64,000 nucleotides of DNA, from NCBI GenBank assembly GCA_009746045.1, contig RPFO01000296.1, positions 2,994,798 to 3,058,797 on the forward strand, read 5' to 3'. A program made the position numbers and the translations under genes. This document shows positions 1 through 64,000 of the stretch, piece after piece (positions within the stretch are counted from its first letter, which is position 1; each line of letters begins with the position of its first letter). Under the pieces are notes generated by a model, which was given only the letters and a program-made list of their open reading frames with translations, did not search any database and was not told the DNA's origin. This DNA comes from Mesostigma viride (lineage: Eukaryota; Streptophyta; Mesostigmatophyceae; Mesostigmatales; Mesostigmataceae).

Positions 1-548
1 ACGAGGGCCTTAATTAAACAGGCCCCGTATCTCGATCTTGCCCAGGGGCTTGCGCCACAGGGCCCGGTATTGGCGTAAAGCGTGCCAGGCGAGGGAGATG
101 CGGTGGTCCACATCAGCCTCACAGCTGGGAAGCAGGCTGCCCAGCAGCTTGACACGGTCCCGATACAGGACTCGAAAGCCGTCAAGAAGAAAGAGGGCTG
201 GCGGTGGGTGGGTGAGCCCAATCGCCAGAGCCTCTGTCTTCTTGCTGACCTCAAGCCCCACTGCACGGGCCTCGATAGCCAGGCAGTCAAGCCACGTCTG
301 CACGTGCCCAGTGTCCTCGAAGAGGGCGGTGTCGTCTGCATAGATGATGTCCGCCAGCAGCCGAGTCTCCGTTTCCGCCGGCCCCGCCATGCCAGAAACG
401 GATGGCAACCTGCACCCCTGGTTCCCTACCCACGATGCGGGCAAATCGCTTGCGCGCCTAAATCATTAAACGTATTCGACCACAATAATGAACAGGTAGG
501 GCGATAGCACGCAGCCCTGCCACACACCCTTCTGTAAAGGCTCGGCAT
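1..548 (-). pseudogene. LINE reverse transcriptase fragment
   Basis: This is part of the palm of a non-LTR retrotransposon RT, read on the minus strand and running off the window at base 1. From the high-coordinate end I see QGCVLSPYLF (the RT block around the GxxQG motif), then two adjacent in-frame stops (TAA TGA), then in the same frame IIYADDTALFEDT, which is the catalytic YADD box. The helix-rich text after it (residues such as WLDCLAIEARAVGLEVSKK) fits the palm-to-thumb segment of L1/Jockey-type RTs. Homology ends abruptly near 548, so the copy looks 5'-truncated or interrupted. The two stops make it a dead copy. It lies downstream of the ORF1 remnant ending at 1159 in the same orientation, but only about 600 bp separate them, too little for an endonuclease domain, so they may be different elements. 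The RT call is firm; the exact clade is not. Confidence 0.85.
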
Positions 549-1158
549 GGACATTAAAATTTAATTATATAACATGCCTCCGTTGGGAGATCATGTAGCA
601 CATATTCCAGGATGGATGGGTGGAGTGGAGGAAGCCGCGTAATCGAACTAACCTAACTCTAAGCTATCTAGTCTAGAAAAGCCTATTGAATTGAATTGAA
701 TTGTAACATAACTCATGATACCTTTTTTTTTCGTTTTCGCATTCCAGACAGGCGTTGGGAGTATATGTAGCACATAGCCCAGAGAAGGGGCATATGGCCT
801 ATCATACATTCTAAGCTACTTCCTGCAAGGGTGGGAATGTAAACAACACTTGCTCTAGGTGCACTAGGGCACCTGCACCACCCAGAGTTTCAGGCAACAC
901 CCAGCGAAGGGGAGCCTGTCATAGGTGGGGAAGATCATCATGGCTATACAAGAGCTAGGACATGGCTTCTCTACAGAGAGCAGCTCTCTGCATGGCATAG
1001 CATGGCGAAATTCTTAATGCAACATCCATGGGTCCCGTTATAGGCAGGGCTTGGCTAAATTCTGTAGACAACATCCATGGGGGCCATTATGGGCGCACAT
1101 GCGCGTGGGCCACATGCTAGGCTAAGCCTGACTAATCTACACTACTGGTATGAATTCC
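549..1158. other. Non-coding spacer between LINE fragments
   Basis: No supportable ORF. The stretch holds a short GAATT-rich run near 690-705 and a T-run near 723. Two imperfect copies of a TTGGGAG...ATGTAGCACATA block occur at about 579-605 and 753-778, and two copies of ACATCCATGGG occur near 1022 and 1071. These look like degraded interspersed repeats. I assign no function. Confidence 0.5.
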
Positions 1159-2304
1159 CTAGTCTGAGGTGGCAGGAGGGGGCTGCCAGGGCTTGTGGTC
1201 AACGTGGATGACCGCCCCCCTCCAGTATACCGGCTTCCCCCCTGCGCTGTGCCGGAGCTGAAGGTAGGTCGGCCATAGCTCGCGTCGCCGCTGTTGCTGG
1301 GCCAGGGTCAAGTCGTCGTCCAGCGTGAAGCGAGTCCTCGAGAGCTTCTTGCGGCATTTAAGGAACGCCAGCTTGTCCGCCATGTACTTAAAGGTGAGGA
1401 GCACGGGTGCCGGGCCAGCCTTCCCCCGCACGCGGGGGAGGCGGACAGCCGACATGTCCAGCTCACCAGTGAGTAGCATGGGGGCAAGAATGTCGCCTCA
1501 AGAAGGCTCGTGGAGGTCTCACCTGCCGGCTGGTCGAAGTGCTTGACGATGACATTGTGGCTGCGCCGGGCGATGTCGGCTTCCTCGCGAAGGTCGAGGG
1601 CTTCTTGCTTGAGTTGTGCCGAGATGGTGGAGGTGGTGGAGGTGGTGTGCTGCTTAAGCAAGTCCGCCCAGGTGGAGGGAGCATCGCCGGCCGAGCCAGC
1701 AGACGCCGGCTGGGCGGCGATGTCCTTTACCGCCTGGGCGGTGAGGCCGGCGGTGTCATGCAAGCTCTCAAGGGCGTTGGCGGTGGCTTGAAGGCGGTGG
1801 TCGAGGTCGAGGAGCTGGGCTTTGATGTCGGCAGTGGAGGCGGAAATGGCAGTGGAGGTGGAGGCGGCGGCGGTGGAAATGTGAGGAAGTTCAGCAGTCA
1901 GCGTGCCGCCGATTGCTGCTATGTCGGCAGCAAGGGGGGTCACGTGCTGCTGAAAGGCTTCCGTGAGGATGGAGCGGAGGGTGGGGGCGGAAAGGGGTGA
2001 AGCCCAGATCTCGGCGTCAGAGCGCTGGAGAAGGGAGTTGAGGATGGCGTGCTGGAGACGGGGGCGGTAGCCGCCGACCAGATGGTAGACGTTGCCCACG
2101 CGGCTGCCGTCCGGGGCGAGGAGGCGGTTGGTGGAGAAGAGATGGAGGCACAGGTCGTTAATTAAGCGAAGCGTAATCCCCGAAGAAGATGCAGCGCATA
2201 GCATCGGTCGGAGAAATGGTGGCCCAGTCGTAATCTGCGACCTTGAAAGGCCGGGGACGAAAGCTCGGTTCTGGGTATAAAGACCCTTCTGTGGCGGCGG
2301 CTGG
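1159..2304 (-). pseudogene. L1-type LINE ORF1 (main part), split by element A
   Basis: Minus-strand remnant of an L1-ORF1p-like RNA-binding protein. After a low-complexity N-terminal part comes a heptad-rich helix (residues like IKAQLLDLDHRLQATANALE), then RRSHNVIVKHF, which fits the start of an RRM. After a frameshift near 1480-1500 follow PAPVLLTFKYMADKLAFLK and FTLDDDLTLAQQQRRRELWP, resembling the late RRM and C-terminal domain of L1 ORF1p, where 'NEDLTP..Q..R..L.P' is typical. Such proteins trimerise and bind the LINE transcript. The gene is broken by element A at 2305-2309 and resumes at 10700-10897. A second lesion near 2157-2164 looks like an extra TTAA (finding below). No ORF2 follows, so the copy cannot act on its own. 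Confidence 0.7.
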
Positions 2305-2309
2305 GCGGG

Positions 2310-2962
2310 AGTTAGCATATTGGGGCACCAATGTGCTAGATGGATGCAGGTTGAGGAGACCTTTCCAACGCCGTGTCAACCGCCTAGAACAGACAAGGGA
2401 CTAGAAAGTTATCAAGTCCCGAACTACTGCCGACCGGTGGGCGAGGGCGGTGCACACTCAGGACATAGTGGACAGGACACGTGGCAGGCCGTGCCTGCAC
2501 AGGCTTAGCCTGGACTCTCACGTGACTGGGACACAGTGTACTGAGGGCTCAACGGTACTGTGGCTAGTAGAAGCCAGTAACCAGCCAGCAGGTCTGCAAG
2601 GATGTAAGTCCTTGCAGGACTGTGGCAGGTCCTGTGCTGTCCTAGACACAGGATAGCCAGAGATTCCTGTATGCTGCCTGCAACGAGGATGCAGGCAGCG
2701 ATACGAGGCTCTGGCAATGTAGCGTTGCCCAGCGTTGCTCATGACCGAGGAACAAGGATGGAACGAGGTTGCATATAGCTCGAGGCTCAACGAGGCAACG
2801 AGCGTCTTCACACACGAACCTTGGTCGTCACGACGAGTGGCGAGCCTATCGAGGGTCGTAGGCCTGGTGTGAGGATAAAGGTTGCTAGCCAGCAGCCTAG
2901 GGTCATTCCAGCCGGCAAGGACCAGGAGCTCACAAGCTCTGCTGACGAGTTGCTGCGCAAAT
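2310..2962 (+). repeat. Element A 5' LTR
   Basis: Direct repeat of 10046-10699. The boundaries follow from where the copies start and stop matching and from the GCGGG duplication outside them. It contains a perfect 9-bp-stem hairpin (CTGCAAGGA at 2594-2602 with TCCTTGCAG at 2609-2617) and a weak TATA-like GCATATAG near 2769. The internal region starts CGTACTATTGC; element B starts with the similar CGTATTACACG, so this may be the primer-binding site, but it is not the usual TGG-type site. Confidence 0.9.
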
Positions 2963-2985
2963 CGTACTATTGCTTCCACGCTTTC

Positions 2986-3609
2986 ATGTCTGGTTCATCG
3001 TCAAGCAGCCACGGTGCTGGTGAGGCGAACGAGCAGAGAGACGCGCAAGCGTTTTTCCCCTACCGTAACCAAGCAAACGCTCCAACATTCGTGCAAGCGG
3101 CCTACGTAGCGAGGCACTTGGCAGAAGAGGGGTGGGTGGCGGTGAGTGGGGGAGGCAGCAGGCCAGCGGCGGCGGACCCGATTATACAACGGGCTCGCGT
3201 CGTGATTTCTCCAGGTGAGACGGGGCGAGTGGCGGTGGAAGAGTTGGTGCGCATTCGTGACGCGCTAGCTGAAACTGCTAATCGTGTGGAGGTCGCTTAT
3301 CAGGGCGCCCATATCACGCTTGCCGGTCTCGACCTAGCCAGGGAGGCGCTTAGCCAGATTGTGGCAACAGCGCTCGGCAGCACCAGACTGTTTAACCACT
3401 GGGTGGCGACAGCAGTGCTAGGAGAGGGGGTACCAGACGCCGACATCATCCGGAACGCGCGTGCTCGGGAGACGGTAAATCCTTGGAGCACGGCGGAGGT
3501 ATTTGCCCAAACCATTGAGAATCTTGTTGCTGTCCTTTTGCAAGAGTCGAGAGGGTACGCAGACAGGTTCTATATTACCACGCAGCCTTTCGGGGTTACT
3601 CAGGCTTGA
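2986..3609 (+). CDS. Element A ORF0: unrecognised protein upstream of gag
   Basis: ORF of about 207 codons starting at the first ATG after the LTR, 23 bp downstream of its end. I recognise no family. The protein begins Ser-rich (MSGSSSSSHG). The rest looks helical, with stretches such as VEELVRIRDALAETANRVEV and a second helical block ending near VAVLLQESRGYADRF. Elements B and C have an ORF of similar size and helical character at the same place, although the three sequences are not obviously alignable by eye. The conserved position and open frame suggest a real extra product, perhaps an accessory structural or nucleic-acid-binding protein. No zinc finger, signal peptide or membrane segment is visible. 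Confidence 0.6.
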   Translation: MSGSSSSSHGAGEANEQRDAQAFFPYRNQANAPTFVQAAYVARHLAEEGWVAVSGGGSRPAAADPIIQRARVVISPGETGRVAVEELVRIRDALAETANRVEVAYQGAHITLAGLDLAREALSQIVATALGSTRLFNHWVATAVLGEGVPDADIIRNARARETVNPWSTAEVFAQTIENLVAVLLQESRGYADRFYITTQPFGVTQA

Positions 3610-4555
3610 TACACCGAGGCCGGAAACCACCACTGCGTGGGGTCCGGAGGTGGAGATTGTCAGGGGTCGAGAAGACGCCTGAAGACGTCCATTTTGAGTG
3701 GACTGACAAGCCAGAGGGCTCCGTCAAGCGCTCAGCCCAGCAGATAAACGAGGGCGACGGCACTACCGAGACCTACGAGGCAAGGCAGAGAGCTGATCTG
3801 CATATCCCTCGTGAGGTGACTCACGAGTACGACCGTTACGGCCGAGGCGAGCAGAACGAGCTTGTCGGCGGCGGTAAGCGGTGGGTGCGCGATCTTGCTT
3901 GGCATCGCAACCCAGGTGAGACACAACATCCAGTCGAACGCAAGGAGACGGGCGACCTGTGACCTGCGTGCTGGGAGAGTTTAACCCAGACCTCCAGATT
4001 GTCGCAGAGGCAGCAGCAGCCACACGGTTGCTGAGGGTGTTGAGCAGCGTCCAGACCGTGAGGAGGGGCAGGCGAGTGCAAGCCAGGAGGCGGCCTCGTC
4101 TGGAGTAAGTGCGTGAGCCTGAGTGGGTTCCAGCAGCCATATCTGCGTGTGTTTTCTGTGGTATTCTATAATGCTTCGTAACACGCGCGGGGCGGCAGCG
4201 GGAGCGGGGCGGGAGCGGGGGATGGCGGGGGTGAGGCAAGGGCAGACACGGGAGGCCCCGCCAACGTCGTGCCAGAGGGACAGGCAATCCCAACGGCAGA
4301 GGGCGTCAATGGCAGGAGGGCGTCCAACCGGAAGAGGAAAGAGGTGGCACAAGGGGAGGAGCGTGCAGGGTGGCCAACCGACGGCGTGGTGCTGACGGGG
4401 GAGGGCCAGAATGATGCTGAACGTCAAGCACCTGGTAAGAGACCATGTGTGCCTGCGTCTGGTGTTCCTGCAGCTATGTTCCTGCGCCATTAGCACCAGT
4501 AGGAGCTGCTGTCATTGGCAGTGACCCTCGTGCTTTGCCTGGGACTAGACCTCAT
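3610..4555 (+). other. Element A leader between ORF0 and gag
   Basis: About 950 bp without a convincing gene. A Glu/Arg-rich frame at 3606-3962 (for example PEDVHFEWTDKPEG) may be a frameshifted acidic tail of ORF0, because element C's ORF0 continues into a long polar tail ending in a Ser/Asp run. From 4180 to 4400 the sequence is purine-rich and low in complexity. It may be the gag leader. Confidence 0.4.
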
Positions 4556-5518
4556 ATGAGTGCTGTGGCTGTGATGAATGGCCAGAAGCCTCTCAAGCCT
4601 CCTGTGGGACAGGAAGAGCTAGACAAGTGGTTGGAGGATATGGAGCTAGTTTCATGCTCTGTAGATCCCACTGTCAACCTTGTGCAGGTATTCCACACAT
4701 CCACGACTAATAGGGATTCAAGTGAGCGGGTGAGGGACAAGGCTAGGCAGGCTGTCAAGGACAAGCTGACTTGGTCTCAGTTCCTAGAGGGCCTACGTCA
4801 GGAGTTTTCTGATAAGGTACTCAACCTCACTAATCACTATAAGCTCAGCTATGATACCTTTGAGATCAAGGGCACAATAGCTGAGGAGCTGCAGCGGCTC
4901 ACACGCATCAGGGAGAAGGGGGCCAAGCATGGCTTCAATCTGACTGATAGAGCAGTGGCAGATTACTTCCTGGATCGCATGGGGCTGAGTGTGGATGGGA
5001 GAAATGCAGCTAGGATGTTTGCTGATCAGACAGATGGGACGTGGCCAGCCTTGCAAAAGGTTATTTTCAATATCCGTCCATCTGACAATGCTGCTTGCAA
5101 GGCAATCCAGGTGACTGGTGCCCCTTCAGCCTCCGCTCATCAGGTCCATGGTGACGCCCCTGGGCAGGGTGCTCAGGGAGAAACCAGACCTAGTAGGCGT
5201 CAGAGGGCTAACAGGCGCAGGCAGAATGGTAACCAGGGTGGCAAGGGCCAGCAGCAGGGATCCAAAGGCAAGGGTCAGCAGCAGGCTGGTGGTCACCAGG
5301 GTGGTCAGCAGAACAAGGGTGGCCAAGGGCAAGGCAAGAGCCAGGGCCAGGGCACCCAGGCCAGTCAGAGCAGCCAGAACCAGGGTGGCCTGAAGAAGGC
5401 TGCTGCTGGGAAGGATGACAAATGCTTTGGATGTGGCAGGACGGGTCATTGGCGACGTGACTGCCCAGACCAGGCCAAGTCTGCTGGAGCAGGCTCTGGC
5501 CAGGTGGGTAAGCCATGA
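4556..5518 (+). CDS. gag: Element A gag (capsid-nucleocapsid)
   Basis: A 320-codon gag protein, starting at the ATG that precedes the conserved capsid-like text (SAVAVMNGQKPLKPP). The frame is open somewhat further upstream, so the start is not certain. Residues about 20-200 are helical with the pattern of Copia/UBN2-type gag (KLTWSQFLEGLRQEFSDKV, EELQRLTRIREKGAKHGF). Then comes a Gln/Gly/Lys-rich linker of about 90 residues and one CCHC zinc knuckle, CFGCGRTGHWRRDC, at residues 290-303, which would bind the genomic RNA. The frame ends at TGA (5516-5518) and pol continues in the same frame two codons later. The copy looks intact. Confidence 0.88.
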   Translation: MSAVAVMNGQKPLKPPVGQEELDKWLEDMELVSCSVDPTVNLVQVFHTSTTNRDSSERVRDKARQAVKDKLTWSQFLEGLRQEFSDKVLNLTNHYKLSYDTFEIKGTIAEELQRLTRIREKGAKHGFNLTDRAVADYFLDRMGLSVDGRNAARMFADQTDGTWPALQKVIFNIRPSDNAACKAIQVTGAPSASAHQVHGDAPGQGAQGETRPSRRQRANRRRQNGNQGGKGQQQGSKGKGQQQAGGHQGGQQNKGGQGQGKSQGQGTQASQSSQNQGGLKKAAAGKDDKCFGCGRTGHWRRDCPDQAKSAGAGSGQVGKP

Positions 5519-5524
5519 CTTGAG
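5516..5524 (+). promoter_or_regulatory. Candidate UGA readthrough site between gag and pol
   Basis: Gag ends with TGA followed by CTTGAG, and the pol frame is the same frame. Element C has the identical nine bases TGACTTGAG at its gag-pol border, also in one frame. UGA followed by C is a known leaky context. Readthrough would yield Gag-Pol; initiation at the ATG at 5525 is the alternative in A, but C has no ATG there. Confidence 0.5.
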
Positions 5525-6745
5525 ATGTTGTCCCCTGTAAATAGTCAATCACCCCTAGTGGGACGAACAGTTGTACATAGTAATGGGGGTGTCCCTCTTG
5601 TGCAGCAGCAAGGGGTTGGGAATGATGAGGTGCTTCCACTCAATGATTGCAATAACGCTGCTGCAGCAGTGGAATTCCCTGTGCCTGTGGCAGGTGCAGG
5701 GTCTCCAGTTGTTGGGGTTGACTCTGGGAGTCAAGCCGCCAGACTGGAAGGACCTGCAGCTTCTGTGGGAACCGGGGCTGGCTCTGGGAGCCGAGCTACC
5801 TTGGAGGAGGTCCCTGGAGCAAGAGAACAGCAGGTGGGTCGTGCTATCCCAAGCACACAGTCTTTGTCACGTTCCTCTCTGTGCAGCCAGGCTGACAGGG
5901 GGTTGAGCTATGCTCAGGCTGGAAACACTCTACACCATATCTTTGGTCACTCTAAGCAGGCAGAGATGTTTGCTTGGAAGATTGGCAAGGAGCCTTTGCT
6001 AGAGGCCTGCAGTGCAGCTGCTCAGAATTGTGTCTGTCAGGAGAATGCTGTTCGCCTCCCACAGTCCCATGCCAGAGAACCTGCTAGAGAGCGGGGGGAT
6101 ATCCAGGTGGACATCCAACACATCAGGGGCATGTATCTGTTGGTGGGGGTGGATAGGTTTAGCAGATATAGGTTGCTGACCATTCTTCCTGGAATGCAGG
6201 AGCATCAGCTGTTGATGGGTCTCCAGTCTTTGTTGCCAGGCTTTGGGGTGTACACCAAGGTGCAAGCTGACTTGCAGTTTGACTGCTTGATCAAGCTGGC
6301 TGACCAGCTTCCTTGTAAGTTGGTAGTGGTCCCTAGGGAATGCCATGGGCAGCAGGGAGCTGTAGAGAGATCTATACGTGAAGTAAAAACAGTGGTGCTA
6401 GCAGCTAGGAGTGTGCCTGTTGTGGCATCAGCTCTAGAGAAAGCAGCTTGGTGTAAGGGGATTGAGGAGCAGCTTAACCACAGGGTAACCTATTACTATG
6501 ATGGTGTGGCAGTCTCTCCCCTGGCATTGCAGTTTGGTATGCTATCACAGGACGTGGTGGCAGCCTGCCTGAAGAAGGCAGACAGGGTGTTTTCCAGATT
6601 GAGGCGTAAGGACAAGGGTTGGAAAATGCTGAGGCCCCAGGTGGGACTGAGGGTCAGGATGTGGAAGGAACCGTCATTACCAGGCAAGCGTGGCAAGTGG
6701 CAAGATGGGCAGGTAACCCATGTTGAGAAGCTAACCATTCTTGTC
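5525..6745 (+). pseudogene. pol: Element A pol, part 1: integrase
   Basis: After a Gly/Ala-rich linker comes a zinc-binding-like block, LHHIFGH...C...CVC, comparable to the HHCC domain of retroviral integrases. The catalytic core follows with D in IQVDIQHIRGM, D in VQADLQFD and E in GQQGAVERSIREVK, the D,D-E triad of Copia integrases. The core ends with an SH3-like C-terminal module (GWKMLRPQVG, MWKEPSLPGKRGKW). The enzyme would join the cDNA ends to chromosomal DNA. There is no protease between gag and this domain. The frame breaks near 6745 and continues in another frame, so this copy of pol is broken. Confidence 0.88.
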
Positions 6746-6747
6746 TG

Positions 6748-8382
6748 GTGGCTTTGGAGAGTAATCCCAAGCACGTGTACAGGCTATCCTGGGCTCACGT
6801 CAAGGAGAGAAGGCCAACTGCAATCTGGCCTGAAGACGGCCCTGATCCTCCCTTGGAGGGAGATGAGCAGGATGAGAGCCAGGCAGCAGATGCTAACCCA
6901 CCATGCTTGGATTATGGTCTGTCCTGGATGGATGAGGGTGAGCAGGAGTCTGCTGAGACGTCTGTCACAAGGCCAGAGGTGGCCAGGGCTGCACCACAGT
7001 CCAGGGGGCTGCTTATGGCGGACATCATTCGAGCTCTGCAGAACAGCAAGCGTGATCCCAAGGTATCTAAGCTCACGGGATGGGGGTCATGTGGGGCACC
7101 AGCACTAGAAGTGGATACCAACTCACAGGTGTCCATTCTAAGGGTAGAGGATGCTGCAGGCTTGCAGTGGTCATCCCCTAGCTGCCTAGCTGTGTCTGAT
7201 TTCTCTGGGAATGTGTCCATGAAGATCTTGGGAGAAGTGAGTGTGCCTATCCTGGGGGTGCCCACCACGTTCAGTGTGGTTGAAGGGTATCAGGGGCCTG
7301 CCATTCTAGGTCAGAACTTCTTGTGCTTACCAGGGGTGAGGATATCCTCTGAGGAGCTAGCATTAGAAGGGCAGGGCCGCCTTCCCTTGCAGAGATATCG
7401 CTACTCCCAGGGTCTTAGTGTGGCTGTAAGGGCTGTGAGGGGTCTAGAGGCAGAGGGTCCTGATACAAAGGAGCCCATTGCTGGGGACCTGCTGATCCTC
7501 CCTACTACGTTTGACCCACGTGAGTTGGGTGTGCAGAGGTACCAGATCCCAGGAACGAGTCCTGTACCTTGGCGCAAGCTAGTGGAGATGATGCAAAGCC
7601 CCAAGATGGCTAAGGCATGGACTCTTGGCTTTGTTGCTTCTGGGCATGAGTGGATAGTTGCCAACTGTGCAGAGCCTGTGGATGTCCTCCCTGAGGATCA
7701 CCAGCTGCTCAGATTGATGTTTGTCCTCAAGCTCAAGGAGGTAGATGGCGTGCAGGTGCCACATGTTAGACCAGTTGTGACTGAGTACCATGGCACTGGA
7801 CAGTTAGCAGATGAGGAGCTTTACACACCAGGGATGCTGCATGATACATGGAGGATTTTGTTGTGCATTTATTTGTCTTTTCTGCAGAAGGGGATACCCT
7901 ATAGCTCTGTGTTGGTAGATTTCAAGAGGGCTTTTCTTAAGGGTGATCAGCAGGAAGCACAGGATACTTGGCGCACAATACCCCCTTTCTTTGTTAAGGT
8001 GCCTGCAGTGTGGAGGGCAGAGCTGAAGACGAGGTATTTGAGGATTCTCAAAGGCGTGGAAGGCCTTAGATCGAGTCCCATCATCTGGAGGAAGAGCTTG
8101 GAGAAGTACCTCAGGTCTGTCTGTGGTCTCTCAGTCTCTCCAGTTGATCCTTGTCTGTTTCAGGGTAGCTATGAGGGGCTGCCAGCGTTTGCCTCCCTGC
8201 ATGGTGATGATCTGCATCTCCTGGGCCATCCCACTTGGCAAGAGTTGACTCTGGCCAGGATCCAGAAACGGTTTGAACTGGGTAAGATCCAGTACATGGT
8301 TGAGAATGAGCCCATGGTGTTTTGTGGAATGCAGGCGACCTTGGTCCAAGCAGGGTACATGGTCCATCCAGCTGGAGGGTGG
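6748..8382 (+). pseudogene. pol: Element A pol, part 2: retropepsin-like domain and RT
   Basis: Starts inside the integrase tail (NPKHVYRLSWAHVKERRP, matched by element C). After an acidic linker comes a retropepsin-like domain: EVDTNSQVSIL (active-site region, Asn in place of the usual Gly), a mid-part with VSDFSG and GEVSVPILG, and ILGQNFL near its end. RT follows: HVRPVVTEYHGTG, YTPGMLHDTWR, VDFKRAFLKGD (first catalytic Asp), GLRSSPIIWR, VDPCLF and LHGDDLHLL, where HGDD stands in for the Copia YVDD. The order integrase-protease-RT differs from canonical Copia. A second frameshift near 8382 moves RNase H to another frame. Confidence 0.87.
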
Positions 8383-9109
8383 TAAGGATTATCCTCAGCA
8401 GATCATAGATGCCTTGCAGGAGCCCATCACCCAGGCCAGATGTGCAACAATACGAGGTATGTTGGCATGGCTGGCCAGCATTTGTGCTCCTGACCTGTTG
8501 GTACTGAGTCGGTTGACCGATTCCCAACTGGTTGAGGTGGGTGCTGAGAGAGTGGTAGAGGCTGTTCGCATGTCTCCCCCTCTCATGCTGGGTCCTTTGG
8601 ATTTGTACAGGCCTTTTGACATGATGCTCTATGTGGACAGTTCTATGGATAGTAGGAAGGTCACAGAGGTCAGGGGCCGTGCAGCAGCATTAATATCCCT
8701 GGTGCAGGAACAGTCCTCTCTGGTCTGCTGGTACAGTCGGTTGCAGAACAGGGTAACTCCCAGCAGTGACATTGCTGAGTGCAGGGCAATCTGTGAAGGG
8801 CTTCATACTGCTCTTTACTTGAGGGAGCTATTTTACCAGCTATGTCAAGTGGCTTCCTGTCGGTTGCAGATGCACACACTGGTAAGAACTGACAGCATGG
8901 GCATGGTGCAGTTTGTGCACAGGCAGCTGGCCAGGAGCAGGGACCTTGATTATTTGTTGCTCAAGGAAATGTCTTGCTTAGCTAACATTGAACATGTGGC
9001 TGGCGTGGACAACCCTGCAGATGCTCTCACCAAGCTGGAGGAGAAGGCTGAGCTGCAATACCCTTTGCTTCGTGGGCTCATGGCCTCCAAGGGGGGAGGG
9101 CCAGAGTAG
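8383..9109 (+). pseudogene. pol: Element A pol, part 3: RNase H
   Basis: Continues after the frameshift as GKDYPQQIIDALQEPITQ. The Copia-type RNase H block follows: YVDSSMDSRKVTEVRGR (first acidic residue), SSDIAECRAICEG (Glu), LVRTDSMGMVQFVH (Asp), HVAGVDNPADALTKL. This enzyme removes RNA from the RNA:DNA hybrid. It ends at 9109 with no further domain. Residues match elements B and C closely, so only the frame is damaged. Confidence 0.87.
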
Positions 9110-10045
9110 ACCAAACAGCCTTGCTCTAGGTGGGAGGCATCCCAGTGGGCTGGGCAGCCACGTGGTGGCTGACAGCAGGTCCTTCAGAGTTCAGACACAC
9201 TCTGCTGGACAGGGGTCAGGGTGGAGTCACTCCCCTGGCTGAGAATTTCGCCTGGCTCTGTCATGGAGCTGCAGAAGAGTCTTAAGGACTTTGTAATGGG
9301 CCTTGGGTCTTCATGGAATGGACCCTGCAAGGGCAGCCCAAGTGTTGGCTCTAACAGGTTGCTGTACATTTGTATATATTCTCTGTAACCAACCTGTTGC
9401 ATGCTAATAAAATCCCTGGTTGTGTGACCATGTTGGACGTGGTTGCCAGGGGCCTCACTATGGGTTATACTCCTTTATAATAAAACATAATCTTGTTATT
9501 GTCATGTTTGTTGTTTGTGATGCTCAGTTCCAGGAGCTGATCCAAACCTGGAGGAGATGGGGTGGGGTTCGATTCCCCAGCTGACCTCAGCCTGGCATGT
9601 ATGAATCCTGAGTTTATCCCTCAGTGAGGACATGGGCTCCCCATGTGTTGGCTAACATTTGTCAGGGCTCTCTCAGTCTTTGGAAGGATTTAAAAGATAA
9701 AGGAGGCTCCGTGGCGGGCGCCATATGAACGGGCGCCTGTGATAACTGGATGACCAGGAACTCACAATAGTACGTTCATGGACTCCTCTATCCAAACTCC
9801 TCTGACTAAGTGAAGACCTAACTTTAATCTACACCAGGTTCCCAAAGAAAGGGTTGGGATGTCATGTGGGTCAGAGGGCAACCTTTGAACCAATGAGCAG
9901 GCCTAGCTAATATTTGGAGGCACCTCAGGTTCCAAAAGAAAAGGCAGGTCTGGTCTCTGGGAGGGATCAGATGTCTGAAGGCTTGTGGGGACAGTGGCTG
10001 ATAGGTTCTCAGGCTGGTCCAAGCTCCAAAACAAGAAAGGGTTGG
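9110..10045 (+). other. Element A 3' untranslated region
   Basis: About 0.94 kb without a gene. It contains AATAAA at 9406-9411, a T-arm/B-box-like motif at 9564-9578 (separate entry) and a pair of GGGCGCC boxes near 9717-9738. A similar pair of GGCGCC boxes sits in the same region of element B (about 15896-15920). It ends in the purine tract before the 3' LTR. Confidence 0.55.
9564..9578 (+). promoter_or_regulatory. tRNA T-arm / Pol III B-box-like motif in element A
   Basis: GGGGTTCGATTCCCC can fold as a 4-bp stem with the 7-base loop TTCGATT, as in a tRNA T-arm, and matches the Pol III B-box consensus GGTTCGANNCC. About 40 bases upstream, GCTCAGTTCCAGGAGC resembles a D-arm. The same core occurs in the 3' region of elements B and C. 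Confidence 0.6.
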
Positions 10046-10699
10046 AGTTAGCATATTGGGGCACCAATGTGCTAGATGGATGCAGGTTGAGGAGACCTTT
10101 CCAACGCCGTGTCAACCGCCTAGAACAGACAAGGGACTAGAAAGTTATCAAGTCCCGAAGTACTGCCGACCGGTGGGCGAGGGCGGTGCACACTCAGGGC
10201 ATAGTGGACAGGACACGTGGCAGGCCGTGCCTGCACAGGCTTAGCCTGGACTCTCACGTGACTGGGACACAGTGTACTGAGGGCTCAACGGTACTGTGGC
10301 TAGTAGAAGCCAGTAACCAGCCAGCAGGTCTGCAAGGATGTAAGTCCTTGCAGGACTGTGGCAGGTCCTGTGCTGTCCTAGACACAGGATAGCCAGAGAT
10401 TCCTGTATGCTGCCTGCAACAAGGATGCAGGGCAGCGATACGAGGCTCTGGCAATGTAGCGTTGCCCAGCGTTGCTCATGACCGAGGAACAAGGATGGAA
10501 CGAGGTTGCATATAGCTCGAGGCTCAACGAGGCAACGAGCGTCTTCACACACGAACCTTGGTCGTCACGACGAGTGGCGAGCCTATCGAGGGTCGTAGGC
10601 CTGGTGTGAGGATAAAGGTTGCTAGCCAGCAGCCTAGGGTCATTCCAGCCGGCAAGGACCAGGAGCTCACAAGCTCTGCTGACGAGTTGCTGCGCAAAT
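10046..10699 (+). repeat. Element A 3' LTR with preceding purine tract
   Basis: Second copy of the element A LTR. Immediately upstream, 10028-10045 reads AAACAAGAAAGGGTTGG, a polypurine tract that would prime plus-strand DNA. Element B has a tract ending in the closely similar GGGATTGG directly before its AGTTA start, which supports the LTR boundary in both. Confidence 0.88.
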
Positions 10700-10897
10700 G
10701 CGGGTGCGCTTGGGGTCAGGCGATGCAGATGGCGAGGCGTTAAGCCCGGGGGGTTGCTGGACGACCACCAGTGCACGACTAGTGTCATCGCCGCCTGCCG
10801 GACCTGATGGCGAAGCTGCAGCCGGAGCTGCAGGCGTATTTTCATTGCCGAGCGCAGCCGCCAGGCTGCGTTGCGTCGAGGCGCGTTTAGTCGCCAT
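10700..10897 (-). pseudogene. L1-type LINE ORF1, N-terminal part, other side of element A
   Basis: This minus-strand ORF opens with MATKRASTQRSLAAALGNE and is rich in Ala, Pro and Ser, as disordered N-termini of ORF1 proteins often are. It runs to KRTR at the border of element A. Removing A together with one copy of the 5-bp duplication GCGGG joins this frame to the segment at 2304 reading downwards (TRPAAATEG...), so it is the 5' end of the gene whose larger part lies at 1159-2304. The start is the first ATG and upstream sequence shows no continuing frame. This is a positional inference; the peptide alone is not diagnostic. Confidence 0.6.
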
Positions 10898-11768
10898 ATA
10901 TTGCGTTTTAGATTCGGAAAATTATATCAGCATGTGCGTCTTAGAAAGACGAAGCGATAGTGATATTCACGGCTAAATTCGGTGCTCAAACGTGAAAGTT
11001 ATGAGCTCCGACAGCCATGGCTACCTCGTGGCCGGAATTTCGCGTCAAACATACGGAGCAGGCCATGAAAAGCCTATCTACGCTACTTATCAAAACGACT
11101 CCTCCTCTTGGGGGGGCGTCCCCAACATCTACTGCTCCAATTTTGGTACTTTTGAAATTCCATGCCTGGAGCGCAAAGTTTGCAATATATGTGCCGTTTG
11201 TAGCTCTAGCTCTATAATAACCTGACCAACCCCGCATTCCTCAAAGTAGCACTTGTTGCCTATTCTCATTATGCGAATCACATGATTAGGATCTGCTTCA
11301 CGATTGCTATTATTGCTCGAGATTCAATTAAGAATGATTGAGATCAATAAATGATGAACCAAATAAACCAAATTAGGCCACTTGACAAGTTCATGATCCA
11401 TTTAAATTGTACAATTAAGCGATTAATTAATTCATAAATCATACATTACATGGGATACCCCCGTTGACGAGCTAGTGGTACGTACAATGAAACATTTGAG
11501 TTTGTAACATGTCTCCATGGATATATACATGTATGCTGGACCTCGCGCATCTCAGCCCTCTAAGAAATGTTATTTGAACTCAGGTCTAGATCTAAATATA
11601 TACATGATCTGGATAATATTATACACTTCCTTAAAAGAGCATGAATCGAGCTTTACAATTCAGGACAAGGAACTCGTTTGCAAATCACGGCTGAAAGGCA
11701 AGTGCTCACAACGAAGCACGTGCTCTCAAGGCTGTCCACCTCGTCCAACCAAGCCCGGGCGAGCTGGC
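10898..11768. other. Non-coding region
   Basis: No supportable gene. The first 100 bases are probably 5' leader of the split L1-type ORF1 gene. From about 11220 the sequence becomes AT-rich (many AATTA/TTAAT words). Short open frames on both strands at 10986-11237 show no recognisable feature. Confidence 0.4.
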
Positions 11769-14700
11769 CTACTGAACAGGTCTCTTCTTGGCCAAGTTCG
11801 TGAGCCGTTTCTCGACGTCTGTCGGAATGGTCAAGATGGCCTGGCGATTGTTAGCTGGGTTGACAACAATGGTGTGTTCGAACCCCGCGTCCATGCACAG
11901 GTAGCAATTGACCAAGTTTGGCTGTTCAGGTTGGGCATCGGCGTCCATTTTGAACATCGTCGCCATACCCGGAAATCTGTCGTAGTAGCGCACCCCCACC
12001 ACCCATTGTCCCTTACGGAACAACTCCCTATCGACCTTGCCGTTTCTGTCGGCCACTCGCCTCACGAAAGTAGCGGCCACCTGATAAGGCTCCTGCAAGA
12101 CTTCCGCTAGCCAATATGGATGATCTGGATCGTGGGACTCATCACCAGAGTAGGACTCGACGGCAAAAATGTCTCGCAGCTTCAGTCTCCTTCCCATCAT
12201 CGTCCTCTCTGCCTGTAGTCTGTTCAGTCGCGTCCCTGCGTGCCCCCCTTGTCCGTTTGGGTTCCTTTGCACTGGCTCCCCCAGTTTGTGGAGCTTCATC
12301 CGAGCACCTCCCACATTCCAGCCGTCCATGTCGGTCCACTCCTTTCGACAATCCCACCACCTTTCCTCGGCGCACGCACCGCCACAATAGCAGGAATACT
12401 GGCGCAGCATTAAGCGCGTCACATTCGACTTGTCCATGCGCCACCAGTGCGCCTTCTTCACTCCTTTGATTTCGCCGCGCCCTGGGCTGTAAGGAAGCAC
12501 CTGCGCGTCGAAGACAAGATTTGCACAAGGGAAAGTTGAAGTTACGAGACCATCGAGCTAGTTGTGTTTTATTAAGCACTCCTGATCGCCAGGACTCCAA
12601 GAACGCCCTAGAAACGACGGCCGGCGTAACTATTCCCTGAACGAGGACTGTACACTTAATTACCTCGGGGAACTCGAAGAAGTTACGCCTGGTCGTTGTG
12701 GTCCCGCCCACCGCCCCCGACGCCAGATTCTCCACCAACTGGGCGTCCGTCTGTTTGTCCTGGTTCTCTTCCCTGATGTGCCACCTCCTCAACATGCACT
12801 TCACAGTCCCACCAGCTCCATCCACCTCCCCCTTTCCGTGCTGCTCCCCAAAGTAATTCCACTCAAATGACTCCAGGTGCAGATCCTCCGTCAGCAGCCG
12901 GGCCACTTCCGCAATCACATTCCTTGACTTGAACTGCATGGAGCAATTGTCCGACCACCCAATGAAGCGCTTCACCTCTACCCCTTCTGACCGTAGTGTC
13001 GCCAGGATTTTGAGGATAGCAAAACGGAGGGCCCGCCCGTCCCTTTTCATTCCGCCCTGTCCGATGAAGTGAAACTCCCTTCTCACGACCTTTCCCGACG
13101 CTGGATCCAAGTAGCGCACGATCCAGGGCATAAGGACGAATGTGACTGGATGCCAATACTGTGCTTGGAGATTGTGATAGGTGTAAGACTGGTAGTTCTC
13201 GGCGTAATCTGTGTGGCATACAAGGTCCCCCACCCGCATCCTTGAGAGACATTCCTTGGAGGCGTCCGCTTGCCACCACGCGTTGAAGCAATGCTGGATG
13301 AAGTCCGGCCACTTGTCCACAATTGCCTCCTTTAGCTCCGTTGGTGTGGACTTGACGTCGACTTGCGTCAATCGCTGCCCACCAGCCTTTGCGATCTCGT
13401 CACAGTCGTCCTGCATATGCGCAGTGTGCACATACAGAAAAGACATCAACTTCGACCCACCAATGACCTGTAGGAAGAAAAAAGACAGGACCTCAGGAAA
13501 AATTGAAAAAGAAACGCCTTGGGGCGCAACCACTCCACTAAAAATTACCTCTGGCCCAAGAACCTCAGGAAACATTGCAAAAGAAACGCCTTGGGGCGCA
13601 ACCACTCCACTAAAAATTACCTCTGGCCCAAGAACCGCACCCGGCGGCACATCCTGCATCTCGTATCTGGTCCATGAAATCAGGTGGTTGGAAGCCTCCT
13701 CCCGTTCGCATAACATGAAGTTCCGAATTCCACACTTGGGAGCCCGGCAAGTGCCCAACACACAAGCCTTACGCCGGATCGAGCAAACCCCCAACTCCTC
13801 GCCCAGGTCATGATCGGGCACCCCTTCCTCGTCGTCCAGCACCCTCCCATGCATGGGCAGATCCTCAAGTTCGCCCTGAAAAGGCTGAACCTGCGGCCGC
13901 GACGACCCCACAGACGACCTCGAACCTCCCCCCTCCCTCATCCCCTCCACCTCACAAGTAAACTTGTTCACCCACTCTGTCGTGTGAGTGGCTTTGAAAA
14001 TGGAACATGTGGGCACGGACGACCCCACGTCGAGCTGGCTACCATGATCGCACGCGTGGCATTCAGGTCCGCACTCGCATCTGGCATGAAAAGTTGCACG
14101 AAATTTGGCCAACCCCCCAACCATGGACTGCATGGTAGTGTGGTGCTGGCATGCGCACAAGTTCCGCATTTTCCACCGCCCCTTGACGCATGCGGGCATA
14201 TGCTTGCAAAAAGTAGTGTATCCCACATGAACTGTGCTCTTCTGATTCGTGCGTAGCATTGACATCCCATCCTCCGTCTCCAAAATCACCTGATTTCCCC
14301 CCTCACGCCCTCCTCTCCCTCCCCCCCCCCCCTCCCTACTGTCCATCCGCCGCGGTGGCTTCAACTCCGGATGGCGGGAAATGAACACTTCGTAAATCTT
14401 CGACTTGGAGACAGTATAGTAGCGCGCACCCTCCGAAAACGCTAGTGTATGTTTGTAATCCTTTCTTGTCCATTCACAATGAACATCCTTCATGTTCGGA
14501 GACGCCCGCGTCAAGTTATCATCCCTCCAGCACGCTTGTATCAGGGCAATCACTTCCGTCGGAAGCTCGTTTTTCCTCCTTCTCCTCTCTGGCGCACTCA
14601 TCAAAAGGTCGTCCTCCCCTTCTTCCATTCCATCCCTGTGACCCCGAACAGTTGCGACAAAGCGCCTGTCAATCCCGAACGCGCGCTCCACAATCCTGTC

Positions 14701-14794
14701 CGGGACGCCCTCCATTCCCTTCGTAACAAGTCCACACAAGGCCCACCTAAGCCCACGATCCTTCTCAGATGTTCCCAAGTCGGCAAAAGCCTTC
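11769..14794 (-). pseudogene. Transposase-like gene, main part, split by element B
   Basis: A long minus-strand gene with three conserved blocks like a DDE-type nuclease core: HTDYAENYQ (about 13191-13217), GWSDNCSMQFKSRN (about 12923-12967) and FGEQHGKGEVDGAGGTVK (about 12800-12853). The last block, with its HGKG..DG.GG signature, recurs in transposase-like proteins of several eukaryotes, but I cannot name the superfamily. Further features are a Cys/His cluster (CECGPECHACDHG), a C-terminal CYCGGACAEERWWDC motif and a following compact domain to 11769. One intron is predicted at 13468-13620. The frame shifts near 12510, from a lesion or an intron I could not place. The first 110 codons lie at 24411-24738, beyond element B; removing B and one CCTTC copy restores the frame. 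No terminal inverted repeats were found. Confidence 0.7.
13468..13620 (-). other. Predicted spliceosomal intron in the transposase-like gene
   Basis: On the minus strand the donor reads GTAATTTTTAG and the acceptor is preceded by a pyrimidine run ending TTTTTTCTTCCTACAG. The 153 nt are a multiple of three and open, so the frame reads through, but the encoded text is a near-exact tandem duplication of about 75 bp (VIFSGVVAPQGVSF twice) with no homology to the conserved blocks. The duplicated copy also contains a second possible donor. Confidence 0.65.
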
Positions 14795-15417
14795 AGTTGT
14801 ATGAGAGTGAATGCCACGAATTCCGCCATGGTTCTAGTTCTTGCAGGAAGTTGCCTTTATTAATAACAAGGAAACGCAGACGTAAGTCACGTCACTTCCA
14901 AGACTGCACGCAGCACAGTCGACAGGGTCGCAGTGCCAAGAGAACGTGCACGCAAGAACTAGCGTCCCGGTGCGACCAAGTCACACATATAGGTTGTTAG
15001 GGACGCGTCCAAGTATTCAGCTGCACTGTCACAGCTGAACTGTCAATCAATTGATTACACAGACTCTGGCACGCCTTTGGCGCGCAGATCTATCAATTGT
15101 CCATACGGCTAGTCCTGTGGACCTATCCGTACTCTACTCAGCATCAATTGTCTCATAGGTCCTGGCGCGCTACAGCACGCCTACCTATCAATTGACCATC
15201 AAGTCCTGTACAAGTCCTGTCAACGTCCTGCGGACTACCAAAGTGACACTTGTACATCCTGTGTCCGTACGCGCCCACAGTGGCGCGCCGGGTACTGTCG
15301 GCACAGCCTAGGAAACGTCATAACTTTTACGTTCCTTAACCAAACGAGGCGTTCCAGGTGCCGTTGGAAAGAGCGTAACAATCTCTATCCATCTAACGTC
15401 AATCCTTTACATTAACT
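14795..15417 (-). repeat. Element B 3' LTR and polypurine tract
   Basis: Direct repeat of 23791-24410. On the minus strand the bases just before the LTR (15418 upwards) read AAAGAAAAGAAGGGATTGG, a clear polypurine tract. Because the LTR crosses the start of the interrupted gene, an ATG inside it gives the main part of that gene a false N-terminus (MAEFVAFTLIQ). Confidence 0.9.
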
Positions 15418-16357
15418 CCAATCCCTTCTTTTCTTTAGGGATCACATCCCCTGCCAGGGACCCTTGAAGTAGCTTGAAATGTCCTTCACTCCAGCTTGAA
15501 GCTTGAACAGATGCCATTGCCATTCCCCCAGCCTTTTCTTTTAAGGAACTGGAAAAGAAACAGATCTGCCACAGGGAAAAACCATTCCATGAGAAATGGA
15601 TAAAAACCTATGGAAGTGGCATTACAGAGTACCACCAGATATTAGAAGCACACAAAATTAAATATATACAGGTTAATTCTATGAGGTCTTCTCCAGGAAT
15701 TAATCCCATCACCTCGGTAGAGCCTCCAGTACAATGACCTTCTGGCGGTGAGTTACATTAATCCCAGATACTAATCCCATAAAACCCAGTACATATTCAA
15801 TATAAGTACAATAAATCCATGACAATTAAAATACCACTTGACAAAGTAAGGCGTATTACAATAGTTTGCCTGTCATTCTCTCAACAGGGTCTCTTGGCGC
15901 CCGTCTTACGGCGCCCGTCTACTTGCCAGATGGTAAACTGCCACAGCAAACAAATGACAAAATGAAACACATAGGCAACAATTAAATCCTGCCCTGGGGA
16001 ACTAGGGAAGTCTGAACAGGCAAACACCTGAACAGGCCAGCTTGTAGAAACATAATACCAGGGAATCGAACCCCGCCCTATAAACCCCAGAATAAAGGTT
16101 CCCAGACCATTGTGAGAGGTATGTACAAATATACATTTCTTTTAAAATAGAATACATGGTCTGTAATGGACCTGTCAACCTTGTGTAGTCAACAGCATGA
16201 ACCCCAGCCAAAACCTGGCTGTATCCTGATTAAAATCAGAGTGAGTGTACCATGGTCCATGAGCCTTAGTACAGACTAAAATACAGGTATTATGCCAGTC
16301 ACAATGCTGACACTACCACACAATCTGCTCTCCAATGCCCTATAACCAGGCACCAGC
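15418..16357 (-). other. Element B 3' untranslated region
   Basis: About 0.94 kb without a gene, AT-rich in parts. It contains paired GGCGCC boxes near 15896-15920 and the T-arm-like motif at 16061-16074, whose 22-base context (GGGC before and TGGT after, minus strand) is identical in element C. Confidence 0.5.
16061..16074 (-). promoter_or_regulatory. tRNA T-arm / B-box-like motif in element B
   Basis: On the minus strand this reads GGGGTTCGATTCCC, the same core as in elements A and C, and fits the Pol III B-box. No convincing A-box at the right spacing is visible, so transcription by Pol III is not implied. Confidence 0.55.
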
Positions 16358-18349
16358 TTAGACAGCTTGCTGAGATGGGTCCATCAGAGACTGAAGAACC
16401 TTGTATTGCACTGCTGCCTTCTGCACTAGCTTGGTCAAAGCATCAGCAGGATTGTCAACCCCCGGGACATGCTCAATATTGGCCAAGGAGGACAACTCCT
16501 TTAGAAGGAGATAATCCAAGTCCCTACTTCTGGCCATCTGCCTGTGCACAAACTGCACCATCCCCATGGAGTCTGTTTTTAGAAGAGTGGTAACCTGAAG
16601 TGGCCAAGGAGTGTTAGAAGTCATCTGATGAAGCAACTCCTTCAGATAAAGGCTTGTGTGAATGCCTTCACAAATAGCCCTGCATTCTGCCACATCACTG
16701 CTGACAGCCACCCGTTTGTGCAGGCGACTAAACCAGCTCACCAAACTCCCCAGGCCTTCCTGTCTGAGCACAAAGAGCCCTGCAGCCCTGCCCCTGACCT
16801 TGGAGACCTGCCTGCTGTCCATTGAGCTATCCACATACAGCTCCATGCAAATGGGTTGTGATAAATCCACTGCAGACAACAGAATGCCAGATGAAGCCCT
16901 GACCTGATCAGCCACTTTGGCAGACCCTAGCTCCACCAGCATGTCATCAGGCAACCTGGCTATGACCATAAGGTCTGGCCTGGAAATGCCTGCCACCCAA
17001 GCAACCATGCCCCTGACGTCCATAGGACACAGTGCCTGTGTGATGGTTGGAGGAAGCTTGCTAATGAGGGTCTCTTGATAATCATTGCCCCCCACCAGCC
17101 GCATACGCCATTCTCCCCCCTTCTTCACCAGTGTGGCCTCCATGCCCACAAACAGCAGAGGCTCATTCTCCACCTGCCATTGCTCCCTACCCAGAGGAAA
17201 CTTGGACTTAATGATGGAGATCAGCTCCTTAAGCCACGACGTGGGAGCTATCAGATGTAGGTCATCCCCGTGCAGCGAAGCATACACTGGCAGGCCTTCC
17301 CATTGCCCCAGAAACAGACAGGGGTCTACAGGAGAGACCTTCAAGTTGCAATGCTCCTTCAGGAAACGGTTGAGAGTCTCCCTCCAGATTATTGGACTTG
17401 ACCTCAGGCCCTCCAGGCCCTTGAGGATTTTAAGGAACTCAGTGTGAATGTCCCTCTTCCATACAGCAGGCACCCTGACATAGAAAGGCGTCTTGCCCTC
17501 CCACTTTTCCTGTGCCACATCTGCATCCCCCTCCAGAAATGCCCTCTTGAAGTCTACCACCACTGAGCCATAGTCCAAGCCCTTGTTGAGAAGGCCTAGA
17601 AATACACACAGCAGCAGCCTCCAAGTGTCATGCAACATGCCAGGGGTATACAACTCCTCAGCAGTGCACTCACCAGTACCCTTGAACTCATTCAGCACTG
17701 GCCTGACATGTGGTACCTTGACCCCGTCCACCTCCTTCATCTTGATGACAAACTTGAGCTTGAGTAGACGTCGTGCAGGAGGCAGGTCATTGACAGGTTC
17801 CACGCATTTCTTGGAGTTCCAGTCCTCCCCAGATTTAATCAGACCCAGTGTGACCTGGGGACACATAATGGGAGAGGACATGAGCTTCACCAGGCCTTGG
17901 TAGTTGATAGGGCTGTGTCCAGCAAGTGAGTGAGGACCAATGCCCAAACTGCTTGGATGACTAGCAGCTGGCAATATGAGGTCATCAACCAAGGGCTCCT
18001 GCCCCTGGCACACTTGCACACGCTTAACCGACCTGGTTACTGCACGTGATAGGTGAGTGGTCCTGAAATTAATCAGTGGGACCTGACCAGCCCCTTCCTT
18101 AGTCAGGAGAGAGGACGTGATCACTACTCCATCCTGGCATAGGAAATTCTGCCCCAGAAGAGCAGGTCCCTGATAGCCCTCCAAGACACAAAATGTAGTG
18201 TCCTGTCCAAGGATAGGAATAGATACCTCATCCAGTACCTTCACGTGTACCCCGCCACTGAAGTCAGACACAAACTGATAGCTGGGTTCAGTCATGCTGT
18301 ACCCTGCTGCAGCCCTGGTCCCAATGATGGAAACCTGAGAATTAGTGTC
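16358..18349 (-). pseudogene. pol: Element B pol, part 2: retropepsin-like domain, RT, RNase H
   Basis: One open minus-strand frame. The retropepsin-like domain starts at the insert border with DTNSQVSIIG and continues with VSDFSGG, DEVSIPILG and LLGQNFL. RT motifs: HVRPVLNEFKGTG, YTPGMLHDTWR, VDFKRAFLEGD, GLRSSPIIWR, VDPCLF, LHGDDLHLI. RNase H motifs: YVDSSMDSRQVSKVRGR, SSDVAECRAICEG, LKTDSMGMVQFVH, HVPGVDNPADALTKL. All acidic catalytic residues of RT and RNase H are present. The 1.77-kb insert cuts pol exactly at the Asp-Thr-Asn codons, and a frameshift lies upstream near 20150, so the polyprotein is broken. Confidence 0.9.
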
Positions 18350-20118
18350 CATCTTCCCAGTAAAAGTCCTAAATTTAGGACCAAGTGGAATTAAAAAATA
18401 TATATGCAAACATTAAAATTTGACCCTGGCATTCGTGCCCATGACAGATAACACACTTTTTTAGTTTCTATCAAAAACCTGGGGTCAAATAATTACATTT
18501 AGTGCATGAATGGGCCCTGCCACCTGCCAGACCTCAAAGCGCGAATTTGGCCAAAATGTGGGTTTTAGGACCATTAGGACCAATTAGTGTCAACGCATGA
18601 CCATGCTATCCTCACGGTCCCTTGAGCATCTTACAAGCGCTAGGGGACCCTACGAGGCCTTGGGATGGCGGGGCAGCGTATAACAAGGCCATACCCTGCT
18701 GTGGCTGCCTCTATATATACGCGTGATTAACGGTGTCACAGATGGTGCAGGTAATGCAATATAGGGTTGCATGGTTGCTGAGGTTGCCCGGCTTGAACAT
18801 GGCCCACCCCTTGCGGTAAACTTTCTCTAAGCATATGCCAAACCTTCTTTGACATCACGGACATGCTGGCCACCACCCAGCGATGAAAAAACATTGCATT
18901 TGCATTGCAACTAACACATGAATGCAGCCAAATCAAGTTACAAAACAACGTTGTGCCAACATGCAACGCTTTGTGAGCGAATTCAGGGTGCATGTAACAC
19001 GTAAACCATACTGTATATACTGTCTGAGAACACCCTGAACGACTGCAGGCCATAGGACCATGGTTTATAACTAACACATGAGTAAAACTGCTCTTACGCA
19101 TGTGTGTTTTAGCTGCAGCGGACGACGAAGATAGAGACGTAAAAAATTGTATGACGTAAACCAACTATGTGTGACAGTTATGTGCACAGAGAGCGTCCCC
19201 TCTTTTTAGGCATAGCTGGCTGACTCAAAACACCACGACAGCGTTGCCAGTTACACTCATGATCTAGGACAACCCGGCACTTACCTGCTACTTACGTCGC
19301 CTCATTCCAGATGGTTGCAAAAAAGTCGCTGAAATCCGCAGCGAGGTCAGCTTTCCGAGAGCTGAGCGCACCAAAGCTGGCCAACCGGTTCGACAATGAT
19401 ATAAACCACGCTTGTGCTGCGTTCTAGGTCCAAGAAATACCGAAAGTGAAGACCTATAAGGTGCGCTCGCTGCCCAGCCTGAACGTCCCTAAAACATGGT
19501 CGACAATGGAAATCGGGCAAGAATATCACGGCCCAGGCGCTCCCATGTCAAATACTCCGTTTCTAAACTCCAGACTATAATAAAAATCGTCCACAAAAAT
19601 TTCCTGGCTTGATTCGCACCACCATTGCTAATACACTAACATGTTTGTGCCAAAATCGACCCTCCGCGAGCAGGCGATCTGCGACCCATTTGTGTTGTGC
19701 CGCTGTGATACAGCGCTACACATAAAAACTTGCGCAGAAAATATTCACAGCCTTTAAGCATAACTAACAACCTTTCGTTTTTGCTACTGGGCGCCCGAAA
19801 TGATAAACGCACGTGAAAACGCCGGCCACGATTGTCAGGTCGCCATATCCACCTCACTTCATTCCCGCACCCACTTTTTCGCTCCAAAATCGGTTATATT
19901 TTTGGTCGAGGTACCTACTTTCCCGCCATTATACCCGGTACCCGGGTACGGAATCCGGGTACCATGTGCCGGTACCACGGGTCGGGTACATCATGCCGGG
20001 TACGGTCCACATGGGGTACGGTCCATATAGTGACCCCCCCCCCCCGGTACCTCGGTTATAGTGACCACTAGGACGATTTAGGACAAAGTCCTAAATTTAG
20101 GACCGTGGGATGATTAAC
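18350..20118. mobile_element. 1.77-kb insertion inside element B (candidate DNA transposon)
   Basis: Flanked by a 9-bp duplication ATTAGTGTC (18341-18349 and 20119-20127). Both ends carry the 16-bp palindrome GTCCTAAATTTAGGAC (18366-18381 and 20088-20103) and imperfect terminal inverted repeats around CATC(T)CCCA. No transposase ORF is visible; the longest frame (18736-19164, minus) is not recognisable. The right third (about 19930-20060) is dense in GGTACC-type palindromes. An 8-9-bp duplication would suit hAT or Mutator-like mobilisation of a non-autonomous element, but the ends match no consensus I know. Confidence 0.7.
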
Positions 20119-20127
20119 ATTAGTGTC

Positions 20128-21628
20128 TACCTCTATGTAAGGCAGTGTCCAGCCCCAGATTGCCATGCCACCTGAGCTTGGCTACCTTGGGCTGCTTCTT
20201 GGCTCTTTGTAGAGCCCCAATCAATCCAGCCAAACTTGTCCCCCTGGGCTTGGTTAGTGCCTTGGGCTTGACAGTTGACTCCCCAGCTGTTGACCTTACA
20301 GCCTGTTCAACAAGTACCTCTGCAACCTGGCCAGGGCTGACAGATTCCCCTGCAACAGATGTGGTCGTTGCGTCAGTGATGTCACTTGGGACCTGAAAAT
20401 CCTGCAGATCCTGTGAGCCTTGTGCCTGACTGCCCTCATTCATCAGGTTAGGCTTGACATATGACCAACTCAGCCGGTGCACATGCTTTGGTTCGTCCTC
20501 CATGCTGACCAAGCATGCGTGGCTAGCTTCATCAACCTGGGTAACCACCCCAGGACTCCAGCTACCACGTTTGCCATAAAGGCTAGGTTCCTTCCAAGCT
20601 AGGACCTTCTGACCCACTTGTGGCTCCAGCATCTTCCAACCCCGGTCCTTCTCCCTCAGCTTGGCAAAGGTGACATGTGCAGCATGTTTCCAGCCCTCCA
20701 GCACATGTGGTGGGCACAGGCCATGATATAGACCCATTGGGCTGACAGCAACTCCATCATAGTAGAAGTTAACCCTGCTGTTCAGCTGCTGCTCCACGTT
20801 CCTCAGCCATGCACTCCTGACAAGTGCAGGTGCAGACAAGGGTACCCAGTCTTCAGAGATGATCAATTTCTTGACCTCCTGGATTGCCCTCTCGATAGCA
20901 CCCTGCTGCCCATGAGCCTCCCTAGGTGTAACCAGCAACTCAGGAAGGGTAGGATCACCCTTGAGATGCTGAAACTGCATGTCCACCTGGATCCTTGTGG
21001 TAGGAAACTTGGCTCTTACATTCTGCAGGGCAGCCAGCAAGTACCTGTTCTTCATAGAAGGTAAATGCTCCAGCACCTTGTATTTTGTGTACCTGTCCAC
21101 GCACACCAACAGTTGCATGCCCCTGATGTGTTGGATATCACACTGCAGATCACCAATGCTCTGAGGTAGAGCTTTGGCATGTGATTTCCTGGGCTTGTTG
21201 GAGGACAACTGGCACTTACACCGTGAGGCAGCTTGCTGACACGCCTTGAGAAGGGGTGCCCTGCCCATACGGAAGGCAAAGTTGTTTGACAGAGAAGTGG
21301 CATGCCCAAACATGTTGTGGATTCGGGCACCCAACTCCTGGTACACAGAGGAAGCAGTCCCTGGCACAGTCAGGACTGTGCTGTCAGGTTGTCCAGCATC
21401 ACCATGCTGACTTCCATCCTGTTCTGACTCAGAGCCTGAGTCACCCTGCTCATGCCCAACACCTGGACCGCCAGCAGGGACCACATGCATACCACCAGAG
21501 GCCTTCACACCCCTCTGTGGTTGTACATTGGTTTCTCTCAAAATGAGAGGTCCACCCTCGTGCCCAGCACGAGGATGCATGGGGTCAGACATTCTTACAG
21601 CTGCATCAGCTGTCAAGGACGTCTTCAT
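20128..21628 (-). pseudogene. pol: Element B pol, part 1: integrase
   Basis: Minus-strand frame from ATG at 21628. After an acidic linker with no protease come IHNMFGH...C...CKC (HHCC-like), the core acids in LQCDIQHIRGM, IQVDMQFQ and GQQGAIERAIQEVKK, and the SH3-like tail (GWKMLEPQVGQ, WKEPSLYGKRGSW, HVHRLSWSYVKP). The frame differs from gag, but upstream of the ATG it stays open almost to the gag stop. It ends just before the insert; compared with A and C, one frameshift near 20150 precedes the retropepsin part. Confidence 0.88.
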
Positions 21629-21768
21629 AGGAACCTGTACCTCTCCAGGTGACCTGGGGCCATCCTGAACCTGGAGATCACCCTCTTGTTGCCCAGATAT
21701 AAAATCTGCATTGGAGCACCTGGCCTCCCCCTGGGTGAATTAAGGTGTGTAGGGGTTGCCTCAGACAG

Positions 21769-22884
21769 TCACTGCTCCTTGTTGTCTTCTTGCTGACTGC
21801 CCTTTGAAGGCTGGCCTGCCTGGGACTTGTTGTTGTTCTTCTTGTTGTTGTTGTTGTTCTTGTTGCTGCCCTGGCCCTGGGCCTTCTTGAAGCTTGGACA
21901 CTCCTTCTTGATGTGCCCCCACCCCTTGCACAGGTAGCATTGTATCTTTGACTTGCCCTGGCCACTGCCCCCGTTGTCAGACGCGTTGCCCTGCTTGGGC
22001 TGACCACCCACCCGCCTGAACACCGACTTGGAGTGTGACCTCCCGTCAGGGTCGGGTGAATGATTGGCCTTCCGCTTGTTGTGGTTGCCCCTACGCCCTC
22101 CTTGGCTTCTGTCAGCCTCAGACGATTTGGAGCCACCCTGGGTACGCCCACCTGCGTGGGTAGCCTTCACTGCTGGCACTCCACCCTCAAACAGCTCCTC
22201 TGCCTCGAGTGCTTGTTTGATTATGACCTTGTAGGCCTTGAGGGTTGAGTGTGGGGCACACATGACCTTTAAGGAACCACGTGTAGCCTTGTCCAGCCCA
22301 GAAACCTTGAGCCAGTTTGTCAGGGCTATGTTGTCAGCAACATTAAAGCCATGAGCCCTGCCCTCCTCAACCATTTTACAATAGTTAAGGAAGTTCTGGA
22401 TCAGGTCTCCCTTGACCTCCCACCCCTGGTATTTATCCTGCCAATGGATCCCCACTTTCTTCCTCTGATCCTCTAGCAGCTCCTTTAACTCTGCCACGTA
22501 GCTGGACCAGGCCTTGTTGGCCTTCTTACACTCTCTAGTGAGGTCCTTGATCTGATCTGTACACTTGCCAAAAGTCTGGCTACCTATCCAGATCTGGTAA
22601 TAGTTTGTACCACCGTACAAACTTGGAAACCCCTCTAGCCCCTCCACAAACTCCTCAGCCTGCTTGGGCTTTGTGTCTGACGTGACAGGTTGCAGTTGGT
22701 TCACAATAAGCAAACCCTGGGTAGTGAGATCATAGCCAAGAACAGCTTGTGCATTATTATTATTGTGATGAATGTTGGTAATTTCTCCGGTAACCCCCAC
22801 GTCATCTACGTGAGCGGTCCCACTACCAGCACCACCATTATTCCCACTGGCTGGGGCACCTTTGCTACGGCGCCCGTCTGCCAT
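21769..22884 (-). CDS. gag: Element B gag
   Basis: Intact 371-codon gag on the minus strand, starting at ATG 22884 and ending with TGA followed by C (as in A and C). Residues about 70-230 form the helical capsid-like part (TRECKKANKAWSSYVAELKE, MVEEGRAHGFNVADNIA; the HGFN element also occurs in A). A Lys/Gly-rich linker follows, then one CCHC zinc knuckle, CYLCKGWGHIKKEC, at residues 316-329, and a tail with Asn/Lys runs. Pol lies downstream in a different frame here, so gag-pol coupling in this copy would need more than readthrough. Confidence 0.88.
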   Translation of the reverse strand: MADGRRSKGAPASGNNGGAGSGTAHVDDVGVTGEITNIHHNNNNAQAVLGYDLTTQGLLIVNQLQPVTSDTKPKQAEEFVEGLEGFPSLYGGTNYYQIWIGSQTFGKCTDQIKDLTRECKKANKAWSSYVAELKELLEDQRKKVGIHWQDKYQGWEVKGDLIQNFLNYCKMVEEGRAHGFNVADNIALTNWLKVSGLDKATRGSLKVMCAPHSTLKAYKVIIKQALEAEELFEGGVPAVKATHAGGRTQGGSKSSEADRSQGGRRGNHNKRKANHSPDPDGRSHSKSVFRRVGGQPKQGNASDNGGSGQGKSKIQCYLCKGWGHIKKECPSFKKAQGQGSNKNNNNNKKNNNKSQAGQPSKGSQQEDNKEQ

Positions 22885-23049
22885 TCTGCACTACAAGCTA
22901 TTCAAAAACACCTCAGCAAAGCAGCAGAATAAAGTATGTACAAAAAATTGTCGCAACTGCCGCCTGCGCCGGTGTCGCCGCCGCCCCCGCGAATCGCCGC
23001 TGAAAAATTCGACAAAATGTCGACGAGCACTGGATAAAAATTGGCCGAC

Positions 23050-23766
23050 TCAGTAGTCGAGGCCCCGGAAATCGCAGTACTCGTAGGTAAACTCAGGATC
23101 CTCCATATCCGGCGTGTGTGCCGGACCTGCGCCGGTATGGATCAAAACCGGCGTGCTCCCCGTCGCGAAAGTTGCTCGCTGCCGACGTGCGACAAGGCGC
23201 AGAGGATGAGTAAAAATGGATAACAATTCCCAACCTGCGGGAATCCACTCTCGCAAAGATGCGAGAAAAGCCACCAGGTTAATGAGAACCTGGCGTTCAC
23301 GACTGCGTACGCCGCGTGTGAGCAGCGACAGCAACGCGAGATCTTGAAATAAATTTGTCGACACCGCCGGCGCGCCCCCCGTGCGTAGCGATGCCCAGTT
23401 TTGTAAGTTTCTCTGGTAGCCGGTGAGCGAAGAGATGGCGTTATCCAGCTCCTCGATGGCAGTGGTGACCTCGTTCACCGACCGCAAACCTCCCCGCACC
23501 TGGACCGTAAATTGCGATAAAATGTTGCGAATCTGGTCCAACGGCGTGCGGATTGCCGGCACCAGCTGCGGCAACTGAGGGTCCTCGGGGAAATCCCCGA
23601 GCAATGGAAGAACTGCGCGCTGCCGACGATGAAGTTCGTCGAGCGAGATCGTGACCTCGTCAAGCAATTGCTGCCACGACGGCGCAGTCGGTCTTGGTGG
23701 AGGATCAGCCGGCGGAGCGGCTATTTCCTCATCGGCGGGAATCCGGAATTCTTCAGAATTTGGCAT
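23050..23766 (-). CDS. Element B ORF0: unrecognised protein upstream of gag
   Basis: A 239-codon minus-strand ORF from ATG 23766, the first ATG 25 bp inside the LTR border. The N-terminus is Pro/Ala-rich (EIAAPPADPPPRPTAPS), followed by strongly helical text (WQQLLDEVTISLDELHRRQ, VNEVTTAIEELDNAISSL, LLSLLTRGVRSRERQVL). The tail ends in acidic and aromatic residues (DPEFTYEYCDFRGLDY). Position, size and helical nature match ORF0 of A and C. No known domain. Confidence 0.6.
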   Translation of the reverse strand: MPNSEEFRIPADEEIAAPPADPPPRPTAPSWQQLLDEVTISLDELHRRQRAVLPLLGDFPEDPQLPQLVPAIRTPLDQIRNILSQFTVQVRGGLRSVNEVTTAIEELDNAISSLTGYQRNLQNWASLRTGGAPAVSTNLFQDLALLSLLTRGVRSRERQVLINLVAFLASLREWIPAGWELLSIFTHPLRLVARRQRATFATGSTPVLIHTGAGPAHTPDMEDPEFTYEYCDFRGLDY

Positions 23767-23790
23767 ATTTGGAACGAGGCGTGTAATACG

Positions 23791-24410
23791 AGTTGTATGA
23801 GAGTGAATGCCACGAATTCCGCCATGGTTCTTGCAGGAAGTTGCCTTTATTAATAACAAGGAAACACAGACGTAAGTCACGTCACTTCCAAGACTGCACG
23901 CAGCACAGTCGACAGGGTCGCAGTGCCAAGAGAACGTGCACGCAAGAACTAGCGTCCCGGTGCGACCAAGTCACACATATAGGTTGTTAGGGACGCGTCC
24001 AAGTATTCAGCTGCACTGTCACAGCTGAACTGTCAATCAATTGATTACACAGACTCTGGCACGCCTTTGGCGCGCAGATCTATCAATTGTCCATACGGCT
24101 AGTCCTGTGGACCTATCCGTACTCTACTCAGCATCGATTGTCTCATAGGTCCTGGCGCGCTACAGCACGCCTACCTATCAATTGACCATCAAGTCCTGTA
24201 CAAGTCCTGTCAACGTCCTGCGGACTACCAAAGTGACACTTGTACATCCTGTGTCCGTACGCGCCCACAGTGGCGCGCCGGGTACTGTCGGCACAGCCTA
24301 GGAAACGTCATAACTTTTACGTTCCTTAACCAAATGAGGCGTTCCAGGTGCCGTTGGAAAGAGCGTAACAATCAGAGCTATCCATCTAACGTAAATCCTT
24401 TACGTTAACT
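23791..24410 (-). repeat. Element B 5' LTR
   Basis: Direct repeat of 14795-15417. It contains several short CAATTGA/TCAATTG words and repeated AAGTCCTGT motifs. The internal region starts (minus strand) CGTATTACACG, similar to element A. Confidence 0.9.
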
Positions 24411-24738
24411 CCTTCTTGATGTTATCCCGAAGAGATTCCGCCCAACTTTCAGGAAGCCCGTCGTCACAGTTCTTCCTCTTCTTAATGCCGTTGCTCTCCG
24501 CCACCATGGCATTTAGTCTTGAAGCTGCGCAAGACAGAACCTCCGCGCTCATCTCTGGCGTCCTGTGGTTGTTTGCTTTCACGCGTTCCGCCATGATAGG
24601 AAAGATGTCTTTGGCAATTTTGTACCCCTTGTTCTCGATGTACTTGTCGCTCCAGGGACCGCAAAGTGCAGGCTCCCGGTCGTCCTTGGACAAGGGACGC
24701 GAACCATCGGAAACGGCCCCCCGCCCCGATTGCGCCAT
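24411..24738 (-). pseudogene. Transposase-like gene, N-terminal part
   Basis: Minus-strand ORF starting MAQSGRGAVSDGSRPLSKDD and running to SLRDNIKK at the edge of element B. Bases 24411-24415 are CCTTC, matching 14790-14794 on the other side of B. With B and one CCTTC removed, DNIKK continues directly into AFADLGTSEKDRG of the main part in the same frame, so both pieces formed one gene before insertion. The N-terminal domain itself is not recognised. It contains a helical segment (MSAEVLSCAASRLNAMVAES). Confidence 0.75.
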
Positions 24739-24827
24739 CAGACTTTGGTCAGACGGCAGCTGATTTTTTTCGCCTCTTAATCCCGCGGCACCGAAAGCCC
24801 TGAGGATGAGTAATGATAAATTTGAGT

Positions 24828-25567
24828 AAGGATTCAGCCGTGTTCAGCCCGTCTCACGGTGCGAGACTGAACAAGTCTCGCGTGCAGACACGTGTGTAGT
24901 ACTCCTACACACAGATCTCGAGTGATTTATCTAGTACCAAATCCGAAAGGCTTGCATCACTCCCCGGAAAGGAGAACTTTTGCGGATGACTGTAGGTGTA
25001 AGTTGGCGATGCCATGGTAACCGGAGACGTCCGTCCTATAGTCAGCAAAATTGGTGCGAGAGGTCCCCAGTTCGATTCCGGTCGGATTCATTTGCAGATC
25101 GCGTTTTCCGCGTTTTCCGCGGCCCGGCACTGAACGCAAAGGTTTTCACCTTTGCGGAGTGTCTGATCAGAATATACGCTTGGCTGATTTCGATAGTACC
25201 GGCTACGCCCCCTTCTAAAGAAGGATTCAGCCGTGTTCAGCCCGTCTCACGGTGCGAGACTGAACAAGTCTCGCGTGCAGACACGTGTGTAGTACTCCTA
25301 CACACAGATCTCGAGTGATTTATCTAGTACCAAATCCGAAAGGCTTGCATCACTCCCCGGACAGGAGAACTTTTGCGGATGACTGTAGGTGTAAGTTGGC
25401 GATGCCATGGTAACCGGAGACGTCCGTCCTATAGTCAGCAAAATTGGTGCGAGAGGTCCCCAGTTCGATTCCGGTCGGATTCATTTGCAGATCGCGTTTT
25501 CCGCGTTTTCCGCGGCCCGGCACTGAACGCAAAGGTTTTCACATTTGCGGAGTGTCTGATCAGAATA
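24828..25567. repeat. Two 347-bp direct copies of a hairpin-rich, tRNA-like unit
   Basis: Copies at 24828-25174 and 25221-25567 (period 393) differ at only a few bases. Each has a perfect hairpin GCGAGACT-GAACA-AGTCTCGC (24861-24881 in copy 1) and GTGTGTAG-TACTC-CTACACAC (24892-24912). Copy 1 has a third hairpin, CGCAAAGG...CCTTTGCG (25135-25156), mismatched once in copy 2. Each unit also carries CCAGTTCGATTCCGG with a 7-base acceptor-like pairing around it (TCCGTCC against GGTCGGA, one mismatch), a 57-base tRNA-like fold lacking an anticodon arm. It may be a SINE or MITE-like unit. No protein gene. Confidence 0.7.
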
Positions 25568-25599
25568 AATAATCACCATTAAAGACACGACGAAAACGA

Positions 25600-26290
25600 T
25601 GGGCATCAAACAAGAACGACAAGCGTCATTAATAACGCCGGCCGGCGCAACTGGATACATGTAAACCATACAAAAGTGATTTTATGAAACACATACAGTT
25701 TGTCATTAATAACGACGGCCGGCGTAACTCGGGCGCAATTAATAACCATTAAGAAGCAACTCAGGATATGCGGGCAGAAATCCTTCAGGTGTAAAAAAGA
25801 TGTACAAACACAAGTTTGGTAATCGGGCCTGATTGCGCAACTGCAAGATACCATTGGAAACGCCGGCCGGCGCAACTGGATGCATGTAAACCATACAAAA
25901 GTGATTTGCACAAAACCCCTACAGTTTGTCATGAATAACGACGGCCGGCGTAACTCGGTTGCATTTGAAAACCACAATGAAGCAACTCAGGTAGTGAAGG
26001 CGGAAATCCCAGAGGTGATAAAATGTTTACCAACACAAAATGTTGATAAGCGTGCAAGCTTTTGCAAGTGCGCGCAAGATACCATTGGAAACGCCGGCCG
26101 GCGCAACTGGAACACCAAAACAAATAACTTGATTTGCACGAAACCGATTCAGTTCGTCATGGATAACGACGGCCGGCGCAACTTCATGGCACTCACCACT
26201 TTCACCAAATGCCATGTCGCCATTATATTGAGGAAAGCGAAGTATGCCCACTTGAAGCTGTGGTCTGCAGAACATTGACACAAAATATGC
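25600..26290. repeat. Tandem repeat with paired CGGCCGGCG boxes
   Basis: Roughly three units of about 230 bp. Each has two GC palindromic boxes in the context AACG(C/A)CGGCCGGCG(C/T)AACT, near 25635/25714, 25861/25940 and 26092/26167, separated by AT-rich, partly conserved text (AAACCATACAAAAGTGATTT). One such box context also occurs inside the transposase-like gene near 12613. Open frames across it show no family. Confidence 0.7.
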
Positions 26291-26913
26291 ATGGTATTTC
26301 AAGCCATGAATGCAATGTGTCAGGCATCTATGTCTTTATTGTATCCAAATGTGGTTAGGACGGAGGTTTACATTGGTAGCTATTTTAAGACTGAATGGCG
26401 TATAACCAAACATTGCACACACTCAAGAGTGTACTTATGCTGAACTGGAAAGGAACATTAAACAGCAATAAGGTAGATATTTTTCTTTTACATTTTAATT
26501 TTTTATAAACTAGTTTATATAATATTATATTATATTATGTTATATGAAATAACATTAAAATTAACATAAAATTAAAATTATATATTAATTATAGTATATT
26601 ATATAATATTATTTTATATTATATTCACGATGCTCTGTGTATTAATGAGATATGAGACACACCTACACCATCACATCGCCTTGATGTTTCCGTTTTATGG
26701 GTCCGGTCGGGCGTTGGTAGCTGGTCGACAACAATTCTACATTTCCTAAAAAAATGCGACCGTGCCTACATTCGAAGGCGCGCTGTGGCTGACCTAAACT
26801 ATCGGTGAACACCTCGGCGTCACTTGACCGGCCTAGGTTGACATTTCGGCAGAGTAACGCTGCTTAAAGGATCATTGCGTAGTTCGCGCACTTTGGCTCT
26901 TTATATATGTTTA
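26291..26913. other. AT-rich spacer before the LINE monomers
   Basis: No gene. From 26480 to 26635 it is nearly pure A/T (TATAATATTATATT-like words). From 26650 it turns to mixed sequence, with TTTATATATG about 20 bp before the first 170-bp monomer, which could be a TATA element. Confidence 0.5.
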
Positions 26914-27836
26914 GCGGTTTGAGGCAGGGGAAAACATGCGTGGACGATAGGAATTATAGCACCGGCGGGCTTCAAAGTGCCGGACGGCAGGCGGTACCAC
27001 CACTCCGTGGCAGCTTGGCCCAGTTTGCTACCGGCTGGCACACGTTTTCAGTGAATTTTGGGCTCCAGATTTAAATGCAACGTGCGGTTTGAGGCAGGGG
27101 AAAACATGCGTGGACGATAGGAATTATAGCACCGGCGGGCTTCAAAGTGCCGGACGGCAGGCGGTACCACCATTCCGTGGCAGCTTGGCCCAGTTTGCTA
27201 CCGGCTGGCACACGTTTTCAGTGAATTTTGGGCTCCAGATTTAAATGCAACGTGCGGTTTGAGGCAGGGGAAAACATGCGTGGACGATAGGAATTATAGC
27301 ACCGGCGGGCTTCAAAGTGCCGGACGGCAGGCGGTACCACCATTCCGTGGCAGCTTGGCCCAGTTTGCTACCGGCTGGCACACGTTTTCAGTGAATTTTG
27401 GGCTCCAGATTTAAATGCAACGTGCGGTTTGAGGCAGGGGAAAACATGCGTGGACGATAGGAATTATAGCACCGGCGGGCTTCAAAGTGCCGGACGGCAG
27501 GCGGTACCACCATTCCGTGGCAGCTTGGCCCAGTTTGCTACCGGCTGGCACACGTTTTCAGTGAATTTTGGGCTCCAGATTTAAATGCAACGTGCGGTTT
27601 GAGGCAGGGGAAAACATGCGTGGACGATAGGAATTATAGCACCGGCGGGCTTCAAAGTGCCGGACGGCAGGCGGTACCACCATTCCGTGGCAGCTTGGCC
27701 CAGTTTGCTACCGGCTGGCACACGTTTTCAGTGAATTTTGGGCTCCAGATTTAAATGCAACGTGCGGTTTGAGGCAGGGGAAAACATGCGTGGACGATAG
27801 GAATTATAGCACCGGCGGGCTTCAAAGTGCCGGACC
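26914..27836 (+). repeat. 170-bp tandem monomers at the 5' side of the LINE
   Basis: Units start at 26914, 27084, 27254, 27424 and 27594, each 170 bp and almost identical, then a partial 73-bp unit at 27764-27836. All begin GCGGTTTGAGGCAGGGG. The sixth unit breaks off inside AAGTGCCGGAC and the LINE ORF region begins about 100 bp later. This layout resembles the tandem promoter monomers at the 5' end of mouse L1, so the repeats may drive LINE transcription. Confidence 0.85.
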
Positions 27837-27937
27837 GCAGCGCGTTGGGGGGCTGCCGCCCCCCAAACCCCCCGCGTGGGGGCTCCGCCCCCCACACCCC
27901 CCGCCCCCCCCCTCGGTGGCTGCCACGCCTGCCCTGA

Positions 27938-29310
27938 TTGTTCATGGACGACCCACGACCCCCTTCGCCCAACGGCTCCCCCGCTCCCCGGTTGGCGCCT
28001 CGGCGGTCCTCTCGGCTTGCGGCCCTTCTTGCGGAGGTGGGCGACCCGGCTGCGGGGGGCTCGGGCGCCCCGGTCTCCCCCTCCTTGGTCTGCGAGGTCT
28101 GCCGGAGCGGGCACCGCGGGCACCACATGTTAGTTTGTGATGCTTGCAATTCCGGGTGGCACTTGCAGTGTCTTACTCCCCGGCTCTACCGGGTCCCGCC
28201 GGGCTCCTGGACGTGCCCGCGCTGTCCCCCCGGCGGGCCCCCGGGCTGCCCTCCCCGCTGGGTGCTCCGGCCCCCTGCCCCGTGTGCCCCCCTGCCGAGG
28301 CCCTCGGGGCGGGCCGTGGCCTGCCCGATGGGGCCGCCGTTGCTCGGGCCCTGGCGCCCTCGGCCCCGGGGCCCCACCCGTCGCCTGGCCCCGCCGACGG
28401 GGGCGCGGCGCTGTCGCCTGGGCTGGGCCCGGCCGACCCCCGGCGGGCCTGGCGACCCCGGCGCCCGCCCCCGGCCCCTCGCTCCCCGACGCTCTGGCCT
28501 CCCTTCCCCCGGCCGCGGTTGGCCACCCAGCCGCCACCCCCGTCCTTGCCGCGTGGGACGGCGGCCCCCGGGCCCACGCGTTCACCTCGTGGCCGCCCTC
28601 GCACATTGTCGGCGTGGTGGGCCGCGCCACCTTTTCTTGGGCGTACTGCCCTTTGTTGCTGGACGCGGTCGGGCTCCAGGCCGCCTTCCCCTCGCTCCCT
28701 AGGCCCCCGGCCTTCCTGGCCCTAGTTGCGCAGGTGCGGGCGACATTTCTTTCCGCCGCCCCCCGGTGACGGCCTCGACTCTTTGGGGGTATGTCTTGGA
28801 AGGATATCACGCCGGCTGCCGGCTGCCGTGGCATCTCCCGGCCGCCCGGCAGGAAGAGCTGCTTTCCCTGGACGAGCGGGTGGGTCAGGAGGTGGTCGAG
28901 TTCGTCACGGCGGTGGCTCGAGACGCACAGGTCTCGGTGCGGGCGGCCTACCTCGCGGGCGGCGCCGACCTGGGCCTCATGTCCCCGCGGCAGCTTCGCC
29001 TCTTCTTGGACGCCCAGGCCCCGCCTCCCGGCCCGGTTGCCAGTGGGGGCTTTCTCATCACCTCCCTCAGCCTGGCGCAGGCCGCCATGCTGCGTGTGGA
29101 GTTCGGGGCCCCCATCGCGGTTCAGGGCGGCCAGGCCATCTTGGTGGACTCGGCCGGGCGCGCCCAGCCCCTAACCGCGGGGACGCCTGTTTCTGCCTTC
29201 CTCCACGACATCCTGGAGTTGGCAGGCATCCCGCACGAATGGCACCCCGCGGCTGACCAACCGGTCGGCATCCTCTCGCGCGCCCAGATTGCGCTCTCCC
29301 GGGTTGCTGG
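27938..29310 (+). pseudogene. LINE ORF, N-terminal part with PHD finger
   Basis: A basic, Pro-rich leader is followed by a canonical C4HC3 PHD finger at residues 52-96 (28091-28225): CEVC, CDAC, H and C in GWHLQC, then CPRC, with the W two residues before the last Cys pair. PHD fingers bind histone H3 tails. A Pro/Gly-rich stretch with frame changes follows (about 28230-28550), then a folded-looking domain (SHIVGVVGRATFSWAYCP, VRAAYLAGGADLGLMS, AFLHDILELAGIPHEW) that I do not recognise. Frame shifts lie near 28250, 28770 and 29300. The start at 27938 is the first ATG in the PHD frame and is uncertain. Confidence 0.7.
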
Positions 29311-30263
29311 GAGGCCGGCTGGGACCCGCCCCCCCTCATGTCCGGTCCCTTCTGGAGGGGGACGACCCCGAGTCGGGCTCCTGTGCCATCTGCCTTGAGC
29401 CCTTCCGGCCGGGGGATGGCTTGTGTCGCCTGCCCGCGTGCGGCCACACATTCCATCAAGCGTGCATCGCGCGCAGCTTGCTCCACTCCGTGCCGCGCTG
29501 CCCGTTGTGCCGGGCTGTTGTGCCGCCCCCTGGGACTGCGCTTCCTCTCGGCCCGCCCCCGGTCTCGCTGGGTCCCCTGCCGGGTCCCCACCGGGCCCCG
29601 GGGCCAGCTGCCTCCCCGACCCCTCGGCCGCCGCCCCCGGCCTCGTTGCCGGGGCCTGGGGTGGTCGCGGGCGCGCTGGCGAGTCCCCCTGGGAGGGGCG
29701 CCGGCGTTCTCGATCCCCCTCCGCTGGGGGTCTCCCCGGTGGGCACTGCCTCCTCCGTGGCCCCGGCGGGCCTGCCGGGCGCTGGTCGGGTCGTGGTGCG
29801 CGCGCCTGCCGGCCCGGCTGGGGAGACGCCGCAGGCCCCACGTCCTGCCTTTGCTGGCGCCGCTCCCCGCCACTCAGCGCCCGCCGACGGCCTTCACCGG
29901 TGTGCCGTGCTGCTTCCCACGGGGTCCCCGTGTGCGGGTGTGTTCCACAACCGTAACCTCCTCTGCCAGCACCTTCGCGCTGTGCACCCCGATCTCGGCG
30001 CGGCGGATCTGCAGGCCATGAGCTGTTACCGGTGCCCGGAAGCTCACTGCCAGCGGGTGTACTCCATTCACGGGCGCGCTCAGCACGCGCGCGCCTGTGT
30101 TGCTCAACGGCCCCTCAACCGGCCAGCAGTCCCGGCCCCCTCCCCCCTCCCGCCTCGGCTCCCACCGGCTCCCAGCCCCCGCCGCCCGACTACTCGGCCA
30201 GTTGGCGTTGGCTTGACACGGTTCCCTGGGATGCATGCGCCATCAACCCGACGTCTACCCTGA
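29289..30263 (+). pseudogene. LINE ORF, middle part with RING-H2 finger
   Basis: Contains a RING-H2 finger at about 29382-29511: CAIC, Cys and His in CGH, His and Cys in FHQAC, then CPLC; spacing fits C-x2-C...C-x-H-x2-H-x2-C...C-x2-C. RING-H2 proteins usually act as E3 ubiquitin ligases. A long Pro-rich linker follows, then two Cys/His clusters (CAVLLPTGSPC...H...H near 29900-29970; CYRCPEAHC...H...C near 30025-30095) that may be nucleic-acid-binding fingers like those at the N-termini of R2-type LINEs. The frame shifts again near 30100. Confidence 0.72.
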
Positions 30264-31728
30264 CCGACCTCCCCCACCGCGCGCGTAGCCTTTTCGCGCA
30301 ATGTGCAATCGTTTCTCTCCGGCGCATGCACGCCGCTCCGGACGACCCGCTGGGCTTTAAACTGCACATGGTGACCCCCCGCCTGCTCCTCACCCCTCTC
30401 GGGCGTGGTGTGCGCGGCCTCCAGGGTGCGGTTATTGCCCGTTGCCGACGCTTTCTGCAGGGGGACTGGGAGGGGCTGTTTGGCGTGCCGCCCCCGCGCA
30501 CGGCCCGGCTGTCGGGGGAGGTCAACTTCGAGCGGGTGGCCGCCGACGTCATCCGCCTCGTCCGCGAGGGGCAGCTCAGCCGGGCCATGACCCGCTTGGA
30601 AATGGCCAAGCTGGCCCCCGCCAATGCGGCTACCCTGGCGGCCTTGGAGGCTCTTCACCCTGCGGAGCCCGGATTCCAGCTGCCCGTGCCGGACCCCCTG
30701 CCGGCCCCCCTCCGGCTGGACCGCGACTGCTTCCTGGAGGTGATGCGTGCGGTCCCGCGGGCTTCCTCTACCGGGCCGTCGGGCTGGCGCTACGAGCACT
30801 TGGAGGTCCTGGTGGGGCATGGGGGCGAGGACATTCTCTTTGACACCCTCATTGACCTGGCGGCTGGTCGCGTTCCTCCCGCTGCGCGCGAGTGGTTAGC
30901 GGGCGCTCGCCTCCTCGCTCTGCTCAAGGGTGTCTTGCCCCCCCCGAGGGCAAGGTGCGCCCGATCGCCTGCGGTGAGGTGCTCCGCAAGCTCGTGGGCA
31001 AAGTGATCTGCCGCCAAAAGGCGCCCGAGCTCCGTGCCTTTTTCTGCCCGCCCCTCGCAGCGGGTGAGACCTCGGTGGCGGCCCAGCTGGGGGTGACGAC
31101 TCCAGGCGGGGCGGATATCCTCATCCATTCGGTGCAGGCCTACCTCGAGGCCCACCCCACCCACGCTGTCGTCAAGGTCGACTGCCACAACGCGTTCAAC
31201 AGTCTGTCCCGCGCCAGCATGTTTGCGGCCGTCATGGAGTCCTTCGAGGACTTGTACGCTTGGACAGCCGTGTGCTACGGCCAGCCCGGCCAACTGGTTC
31301 ACATCATGGAGGACGGCACTCGCGGCGGCCTGCTGTCGCGGTCGGGCACCCAGCAAGGGGACCCCCTGGGACCCCTGTACTTTGCCGCCCCCCTCCAGGG
31401 TTGCCTCCAAGCGGTCCATGCTGCCCACCCGGCGGTCGCTATTCAGGCCTACTTGGATGATATCTACCTTCTGGGCCCTGTGCCGGACACCACCGCGGCT
31501 CTGCTGGCACTGCAGACCGCGGTGGCCGACATCAACCTCCAGTTGACCCTGCCAAGTGCGCGGTGTACTCGCCCCAAGGTGATTGCTCCGGCTTTCCGCC
31601 CCAGCTCTTGGGCCGGGACGAGCGCCTCCATGGGTTGGATGTCCTCGGCGTTCCGGTTGGCGACCCCGCGTTTGTCATCGATGCTCTGCGGGCCGCCCTC
31701 GAGGCACGCACTGAGGTACTGCCCTTGA
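30032..31728 (+). pseudogene. LINE reverse transcriptase
   Basis: RT spanning two frames (change near 30950). Visible blocks: STGPSGWRYEHLEVL (block 2a-like), GKVRPIACGEVLRKLVGKVI, VVKVDCHNAFNSLSRASMF (first catalytic Asp), RSGTQQGDPLGPLYFA (QGDPLGP signature) and AYLDDIYLLG (YLDD catalytic pair). It would copy the LINE RNA at a nicked chromosomal target. QGDP and YLDD are typical of LINE RTs of the restriction-like-endonuclease group. All catalytic residues remain, only frames are disturbed. Confidence 0.88.
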
Positions 31729-33101
31729 TTGCGCGCCTTCATGATTCGCAGACCAAGGGTCTGCTTCTGTGGTTTTGCGCTCACCCTCGCGTCGTTCACT
31801 GGCTCCGGGGCGCTCTTCCGGCTCAGGTCCGGCTGGCCGCCGAGGGCCACGACGAACGCATCCAGTCGGCCTTGGCGCAGCTGGTCCCGGGCCCCGACCT
31901 CCCGCCACATGCTATTCGCATTGCCTCCCTGCCTGCACGGATGGGTGGCTGCGGTCTGACTCGTGCCGCCCGGCTGGCCCCAGCAGCATTTTTGGGCTCC
32001 GTCGCTCAGTCGTGGGCGGAAAGCTGCCGGCTCCTGCCCCTTTTGGCAACGGCAGCGCCTGACCTCCTGGACCCCAGCAGCCCTTTGCCCTTCGTCACCG
32101 CCATCCAGGAGGCCTATGCTGAGATCCAGCAGGCCTGTTCTCCCGTCCGTGCCGCTCAGGCGGTACAGCGCCACCTCCCTCGCGGCACTCCCTCGGTCGC
32201 CTCCGTTCAATCTCCCGCCGCATTCCCTGCTCGCGTCATCGATAAACACCAGAAAACCTACGCGGGTATTCTGCACACGGCTGATTGGATTGCTCTTTTC
32301 GCGGACCTCAACGCCCAGGGACGTGCGTGGCTGTTCTCGCTTTCCTTGCGGAGTGTGGGCTCGGCGTACCTTCGTGCTCTTCCCATGGCCCCCCCATTCG
32401 CCTTGGCTCCCAGCCACTACTCGGTGGCGCTCCGGCACCAGCTATTTGCCCCGCAGCCTCTTGTTCCGGCCGGGCGGCCTTGTGGTAGCTGTGGGCAGCC
32501 GCTGGATCCCACGGGGACTCACTACCTTGCCTGCATGGGGGGCCAACAGAATCAGAATTGGTATTTGTATTTGCACACTGTCCTCCTGACGGTGGTGCTC
32601 GCCATGATTCGGTCGGTTTTCCCCCACGCGAACATCCGGTCCGAGGATGCGGATGGCGCTGCCTTCTATTCCCCCAACCACCGGCCTGACATCGTGGTGC
32701 TGGACTTTGAGGGGGGTGGCCGGCATCTGCTTATTGACGTTTCGGTGGCGCGGCCCTTGGCTCTTAGCCACGTGGCTGGGGCCTCCCTCACGGCAGGTTA
32801 CACGGCGGACCGGGCGGAGCGGGCCAAGCTCCTGGCCTACGGCGACGTCGGGCACCATCGTGTGGTGCCCTTTGTCCTGGAGGAGTTTGGGGCCATGGGG
32901 CCCCTGACCTCCGCCTTCTTCAAGGAGTGTTGCCGGCTCCGGGAGGACCGGCTGGACCTGGAGGGCCAGCGGGCCCCATGGTCGGCGCGGACCTGGACGT
33001 CATATTGGCGTCAGCGCTTGTCGGTGGCGCTGACTCGGGCCATGGCTGACATCATGCTCCGCCGTACGCGGGCTGATTTTGCGGTGCAGCAGGGCTATTA
33101 G
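31563..33101 (+). pseudogene. LINE C-terminal part: thumb, CCHC motif, restriction-like endonuclease
   Basis: Begins in the RT thumb (LLLWFCAHPRVVHWLRGALP), then a helical linker, then a Cys/His motif CGSCGQPLDPTGTHYLAC at about 32481-32534, equivalent to the CCHC knuckle of R2-type LINEs. The PD-(D/E)xK-like endonuclease follows: RPDIVVLDF near 32682 and LLIDVSVARP, the RPD...D-V pattern of R2/NeSL endonucleases, then a helical tail to 33101. The enzyme would nick the target to prime reverse transcription. Elements of this group often insert at specific sites, but no site can be named here. Confidence 0.85.
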
Positions 33102-33245
33102 GTTCCTCCCGTTAGGCGTTTCCATTGGTCTTATCGTAGTATAGAGCTTTGACATGGCTCTGTATATAGGTTTATAGCTGGGCGTTTGCTTTGGTTTGAG
33201 TGATTTCACTCTGCTGTAAGTAATTATATTTTTAATATATATGTT

Positions 33246-34920
33246 TTTGGAGACGACGAGCAAGCATCCGATTGGTCAGCCAATTCCTGTCCAGTCCTCG
33301 GACAGTGTCCAATCCGGTGCTTGGGATCCAGAAAACGTGCTCGAGCCTGGCCACTCTGTCGCGGGCGCCGCGCTAGTGGCGTCGCGCCCAAACCTGACCA
33401 GGCCATAGGAAAGGGCGGGGGCGAATGCAAGAATTATTGTTATATCCTGACCTGTCCTGGGGAAGGTCCGGGGCGAATGCAAGAATTAATATACCTGCGT
33501 ATGCAACCAACACGGCCGATCCACATACATAATCCGACTGAGCTGGACGGTACGGACCAAATTTCGGTGCAAATTGAGGCCCAAAAGCTATGTCGGCTGA
33601 TTTAATGGCGGTGACCTTGATGGATGGGACTCGGCGCGGCGAATATTTTCCGCGCCAAAAAAATTCCGCGGTACCCTCCGTACCGTGAAAAGTGGGTGCG
33701 CGGTGCGCGCACCCCTTGCGGTAGTGGCCATGGCGACTGCCTTTAAACGAAACGTGACAAATCTGGCACGCGGAAAGCAGAAAAAATGCTCGATTGTTGG
33801 AGAAAATTAGTTACTGATTCTAATTTATGGCGGGATGGTTGCGATCTATAATGTCGCGGGCTTTTTTTCTTTGCCATCGGCAGGGGGGGTCCGGCCTGAA
33901 TTTCTGTCGGGATGAATAAAGTATAATGGATGCCTGCCGGGTTGATTGTCGATTGTTGCCAGTTTTGATGGTCGTAAGGAAAGCTAGTTTAATGATGTTT
34001 CTAAAGCCGTAAAAATTCCCGCTGCTATCTTTACCTTTCCCGTCATTTTGCGGTAAGATAACATTAGCCCTGCGCGATGCGTACTGCCCAACCACTCCAT
34101 GAAAGGGTGGACTTTCTTGTGCGCCTGGGCACGAATAAATGCCCGTTATGGTACGTTCTTGAGTTAAACGTCTTAAGCCAGCGTTTTCCTGCTTTCTTAG
34201 CTCGTTGAGCGTTACTAAGCTTTTTGCCTTTTTTCCGGCCAGATGCAGCCAGAAAGTTGCGGTTCCTGGCGCTGCATCGCTGGATTCCTGGGTGTCTTTT
34301 AGCTAGTTCGTCTGTGACGTGGCTGGCTTTCTGCAGCGCGTGGCCCGCAACCTGTCGGGAAGGTGTAATGCTTTTATTTCCATGCTTCTCTGAAATTTCT
34401 TTTGCTTTATAGACAGTTGTGTTCGAGGAAATTCACGCGGTCTTCCTAAGCAGCGGCAATATCATTTTCCCCAGACACTGACGAGCTGGCACCTGTCTCC
34501 TAAAGAGAGCGGCTCGTGCTTGTTAGAAAGGAGGCAGTGTGCATTTTGCAGGACACAATGCTTTGGTGGCACATGCGTCAGGTAGGCTGTTCCAATGGTC
34601 TCTTCACCTTTCCCACTGAGTAAATGTTAGCATTTGTCATGGTAACCAGAGCAGCTAGCCACAGGTTGGCTGGATAAAAAGTCAGCTTCTTTTCTCTTTA
34701 TATACTGCGTGTGTGGTCCTCCACGTGTCCGGCTTGTTGGGCATTTTGGAAGAGGGTTTATAATGTGTTGTTGGGTGGAACAACTTGGTTGTTGGCACAA
34801 AATCACACATTATTAGCCTGAGATAGGCATGACATATGCTGCTCAGGCGTGTCGTCCTACCAGCCTTGTTGTTAAGGGTAGACTCACAAGGCTGGCTGTG
34901 CCGATGGAGGGGTGGGGCGT
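33246..34920. other. Non-coding region
   Basis: No supportable gene in 1.7 kb. I see only scattered features: two similar GGGGCGAATGCAAGAATTA words near 33420 and 33475, and a GCGCGGTGCGCGC palindrome near 33700. Short frames show no recognisable protein. Confidence 0.45.
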
Positions 34921-35735
34921 GCTAGCCCCCCCCACACCCACGCATGCATGCTAGCCCACCCCCACACCCACGCATGCATGCTAGCCCCCCCCACACCCAC
35001 GCATGCATGCTAGCCCCCCCCACACCCACGCATGCATGCTAGCCCACACTCACACCCACGCATGCATGCTAGCCCACCCCCACACCCACGCATGCATGCT
35101 AGCCCCCCCACACACCCACGCATGCATGCCAGCCCCCCACACACCCACGCATGCATGACAGCCCCCCCCACACCCACGCATGCATGCTAGCCCCCCCCAC
35201 ACACCCACGCATGCATGCCAGCCCCCATACACACCCACGCATGCATGCCAGCCCCCCCCACACCCCCGCATGCATGCTAGCCCCCCCACACACCCACGCA
35301 TGCATGCCAGCCCCCCCCCACACCCACGCATGCATGCTAGCCCCCCCCACACCCACGCATGCATGCTAGCCCCCCCCACACCCACGCATGCATGCTAGCC
35401 CACACTCACACCCACGCATGCATGCTAGCCCACCCCCACACCCACGCATGCATGCTAGCCCCCCACACACCCACGCATGCATGCCAGCCCCCCCACACAC
35501 CCACGCATGCATGACAGCCCCCCCCACACCCACGCATGCATGCTAGCCCCCCCCACACACCCACGCATGCATGCCAGCCCCCATACACACCCACGCATGC
35601 ATGCCAGCCCCCCCCACACCCACGCATGCATGCTAGCCCCCCCACACACCCACGCATGCATGCCAGCCCCCCCCCACACCCACGCATGCAGGCTAGCCCA
35701 CCCCCACACCCACGCATGCATGCCAGCCCACCCCT
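34921..35735. repeat. GCATGCATGCTAG minisatellite with higher-order duplication
   Basis: Tandem units of about 28-30 bp: CCACGCATGCATG(C/A)(T/C)AGCC followed by a C-run and CACAC. The rare variant CCCACACTCACACC recurs with the same neighbours near 35043 and 35400, giving a higher-order period of about 357 bp. Both strands stay open over long stretches (His-Ala-Cys-Met type peptides) only because of the repeat; I do not regard it as coding. Confidence 0.9.
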
Positions 35736-35989
35736 AGCTTGAGCGTGCTTGTTAAGTTTTTGCATGGTTTATTAAAATGAGTGGAATATGTATTTATTGC
35801 ATTCAATGTTAATTTTATCATGAATGAAAATGGTCAACATTGCCGAAGTGCCCCTAAATTGCTCAATATTGTGTGCTCAAGAATTCAATGAGGATTGTCA
35901 TCATGGAAACCCCCACAAATTCACGATTCCGGGCATGCATCTGAAAGTATCAAGAACAATTTTCAATTAATTAATTAAGAATGGTATCT
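35736..35989. other. AT-rich spacer
   Basis: About 250 bp between the minisatellite and the first satellite unit. No gene or recognisable signal. Confidence 0.5.
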
Positions 35990-36917
35990 CATTGTTCCAT
36001 GAATCAATATGACTCCATGTATGTAGGCCAGCCATGATGACCCAAAGGGAGCCTGAATCCTCATCATTAAATACATAAATGCCACCCATGTACGTAGACG
36101 GGCCATGATGACACCAATGGAGCCTGAATCCTCATCATTAATTACATAAATGCCAACCATGTACATACACGGGCAATGATGACACCATGGGAGCCTGAAT
36201 CCTCATCATTAATTACATAAATGCCAACAACACGTAGACGGGCCATAATGACACCACGGGAGCCTGAATCCTGATCATTTTTTTTTCTTTGACATCCATG
36301 TACGTAGGCCAGCCATGATGACACCATGGGAGCCTGAATCCTCATCATTTTTTTTCTGAGACATCCATGTACGTAGGCCAGCCATGATGACACCTTGGGA
36401 GCCTGAATCCTCATCATTAATTTCATACATGCCAACAACACGTAGACGGGCCATAATGACACCACGGGAGCCTGAATCCTGATCATTTTTTTTTCTTTGA
36501 CATCCATGTACGTAGGCCAGCCATGATGACACCATGGGAGCCTGAATCCTCATCATTTTTTTTCTGAGACATCCATGTACGTAGGCCAGCCATGATGACA
36601 CCTTGGGAGCCTGAATCCTCATCATTAAATACATACATGCCATCCATGTACGTAGACAGGCCATGATGACACCATGGGAGCCTGAATCCTCATCATTTAC
36701 TATTCCTTGACATCCATGTACGTAGACGGGCCATGATGACACCATGGGAGCCTGAATCCTCATCATTTTTTTTTCTTTGACATCCATGTACATACGTAGG
36801 CCAGCCATGATGACACCAATGGAGCCTGAATCCTCATCATTAATTACATACATGCCATCCATGTACGTAGACGGGCCATGATGACACCAATGGAGCCTGA
36901 ATCCTCATCATTAATTA
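35990..36917 (+). repeat. Satellite block 1 (forward orientation)
   Basis: Units of about 70-72 bp with the core CCATGTACGTAG, a variable GCCAGCC/ACGGGCC segment, ATGATGACACCATGGGAG and CCTGAATCCTCATCATT, joined by one of several different linkers. The block ends at the AATTA target of element G (36913-36917). Confidence 0.92.
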
Positions 36918-37616
36918 TGTCAGGAAAATGGCCAAAAACTTCTCCTAGCTTGCACAATAAATGCTGGCTATCGGAGGAAAGTTCCGGTACTTGAAGACCT
37001 TTGACTTATGGAGAAAAATGAGGCGAATTCATTGGTAATATTCGTTTTATCATTCATCCAACATAGTCTAGGCTGCGGCCATGGGGCGGCCAGCTGCCAT
37101 AGCTTGGCATGTCAAGGCTTACAGGACAAATTGCCAGAGCAACATTATGTGGAAAAGCACACCGTCCCTATAGCCGTCGATTTAGTAAAAATCTACGGCA
37201 CAGTTAGGGTGCAGGCCAGCCGCCACACAAAACGTGGGTGGCTTGCATCAACACACATGATGCGTTGGGTCACTAGTATGCAAGTACAAGGACATTGCGC
37301 CTCCAGGGCAGCACTAAGTGAGAAGAGGGGTCGGCGCGAAGCGCGGATCCAGGCAAATTTGTACGACGGCTACAGTACCGGCAGGACAGTGCTCGGTACG
37401 TTACGGATGACAGCAAACAGTGCTGGAAAATATATTGAGTGCCGATTTATACTACATCGGACTTTGACCAAGTGGACTGAAAATATAGGTACGTCTGAAA
37501 AAGATTCCGTCACACTAGTACAGATTCATTCACGCGTAAACGTCTCGGCCAGCTATTGTAAAGCGGCCGTAACTGGTCAGCGTAAGAAAGCCATCGGACA
37601 GAATATAATTCTAACA
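36918..37616 (-). repeat. Element G 3' LTR and polypurine tract
   Basis: Direct repeat of 39319-40017. On the minus strand the bases just before it are CCAAGGGGGTG (37617-37627), a polypurine tract. A second similar CAAGGGGGTGTG word lies near 37667. Confidence 0.92.
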
Positions 37617-37799
37617 CACCCCCTTGGTCGATGGCTGAAGCTGACGGGCAAAAATAAAACAAACACACCCCCTTGCCCACAGAGAAGACACGGCCAGTCT
37701 ATAACTAGGGGGTACAGGACACCCCGGGGCCCATGAGACCATCACAGGTCAGACTTGCCAGATTAACTCAAGCAGGACAGAGGAGATATAGAAAAAACT

Positions 37800-38705
37800 T
37801 TACAGCTGGGTAGCTAAGTCATCAGTGACCGCGGCCATGGTGTTGAAACAGAAACCAGGTGGAACTTCTCCAGCCTCCTGAGTGAGGTGGGCCTTGTCCT
37901 GGTTGTCACGCGGCCGCATGTTCGGATACTTGCGGTAACAGGTCTCCTGGAGATGCCCAGGCCGACGGCAGAAGGTGCACCGCTTCTTACTACCCCCGGA
38001 GGAGGTGGAGTACGCGGCGCCCTCGGTGTGGGTAGCAGGGTCCACGGGCTTGTTGGTAGGTTTGGCAGGATCCCGGGGCGCCAGCAGGTCGTCAATCTCA
38101 AATACTAGGTCACGGATCTGTTGGAGGGACATGCCAGGTGTGCGGCGGGCAGCCATGGCCGCGCGGTGCGCGGTCGACAGCCCAGCCAGCAGGCAGTCCT
38201 TCCACTCGTCCCAGGTAACCATAACGCCTGCGTCCTCTAGGTCCTGTTTCATCATCATACCACGGGACCAGTACTTCGGCGCAGTCTCATTCTGCATGAT
38301 GGCAATCCGGTACAGTTGACGCTTCTTTTCCAGTTTATGCGACTCGGTCAAATACGGCTGGCGAATGGTAGACTTTAGATGCTTATAGACGGCGCTTACA
38401 GTGGGGGGGTCAACAGTGCGGGCCTCGCGGATGGCCTGTCCCTTAAGAATAGCCAGCAAGGTGGAACGCAGAAGCTTGTCAGCCGCCTTGACGTGCTCCA
38501 GGGACATATCAGCACTACCATCTAACACCCCCAGCACCCCTTGGGCATCACAGGACGCCTCCAGTATTGCCTCAAGCTCGACCCAACCCGCGAAGTCGTT
38601 GCATGGATCAAAACGTGTCACGTTCCGGAGTGATGGCTGTACGGCTCTGGCACCCACCACCATAGGATGCTCGCCAGGGTCGCGAGACGCAGCTGCCCGC
38701 GACAT
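37800..38705 (-). CDS. gag: Element G gag
   Basis: Intact 301-codon gag of the UBN2/Copia type, from ATG 38705. Residues about 30-210 are the helical capsid part (NDFAGWVELEAILEASCDAQ, AIREARTVDPPTVSAVYKHL, WDEWKDCLLAGLSTAHRA, LQQIRDLVFEIDDLL), matching the 'W...L...L..l..l' pattern of Copia gag. A CCHC zinc knuckle, CTFCRRPGHLQETC, is at residues 243-256. The frame ends with a normal stop 184 bp before the 3' LTR border and no pol follows. It would supply particles for its own RNA, with enzymes in trans. Confidence 0.9.
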   Translation of the reverse strand: MSRAAASRDPGEHPMVVGARAVQPSLRNVTRFDPCNDFAGWVELEAILEASCDAQGVLGVLDGSADMSLEHVKAADKLLRSTLLAILKGQAIREARTVDPPTVSAVYKHLKSTIRQPYLTESHKLEKKRQLYRIAIMQNETAPKYWSRGMMMKQDLEDAGVMVTWDEWKDCLLAGLSTAHRAAMAARRTPGMSLQQIRDLVFEIDDLLAPRDPAKPTNKPVDPATHTEGAAYSTSSGGSKKRCTFCRRPGHLQETCYRKYPNMRPRDNQDKAHLTQEAGEVPPGFCFNTMAAVTDDLATQL

Positions 38706-38956
38706 GGTTCAGCTCTCCACAAAGTAGTCACCACACCAGTACAGTGTAATTGCAGCAGAAAGGATAGCTCCAGAAGAAAAAAAAAAGGTGGGACGCAGCA
38801 GACGCGTCTACAACTCAAATTAAGGCCAGTGACAGGGCAGGCCAGGCACCAGGTCACACTGGGAATGGTAATAGTTGAGTGCCGCACAGTCGCAACGCGT
38901 CAAACAGGAGCGCTCAGTAGGGGTGCTCACAAGAAACCAACAAAAGGTCTCGTTGC

Positions 38957-39190
38957 TCAGTCGATATCTGCTCCCTCACTTTGGAGGTATTGGAGGTACG
39001 ACCCAATCAGGGTATTCAGGATCACAAAGTCCAAGGGACACTCCCCCTGTGGTGAATCGTATGTATCCCTAATAATCTCAATAACCCAGCGTCTTGCCTG
39101 TACCGGATTGATAGCCACAATGGCTCTCTTGCCTTGGAATTCAAAAGTTACTTGCACCAAGTCTATGCTGGGGTGATCAAGCCCAGACAT
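38957..39190 (-). CDS. Element G small ORF upstream of gag
   Basis: A 77-codon minus-strand ORF between the 5' LTR and gag, from ATG 39190. Its composition is protein-like (VQVTFEFQGKRAIVAINPV, VILNTLIGSYLQYLQ), with alternating strand-like residues followed by a helix. I recognise no family. It may be a short accessory product or a leftover piece of a deleted gene. Confidence 0.4.
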   Translation of the reverse strand: MSGLDHPSIDLVQVTFEFQGKRAIVAINPVQARRWVIEIIRDTYDSPQGECPLDFVILNTLIGSYLQYLQSEGADID

Positions 39191-39299
39191 GCCTAGTCAT
39201 CCAAAATTCCAAAAGAAAGCTGCAGGAAGAGAAATATGGGCCAGCAAAATCCGCAGAAGGCCGGCTTACGATTTGTTGAGTGGTCAAAAGCGAATCGTA

Positions 39300-39318
39300 G
39301 CTTATGCAGCCGATACCA
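39300..39318 (-). promoter_or_regulatory. Element G primer-binding site
   Basis: On the minus strand, directly after the 5' LTR, the sequence reads TGGTATCGGCTGC. The first seven bases match the initiator-Met primer site used by many Copia elements (TGGTATCAGAGC); the later bases diverge. Confidence 0.65.
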
Positions 39319-40017
39319 TGTCAGGAAAATGGCCAAAAACTTCTCCTAGCTTGCACAATAAATGCTGGCTATCGGAGGAAAGTTCCGGTACTTGAAGACC
39401 TTTGACTTATGGAGAAAAATGAGGCGAATTCATTGGTAATATTCGTTTTATCATTCATCCAACATAGTCTAGGCTGCGGCCATGGGGCGGCCAGCTGCCA
39501 TAGCTTGGCATGTCAAGGCTTACAGGACAAACTGCCAGAGCAACATTATGTGGAAAAGCACACCGTCCCTATAGCCGTCGATTTAGTAAAAATCTACGGC
39601 ACAGTTAGGGTGCAGGCCAGCCGCCACACAAAACGTGGGTGGCTTGCATCAACACACATGATGCGTTGGGTCACTAGTATGCAAGTACAAGGACATTGCG
39701 CCTCCAGGGCAGCACTAAGTGAGAAGAGGGGTCGGCGCGAAGCGCGGATCCAGGCAAATTTGTACGACGGCTACAGTACCGGCAGGACAGTGCTCGGTAC
39801 GTTACGGATGACAGCAAACAGTGCTGGAAAATATATTGAGTGCCGATTTATACTACATCGGACTTTGACCAAGTGGACTGAAAATATAGGTACGTCTGAA
39901 AAAGATTCCGTCACACTAGTACAGATTCATTCACGCGTAAACGTCTCGGCCAGCTATTGTAAAGCGGCCGTAACTGGTCAGCGTAAGAAAGCCATCGGAC
40001 AGAATATAATTCTAACA
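39319..40017 (-). repeat. Element G 5' LTR
   Basis: Direct repeat of 36918-37616. A long open frame on the plus strand through both LTR copies has no recognisable protein and is not annotated. Confidence 0.92.
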
Positions 40018-43000
40018 AATTACATAAATGCCAACCATGTACATACACGGGCAATGATGACACCATGGGAGCCTGAATCCTCATCATTTTTTTTTTCTTT
40101 GACATCCATGTACATACGTAGGCCAGCCATGGAGACACCATGGGAGCCTGAATCCTCATCATTAATTACATACATGCCATCCATGTACGTAAACAAGCCA
40201 TGATGACACCATGGGAGCCTGAATCCTCATCATTTACTATTCCTTGACATCCATGTACGTAGGCCAGCCATGATGACACCAATGGAGCCTGAATCCTCAT
40301 CATTTTTTTTTCTTTGACATCCATGTACATACGTAGGCCAGCCATGATGACACCAATGGAGCCGGAATCCTCATCATTAATTACATAAATGCCATCCATG
40401 TACGTAGACGGGCCATGATGACCCCATGGGAGCCTAAATCCTCATCATTAATTACAAAATCGCCATCCATGTACGTAGACGGGCCATGATGACACCATGG
40501 GAGCCTGAATCCTCATCATTTACTATTCCTTGACATCCATGTACGTAGACGGGCCATGATGACACCATGGGAGCCTGAATCCTCATCATTAATTACATAA
40601 ATGCCATTCATGTACGTACACGGGCCATGATGACCCCATGGGAGCCTGAATCCTCATCATTAATTACATAAATGCCATCCATGTACGTAGGCCAGCCATG
40701 ATGACACTATGGGAGCCTGAATCCTCATCATTAATTACATAAATGCCATCCAGGTACGTACACGGGCAATGATGACACCATGGGAGCCTGAATCCTCATC
40801 ATTAATTACATAATTGCCATCCATGTACGTAGACACGCCATGATGACACCATGGCAGCCTGAATCCTCATCATTAAGTACATACATGCCATCCATGTACG
40901 TAGACGGGCCATGCATGATGAAACCAAGGGAGCCTGAATCCTCATCATTTTTTTTTCTTTGACATCCATGTGTACACGTAGACACGCCATGATGACACCA
41001 TGGGAGCCTGAGTCCTCATCATTTTTTTTATGAGACATCCATGTACGTAGGCCAGCCATGATGACACCATGGGAGCCTGAATCCTCATCATTTTTTTTTC
41101 TTTGACATCCATGTACGTAGACGGGCCATGATGACACCATGGGAGCCTGAATCCTCATCATTAATTACATACATGCCATCCATGTACGTGCACGGGCCAT
41201 GATGACACCATGGGAGCCTGAATCCTCATCATTTACTACTCCTTGACATCCATGTACGTAGGCCAGCCATGGAGACACCATGGGAGCCTGAATCCTCCTC
41301 ATTAATTACATAAATGCCAACCATGTACGTAGACAAGCCATGATGACACCATGGGAGCCTGAATCCTCATCATTTACTATTCCTTGACATCCATGTACGT
41401 AGGCCAGCCATGATGACACCAATGGAGCCTGAATCCTCTTCATTTTTTTTATGAGAGGATTCAGGTTACATAAATGCCAACCATGTAGGTAGACAAGCCA
41501 TGATGACACCATGGGAGCCTGAATCCTCATCATTAAATACATAAATGCCATCCATGTACGTAGACGGGCCATGATGACACCATGGGAGCCTGAATCCTCA
41601 TCATTAATTACATAAATGCCATCCATGTACGTAGACACGCCATGATGACACCAATGGAGCCTGAGTCCTCATCATTTTTTTTATGAGACATCCATGTACG
41701 TAGGCCAGCCATGATGACACCATGGGAGCCTGAATCCTCATCATTTTTTTTCTTTGACATCCATGTACGTAGACGGGCCATGATGACACCATGGGAGCCT
41801 GAATCCTCATCATTAATTACATACATGCCATCCATGTACGTACACGGGCCATGATGACACCATGGGAGCCTGAATCCTCATCATTTACTATTCCTTGACA
41901 TCCATGTACGTAGGCCAGCCATGGAGACACCATGGGAGCCTGAATCCTCCTCATTAATTACATAAATGCCAACCATGTACGTAGACGGGCCATGATGACA
42001 CCATGGGAGCCTGAATCCTCATCATTTACCATTCCTTGACATCCATGTACGTAGGCCAGCCATGATGACACCAATGGAGCCTGAATCCTCTTCATTTTTT
42101 TTATGAGAGGATTCAGGTTACATAAATGCCAACCATGTAGGTAGACAAGCCATGATGACACCATGGGAGCCTGAATCCTCATCATGAAATACATAAATGC
42201 CATCCATGTACGTAGACGGGCCATGATGACACCATGAGAGCCTGAATCCTCATCATTAATTACATAAATGCCATCCATGTACGTAGACGGGCCATGATGA
42301 CACCAATGGAGCCTGAATCCTCTTCATTTTTTTTATGAGAGGATTCAGGTTACATAAATGCCAACCATGTAGGTAGACAAGCCATGATGACACCATGGGA
42401 GCCTGAATCCTCATCATTAATTACATAAATGCCATCCATGTACGTAGACGGGCCGTGATGACCCCATGGGAGCCTAAATCCTCATCATTAATTACAAAAT
42501 CGCCATCCATGTACGTAGACGGGCCATGATGACACCATGGGAGCCTGAATCCTCATCATTTACTATTCCTTGACATCCATGTACGTAGACGGGCCATGAT
42601 GACACCATGGGAGCCTGAATCCTCATCATTAATTACATAAATGCCATTCATGTACGTACACGGGCAATGATGAGTCACCCCATGGGAGCCTGAATCCTCA
42701 TCATTAATTACATAAATGCCATCCATGTACGTAGACGGGCCATGATGACCCCATGGGAGCCTGAATCCTCATCATTAATTACATACATGCCATCCATGTA
42801 CGTACACGGGCCATGATGACACCATGGGAGCCTGAATCCTCATCATTTACTATTCCTTGACATCCATGTACGTAGGCCAGCCATGGAGACACCATGGGAG
42901 CCTGAATCCTCCTCATTAATTACATAAATGCCAACCATGTACGTAGACAAGCCATGATGACACCATGGGAGCCTGAATCCTCATCATTTTTTTCTTTGAC

Positions 43001-43463
43001 ATCCATGTACGTAGGCCAGCCATGATGACACCATGGGAGCCTGAATCCTCATCATTAATTACATAAATGCCATCCATGTACGTAGACGGGCCATGATGAC
43101 ACCATGGGAGCCTGAATCCTCCTCATTAATTACATACATGCCAACAACACGTAGACAAGCCATGATGACACCATGGGAGCCTGAATCCTCATCATTTACT
43201 ATTCCTTGACCTCCATGTACGTAGACGGGCCATGATGACACCATGGGAGCCTGAATCCTCATCATTAATTATATAAATGCCAACCATGTACGTAGACAAG
43301 CCATGATGACACCATGGGAGCCTGAATCCTCATCATTAATTACATACATGCCAACAACACGTAGACAAGCCATGATGACACCATGGGAGCCTGAATCCTC
43401 ATCATTAATTACATACATGCCAACAACACGTAGACGGGCCATGATGACACCATGGGAGCCTGA
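40018..43463 (+). repeat. Satellite block 2 (forward orientation)
   Basis: About 3.4 kb of the same 70-72-bp satellite as block 1. Linkers seen: TTAATTACATAAATGCC, TTTACTATTCCTTGAC, a T-run with CTTTGAC, a T-run with ATGAGAC, and a rarer compound linker in which TATGAGAGGATTCAGG is followed by TTACATAAATGCC. Larger groups of units recur, for example around 41440-41530 and 42090-42180, and again near 42320. Confidence 0.92.
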
Positions 43464-44380
43464 TAGTAAATGATGAGGATTCAGGCTCCCATGGTGTCAT
43501 CATGGCTTGTCTACGTACATGGTTGGCATTTATGTAATTAATAAGGAGGATTCAGGCTCCCATGGTGTCTCCATGGCTGGCCTACGTACATGGATGTCAA
43601 GGAATAGTAAATGATGAGGATTCAGGCTCCCATGGTGTCATCATGGCCCGTGTACGTACATGGATGGCATGTATGTAATTAATGATGAGGATTCAGGCTC
43701 CCATGGTGTCATCATGGCCCGTCTACGTACATGGAAGTCAAAGAAAAAAAAATGATGAGGATTCAGGCTCCCATGGTGTCATCATGGCTGGCATACGTAC
43801 ATGGATGTCTCAAAAAAAAAATGATGAGGATTCAGGCTCCCATGGTGTCATCATGGCCCGTCTACGTACATGGTTGGCATTTATGTTAATAATGATGAGG
43901 ATTCAGGCTCCCATGGTGTGATCATGGCCCGTGTACGTACATGGATGGCATTTATGTATTTAATGATGAGGATTCAGGCTCCCATGGTGTCATCATTGCC
44001 CGTGTACGTACATGAATGGCATTTATGTAATTAATGATGAGGATTCAGGCTCCCATGGTGTCATCATGGCCCATCTACGTACATGGATGTCAAGGAATAG
44101 TAAATGATGAGGATTCAGGCTCCCATGGTGTCTCCATGGCTGGCCTACGTACATGGTTGGCATTTATGTAATTAATGAGGAGGATTTAGGCTCCCATGGT
44201 GTCATCATGGCCCGTCTACGTACATGGATGGCATTTTTGTAATTAATGATGAGGATTTAGGCTCCCATGGGGTCATCATGGCCCGTGTACGTACATGGAT
44301 GTCTCAGAAAAAAAATGATGAGGATTCAGGCTCCCATGGTGTCATCATGGCCCGTCTACGTACATGAATGGCATTTATGT
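43464..44380 (-). repeat. Satellite block 3 (inverted orientation)
   Basis: Same satellite on the opposite strand, starting in mid-unit: GGGAGCCTGA of the forward array meets TAGTAAATGATGAGG of the inverted array near 43463. It is cut at 44381 by element E and continues after it at 49771. Confidence 0.92.
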
Positions 44381-44762
44381 AATCGGGGTTCTCTGAACAT
44401 AGTTTCTTTATAGTGATACGGAAGGGGAGCCGCTGATGCTAGGTGAAATAGAGCTGGGTGATGTGATCGTAATAAGGTTGATTAGGCTTCTAGTGTACGA
44501 GTATTACGGATGATATGGCCTAATTGTTGCGGCCCATACCTTGACGGTGTGCTGAGTACCTTGACGACGGATTTCTGCGTCTAGGTTCTCCTAGCAGATC
44601 TGTGATTGCGGACGGGTTTGCAACAAGCAATATCTGAAGTAAAACTTGACGGCTAAAACTGTTTAGAGGCCGTTGCCGGATCTGGCCGTTGGTAGAGAGC
44701 CGTTGGCCTTGAAACACGATAAAAGCTTGCTCACCTAGCTCATGGCGGTCTCTTTTGTTTTA
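44381..44762 (+). repeat. Element E split repeat A1
   Basis: Left terminal repeat, matched by A2 at 49223-49603. It starts AATCGGGGTTCTCTG and ends in a CTCTTTTGTTTT run. Together with B1-A2-B2 it forms the template pattern used to complete circular cDNA in PAT-type elements. Confidence 0.9.
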
Positions 44763-44832
44763 ACGAAGGCGGCGACAGGGGTCAGGGGCAGCGTAGCTGA
44801 CGCCCGGAATTCCTTTCTGCAAAGCGGCTGGG

Positions 44833-45891
44833 ATGCCGAAGCCCGGGCGGAAGCCAGGTTCGACAGGTGCTGGGAAGCAATTACCGAAAGCTAATCCCGA
44901 GGTGCCGACAGCTACTAAACAGACGGGAAAGGGCCGACTAGGCTGGCCGACGCAGAAGAAAAGGCTCCATCAGGAGCTCTCCACTTGCTCGGGCCTGCCT
45001 GAAGTGTGCGCTGCCTTTGAGGCGGTCCTCGGGACCGACTGGGTAACTACTGTCAGCCGGTGGTCTGCGGCCCAGCTGGAGTCCGTCGTTGGACTGCTGG
45101 TCGACCACGTGGACGGGCCTGAAATTCTGGCAGCAGCGGACCCAAACGAAGCGCTAGTGGCAGCCCTCCAAAGCGCCCGGGACTTGGCGGACTCGGACGA
45201 AGAGGAGATGCAGCCACCACGCCGGCCCACGAAAGGGGCGAAAAAGGGGACGAAAAAAGTCGGAAGCCCAGCCCCGAGCAAGGGAAAGGCCGCGGGGGAT
45301 GTGAGGGAGCAGCTCTTGGAGCTGGCGGCTATTATTGGCAAGCAGGGGCAGGCGGGCAAAGAAGAGGAGGAGGAGGAGGAGTCCGAGGAAGAGGATTTCC
45401 TGACGAAATTGAAGGATGCGCTGGCCGGGGCAGATGGGGCTTCCAGGAAGCCGAAAAAGACCAAAGGGGTGACGCTGCCCACTCGAGCACAAGTGGTGAA
45501 TTGGAGGGTGCAAGAGAGAGTGCTCCCCGAGGTGCTCGAGGATGCCAACGACAATGGAGGGGGGATAAAGAGTTGGATCATGGCTACTCGCCAAGGGGGG
45601 TGGAGGAACCAGGAAAGCAGGAAGGTGGTCATGAACATCGCCCTGGCCATGGACACACTCTTCAAGGAGTTGGGGCCGGCAGCCGGGGAGTTGGCTGGGG
45701 TAGAGTATCTCATGAGGGTGGTGGCAGCCATGCTCCTAGTGGAGAGCCAGGGGTCAGGAGGGTGGAAGGTGGCTGGCCACCTCCTTGCTCTCAAGGAAGA
45801 TGCCTCCTTGGTGAGCAACCCGGCCATGAAGATGGCCCTGCAAAGCGCCACGATGATGGAGAAGCTGGGCAAGGCCCAGCAAACCAAGTAA
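44833..45891 (+). CDS. Element E gag-like ORF1
   Basis: A 352-codon ORF about 70 bp after A1, starting MPKPGRKPGSTGAGKQLPK. It is basic at the N-terminus, then has a helical part (VCAAFEAVLGTDWVTTVSRW), a long Glu-rich run (residues about 177-192) between Lys-rich stretches, and a second helical domain (SRKVVMNIALAMDTLFKELG, LMRVVAAMLLVESQGSGGW). There is no zinc knuckle. Position and composition fit the structural protein of DIRS/PAT elements, which is poorly conserved. The frame is intact. The downstream RT starts about 45 bp after its stop. Confidence 0.7.
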   Translation: MPKPGRKPGSTGAGKQLPKANPEVPTATKQTGKGRLGWPTQKKRLHQELSTCSGLPEVCAAFEAVLGTDWVTTVSRWSAAQLESVVGLLVDHVDGPEILAAADPNEALVAALQSARDLADSDEEEMQPPRRPTKGAKKGTKKVGSPAPSKGKAAGDVREQLLELAAIIGKQGQAGKEEEEEEESEEEDFLTKLKDALAGADGASRKPKKTKGVTLPTRAQVVNWRVQERVLPEVLEDANDNGGGIKSWIMATRQGGWRNQESRKVVMNIALAMDTLFKELGPAAGELAGVEYLMRVVAAMLLVESQGSGGWKVAGHLLALKEDASLVSNPAMKMALQSATMMEKLGKAQQTK

Positions 45892-45938
45892 ACACCGAAA
45901 GGGTAAACCGCTCCCCCTTCCCACTGCCTCTTCCTACA

Positions 45939-48086
45939 ATGCCTCTAAGCACTACGTGGGGGAGAGTGAGGTCAGCACGCAGACGCCAGCGTGCAACTCG
46001 CCGCCGCCGGACCTTCACTCTACAACACAAGGTGATTACGTGGTTGAATTGGCTATGGCACGGGGGGGCAGACCCTCCGCCTAAATCTGGAGGCGCGTGC
46101 TCCAGAGGAACGGCGGAGGCCCTGAAAAGGGTCAAGAAGCACTGCGAGTGGTACAGTCGCCGCGTAACCGGCGTTGCGACAGGCCCCGCAGAAGGAAGTG
46201 ATCTAATCTATGGGAAATGTAATAAGTATGAACAACTTGTGGCGGAGCGGGTGAGTCTGCCGAAGCGCGAGGTGGCAGGAAAGGCGAAGCTGCTGGATTT
46301 GCTGGCGCTACGACCTAGTTGGCGAGAGGTGTACGCGAGCGAAGCCAACTGCATCAAGCCGGAGGTGGCTGCCAGTGCGAGGTATTGGAATGTACCTGCC
46401 CCCAGCCGAGGGTGCACCATGGCGGAGTGGGGCAAGTTGATGGGGAGGGCAGCGGACGTGGGGATGGTGGAGTTCCGAGAGACGCGGCCAAAGTGGGTAG
46501 ACGGATGTTTTGGGGTGGCCAAAGGAGTGGGGGAGTTAAGGCTCATTGTGAATAAGAAGTTGGGGAACGCACTGTGGGTGGACCCCCCTAAGACGGTGTT
46601 ACCCCACCTGGGCATATACTCGGAGGTCTATATCAAGGGTCGGTGCTACACGGCCAAGAGCGATCTGGTCTCGTATTACTATACCATCCAAGTGCCGGAG
46701 TGGTGGTGGGATTATCAAGGGCTACCTGATGTGTGGTCCACCGATGTCGGGCTGCCGGGGCGGCGGAGGAGGGTGTGGCCAGTGCTGAAAGTGCTGGCCA
46801 TGGGGCACTCCCACGCTGTAGCGCTAGGGGAAGCCATCCATGAGATGGTCCTCTATGCCACGGGCGCTTTGGATCCTAGACGGCAGGTGAACCGCCTCAC
46901 AAGTGTAGGGGAGCTGACCGTGCTTCGGAATGCATGGGGTAACCCAACCGCCCTAGCCATCGAGTACAAGGAGGAGAGCACGAGGGAGATGCAAATCGAC
47001 CTTGAGGACCCCCCTGCCCCTATGGTATCCATCACTATTGATGACCTGGTGGTCAGCAATGGGCGCACGTGCGAGGCGGTGAATCGCTTAATCGCGAGTG
47101 CTATTGAAGACGGGTACGCGCCTAACAACCTTGTGCCCTCCAAGGACAAGACGATCATGGCTAGCCCGGAGGGGGAGGACGAGCTAGAAGCTCTGGGTGT
47201 TGTTCACCGGCGGGATGGGGTGTTGGAGCCGACAGCTAAGCAGCTCACCCTTGTGGTTGCGCACACTCGTGTACTCCTCGAGAGGGGACGCGCTACCGCT
47301 GAGGCGCTGGCGGCCGTCGTGGGCCGGTGGGTGTGGCTGCAGATGCTCAGCCGCACTTGCTTGTCCATATGGCAGCAGAGTTTTAAGTTCATCAACCTCA
47401 AGGGGTGGGGCCAGCGAACGCGACCTTTGTGGCAAGGTGTGCGCGATGAGCTCGAGTGTGCCATGGCGTTGGCCCCCATGCTCCGTGTGGACCGGGGGGC
47501 TGCCCTGGCTCCGGTGGTGGTGGCCTCGGATGCGTCTAGTTTTGGGCAGGGGGTTGTCTACGCTGAGATGGCCCCAGCTGAGGTGACGGAATTAGCTCGG
47601 GCCCGGGAGGTGCGGGGTTACCCAACCCTCCTCACCCCAGGTGAGGCCATGTATGCCGGGCCTAGACCCTTGACCAAGGCCGCGGAAAAAGCCATCATCC
47701 ACGGGCGATGGCGCGTCGGGATCAAGAGTCGCTGGCGCGATTCGACCATGCACATCAACGAGAAGGAAGTGCGGGCCGCTGTGAAGGGGGTGGAGCGCTC
47801 GGCCCGGAACCTCGGAACATGGGGTAAGCGGGTGGTGAGGTTAGTGGACTCCACTGCCGCTTTGGGCTGCTTGGCTAAAGGGCGTTCCTCTTCTTACCGG
47901 TTAAACAAGCAATGCCGCCGGTTGTGCGCTCTTACGTTGGTCACCGGCAGCCGCTCACAATGGGTCTGGACGCCAAGTGAGCTTCAGCCTGCGGATGGGC
48001 CTTCGCGGGGGCTTTCCATGGCTGCCTCGGTGGCCGGGTGGGTCCGCGATTTGACTCGCGAGGGTGTTCATCCCAATCCCGGGCCT
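45939..48086 (+). CDS. Element E reverse transcriptase-RNase H
   Basis: Frame from ATG 45939, chosen because it follows the ORF1 stop; the frame is open further upstream inside ORF1 but that is a shadow. A basic leader (RRRQRATRRRR) is followed by RT: GVGELRLIVNKKLGN, CYTAKSDLVSYYYTIQV (first Asp), AMGHSHAVALGE, and VSITIDDLVVSNGR, where the pair is IDD (about 47037-47045). Then a thumb region, and RNase H: VVASDASSFGQGVVYAEM (Asp), HINEKEVRAAVKGV (Glu), VRLVDSTAALGCLAKG (Asp), WTPSELQPADGPSRG. The frame runs into a 2A-like GVHPNPGP (48063-48086) and then the recombinase without a stop. Confidence 0.88.
48063..48086 (+). other. Candidate 2A-like ribosome-skipping motif
   Basis: Encodes GVHPNPGP within DLTREGVHPNPGPR. 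The NPGP end is that of 2A peptides (consensus D-x-E-x-N-P-G-P), with His where Glu is usual. It lies exactly at the border of RNase H and the recombinase, where separation of the two products would make sense. Confidence 0.5.
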
Positions 48087-49014
48087 CGGCTTGGCGCTAG
48101 CTACTTGACCCTTCTTGAGGGCAAGGTGAAGCCGGCTACTTTGATGGTTTACCATCGGGGTCTTAGGTCCTTTTTCGCATGGTGGGCGAGCCGGCGGGGT
48201 CGGGTTGGCAGCTTGTTGCGCGGCTTGACGATAGAGGAATACTATTGCGAGTATGTCGCTTGGGCGCACTCACGGTGTTACAGCCGCCAGTTGTGTGTCA
48301 ATGCGCTTATGGGCCTGAATTTGTACTTCCCCGGGAGGTGCGGGATTGGGCCTTGGCACGAAGTGTTTTGGCTGGCTGGCGCACGTTGGCACCCCCTCGT
48401 GCCCCCCCCCCATTCCATGGGAGGCTGCGTTTGCGCTTGCTTGTACTATGGTGCTCCAGCGGCAGCCTCGTGCGGCTATGATGGTCATCGTTATTTTCCA
48501 ACAATACCTGCGGGTATCGGAGGCGCTCAACCTGTTGGTCGGCCATGTGCGCTTGCAGCCTGATGTTCGGTTGCGGGGTTCGCAGCGGGGCGCCTTGTTG
48601 TTGATGTCAGCTAAGACGGCTAAGGGGGAGGTGCAGTCTGTGGTGATCGAGGATGTCATGACTGAGACCCTCTTGCGGGCTTGTATGCGTGGCAAGGCGG
48701 CCTGGGAGCGGGTGTTCCCTTACGATTATGCCCAGTTCAGCCGGGTTTGGCATCAGGCCACGCAAGCTTTGGGGGTCGACACGGTGTTTACCATTCACGG
48801 GCTGCGGCATGGGGGGGCTACCTATGATTTTTTGCGGCAGCGCAGCATGGCTGATATTCAGCATCGGGGTCGCTGGCGCAGCAGCAAAACTGTCGCCCAC
48901 TATGTGGGATTGCACCGGAGCTTGGCCCTCACCCTTCCTGACGCCCTGGTTCGGGCTATCGCCGCCTGCCCCCCGCGCATTTGGCGGAGCGTCTTTTCTC
49001 TGCCTTCCTCTTAA
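48087..49014 (+). pseudogene. Element E tyrosine recombinase
   Basis: Starts with a SAM-like N-terminal domain (VKPATLMVYHRGLRSFFAWW, LCVNALMGLNLYFP) in the RT frame. It changes frame near 48330 (at CCCCGGG) and again near 48405 (at a run of C). The catalytic part follows: Arg in FQQYLRVSEALNLLVGH, Lys region in MSAKTAKGE, HGLRHGGATYDFL (H-x-x-R), HRGRWRSSKTVAHYVG (second His and the nucleophilic Tyr). The enzyme would integrate circular cDNA without a target duplication. All R-H-R-Y residues are present, so only the two homopolymer indels separate this from an intact gene. Confidence 0.85.
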
Positions 49015-49090
49015 GTTCCCTTCATTCTTGTCTTATGCGTCCACCGGTTTTTGTTTTGCCCCTGGCTTGGGTCGCCAGGGAGGGATGTAA

Positions 49091-49770
49091 GGGTAAGGCT
49101 AGCCTTTTTGGACATAAAGTGTTCCCATGGGTAAGGATGGCCAGTTGAGGGCCACTTCCCGATGTGCTCTACTTATTGTTTTAATAAAGAGTCTGGTTAC
49201 CCTGGAGTTCCACGGTTAATAGAATCGGGGTTCTCTGAACATAGTTTCTTTATAGTGATACGGAAGGGGAGCCGCTGATGCTAGGTGAAATAGAGCTGGG
49301 TGATGTGATCGTAATAAGGTTGATTAGGCTTCTAGTGTACGAGTATTACGGAAGATATGGCCTAATTGTTGCGGCCCATACCTTGACGGTGTGCTGAGTA
49401 CCTTGACGACGGATTTTTGCGTCTAGGTTCTCCTAGCAGATCTGTGATTGCGGACGGGTTTGCAACAGGCAATATCTGAAGTAAAACTTGACGGCTAAAA
49501 CTGTTTAGAGGCCGTTGCCGGATCTGGCCGTTGGTAGAGAGCCGTTGGCCTTGAAACACGATAAAAGCTTGCTCACCTAGCTCATGGCGGTCTCTTTTGT
49601 TTTCCCCCCCGCCCTCCCTGTGTGTTGCCTGTTTGGGGGTAAGGCTAGCCTTTTTGGACATAAAGTGTTCCCATGGGTAAGGATGGCCAGTTGAGGGCCA
49701 CTTCCCGATGTGCTCTACTTATTGTTTTAATAAAGAGTCTGGTTACCCTGGAGTTCCACGGTTAATAGAA
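49091..49770 (+). repeat. Element E split repeats B1, A2 and B2
   Basis: B1 (49091-49224) and B2 (49637-49770) are 134-bp copies running from GGGTAAGGCTAGCC to GGTTAATAGAA. Both include TTTTAATAAAGAG, a likely poly(A) signal. A2 (49223-49603) abuts B1 directly, and 33 bp of C-rich sequence separates A2 from B2. The B1/A2 junction is the expected circle junction. Confidence 0.9.
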
Positions 49771-52700
49771 TTAATGATGAGGATTCAGGCTCCCATGGTG
49801 TCATCATGGCCCGTCTACGTACATGGATGTCAAGGAATAGTAAATGATGAGGATTCAGGCTCCCATGGTGTCTCCATGGCTGGCCTACGTACATGGTTGG
49901 CATTTATGTAATTAATGAGGAGGATTTAGGCTCCCATGGTGTCATCCTCGCCCGTCTACGTACATGGATGGCATTTATGTAATGAATGATGAGGATTCAG
50001 GCTCCCATGGTGTCATCATGGCTTGTCTACGTACATGGTTGGCATTTATGTAATTAATGATGAGGATTCAGGCTCCCATGGTGTCATCATGGCCCGTCTA
50101 CGTACATGGATGTCAAGGAATAGTAAATGATGAGGATTCAGGCTCCCATGGTGTCATCATGGCTTGTCTACGTACATGGTTGGCATTTATGTAATTAATT
50201 AGGAGGATTCAGGCTCCCATGGTGTCATCATGGCCCGTCTACGTACATGGATGGCAAGGAATAGTAAATGATGAGGATTCAGGCTCCCATGGTGTCATCA
50301 TTGCCCGTGTACGTACATGAATGGCATTTATGTAATTAATGATGAGGATTCAGGCTCCCATGGTGTCATCATTGCCCGTCTACGTACATGGATGTCAAGG
50401 AATAGTAAATGATGAGGAGTCAGGCTCCCATGGTGTCTCCATGGCTGGCCTACGTACATGGATGGCATTTTTGTAACTAATGATGAGGATTTAGGCTCCC
50501 ATGGTGTCATCATGGCCCGTCTACGTACATGGATGGCATTTATGTAATGAAAGATGAGGATTTAGGCTCCCATGGTGTCATCATGGCTTGTCTACCTACA
50601 TGGTTGGCATTTATGTAACCTGAATCCTCTCATAAAAAAAATGAAGAGGATTCAGGCTCCATTGGTGTCATCATGGCCCGTGTACGTACATGGATGGCAT
50701 TTATGTAATTAATGATGAGGATTCAGGCTCCCATGGTGTCATCATGGCCCGTCTACGTACCTGGATGTCAAGGAATAGTAAATGATGAGGATTCAGGCTC
50801 CCATGGTGTCTCCATGGCTGGCCTACGTACATGGTTGGCATTTATGTAATTAATGAGGAGGATTTAGGCTCCCATGGTGTCATCATGGCCCGTCTACGTA
50901 CATGGATGGCATTTTTGTAATTAATGATGAGGATTCAGGCTCCCATGGGGTCATCATGGCCCGCGTACGTACATGGATGTCTCAGAAAAAAAATGATGAG
51001 GATTCAGGCTCCCATGGTGTCATCATTGCCCGTGTACGTACATGAATGGCATTTATGTAATTAATGATGAGGATTCAGGCTCCCATGGTGTCATCATGGC
51101 CCGTCTACGTACATGGATGTCAAGGAATAGTAAATGATGAGGATTCAGGCTCCCATGGTGTCTCCATGGCTGGCCTACGTACATGGTTGGCATTTATGTA
51201 ATTAATGATGAGGATTTAGGCTCCCATGGTGTCATCATCGCCCGTCTACGTACATGGATGGCATTTATGTAATGAATGATGAGGATTCAGGCTCCCATGG
51301 TGTCATCATGGCTTGTCTACGTACATGGTTGGCATTTATGTAATTAATGATGAGGATTCAGGCTCCCATGGTGTCATCATGGCCCGTCTACGTACATGGA
51401 TGTCAAGGAATAGTAAATGATGAGGATTCAGGCTCCCATGGTGTCTCCATGGCTGGCCTACGTACATGGATGGCATTTTTGTAACTAATGATGAGGATTT
51501 AGGCTCCCATGGTGTCATCATCGCCCGTCTACGTACATGGATGGCATTTATGTATTTAATGATGAGGATTCAGGCTCCCATGGTGTCATCATGGCTTGTC
51601 TACCTATACATGGTTGGCATTTATGTAACCTGAATCCTCTCATAAAAAAAATGAAGAGGATTCAGGCTCCATTGGTGTCATCATTGCCCGTGTACGTACA
51701 TGGATGGCATTTATGTAATTAATGATGAGGATTCAGGCTCCCATGGTGTCATCATGGCCCGTCTACGTACATGGATGTCAAGGAATAGTAAATGATGAGG
51801 ATTCAGGCTCCCATGGTGTCTCCATGGCTGGCCTACGTACATGGTTGGCATTTATGTAATTAATGAGGAGGATTTAGGCTCCCATGGTGTCATCATGGCC
51901 CGTCTACGTACATGGATGGCATTTTTGTAATTAATGATGAGGATTTAGGCTCCCATGGGGTCATCATGGCCCGTGTACGTACATGGATGTCTCAGAAAAA
52001 AAATGATGAGGATTCAGGCTCCCATGGTGTCATCATGGCCCGTCTACGTACATGAATGGCATTTATGTAATTAATGATGAGGATTCAGGCTCCCATGGTG
52101 TCATCATGGCCCGTCTACGTACATGGATGTCAAGGAATAGTAAATGATGAGGATTCAGGCTCCCATGGTGTCTCCATGGCTGGCCTACGTACATGGTTGG
52201 CATTTATGTAATTAATGAGGAGGATTCAGGCTCCCATGGTGTCATCATCGCCCGTCTACGTACATGGATGGCATTTATGTAATGAAAGATGAGGATTCAG
52301 GCTCCCATGGTGTCATCATGGCCGGCCTACGTACATGGTTGGCATTTATGTAATTAATGATGAGGATTCAGGCTCCCATGGTGTCATCATGGCCCGTCTA
52401 CGTACATGGATGTCAAGGAATAGTAAATGATGAGGATTCAGGCTCCCATGGTGTCATCATGGCTTGTCTACGTACATGGTTGGCATTTATGTAATTATTG
52501 ATGAGGATTCAGGCTCCCATGGTGTCATCATGGCCCGTGTACGTACATGAATGGCATGTATGTAATTAATGATGAGGATTCAGGCTCCCATGGTGTCATC
52601 ATGGCCCGTGTACGTACATGGATGTCAAGGAATAGTAAATGATGAGGATTCAGGCTCCCATGGTGTCATCATGGCTGGCCTACGTACATGGATGTCTCAT

Positions 52701-52832
52701 AAAAAAAATGATGAGGATTCAGGCTCCCATGGTGTCATCATGGCCCGTCTACGTACATGGTTGGCATTTATGTAATTAATGATGAGGATTCAGGCTCCCA
52801 TGGTGTCATCATGGCCCGTCTACGTACATGGA
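49771..52832 (-). repeat. Satellite block 4 (inverted orientation)
   Basis: About 3.1 kb of the satellite in the same orientation as block 3, of which it is the continuation after element E. Multi-unit groups are duplicated nearly intact, for example 50340-50640 and 51340-51650, showing array growth by larger segments. Confidence 0.92.
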
Positions 52833-54956
52833 TTGCTGAGCTTCGCTCATTTTATATATGACGCGTGGACGGGCTCAAAGGGGACCGACCTGCCGTAGGT
52901 AGCGTAAGACTAGCGCTTGTCACGAGGGTACTGCACCGGCCGGCCCTTTTTGCGCCTAGGCTGAGTTCGGTTCCGGAGTGCAGGCCTAGGTAGCTTCTAA
53001 CGTACGTCACTAGACCTTCTTACCTGCGCCAGCCGCCAGGCGTGGCGCAACTGTGATTGGCAGTCAGTACACCTTGTACCTGCGCCAGCCGGCAGGCCTG
53101 CGTGGCGCAATGTGAATGATAGTCAGTACTTAGAGTGGTGTAGGGGACGTAGGGAGGCCTCTTTTCAGCTTCGCAACTTGATCCCAGCATTTGCTGGCAA
53201 GGTCGGCTGGCCGCTATGGCGGCTGCGCCGAATGTAAGACGATGCTATCGGCCTCTCCGGGCGTGGAGAGGCCTGGAATAAAGGTCTTTATGTTCGCCAC
53301 CCACCGTTACAGGCCACGGTAATGGTTGTTGGGTGGGGGGCTCTACGTTTTGAGTAAAATGGTGTGATTTCCGGCGCTGGGCCCACTGACGATTCCCCTC
53401 TCCCCCTGGGTGCGGCAAGCGGCTTCCTGACACTGGGGAAGCTGCGATTTTAGTCGGACAACGTCAGGGAAGGAGCCATACAGGCCAGGGCCAGCGGCTA
53501 CGGTGGAAAGAATCACAGGTGGAGGCGAATCTGCCTTAAACATGGAGATGGCTAGCGCGGGGTGCCAGGGTAGCCCATAACTGCCAGGAGCCTGACAGCG
53601 GACCCGATCTTTCGGCCTGTGGCCAGACGGGAGTTTCGGGGAGGATGCGGGGCTGGAGCGAATCTTGGTGGGAGGAGCGCGCTCTTCATCATTGCCCAGT
53701 TTTTCAGCAAAGAATGTTCGCCTGGCGGGGCTGAAATTCTTGCTGTTTTATCGCCTTGTTTTTATCCTGTATGATGCATTATAGGAAAAGCGATAAAGAG
53801 TTCGGTTCAGCCAGGGGGGCATATCTATGCCATAAAAAATTTCCTACAACAACACAAGCCCTGGTCAGGGCCTTGGCTAAGCAGTTTCCAAGCCAAGGCC
53901 TTGGTAGGGTAGAGGGCCTATCGCCACAAAGGTTTCAATGCCGGGAAATCCCAGCCTCGGGGGTGGGGCTGGTGATGGGTCCTGGGCTTGTGAGAGACGG
54001 TCCGGGGGCGTAAGGCCTAATGAGCAGCCGCTGGAAACCGCCCCCCTAACGGGGGGAACGACATGGGTGCCGCCCTGCGTCCGCCGGGAAACCGTAGCGG
54101 CCACACGGGGGCGGCAGTACAGCCGTGGCAGCGTGCAGGAGGGGGGCCATGGGCGGAAAGAAAATCGGCACCAAGGTTGGCGACAGCCTTGGTGGCCAGG
54201 AAGGAGGTGTGGGGGCAACACCTTGTGTTCGAGTATGCTGGGCCCCCAGCATGGTGCTACAATAACCAACTTGATAATGATGTGCACTGAGTTTGAAGGT
54301 GTGGTATAGGCTGTCCGTATAAAGCCTAGCACACAAAAATGTAAAATAAATGTTTCTCTTGGTGGGAAGGAACTCCAATGGACCAAAAACAAGAAATGTA
54401 TTTGCTGAGCTTCGCTCATTTTATATATGACGCGTGGACGGGCTCAAAGGGGACCGACCTGCCGTAGGTAGCGTAAGACTAGCGCTTGTCACGAGGGTAC
54501 TGCACCGGCCGGCCCTTTTTGTGCCTAGGCTGAGTGTGGTTCCGGAGTGCAGGCCTAGGTAGCTTCTAACGTACGTCACTAGACCTTGTTACCTGCGCCA
54601 GCCGCCAGGCGTGGCGCAACTGTGATTGGCAGTCAGTACACCTTGTACCTGCGCCAGCCGGCAGGCCTGCGTGGCGCAATGTGAATGATAGTCAGTACTT
54701 AGAGTGGTGTAGGGGACGTAGGGAGGCCTCTTTTCAGCTCCCACCCACCCACCCACGCTGCTAAGAGGGGCAACACCTTGTGTTCGAGTATGCTGGGCCC
54801 CCAGCATGGTGCTACAATAACCAACTTGATAATGATGTGCACTGAGTTTGAAGGTGTGGTATAGGCTGTCCGTATAAAGCCTAGCACACAAAAATGTAAA
54901 ATAAATGTTTCTCTTGGTGGGAAGGAACTCCAATGGACCAAAAACAAGAAATGTAT
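52833..54956. mobile_element. Element F: non-autonomous split-repeat element
   Basis: A 2.1-kb insertion in the satellite with the pattern A1 (52833-53170), internal (53171-54211), B1 (54212-54402), A2 (54402-54739), short spacer, B2 (54767-54956). A copies are 338 bp, starting TTGCTGAGCTTCGCTC; B copies are about 190 bp, ending AAGAAATGTATT. This is the same architecture as element E, but the repeats are unrelated in sequence and no RT or recombinase is present. No target duplication is visible. The internal 1 kb has only short unrecognised frames. It is likely a TOC1-like or PAT-like non-autonomous element. Confidence 0.85.
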
Positions 54957-57115
54957 TGGCATTTATGTAATTATTGATGAGGATTCAGGCTCCCATGGTG
55001 TCATCATGGCCCGTGTACGTACATGGATGGCATTTATGTAATTAATGATGAGGATTCAGGCTCCCATGGTGTCATCATTGCCCGTGTACGTACATGAATG
55101 GCATTTATGTAATTAATGATGAGGATTCAGGCTCCCATGGTGTCATCATGGCTTGTCTACCTACATGGTTGGCATTTATGTAACCTGAATCCTCTCATAA
55201 AAAAAATGAAGAGGATTCAGGCTCCATTGGTGTCATCATGGCTGGCCTACGTACATGGATGTCAAGGAATAGTAAATGATGAGGATTCAGGCTCCCATGG
55301 TGTCATCATGGCTTGTCTACGTACATGGTTGGCATTTATGTAATTAATGAGGAGGATTCAGGCTCCCATGGTGTCTCCATGGCTGGCCTACGTACATGGA
55401 TGTCAAGGAATAGTAAATGATGAGGATTCAGGCTCCCATGGTGTCATCATGGCCCGTGTACGTACATGAATGGCATGTATGTAATTAATGATGAGGATTC
55501 AGGCTCCCATGGTGTCATCATGGCCCGTCTACGTACATGGATGTCAAAGAAAAAAAAATGATGAGGATTCAGGCTCCCATGGTGTCATCATGGCTGGCCT
55601 ACGTACATGGATGTCTCATAAAAAAAATGATGAGGATTCAGGCTCCCATGGTGTCATCATGGCCCGTCTACGTACATGGTTGGCATTTATGTAATTAATG
55701 ATGAGGATTCAGGCTCCCATGGTGTCATCATGGCCCGTCTACGTACATGGTTGGCATTTATGTAATTAATGAGGAGGATTCAGGCTCCCATGGTGTCTCC
55801 ATGGCTGGCCTACGTACATGGATGGCATGTATGTAATTAATGATGAGGATTCAGGCTCCCATGGTGTCATCATGGCTTGTCTACGTACATGAATGGCATT
55901 TATGTAATTAATGATGAGGATTCAGGCTCCCATGGTGTCATCATTGCCCGTGTACGTACATGGATGGCATTTATTTATGTATATAATGATGAGGATTCAG
56001 GCTCCCATGGTGTCATCATGGCCCGTCTACGTACATGGTTGGCATTTATGTAATTAATGAGGAGGATTCAGGCTCCCATGGTGTCTCCATGGCTGGCCTA
56101 CGTACATGGATGCATGGCATGTATGTAATTAATGATGAGGATTCAGGCTCCCATGGTGTCATCATGGCTTGTCTACGTACATGAATGGCATTTATGTAAT
56201 TAATGATGAGGATTCAGGCTCCCATGGTGTCATCATTGCCCGTGTACGTACATGGATGGCATTTATTTATGTATATAATGATGAGGATTCAGGCTCCCAT
56301 GGTGTCATCATGGCTTGTCTACCTACATGGTTGGCATTTATGTAACCTGAATCCTCTCATAAAAAAAATGAAGAGGATTCAGGCTCCATTGGGGTCATCA
56401 TGGCTGGCCTACGTACATGGATGTCAAGGAATAGTAAATGATGAGGATTCAGGCTCCCATGGTGTCATCATGGCTTGTCTACGTACATGGTTGGCATTTA
56501 TGTAATTAATGAGGAGGATTCAGGCTCCCATGGTGTCTCCATGGCTGGCCTACGTACATGGATGTCAAGGAATAGTAAATGATGAGGATTCAGGCTCCCA
56601 TGGTGTCATCATGGCCCGTGTACGTACATGAATGGCATGTATGTAATTAATGATGAGGATTCAGGCTCCCATGGTGTCATCATGGCCCGTCTACGTACAT
56701 GGATGTCAAAGAAAAAAAAATGATGAGGATTCAGGCTCCCATGGTGTCATCATGGCTGGCCTACGTACATGGATGTCTCATAAAAAAAATGATGAGGATT
56801 CAGGCTCCCATGGTGTCATCATGGCCCGTCTACGTACATGGTTGGCATTTATGTAATTAATGATGAGGATTCAGGCTCCCATGGTGTCATCATTGCCCGT
56901 GTACGTACATGAATGGCATTTATGTAATTAATGATGAGGATTCAGGCTCCCATGGTGTCATCATGGCTTGTCTACCTACATGGTTGGCATTTATGTAACC
57001 TGAATCCTCTCATAAAAAAAATGAAGAGGATTCAGGCTCCATTGGTGTCATCATGGCTGGCCTACGTACATGGATGTCAAGGAATAGTAAATGATGAGGA
57101 TTCAGGCTCCCATGG
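54957..57115 (-). repeat. Satellite block 5 (inverted orientation)
   Basis: Continuation of block 4 after element F. A segment of about 1.1 kb near 55060-55700 recurs almost intact near 56220-56860. It ends inside a unit (GGCTCCCATGG) where element C begins. Confidence 0.92.
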
Positions 57116-57811
57116 AGTTAACGCCAAGCGCATTGGCGTGATCCTGATTCGGCATATCTCTGCGATTCCAGCGGCACCGGAACGAGTTCATTCCGACAAG
57201 TATCAAGAAAGTTATGGCGTTCCGACTTCCCGGTCGCGCGCGAGCGCGAGCCGGCTGTTCTTCTAAGTCGGACGTGAATATTTGCCGACGACATATGGGG
57301 TCGACAGTAATTCCTGGGCTGACAGGAATTAGGTGCTGTACCTACGACGGTATTGGATTAATACGTCGTACGCAGGAAATAGGAACCTTAACCTGTGGTC
57401 TGTTGGTACCGCAGGCTTAGTCCTGGACTTCTAGGTGCAGATGCAATAATCACTGTGGTGACTGTACTCTGTGGTCACTGTGCCTGTATGGCAGACCTAC
57501 TGTATAGGAGCTGGGCGCTGTACAGGTAGTGAATACTGTACCGGGGTGTTATTACTGAGCAGGCCTCCTAGGCTGCTCAGGACTAGCAAGCACAGTGCAC
57601 AAGTATATAAACAATAGGCCAGTGCCAAATGGGCATCTCTTGCGAGCCCGCCTCACGTGTTGTGCCTTGACTTGGCAAGCTCGTGTACAAGCCTCAAGTG
57701 TTGAGCGCTGTAAACATTATCCGATTTAACAAAGCTCCGTTTCCAACCATATTCACACATTGCTGCATTGCAACCATATCCTTCACATTGCGTGTGCGAA
57801 GAACGTTAACT
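57116..57811 (+). repeat. Element C 5' LTR (right border tentative)
   Basis: The left border is clear from the break in satellite sequence. A TATA box TATATAAA lies at 57604-57611. The right border is set tentatively at GTTAACT (57805-57811), because element B's LTR also ends in AACT. With no second copy in the window the end cannot be verified. Confidence 0.5.
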
Positions 57812-57904
57812 CAAATTACAACCAGTCTCAGCGGAACGGCCAGGAGGGTCGTTGCCGGTTGCGGTGTGCAGCTTTGACGACGAGAGGAGCTCGTCCGGTG
57901 GTGA

Positions 57905-58822
57905 ATGGTGCAGGAGGAACAACGGCAGCAGGATTTCCGGTTTCGGCAGTCTGCTGGGGGTTCGATTTCTCCTGAATTACGCCGTGTCGTTCGGGATCTA
58001 TCTTTGTTGCTTGCAGATCGTCCGCCTGTAAATCGCAGCTTCGTGCAATTCGTCGACGACCAGGTCGAAGATTGGGAGCGAATTCTGCGACACGTACAAA
58101 CCATCGTCATTCCGGAGCACCGGAGCATCGACGACCTTGAGCAGGAGCTTCACGGGTTGGTCGGCATCCAGACGGTGATTACTGCAGTAGCAGAGCGAGT
58201 GCGGACGGAGTTGGCAGCAAGGCGAGGCGAGGTTGCGGAGGCAGCTGGCGCAGGGCGACACGAGTTTGTGCCGACAGTAGCGGGCGCGGGAGTACCACGT
58301 GCTTTCGCAGGCGGCATCGGCGACGAGGGTGTTGCAGCGGGCCAGTTAGGCGTGAACGACGCGGAGCGGAGCATCACAGGCGGCTTGCAGAGGTCGGGGC
58401 GACAGCGGAAGCCATCGCCGGAGGACCGCGCGACAAGAGTCGGCAGGTTTCCAGAGCGAGTAAGAGTTCCTTTTCAGGAACTGCCCCCGCCCCTTCGCGT
58501 TCGTGTGACGCGTTGGGAGGAGTTTGCACCTCTTGGGTACGATAGTGACCTTGAGGTAGGAGCAGGGGGTGTCGCTGGGCTAGGCGACGAGGCACTTGGC
58601 GACCACGAGGTGCCAACGTACAATCCGCGAGGTGCCAACGACGGGTTGTCACCTGTCTACTTTACCAACGGTGACGATTCAGTCATCGCGGGCCGACAGC
58701 GGGTCGACGACGGCGCAGCAGGTAGCAGGGTACCAGAGCTGATTGTGGTGAGCGACAGCGACGACGACAGCGACAAGGAGAACCAGGACGCGCCTGGGGC
58801 CAGCCGTGGTGGTCTTGCCTGA
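57905..58822 (+). CDS. Element C ORF0: unrecognised protein upstream of gag
   Basis: A 305-codon ORF from ATG 57905. The N-terminal 120 residues are helical (LRRVVRDLSLLLADRPPVNR, VEDWERILRHVQTIVIPEHR, LVGIQTVITAVAERVRTELA). The middle is Gly/Arg-rich. The tail is acidic, with a Ser/Asp run and DKENQ (residues about 275-297). It resembles ORF0 of A and B in position and helical start but is longer. No known domain. The frame is intact. Confidence 0.62.
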   Translation: MVQEEQRQQDFRFRQSAGGSISPELRRVVRDLSLLLADRPPVNRSFVQFVDDQVEDWERILRHVQTIVIPEHRSIDDLEQELHGLVGIQTVITAVAERVRTELAARRGEVAEAAGAGRHEFVPTVAGAGVPRAFAGGIGDEGVAAGQLGVNDAERSITGGLQRSGRQRKPSPEDRATRVGRFPERVRVPFQELPPPLRVRVTRWEEFAPLGYDSDLEVGAGGVAGLGDEALGDHEVPTYNPRGANDGLSPVYFTNGDDSVIAGRQRVDDGAAGSRVPELIVVSDSDDDSDKENQDAPGASRGGLA

Positions 58823-58924
58823 GTGGTAACACTTGGCACTTTCCTTTCTTGTTCAGTAGCTTATATTGCTTTAATTGCTGCTTGGCCACTTGGCTGGCTG
58901 TAGCAGATCTGAACAGAGGCCATC

Positions 58925-60100
58925 ATGGAGGATGGAGCTATCAACCAACAAGCGGGCTTTATGGGCTTCGGCGGCGCGGCGATGGACGAGATGGACGCGA
59001 TGGACGCGGTGGACGCGATGGACGCGGGGACGGCCAGGCGCTGGGAGACCAGGCTGAGGTGCCAGATAATCAGAGCCAAGGATCGCAGGGCGGGCAGCAC
59101 GCGCCAGCCGCAGATCAAGCGGCGCCTAAGCGACCAACCGTTGCTGAGGGGTACGCGGTGCTAGGCCAGTTTCAGTCCATCAAGGACAATTGGCAGCCCC
59201 GGGATGCTGAGAGGATGTTAGAGGACATGAACTTGTACACGGAGATATACAACGGTGACAAGCTTCGCATCCTGGCGTCTAGTGCCTACATACGGCAGTC
59301 GGCGAGGCGGCTGTTCAAGTTTGTTCGGGAGCGACACGCGGCGGGGGACACCTGGGCGGCGTTTATGACGCGACTCAGGTGTTCCTGAGTGACAAGAGGA
59401 CCATAGATGGGTCCCACCTGAAGCAAGAATACCTGGACTACAAGCCCATCAAGGGGCAACTAGTGGTCCACGCCTTTGAAGACTTCGTCAAGCTGAGGGA
59501 GGACGCCATGGCCAAGGGCTTCTTCGTCGCAGATCGGATGGCCATGGGCGACTTTCTCAAGTCGCTGCAGCTGGATCCGGTCACCATGGATAATGTGACC
59601 ATCCACATGCGACAGGTCCATGGCTGGGCAGCCATGACGGATCAGTTGTATGAGTGTTTCAGCGGCAAGTACGTGGGGGTAAGCGCCCTCGTCAGAATGA
59701 TGAGGAGGCCACTGAACCCACGGTTAAGTCCATGAGGGGATCGGGCCACGGGGGCCCAGCGTCCTCGAGAGGGCCTGAGACCTCTTCAAGGGGTCGAGGA
59801 AGGTCCAGGAGGGGGCGTGACAGAAGGGCTGGACGGGGGACCCCGCCGAAGTCGGGACATCCACAGTCCCAGTTTGACTTCAAGAGGGTGGGTGGTCCTC
59901 CCAAGGCTGGGCCCAGCAGTGGGACCTCACGGGACATCAGTCAGGTGGAATGTTATTTCTGCCAGGGGAAGGGTCACTTCAGGAATGAGTGTCCCTCGTA
60001 CCTGAGGCAGGAAGGTCAGAGCAAGCCAGCTCAGGGTGGCAGCAAGGACAAGGCTGGTCCATCCCAGGACAAGGGCAAGGGCAAGGCTGCTGATCATTGA
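58925..60100 (+). pseudogene. gag: Element C gag, frameshifted
   Basis: Gag-like coding over three frames: ATG 58925 with Met/Asp/Ala repeats, shift near 59020 to GDGQALGDQAEV and the helical part (DAERMLEDMNLYTEIYNGDK), shift near 59385 to KRTIDGSHLKQEYLDYKPIK and MAKGFFVADRMAMGDFLKSL, shift near 59685 to the basic linker and zinc knuckle CYFCQGKGHFRNEC (about 59951-59992). It ends at TGA (60098-60100) in the pol frame. The first shift lies in a GATGGACGC tandem run. The Gag would be non-functional as read, although pol is intact. Confidence 0.75.
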
Positions 60101-60106
60101 CTTGAG
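60098..60106 (+). promoter_or_regulatory. Candidate UGA readthrough site, element C
   Basis: TGACTTGAG, identical to the site in element A. The pol frame is the gag frame and stays open from the codon after the TGA. There is no ATG before the integrase domain for more than 30 codons, which favours readthrough over reinitiation. Confidence 0.55.
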
Positions 60107-63100
60107 CCTGCACACATCCCTGAACCCTGGAGGGTGCCCCCAGGGGTGTGTAATGAAGCTGCTAGTGACAGCAGTGAGGGGCAGCCCCATGCTCTAGTGA
60201 AAGAGCCTATTGGACACGATGGGGCAAGCTTGGTTACCACAGAGAGTATGCCAGCTGTAGCTGCAGTGGTTACTCGCCAACGTGCCCGCCATGGCGGTGC
60301 TGAGCCTGAGGTAGGACCTGGTGATGTGGACCCAGGTGGATCTCAGAAGCATTCTGACCGTGCAGGACTGGCACAGGATGGTCAGGATGAGGATAGGGCT
60401 GGAGACAGTCTGACAGGCACGACCCTGGTGCCTCCTGTACATAAGGGATCTGTACATACCTTGAGTGCTAATAATGACAATAAAAGGTTTTCTCTCTTGT
60501 ATGACATTGCCTCAAGGTTGCATACCATGTTTGGCCATGCAGCTCAGTCTTTGCAAGTTGCTAGACGGCTGGGAGGAAGTGAGTTGTACTCCATCTGCCA
60601 ACAGGTTGCTCAAGCTTGCAAGTGCAGGCTAGTTGCTAGAAAGCCCAAGCAGTCTCATGCCAGGACTCCTATTTTGCAGCCAGGCCATGTGCAGGTAGAT
60701 ATTCAGAGAATCAGGGGTTTGAAGCTGCTGGTGGCAGTGGACAGATATACCAAGTACAAGACCCTAGAGATCCTGCCTGACATGGAGAAGCCTACATTGA
60801 TTGCTGCTCTGAAGTTGACAAGGAGCAGGTACCCTGGGTTGGAGTTGTTGCAGTGTGACATTCAGTTTGAGTGCTGTGAGAACCTGCCAGAGTTTCCAGA
60901 GTTGCTGATTACACCCAGGGAGAGCCACGGCCAGCAAGGGGTGGTGGAGAGAGCCATCCAAGAGATCAAGACTGTGCTGCTGGTGGAGAGGATTCCAAGG
61001 ACGTCATCTGCCATTGTGACATCTGCATGGCTACGTTCTGTGGAGGACAGGCTGAACCTGAGGACTCCCATGTTCTTTGGTGACATTGCCATCAATCCTC
61101 TTATGCTGCATACCAGGATGCTGCCAGCTGATGCTGAGCAGGCATGGAAGGAGAAGCTAGAGGCCAAGTTCCTCAAGCTGAGGCAGAAAGACAAGGGCTG
61201 GAGTGTCCTAGAACCTAACGTTGGACAACAGGTTGTTGTGTGGAAGGAACCAAGCTTTCCAGGGAAACGTGGCAGCTGGCATGATGGGGTGGTGACCCGA
61301 GTAGAAGCCGCTGGCCATAAGTGCTGGGTGGCCATTGATGGCTCCCAAGCAGTGCACCGTCTGTCCTGGTCAAAGATCCGTCCCCGGGGAGGTAATCAAG
61401 GAGACCTCTTCCAGGTGCCCGCTGGTGTACAAGGCGGGGGTGACGTGGAGCTTCCTGATCAGGGTGCTACAGCTGTATCGAGCCCTCAGGGTGACCCTGG
61501 CCCGGCCCCTGGGGTACCTTCACATACGGTGGTTGGGCAAGCAGGCGGACAGGCTGCACCTCCGGAACGGCCCGACACCAGGCCTAGGGGTGTGCGTCTA
61601 TCAGATATTGTACAGGCTTTGCAAAGAGCCAAGAAGGAGCCTAAGGTGTCCAAGCTTGTCCAGTTGGATGAACCTGAGGTAGCTGCCATGGAGATAGATA
61701 CCAATGCACAGGTTTCTGTCATGGGACCTCAGCATACAGGAGAACTGCTGGTCGGAGAACCAAGTTGCCCCTGGGTGTCTGATTTCAGTGGTAGGACGCA
61801 TCTAAGGGTGTTGGGAGAGGTTACTGCCCCTGTCATGGGTGTGGATGTGACCTTCCTTGTCCTAGAGGACTATGATGGCCCTGTGATTTTGGGTCAGAAT
61901 TTTCTGGGCAATCCTGGGATTTCTATCAGAGCTACAGCTCTGAGAAGAGATGGCTGGGGGATGATTCCCCTAGAAAATTTCAGGACAACATTTCCAGTCA
62001 GGTGCAGGGCCAAGCCGGTCAAGGGTGTAAAATGGGATGAAGGGGAGGTGCCCCCAGCGGCCAGTTTGGTGATTCCAGCTGTGTTGCACCCCAGCAGTAT
62101 TGGCATAACTCACAGGAGCCTTGCTGCACACTCTCCTTTGACATATGACCAGCTGGTCCAAGAGATGAGCTCGCCTACTTTGTTTGAGGCTTGGAAGCTC
62201 GCCTTCTCCAAGGCATTGGAGGAGTGGTTGCAGTTTGAGTGTGCTGCACCAACAGACAGACGTCCCCCAGCATCAAGGAAGCTTGCTTTGAGATTTGTGC
62301 TGAAGAGGAAGGTTGTGGATGAGGTATCAGTGCCCCATGTCAGGCCTGTCCTGAATGAGTATCACGGCACGGGGAGTCTGCCAGGAGAGGAGCTATACAC
62401 GCCAGGGATGCTACACGACACATGGAGAATTTTGCTATGTCTCTACGTGGGGTTGCTGAACAGGGGAGCAGCTATGTCATCAGTGCTGCTGGACTTCAAG
62501 AGGGCATTTTTAAAATCTGATCCAGAAGTGGCCAGGAGGGTGTGGAAGCAGGATGAGCCTTACTGTGTTGAGGTGCCTGCCATCTGGAAGCTGGAGCTGC
62601 ATCAACAATTCCTGGTTATTCTGAAGGGCCTGGAAGGACTCAGGTCGAGCCCAATCATCTGGAGACTCACGCTGCAGGAAGCTCTGATCAGTGAGTGTGG
62701 CTTGAGAGTGTCTTCAGTTGATCCCTGTTTGCTGCTGGCCCAATGGGAGGGTCTGCCAGTGTATGCTAGTTTGCATGGAGATGATCTGCATTTGCTAGCC
62801 CCCACGACCTGGCTGAAGAAGTTTATTCCTGTCATCAGTGGCAAGTTTTCACTGGGCAAGGAGCTGTGGCAGGAGCCCAACAAGCCTGTAGTGTTCTGTG
62901 GAATGCAGGCTACCCTGTTCAGGAGGGACGGGGAGTGGAGTATCAGGCTTCAGGCTGGAGGAGATTATAAACAGACCATTGTGAAGGCCTTGCCAGAGAA
63001 GATCACCCAGGCTGCAGGACCTGAGTTGAGAGGCATGTGGGCCTGGTTTGCCAGCATCTGTGGTCCGTCTTTGATGGTCCATAGCAGAATGCCTGATGAG

Positions 63101-63691
63101 GTGCTTGAGGATGAGAAGCCTCGAGTCATAGCCCGGTTGGTGGAGAGTACCCCTGATCTGATTTTGTCTGGGATTGACTTTACCCAGCCTATCACCTTGG
63201 AGATCTTTGTTGACAGTTCCATGGATGCTCGCCAGGTTACCAAGGTCAGGGGGAGATCTGCTGCTCTGTTTGCTTTTTATCAGAGCAGGGCAAGTTTGTT
63301 CAGCTGGTACAGCAGACTGCAGAAGAGGGTCTGTATCAGTTCAGATGTGGCAGAATGCAGGGCCATATGCGAGGGGATCCAGTCCAGCCTGTACATAAAG
63401 GAGTTAATGCTGGAGCTGGCTTCAGTTACCCCTTGGACCTTGCAGATGGAGACGTTGTTGCTAACAGACAGCATGGGTATGGTCCAGTTTGTTCACAAGC
63501 AGCTGGCCAGGAGCCGGGACCTGGATTATTTGTTGCTGAAGGAGTTGGCCAGTTTGGTTGACTTGAAGCATATCCCTGGCGAGGAGAACCCTGCTGATGC
63601 ATTGACAAAGCTGCCACACAAGGCCCCAGCCCAGTACAATGTACTGAGGAAGCTCATGAATGCTGACTGTCAAGTCGGTCTATCTGTCTAA
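60101..63691 (+). CDS. pol: Element C pol: integrase, retropepsin-like domain, RT, RNase H
   Basis: One intact frame, the best reference for this lineage. Numbered from a GTG at 60134 (1185 residues): HHCC-like zinc block H130, H135, C155, C162/C164; integrase core D189, D242, E272; SH3-like tail about 355-418; linker; retropepsin-like domain about 515-600 with D522-T-N and ILGQNFL 585-591; RT about 715-930 with D787 (LDFKRAF) and HGDD 881-884; RNase H D1027, E1074, D1112, ending near HIPGEENPADALTKL. All catalytic acids of integrase, RT and RNase H are present. The protease triad has Asn where Gly is normal, and the domain sits after integrase. The product is probably made by UGA readthrough from gag. 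Confidence 0.92.
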   Translation, partial: LEPAHIPEPWRVPPGVCNEAASDSSEGQPHALVKEPIGHDGASLVTTESMPAVAAVVTRQRARHGGAEPEVGPGDVDPGGSQKHSDRAGLAQDGQDEDRAGDSLTGTTLVPPVHKGSVHTLSANNDNKRFSLLYDIASRLHTMFGHAAQSLQVARRLGGSELYSICQQVAQACKCRLVARKPKQSHARTPILQPGHVQVDIQRIRGLKLLVAVDRYTKYKTLEILPDMEKPTLIAALKLTRSRYPGLELLQCDIQFECCENLPEFPELLITPRESHGQQGVVERAIQEIKTVLLVERIPRTSSAIVTSAWLRSVEDRLNLRTPMFFGDIAINPLMLHTRMLPADAEQAWKEKLEAKFLKLRQKDKGWSVLEPNVGQQVVVWKEPSFPGKRGSWHDGVVTRVEAAGHKCWVAIDGSQAVHRLSWSKIRPRGGNQGDLFQVPAGVQGGGDVELPDQGATAVSSPQGDPGPAPGVPSHTVVGQAGGQAAPPERPDTRPRGVRLSDIVQALQRAKKEPKVSKLVQLDEPEVAAMEIDTNAQVSVMGPQHTGELLVGEPSCPWVSDFSGRTHLRVLGEVTAPVMGVDVTFLVLEDYDGPVILGQNFLGNPGISIRATALRRDGWGMIPLENFRTTFPVRCRAKPVKGVKWDEGEVPPAASLVIPAVLHPSSIGITHRSLAAHSPLTYDQLVQEMSSPTLFEAWKLAFSKALEEWLQFECAAPTDRRPPASRKLALRFVLKRKVVDEVSVPHVRPVLNEYHGTGSLPGEELYTPGMLHDTWRILLCLYVGLLNRGAAMSSVLLDFKRAFLKSDPEVARRVWKQDEPYCVEVPAIWKLELHQQFLVILKGLEGLRSSPIIWRLTLQEALISECGLRVSSVDPCLLLAQWEGLPVYASLHGDDLHLLAPTTWLKKFIPVISGKFSLGKELWQEPNKPVVFCGMQATLFRRDGEWSIRLQAGGDYKQTIVKALPEKITQAAGPELRGMWAWFASICGPSLMVHSRMPDEVLEDEKPRVIARLVESTPDLILSGIDFTQPITLEIFVDSSMDARQVTKVRGRSAALFAFYQSRASLFSWYSRLQKRVCISSDVAECRAICEGIQSSLYIKELMLELASVTPWTLQMETLLLTDSMGMVQFVHKQLARSRDLDYLLLKELASLVDLKHIPGEENPADALTKLPHKAPAQYNVLRKLMNADCQVGLSV

Positions 63692-64000
63692 AAGCTGAGA
63701 GCTGGGTGCTTAAGTCTCTGGATATCAGGCTGGGAGCTTGATTGTACATAATCCTGAGCACACCTTGAGGGGTGAGACATGTCTCTGGTGTGGGAATGTC
63801 TGACATTGTCTCTGATGGAGAGATGTCTATCTGGGGTTTTCATCTCAGTCTGAGGTTTCCCCAGATCTGTGGTTTGTGGGCGGGGTTCGATTCCCTGGTG
63901 CCGTCTTAAGGCGGAGTTTCACGGACTGGCTGACCCATCCACCATGCTGGTGAGGTGGCGACAGGTCCCCTGATTTTCCACGGTTGGAACGAGTAGGGAG
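63692..64000 (+). other. Element C 3' untranslated region with T-arm-like motif
   Basis: About 310 bp to the window end. GGGGTTCGATTCCC at 63892-63905 is the same T-arm/B-box-like core as in A and B, and 22 bases around it are identical to element B. A short hairpin GCCGTCTTAAGGCGG follows at 63910-63924. Confidence 0.6.

Follow-up and report, generated by a model that had tools for sequence, protein, structure and literature searches.

The order of the domains within Pol serves to separate the superfamilies of LTR retroelements. The DNA analysed here, a stretch of 64,000 nucleotides from Mesostigma viride (the window; contig RPFO01000296.1), raises the question of where the protease lies in three of its elements, A, B and C, for which an earlier note had claimed the order integrase-protease-RT-RNase H. 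Excerpts of two sources give the Ty1/Copia order as protease-integrase-RT-RNase H (PMC6317226; PMC3587641). A passage of a third source conflicts with both by placing the Pseudoviridae integrase upstream of the protease domain (PMC8742986); we read this as a slip for 'upstream of RT'. Four ordinary Copia families were scanned in this genome, and in all four the protease comes before the integrase.

Pol order and flanking features of three families

The open frames of all three families read integrase-protease-RT-RNase H, as claimed, and the in-genome Copia controls differ. Element C carries its pol on the plus strand as a single unbroken frame of 1196 amino acids (60101..63691, stop UAA). Its integrase (60488..61375) has an HxxFGH...CxC motif, with MFGH at residue 143, followed by D200, D253 and E283. 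The retropepsin-like domain (61643..61981) contains EIDTNAQVS at 61691, VSDFSG at 61775 and ILGQNFL at 61886, where D533 begins the DTN triplet and LGQNFL spans residues 597-602. The Copia-type RT (62276..62950) has LHGDDLH at 62771 (residue 891), and the Copia-like RNase H (63188..63670) runs from VDSSMD at residue 1037 to NPADALTK at 1163, with HxPGxxNPADALTK near its end. A shared protease-like pattern, DTN[S/A]QVS ... VSDFSG ... [IL]LGQNFL, stands between integrase and RT in A, B and C.

Both A and B are damaged in the window, and both keep this order. In A (plus strand, 5525..9109), pol is split over three frames, with the retropepsin-like domain at 7060..7398 (EVDTNSQVS at 7108); a copy elsewhere in the genome (locus L051) reads through all four domains without a stop for 1182 amino acids when read from the locus edge (1196 by the search program). 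In B (minus strand), the integrase part (20120..21628) is separated from the protease-RT-RNase H part (16358..18409; retropepsin-like domain at 18068..18358, MDTNSQVS) by a 1769-bp insertion (18350..20118), whose flanking 9-bp target duplication, GACACTAAT, is made of the DTN codons themselves; an additional change of frame lies just upstream of the insertion. A B copy elsewhere (locus L037) encodes the four domains in 1208 amino acids without a stop. We scored copies across the 440-Mb genome and tallied open frames by hand, finding at least 61 copies of family C (1196-aa frame open in 45/61), at least 67 of family B (1208-aa frame in 58/67) and at least 99 of family A (1195-1205-aa frame in 24/99). 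Over 2184 nt, the 30 best-matching C copies are either identical to the window copy (20 copies) or one nucleotide away from it (10 copies). The stable architecture ascribed to three diverged copies extends to three families with many copies and a conserved domain. Scans of viral contigs and genome contigs, sets that may omit records near the source genome, yielded no confirmed relatives.

Each element has its own LTRs, as had been claimed, with both members of the pair inside the window for A and B. They lie at 2308..2962 and 10044..10699 in A (plus strand; 99.4% identity; target duplication GCGGG), and at 23791..24412 (5') and 14795..15419 (3') in B (minus strand; 97.6% identity; target duplication GAAGG). 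The 5' LTR of C (57116..57811, plus strand; target duplication CATGG) matches the LTR of another C copy at 98%, and its 3' LTR falls just beyond the window end, at what would be window positions 64438-65137. The LTR ends are AGTTAAC...TTAACT (C), AGTTAACG...ACAACT (B) and AGTTAGC...CAAAT (A), and not the TG...CA that an excerpt of PMC12440569 gives for most LTR retrotransposons. Judged by eye, 5-bp target duplications flank A, B and four C copies. At gathering scores, the window has no Rfam matches.

Upstream of pol, each gag ends in a UGA and encodes a CCHC zinc knuckle. In C, gag (58913..60100, plus strand) is broken over several frames, with the knuckle at about 59951-59992, and joins pol through UGA CUU GAG (60098..60106) in one frame on both sides. 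The gag of A (4445..5518, plus strand) ends in frame with pol, and the knuckle of the B gag (21769..22884, minus strand) scores below the Pfam cut-off. Among 26 readable C junctions, three weaken the rule that gag and pol always join through the same UGA.

Integrase, RT and RNase H

The integrases of A, B and C all contain the HxxFGH/CxC motif and the D-D-E residues, although the spacing from the second D to the E is 29-31 residues (29 in C) as compared with 35. Pfam rve reached E-values of 0.012-0.043 in A and B and had no match in C. When an integrase profile was searched against the PDB, 26 of 30 rows were named integrase or Pol protein, with a weak best E-value of 0.09, while hhalign of the lineage's integrase with the in-genome Copia integrase found no match. 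By these measures, the integrase is very divergent. It lies upstream of RT, the arrangement that marks Ty1/Copia, and it precedes the protease, which departs from the Ty3/Gypsy order of protease-RT-RNase H-integrase.

The RT-RNase H of C and B aligns with that of in-genome Copia elements over 421 columns (hhalign probability 97%, E = 1.1e-10), and by this profile comparison it is clearly Copia-type, in agreement with the earlier assignment. Pfam RVT_2 scored below its cut-off in the window copy of B (E = 1.7e-6), in L037 (4.2e-6) and in A (6.7e-4), and had no match in C. An RT-RNase H profile searched against the PDB returned no RT, only two unrelated matches, and a PDB search with the whole pol sequence returned no match.

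The retropepsin-like domain

The domain between integrase and RT is 46–60% conserved among A, B and C, as compared with 15–42% for the neighbouring linkers. Its dN is 0.39-0.51 and its dS is 1.5, 2.8 or saturated; these values resemble those of integrase and RT, and by them the domain is under purifying selection, as are the other two. Searches of the PDB with profiles of the domain returned solely retroviral-type proteases (17/17 and 22/22 matches, with weak E-values), and the reversed control returned none, in support of the retropepsin likeness that the earlier note had pointed out. Many of these matches are HIV-1 protease variants and, consequently, they are not independent. Over the stretch with the catalytic Asp, the flap strands and the hydrophobic-hydrophobic-Gly motif, the profile alignment is in register (45-95 against 47-97), with weak scores.

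Structure prediction, which the earlier note had named as a refuting test, reached a mean pLDDT of 47.8; it is consistent with a retropepsin fold and stops short of proving it. All 50 of the structural matches listed for this low-confidence model are retropepsin folds, as are Foldseek ranks 1-11. The model's D33 starts the alignments at residue 26 of M-PMV and 30 of FIV, and its T34 starts them at residue 26 of HIV-1 and EIAV; we judged these starts against the catalytic residue numbers of the four proteases. From D33 or T34, the alignments of the low-confidence model stay in register to about residue 110. AF2 applied to protease-RT-RNase H with three sequences was uninformative (pLDDT 34.2). 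That the domain is some other beta-rich fold with motifs arising by chance would account for scores that are weak throughout and for a low-confidence model, but we consider it very improbable, given that the PDB matches are uniformly retroviral-type, the reversed control is clean and the listed structural matches agree.

A retropepsin fold that no longer cuts is a more substantial alternative, though still an unlikely one. The signature D[TS]G is replaced by DTN in all three families, the glycine giving way to asparagine, whereas all six of the in-genome gag-asp_proteas stretches fetched read DTGA or DSGA. DTN could then be a degenerate site retained for dimerization or for shaping RT, with maturation left to a host protease or absent. 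However, the aspartate and threonine are invariant across A, B and C, the whole domain is under the same constraint as integrase and RT, and asparagine can adopt the backbone shape of glycine at the DTG position.

Further upstream, between the gag zinc knuckle and the integrase, no protease was detected, which sustains its claimed absence there: Pfam found none upstream of the integrase in L037, and the stretch where a Copia protease would be expected is unconserved (18–27% alike among A, B and C). An isolated DSG triplet occurs there once in A (VGVDSGSQA), once in B (EQGDSGSES) and not in C.

In our view, A, B and C probably represent three families within a single Copia-type LTR retrotransposon lineage, whose Pol is ordered integrase-retropepsin-RT-RNase H and is predicted to be proteolytic. 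This reading draws directly on the domain order, its conservation, the open full-length copies, the LTRs and target duplications, the Copia-type RT-RNase H and the retropepsin likeness. Such an element would produce mostly Gag with its CCHC knuckle, and Gag-Pol would arise when ribosomes now and then read through the in-frame UGA. Within particles, two Gag-Pol chains would dimerize through their protease domains, DTN supplying one catalytic aspartate per subunit, and the protease would excise itself from between integrase and RT, freeing Gag, integrase and RT-RNase H. The RT-RNase H would then copy the RNA, with the plus strand primed at a purine tract before AGTT, and the integrase would presumably insert the copy, leaving the 5-bp target duplications that we observe.

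Origin of the order and comparison with known elements

The earlier description of the order as rearranged is right about the order itself and may be wrong about its history, because hhalign detected no likeness between the lineage's protease and the in-genome Copia-type protease. There is a considerable chance that the protease was replaced, the Copia protease before the integrase being lost and a retrovirus- or Gypsy-like one gained before RT. The lineage's profile finds retroviral proteases in the PDB and the in-genome Copia protease profile finds none, returning only one unrelated chain; the lineage's domain has an ILGxN-type motif; hhalign places it in register with the in-genome gag-asp_proteas proteases from DTN to ILG; and Pfam Pol_BBD, present in the four Copia controls, was not found in the lineage. 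Against this, hhalign is non-significant for either source, so that a moved and fast-evolving Copia protease would fit too. Since the protease is unlike that of in-genome Copia elements and more retroviral- or Gypsy-like, all of these likenesses being weak, replacement appears as likely as relocation. Less probably, it was the integrase that moved, to the front of an ancestral protease-RT-RNase H block left intact as in Gypsy elements and retroviruses. The block is contiguous, as in retroviruses, and the integrase is too divergent to match that of Copia and has its short second D–E spacing, but the RT-RNase H is clearly Copia-type and Copia elements already place integrase before RT. Both histories are compatible with the lineage of three Copia-type families that we favour.

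It is tentative, at somewhat less than an even chance, that this lineage is an undescribed one of superfamily rank, combining a Copia-type RT-RNase H, a retrovirus-like DTN protease after a very diverged integrase, UGA read-through and LTRs without TG...CA. If so, protease and integrase can be placed or replaced independently within Pol, and the canonical orders are not imposed by function. The many near-identical copies with protease after integrase make testable both the limits that Pol order sets on maturation and cutting by a DTN retropepsin. Limited searches of open-licence literature, without preprints or Repbase, turned up no publication describing an element so ordered. An excerpt of a reference survey of plant elements states that every element whose domain order was unexpected was dropped as a probable misprediction (PMC6317226), and lineages like A, B and C could consequently be discarded.

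Like Ty1/Copia elements (Pseudoviridae), including the four in-genome families, the lineage has LTRs, a CCHC Gag, integrase before RT, a Copia-type RNase H after RT that ends in HxPGxxxxADxLTK, and 5-bp target duplications. Unlike them, its protease follows the integrase and has the active site DTN, its LTRs end in AG...CT or AG...AT, its integrase shows no hhalign relation to theirs and Pol_BBD was not found by Pfam. With Ty3/Gypsy, Bel/Pao and retroviruses it shares a protease directly before RT-RNase H and retroviral-like protease motifs, but its integrase precedes the protease instead of following RNase H and its RT-RNase H is Copia-type. Goodwin and Poulter (2002) reportedly described Gypsy-like elements with a Copia-like pol order, in which integrase precedes RT and protease still comes first; an altered pol order is common to both, whereas here the protease comes after the integrase and the RT is Copia-type. 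In gammaretroviruses, gag and pol share a frame with a single stop between them. The lineage likewise has one in-frame stop between gag and pol, in the context UGA-C, where read-through would join the two.

Domain order and conservation of pol

The window contains three LTR retroelements, A, B and C, and the earlier note proposed that they have the pol order integrase (IN), retropepsin-like domain (PR), reverse transcriptase (RT) and RNase H. The pol of C (60101-63691) is a single 1196-aa frame, that of A (5525-9109) has the same order spread over three frames, and that of B (21628-16358, minus strand) is broken exactly at the DTN codons by a 1769-bp insertion (18350-20118) with a 9-bp target duplication, GACACTAAT. 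The insertion, with a 20-bp inverted match close to either end, is probably a non-autonomous DNA element, because its longest stop-free stretch is 142 codons. Copies of B (L037) and A (L051) from elsewhere in the genome, when translated, carry all four domains consecutively within one frame. In C, L037 and L051, respectively, the landmarks bear out the proposed order: the MFGH or IFGH motif lies at residue 143, 153 and 127; the first D of IN at 200, 211 and 184, its second D at 253, 263 and 237, and its E at 283, 293 and 269; DTN of PR at 533, 547 and 519, and LGQNFL at 597, 611 and 583; HGDD of RT at 892, 906 and 881; and NPADALTK of RNase H at 1163, 1178 and 1151 (L051 residues are counted from the locus edge). 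The spacing from the second D to the E of IN is 29-31 residues, versus 35.

PR is an island of conservation between poorly conserved flanks. Inter-family identity is 18-27% in the N-terminal linker, 44-49% in IN, 15-26% in the IN-PR linker, 46-60% in PR, 27-42% between PR and RT, 59-63% in RT and 60-68% in RNase H. The dN of PR (0.39-0.51, with dS 1.5, 2.8 or saturated) is comparable to IN and RT. At the site expected for an ordinary Copia protease, comparison of the families found no conserved segment, in agreement with the claim that no protease precedes the integrase.

The finding is real, its first interpretation was essentially correct, and the lineage is a new Pol-order variant of Copia-type LTR retrotransposon with several further oddities, its protease catalysis being predicted. 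A search of open-licence journal literature found no paper naming an INT-PR-RT or IN-PR-RT order and none tying an unusual, novel or different domain order to retroelements.

Termini, copies and the gag-pol junction

The three families have their own LTRs, as claimed for the three diverged copies. Each window element has LTRs and a 5-bp target duplication (C CATGG, A GCGGG, B GAAGG; by eye); among four further C copies inspected out to their LTRs, duplications were readable in three (GAGTC, AGGTG, CAATG; by eye), the far end of the fourth being outside the view. In place of TG...CA, the LTR ends are AGTTAAC...TTAACT in C, AGTTAACG...ACAACT in B and AGTTAGC...CAAAT in A, and AGTT of each 3' LTR follows a purine-rich tract ending in ATTGG or GTTGG.

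Families A, B and C are not relics. The search of the 440-Mb genome scored only the best candidates, so that copy counts are lower bounds and identities are biased upwards: at least 61 copies of C (61/61 with 100% identical protein across 728 aa), at least 67 of B (98-100%) and at least 99 of A (99/99 at 100% over 425 aa). By hand count, pol is open at full length in 45 of the 61 scored C copies (1196 aa; 1198 aa in 10, other lengths in 6), 58/67 B copies (1208 aa) and 24/99 A copies (1195-1205 aa); together with the open frames of L037 and L051, every family thus has copies with an open pol. Over 2184 nt, 20 of 30 C loci match the window copy base for base and the other 10 carry a single difference each. 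In three C copies the two LTRs are 98.4, 98.7 and 99.4% identical to each other, a divergence (0.6-1.6%) that contrasts with the almost identical pol.

In the window copy of A, in B copy L037 and in C, gag stops at a UGA after which pol continues without a change of frame, with junctions UGA CUU GAG, UGA CUG UCU GAG and UGA CUU GAG, respectively; UGA read-through would join the two. The junction was readable in 26 of 30 C loci, 19 with UGA CUU GAG, 4 with UGA UAU GAG and 3 differing in length, which places pol in another frame. Because gag is broken in all five C copies read, the window copy included, at sites not all shared, Gag for C could possibly be supplied in trans by intact copies.

Surroundings in the window

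C sits between large arrays of a ~71-bp satellite, present in both orientations at about 35900-44400, 49700-52800 and 54800-57100, and, outside the window, past 65137. A tandem array of nearly identical 170-bp units occupies 26914-27893. At 44374-49771, a 1020-aa frame without a Pfam match lies between direct repeats (44374/49216 and 49091/49637), a layout that we take to be reminiscent of DIRS elements.

Origin of the protease and comparison with ordinary Copia

The RT and RNase H are Copia-type, as the earlier note held: this part of C and B aligns with its counterpart in four ordinary Copia families found alongside them in the genome (hhalign 97%, E 1.1e-10, 421 columns). Seven Copia control loci were fetched and four scanned, the others being further copies of two scanned families (by eye). 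All four contain, in sequence, Pfam Pol_BBD, gag_pre-integrs (under cut-off in 4/4), rve (under cut-off in 1/4), SH3_retrovirus and RVT_2, an order with the protease in front of the integrase; when their IN-RT linkers were scanned for motifs, a stray DSAT and one DSGG were all that turned up. Published descriptions likewise put the Copia protease ahead of integrase (PMC6317226, PMC3587641).

The order differs from that of Copia, as the word "rearranged" implied, but the protease is at least as likely to have been replaced as to have moved. The lineage PR does not match the in-genome Copia PR, and its profile matches proteases in the PDB, unlike the Copia PR profile, which found one unrelated chain only. 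The genome is rich in gag-asp_proteas proteases (best 150 of 2001 candidates scored), and all six loci fetched read DTGA or DSGA; four of them align with the lineage PR in register from DTN to ILG, though not significantly (hhalign probability 0.4). The lineage IN has no hhalign match to the in-genome Copia IN, though of the 30 PDB rows for its profile, 26 bear the name integrase or Pol protein, with a best E of 0.09.
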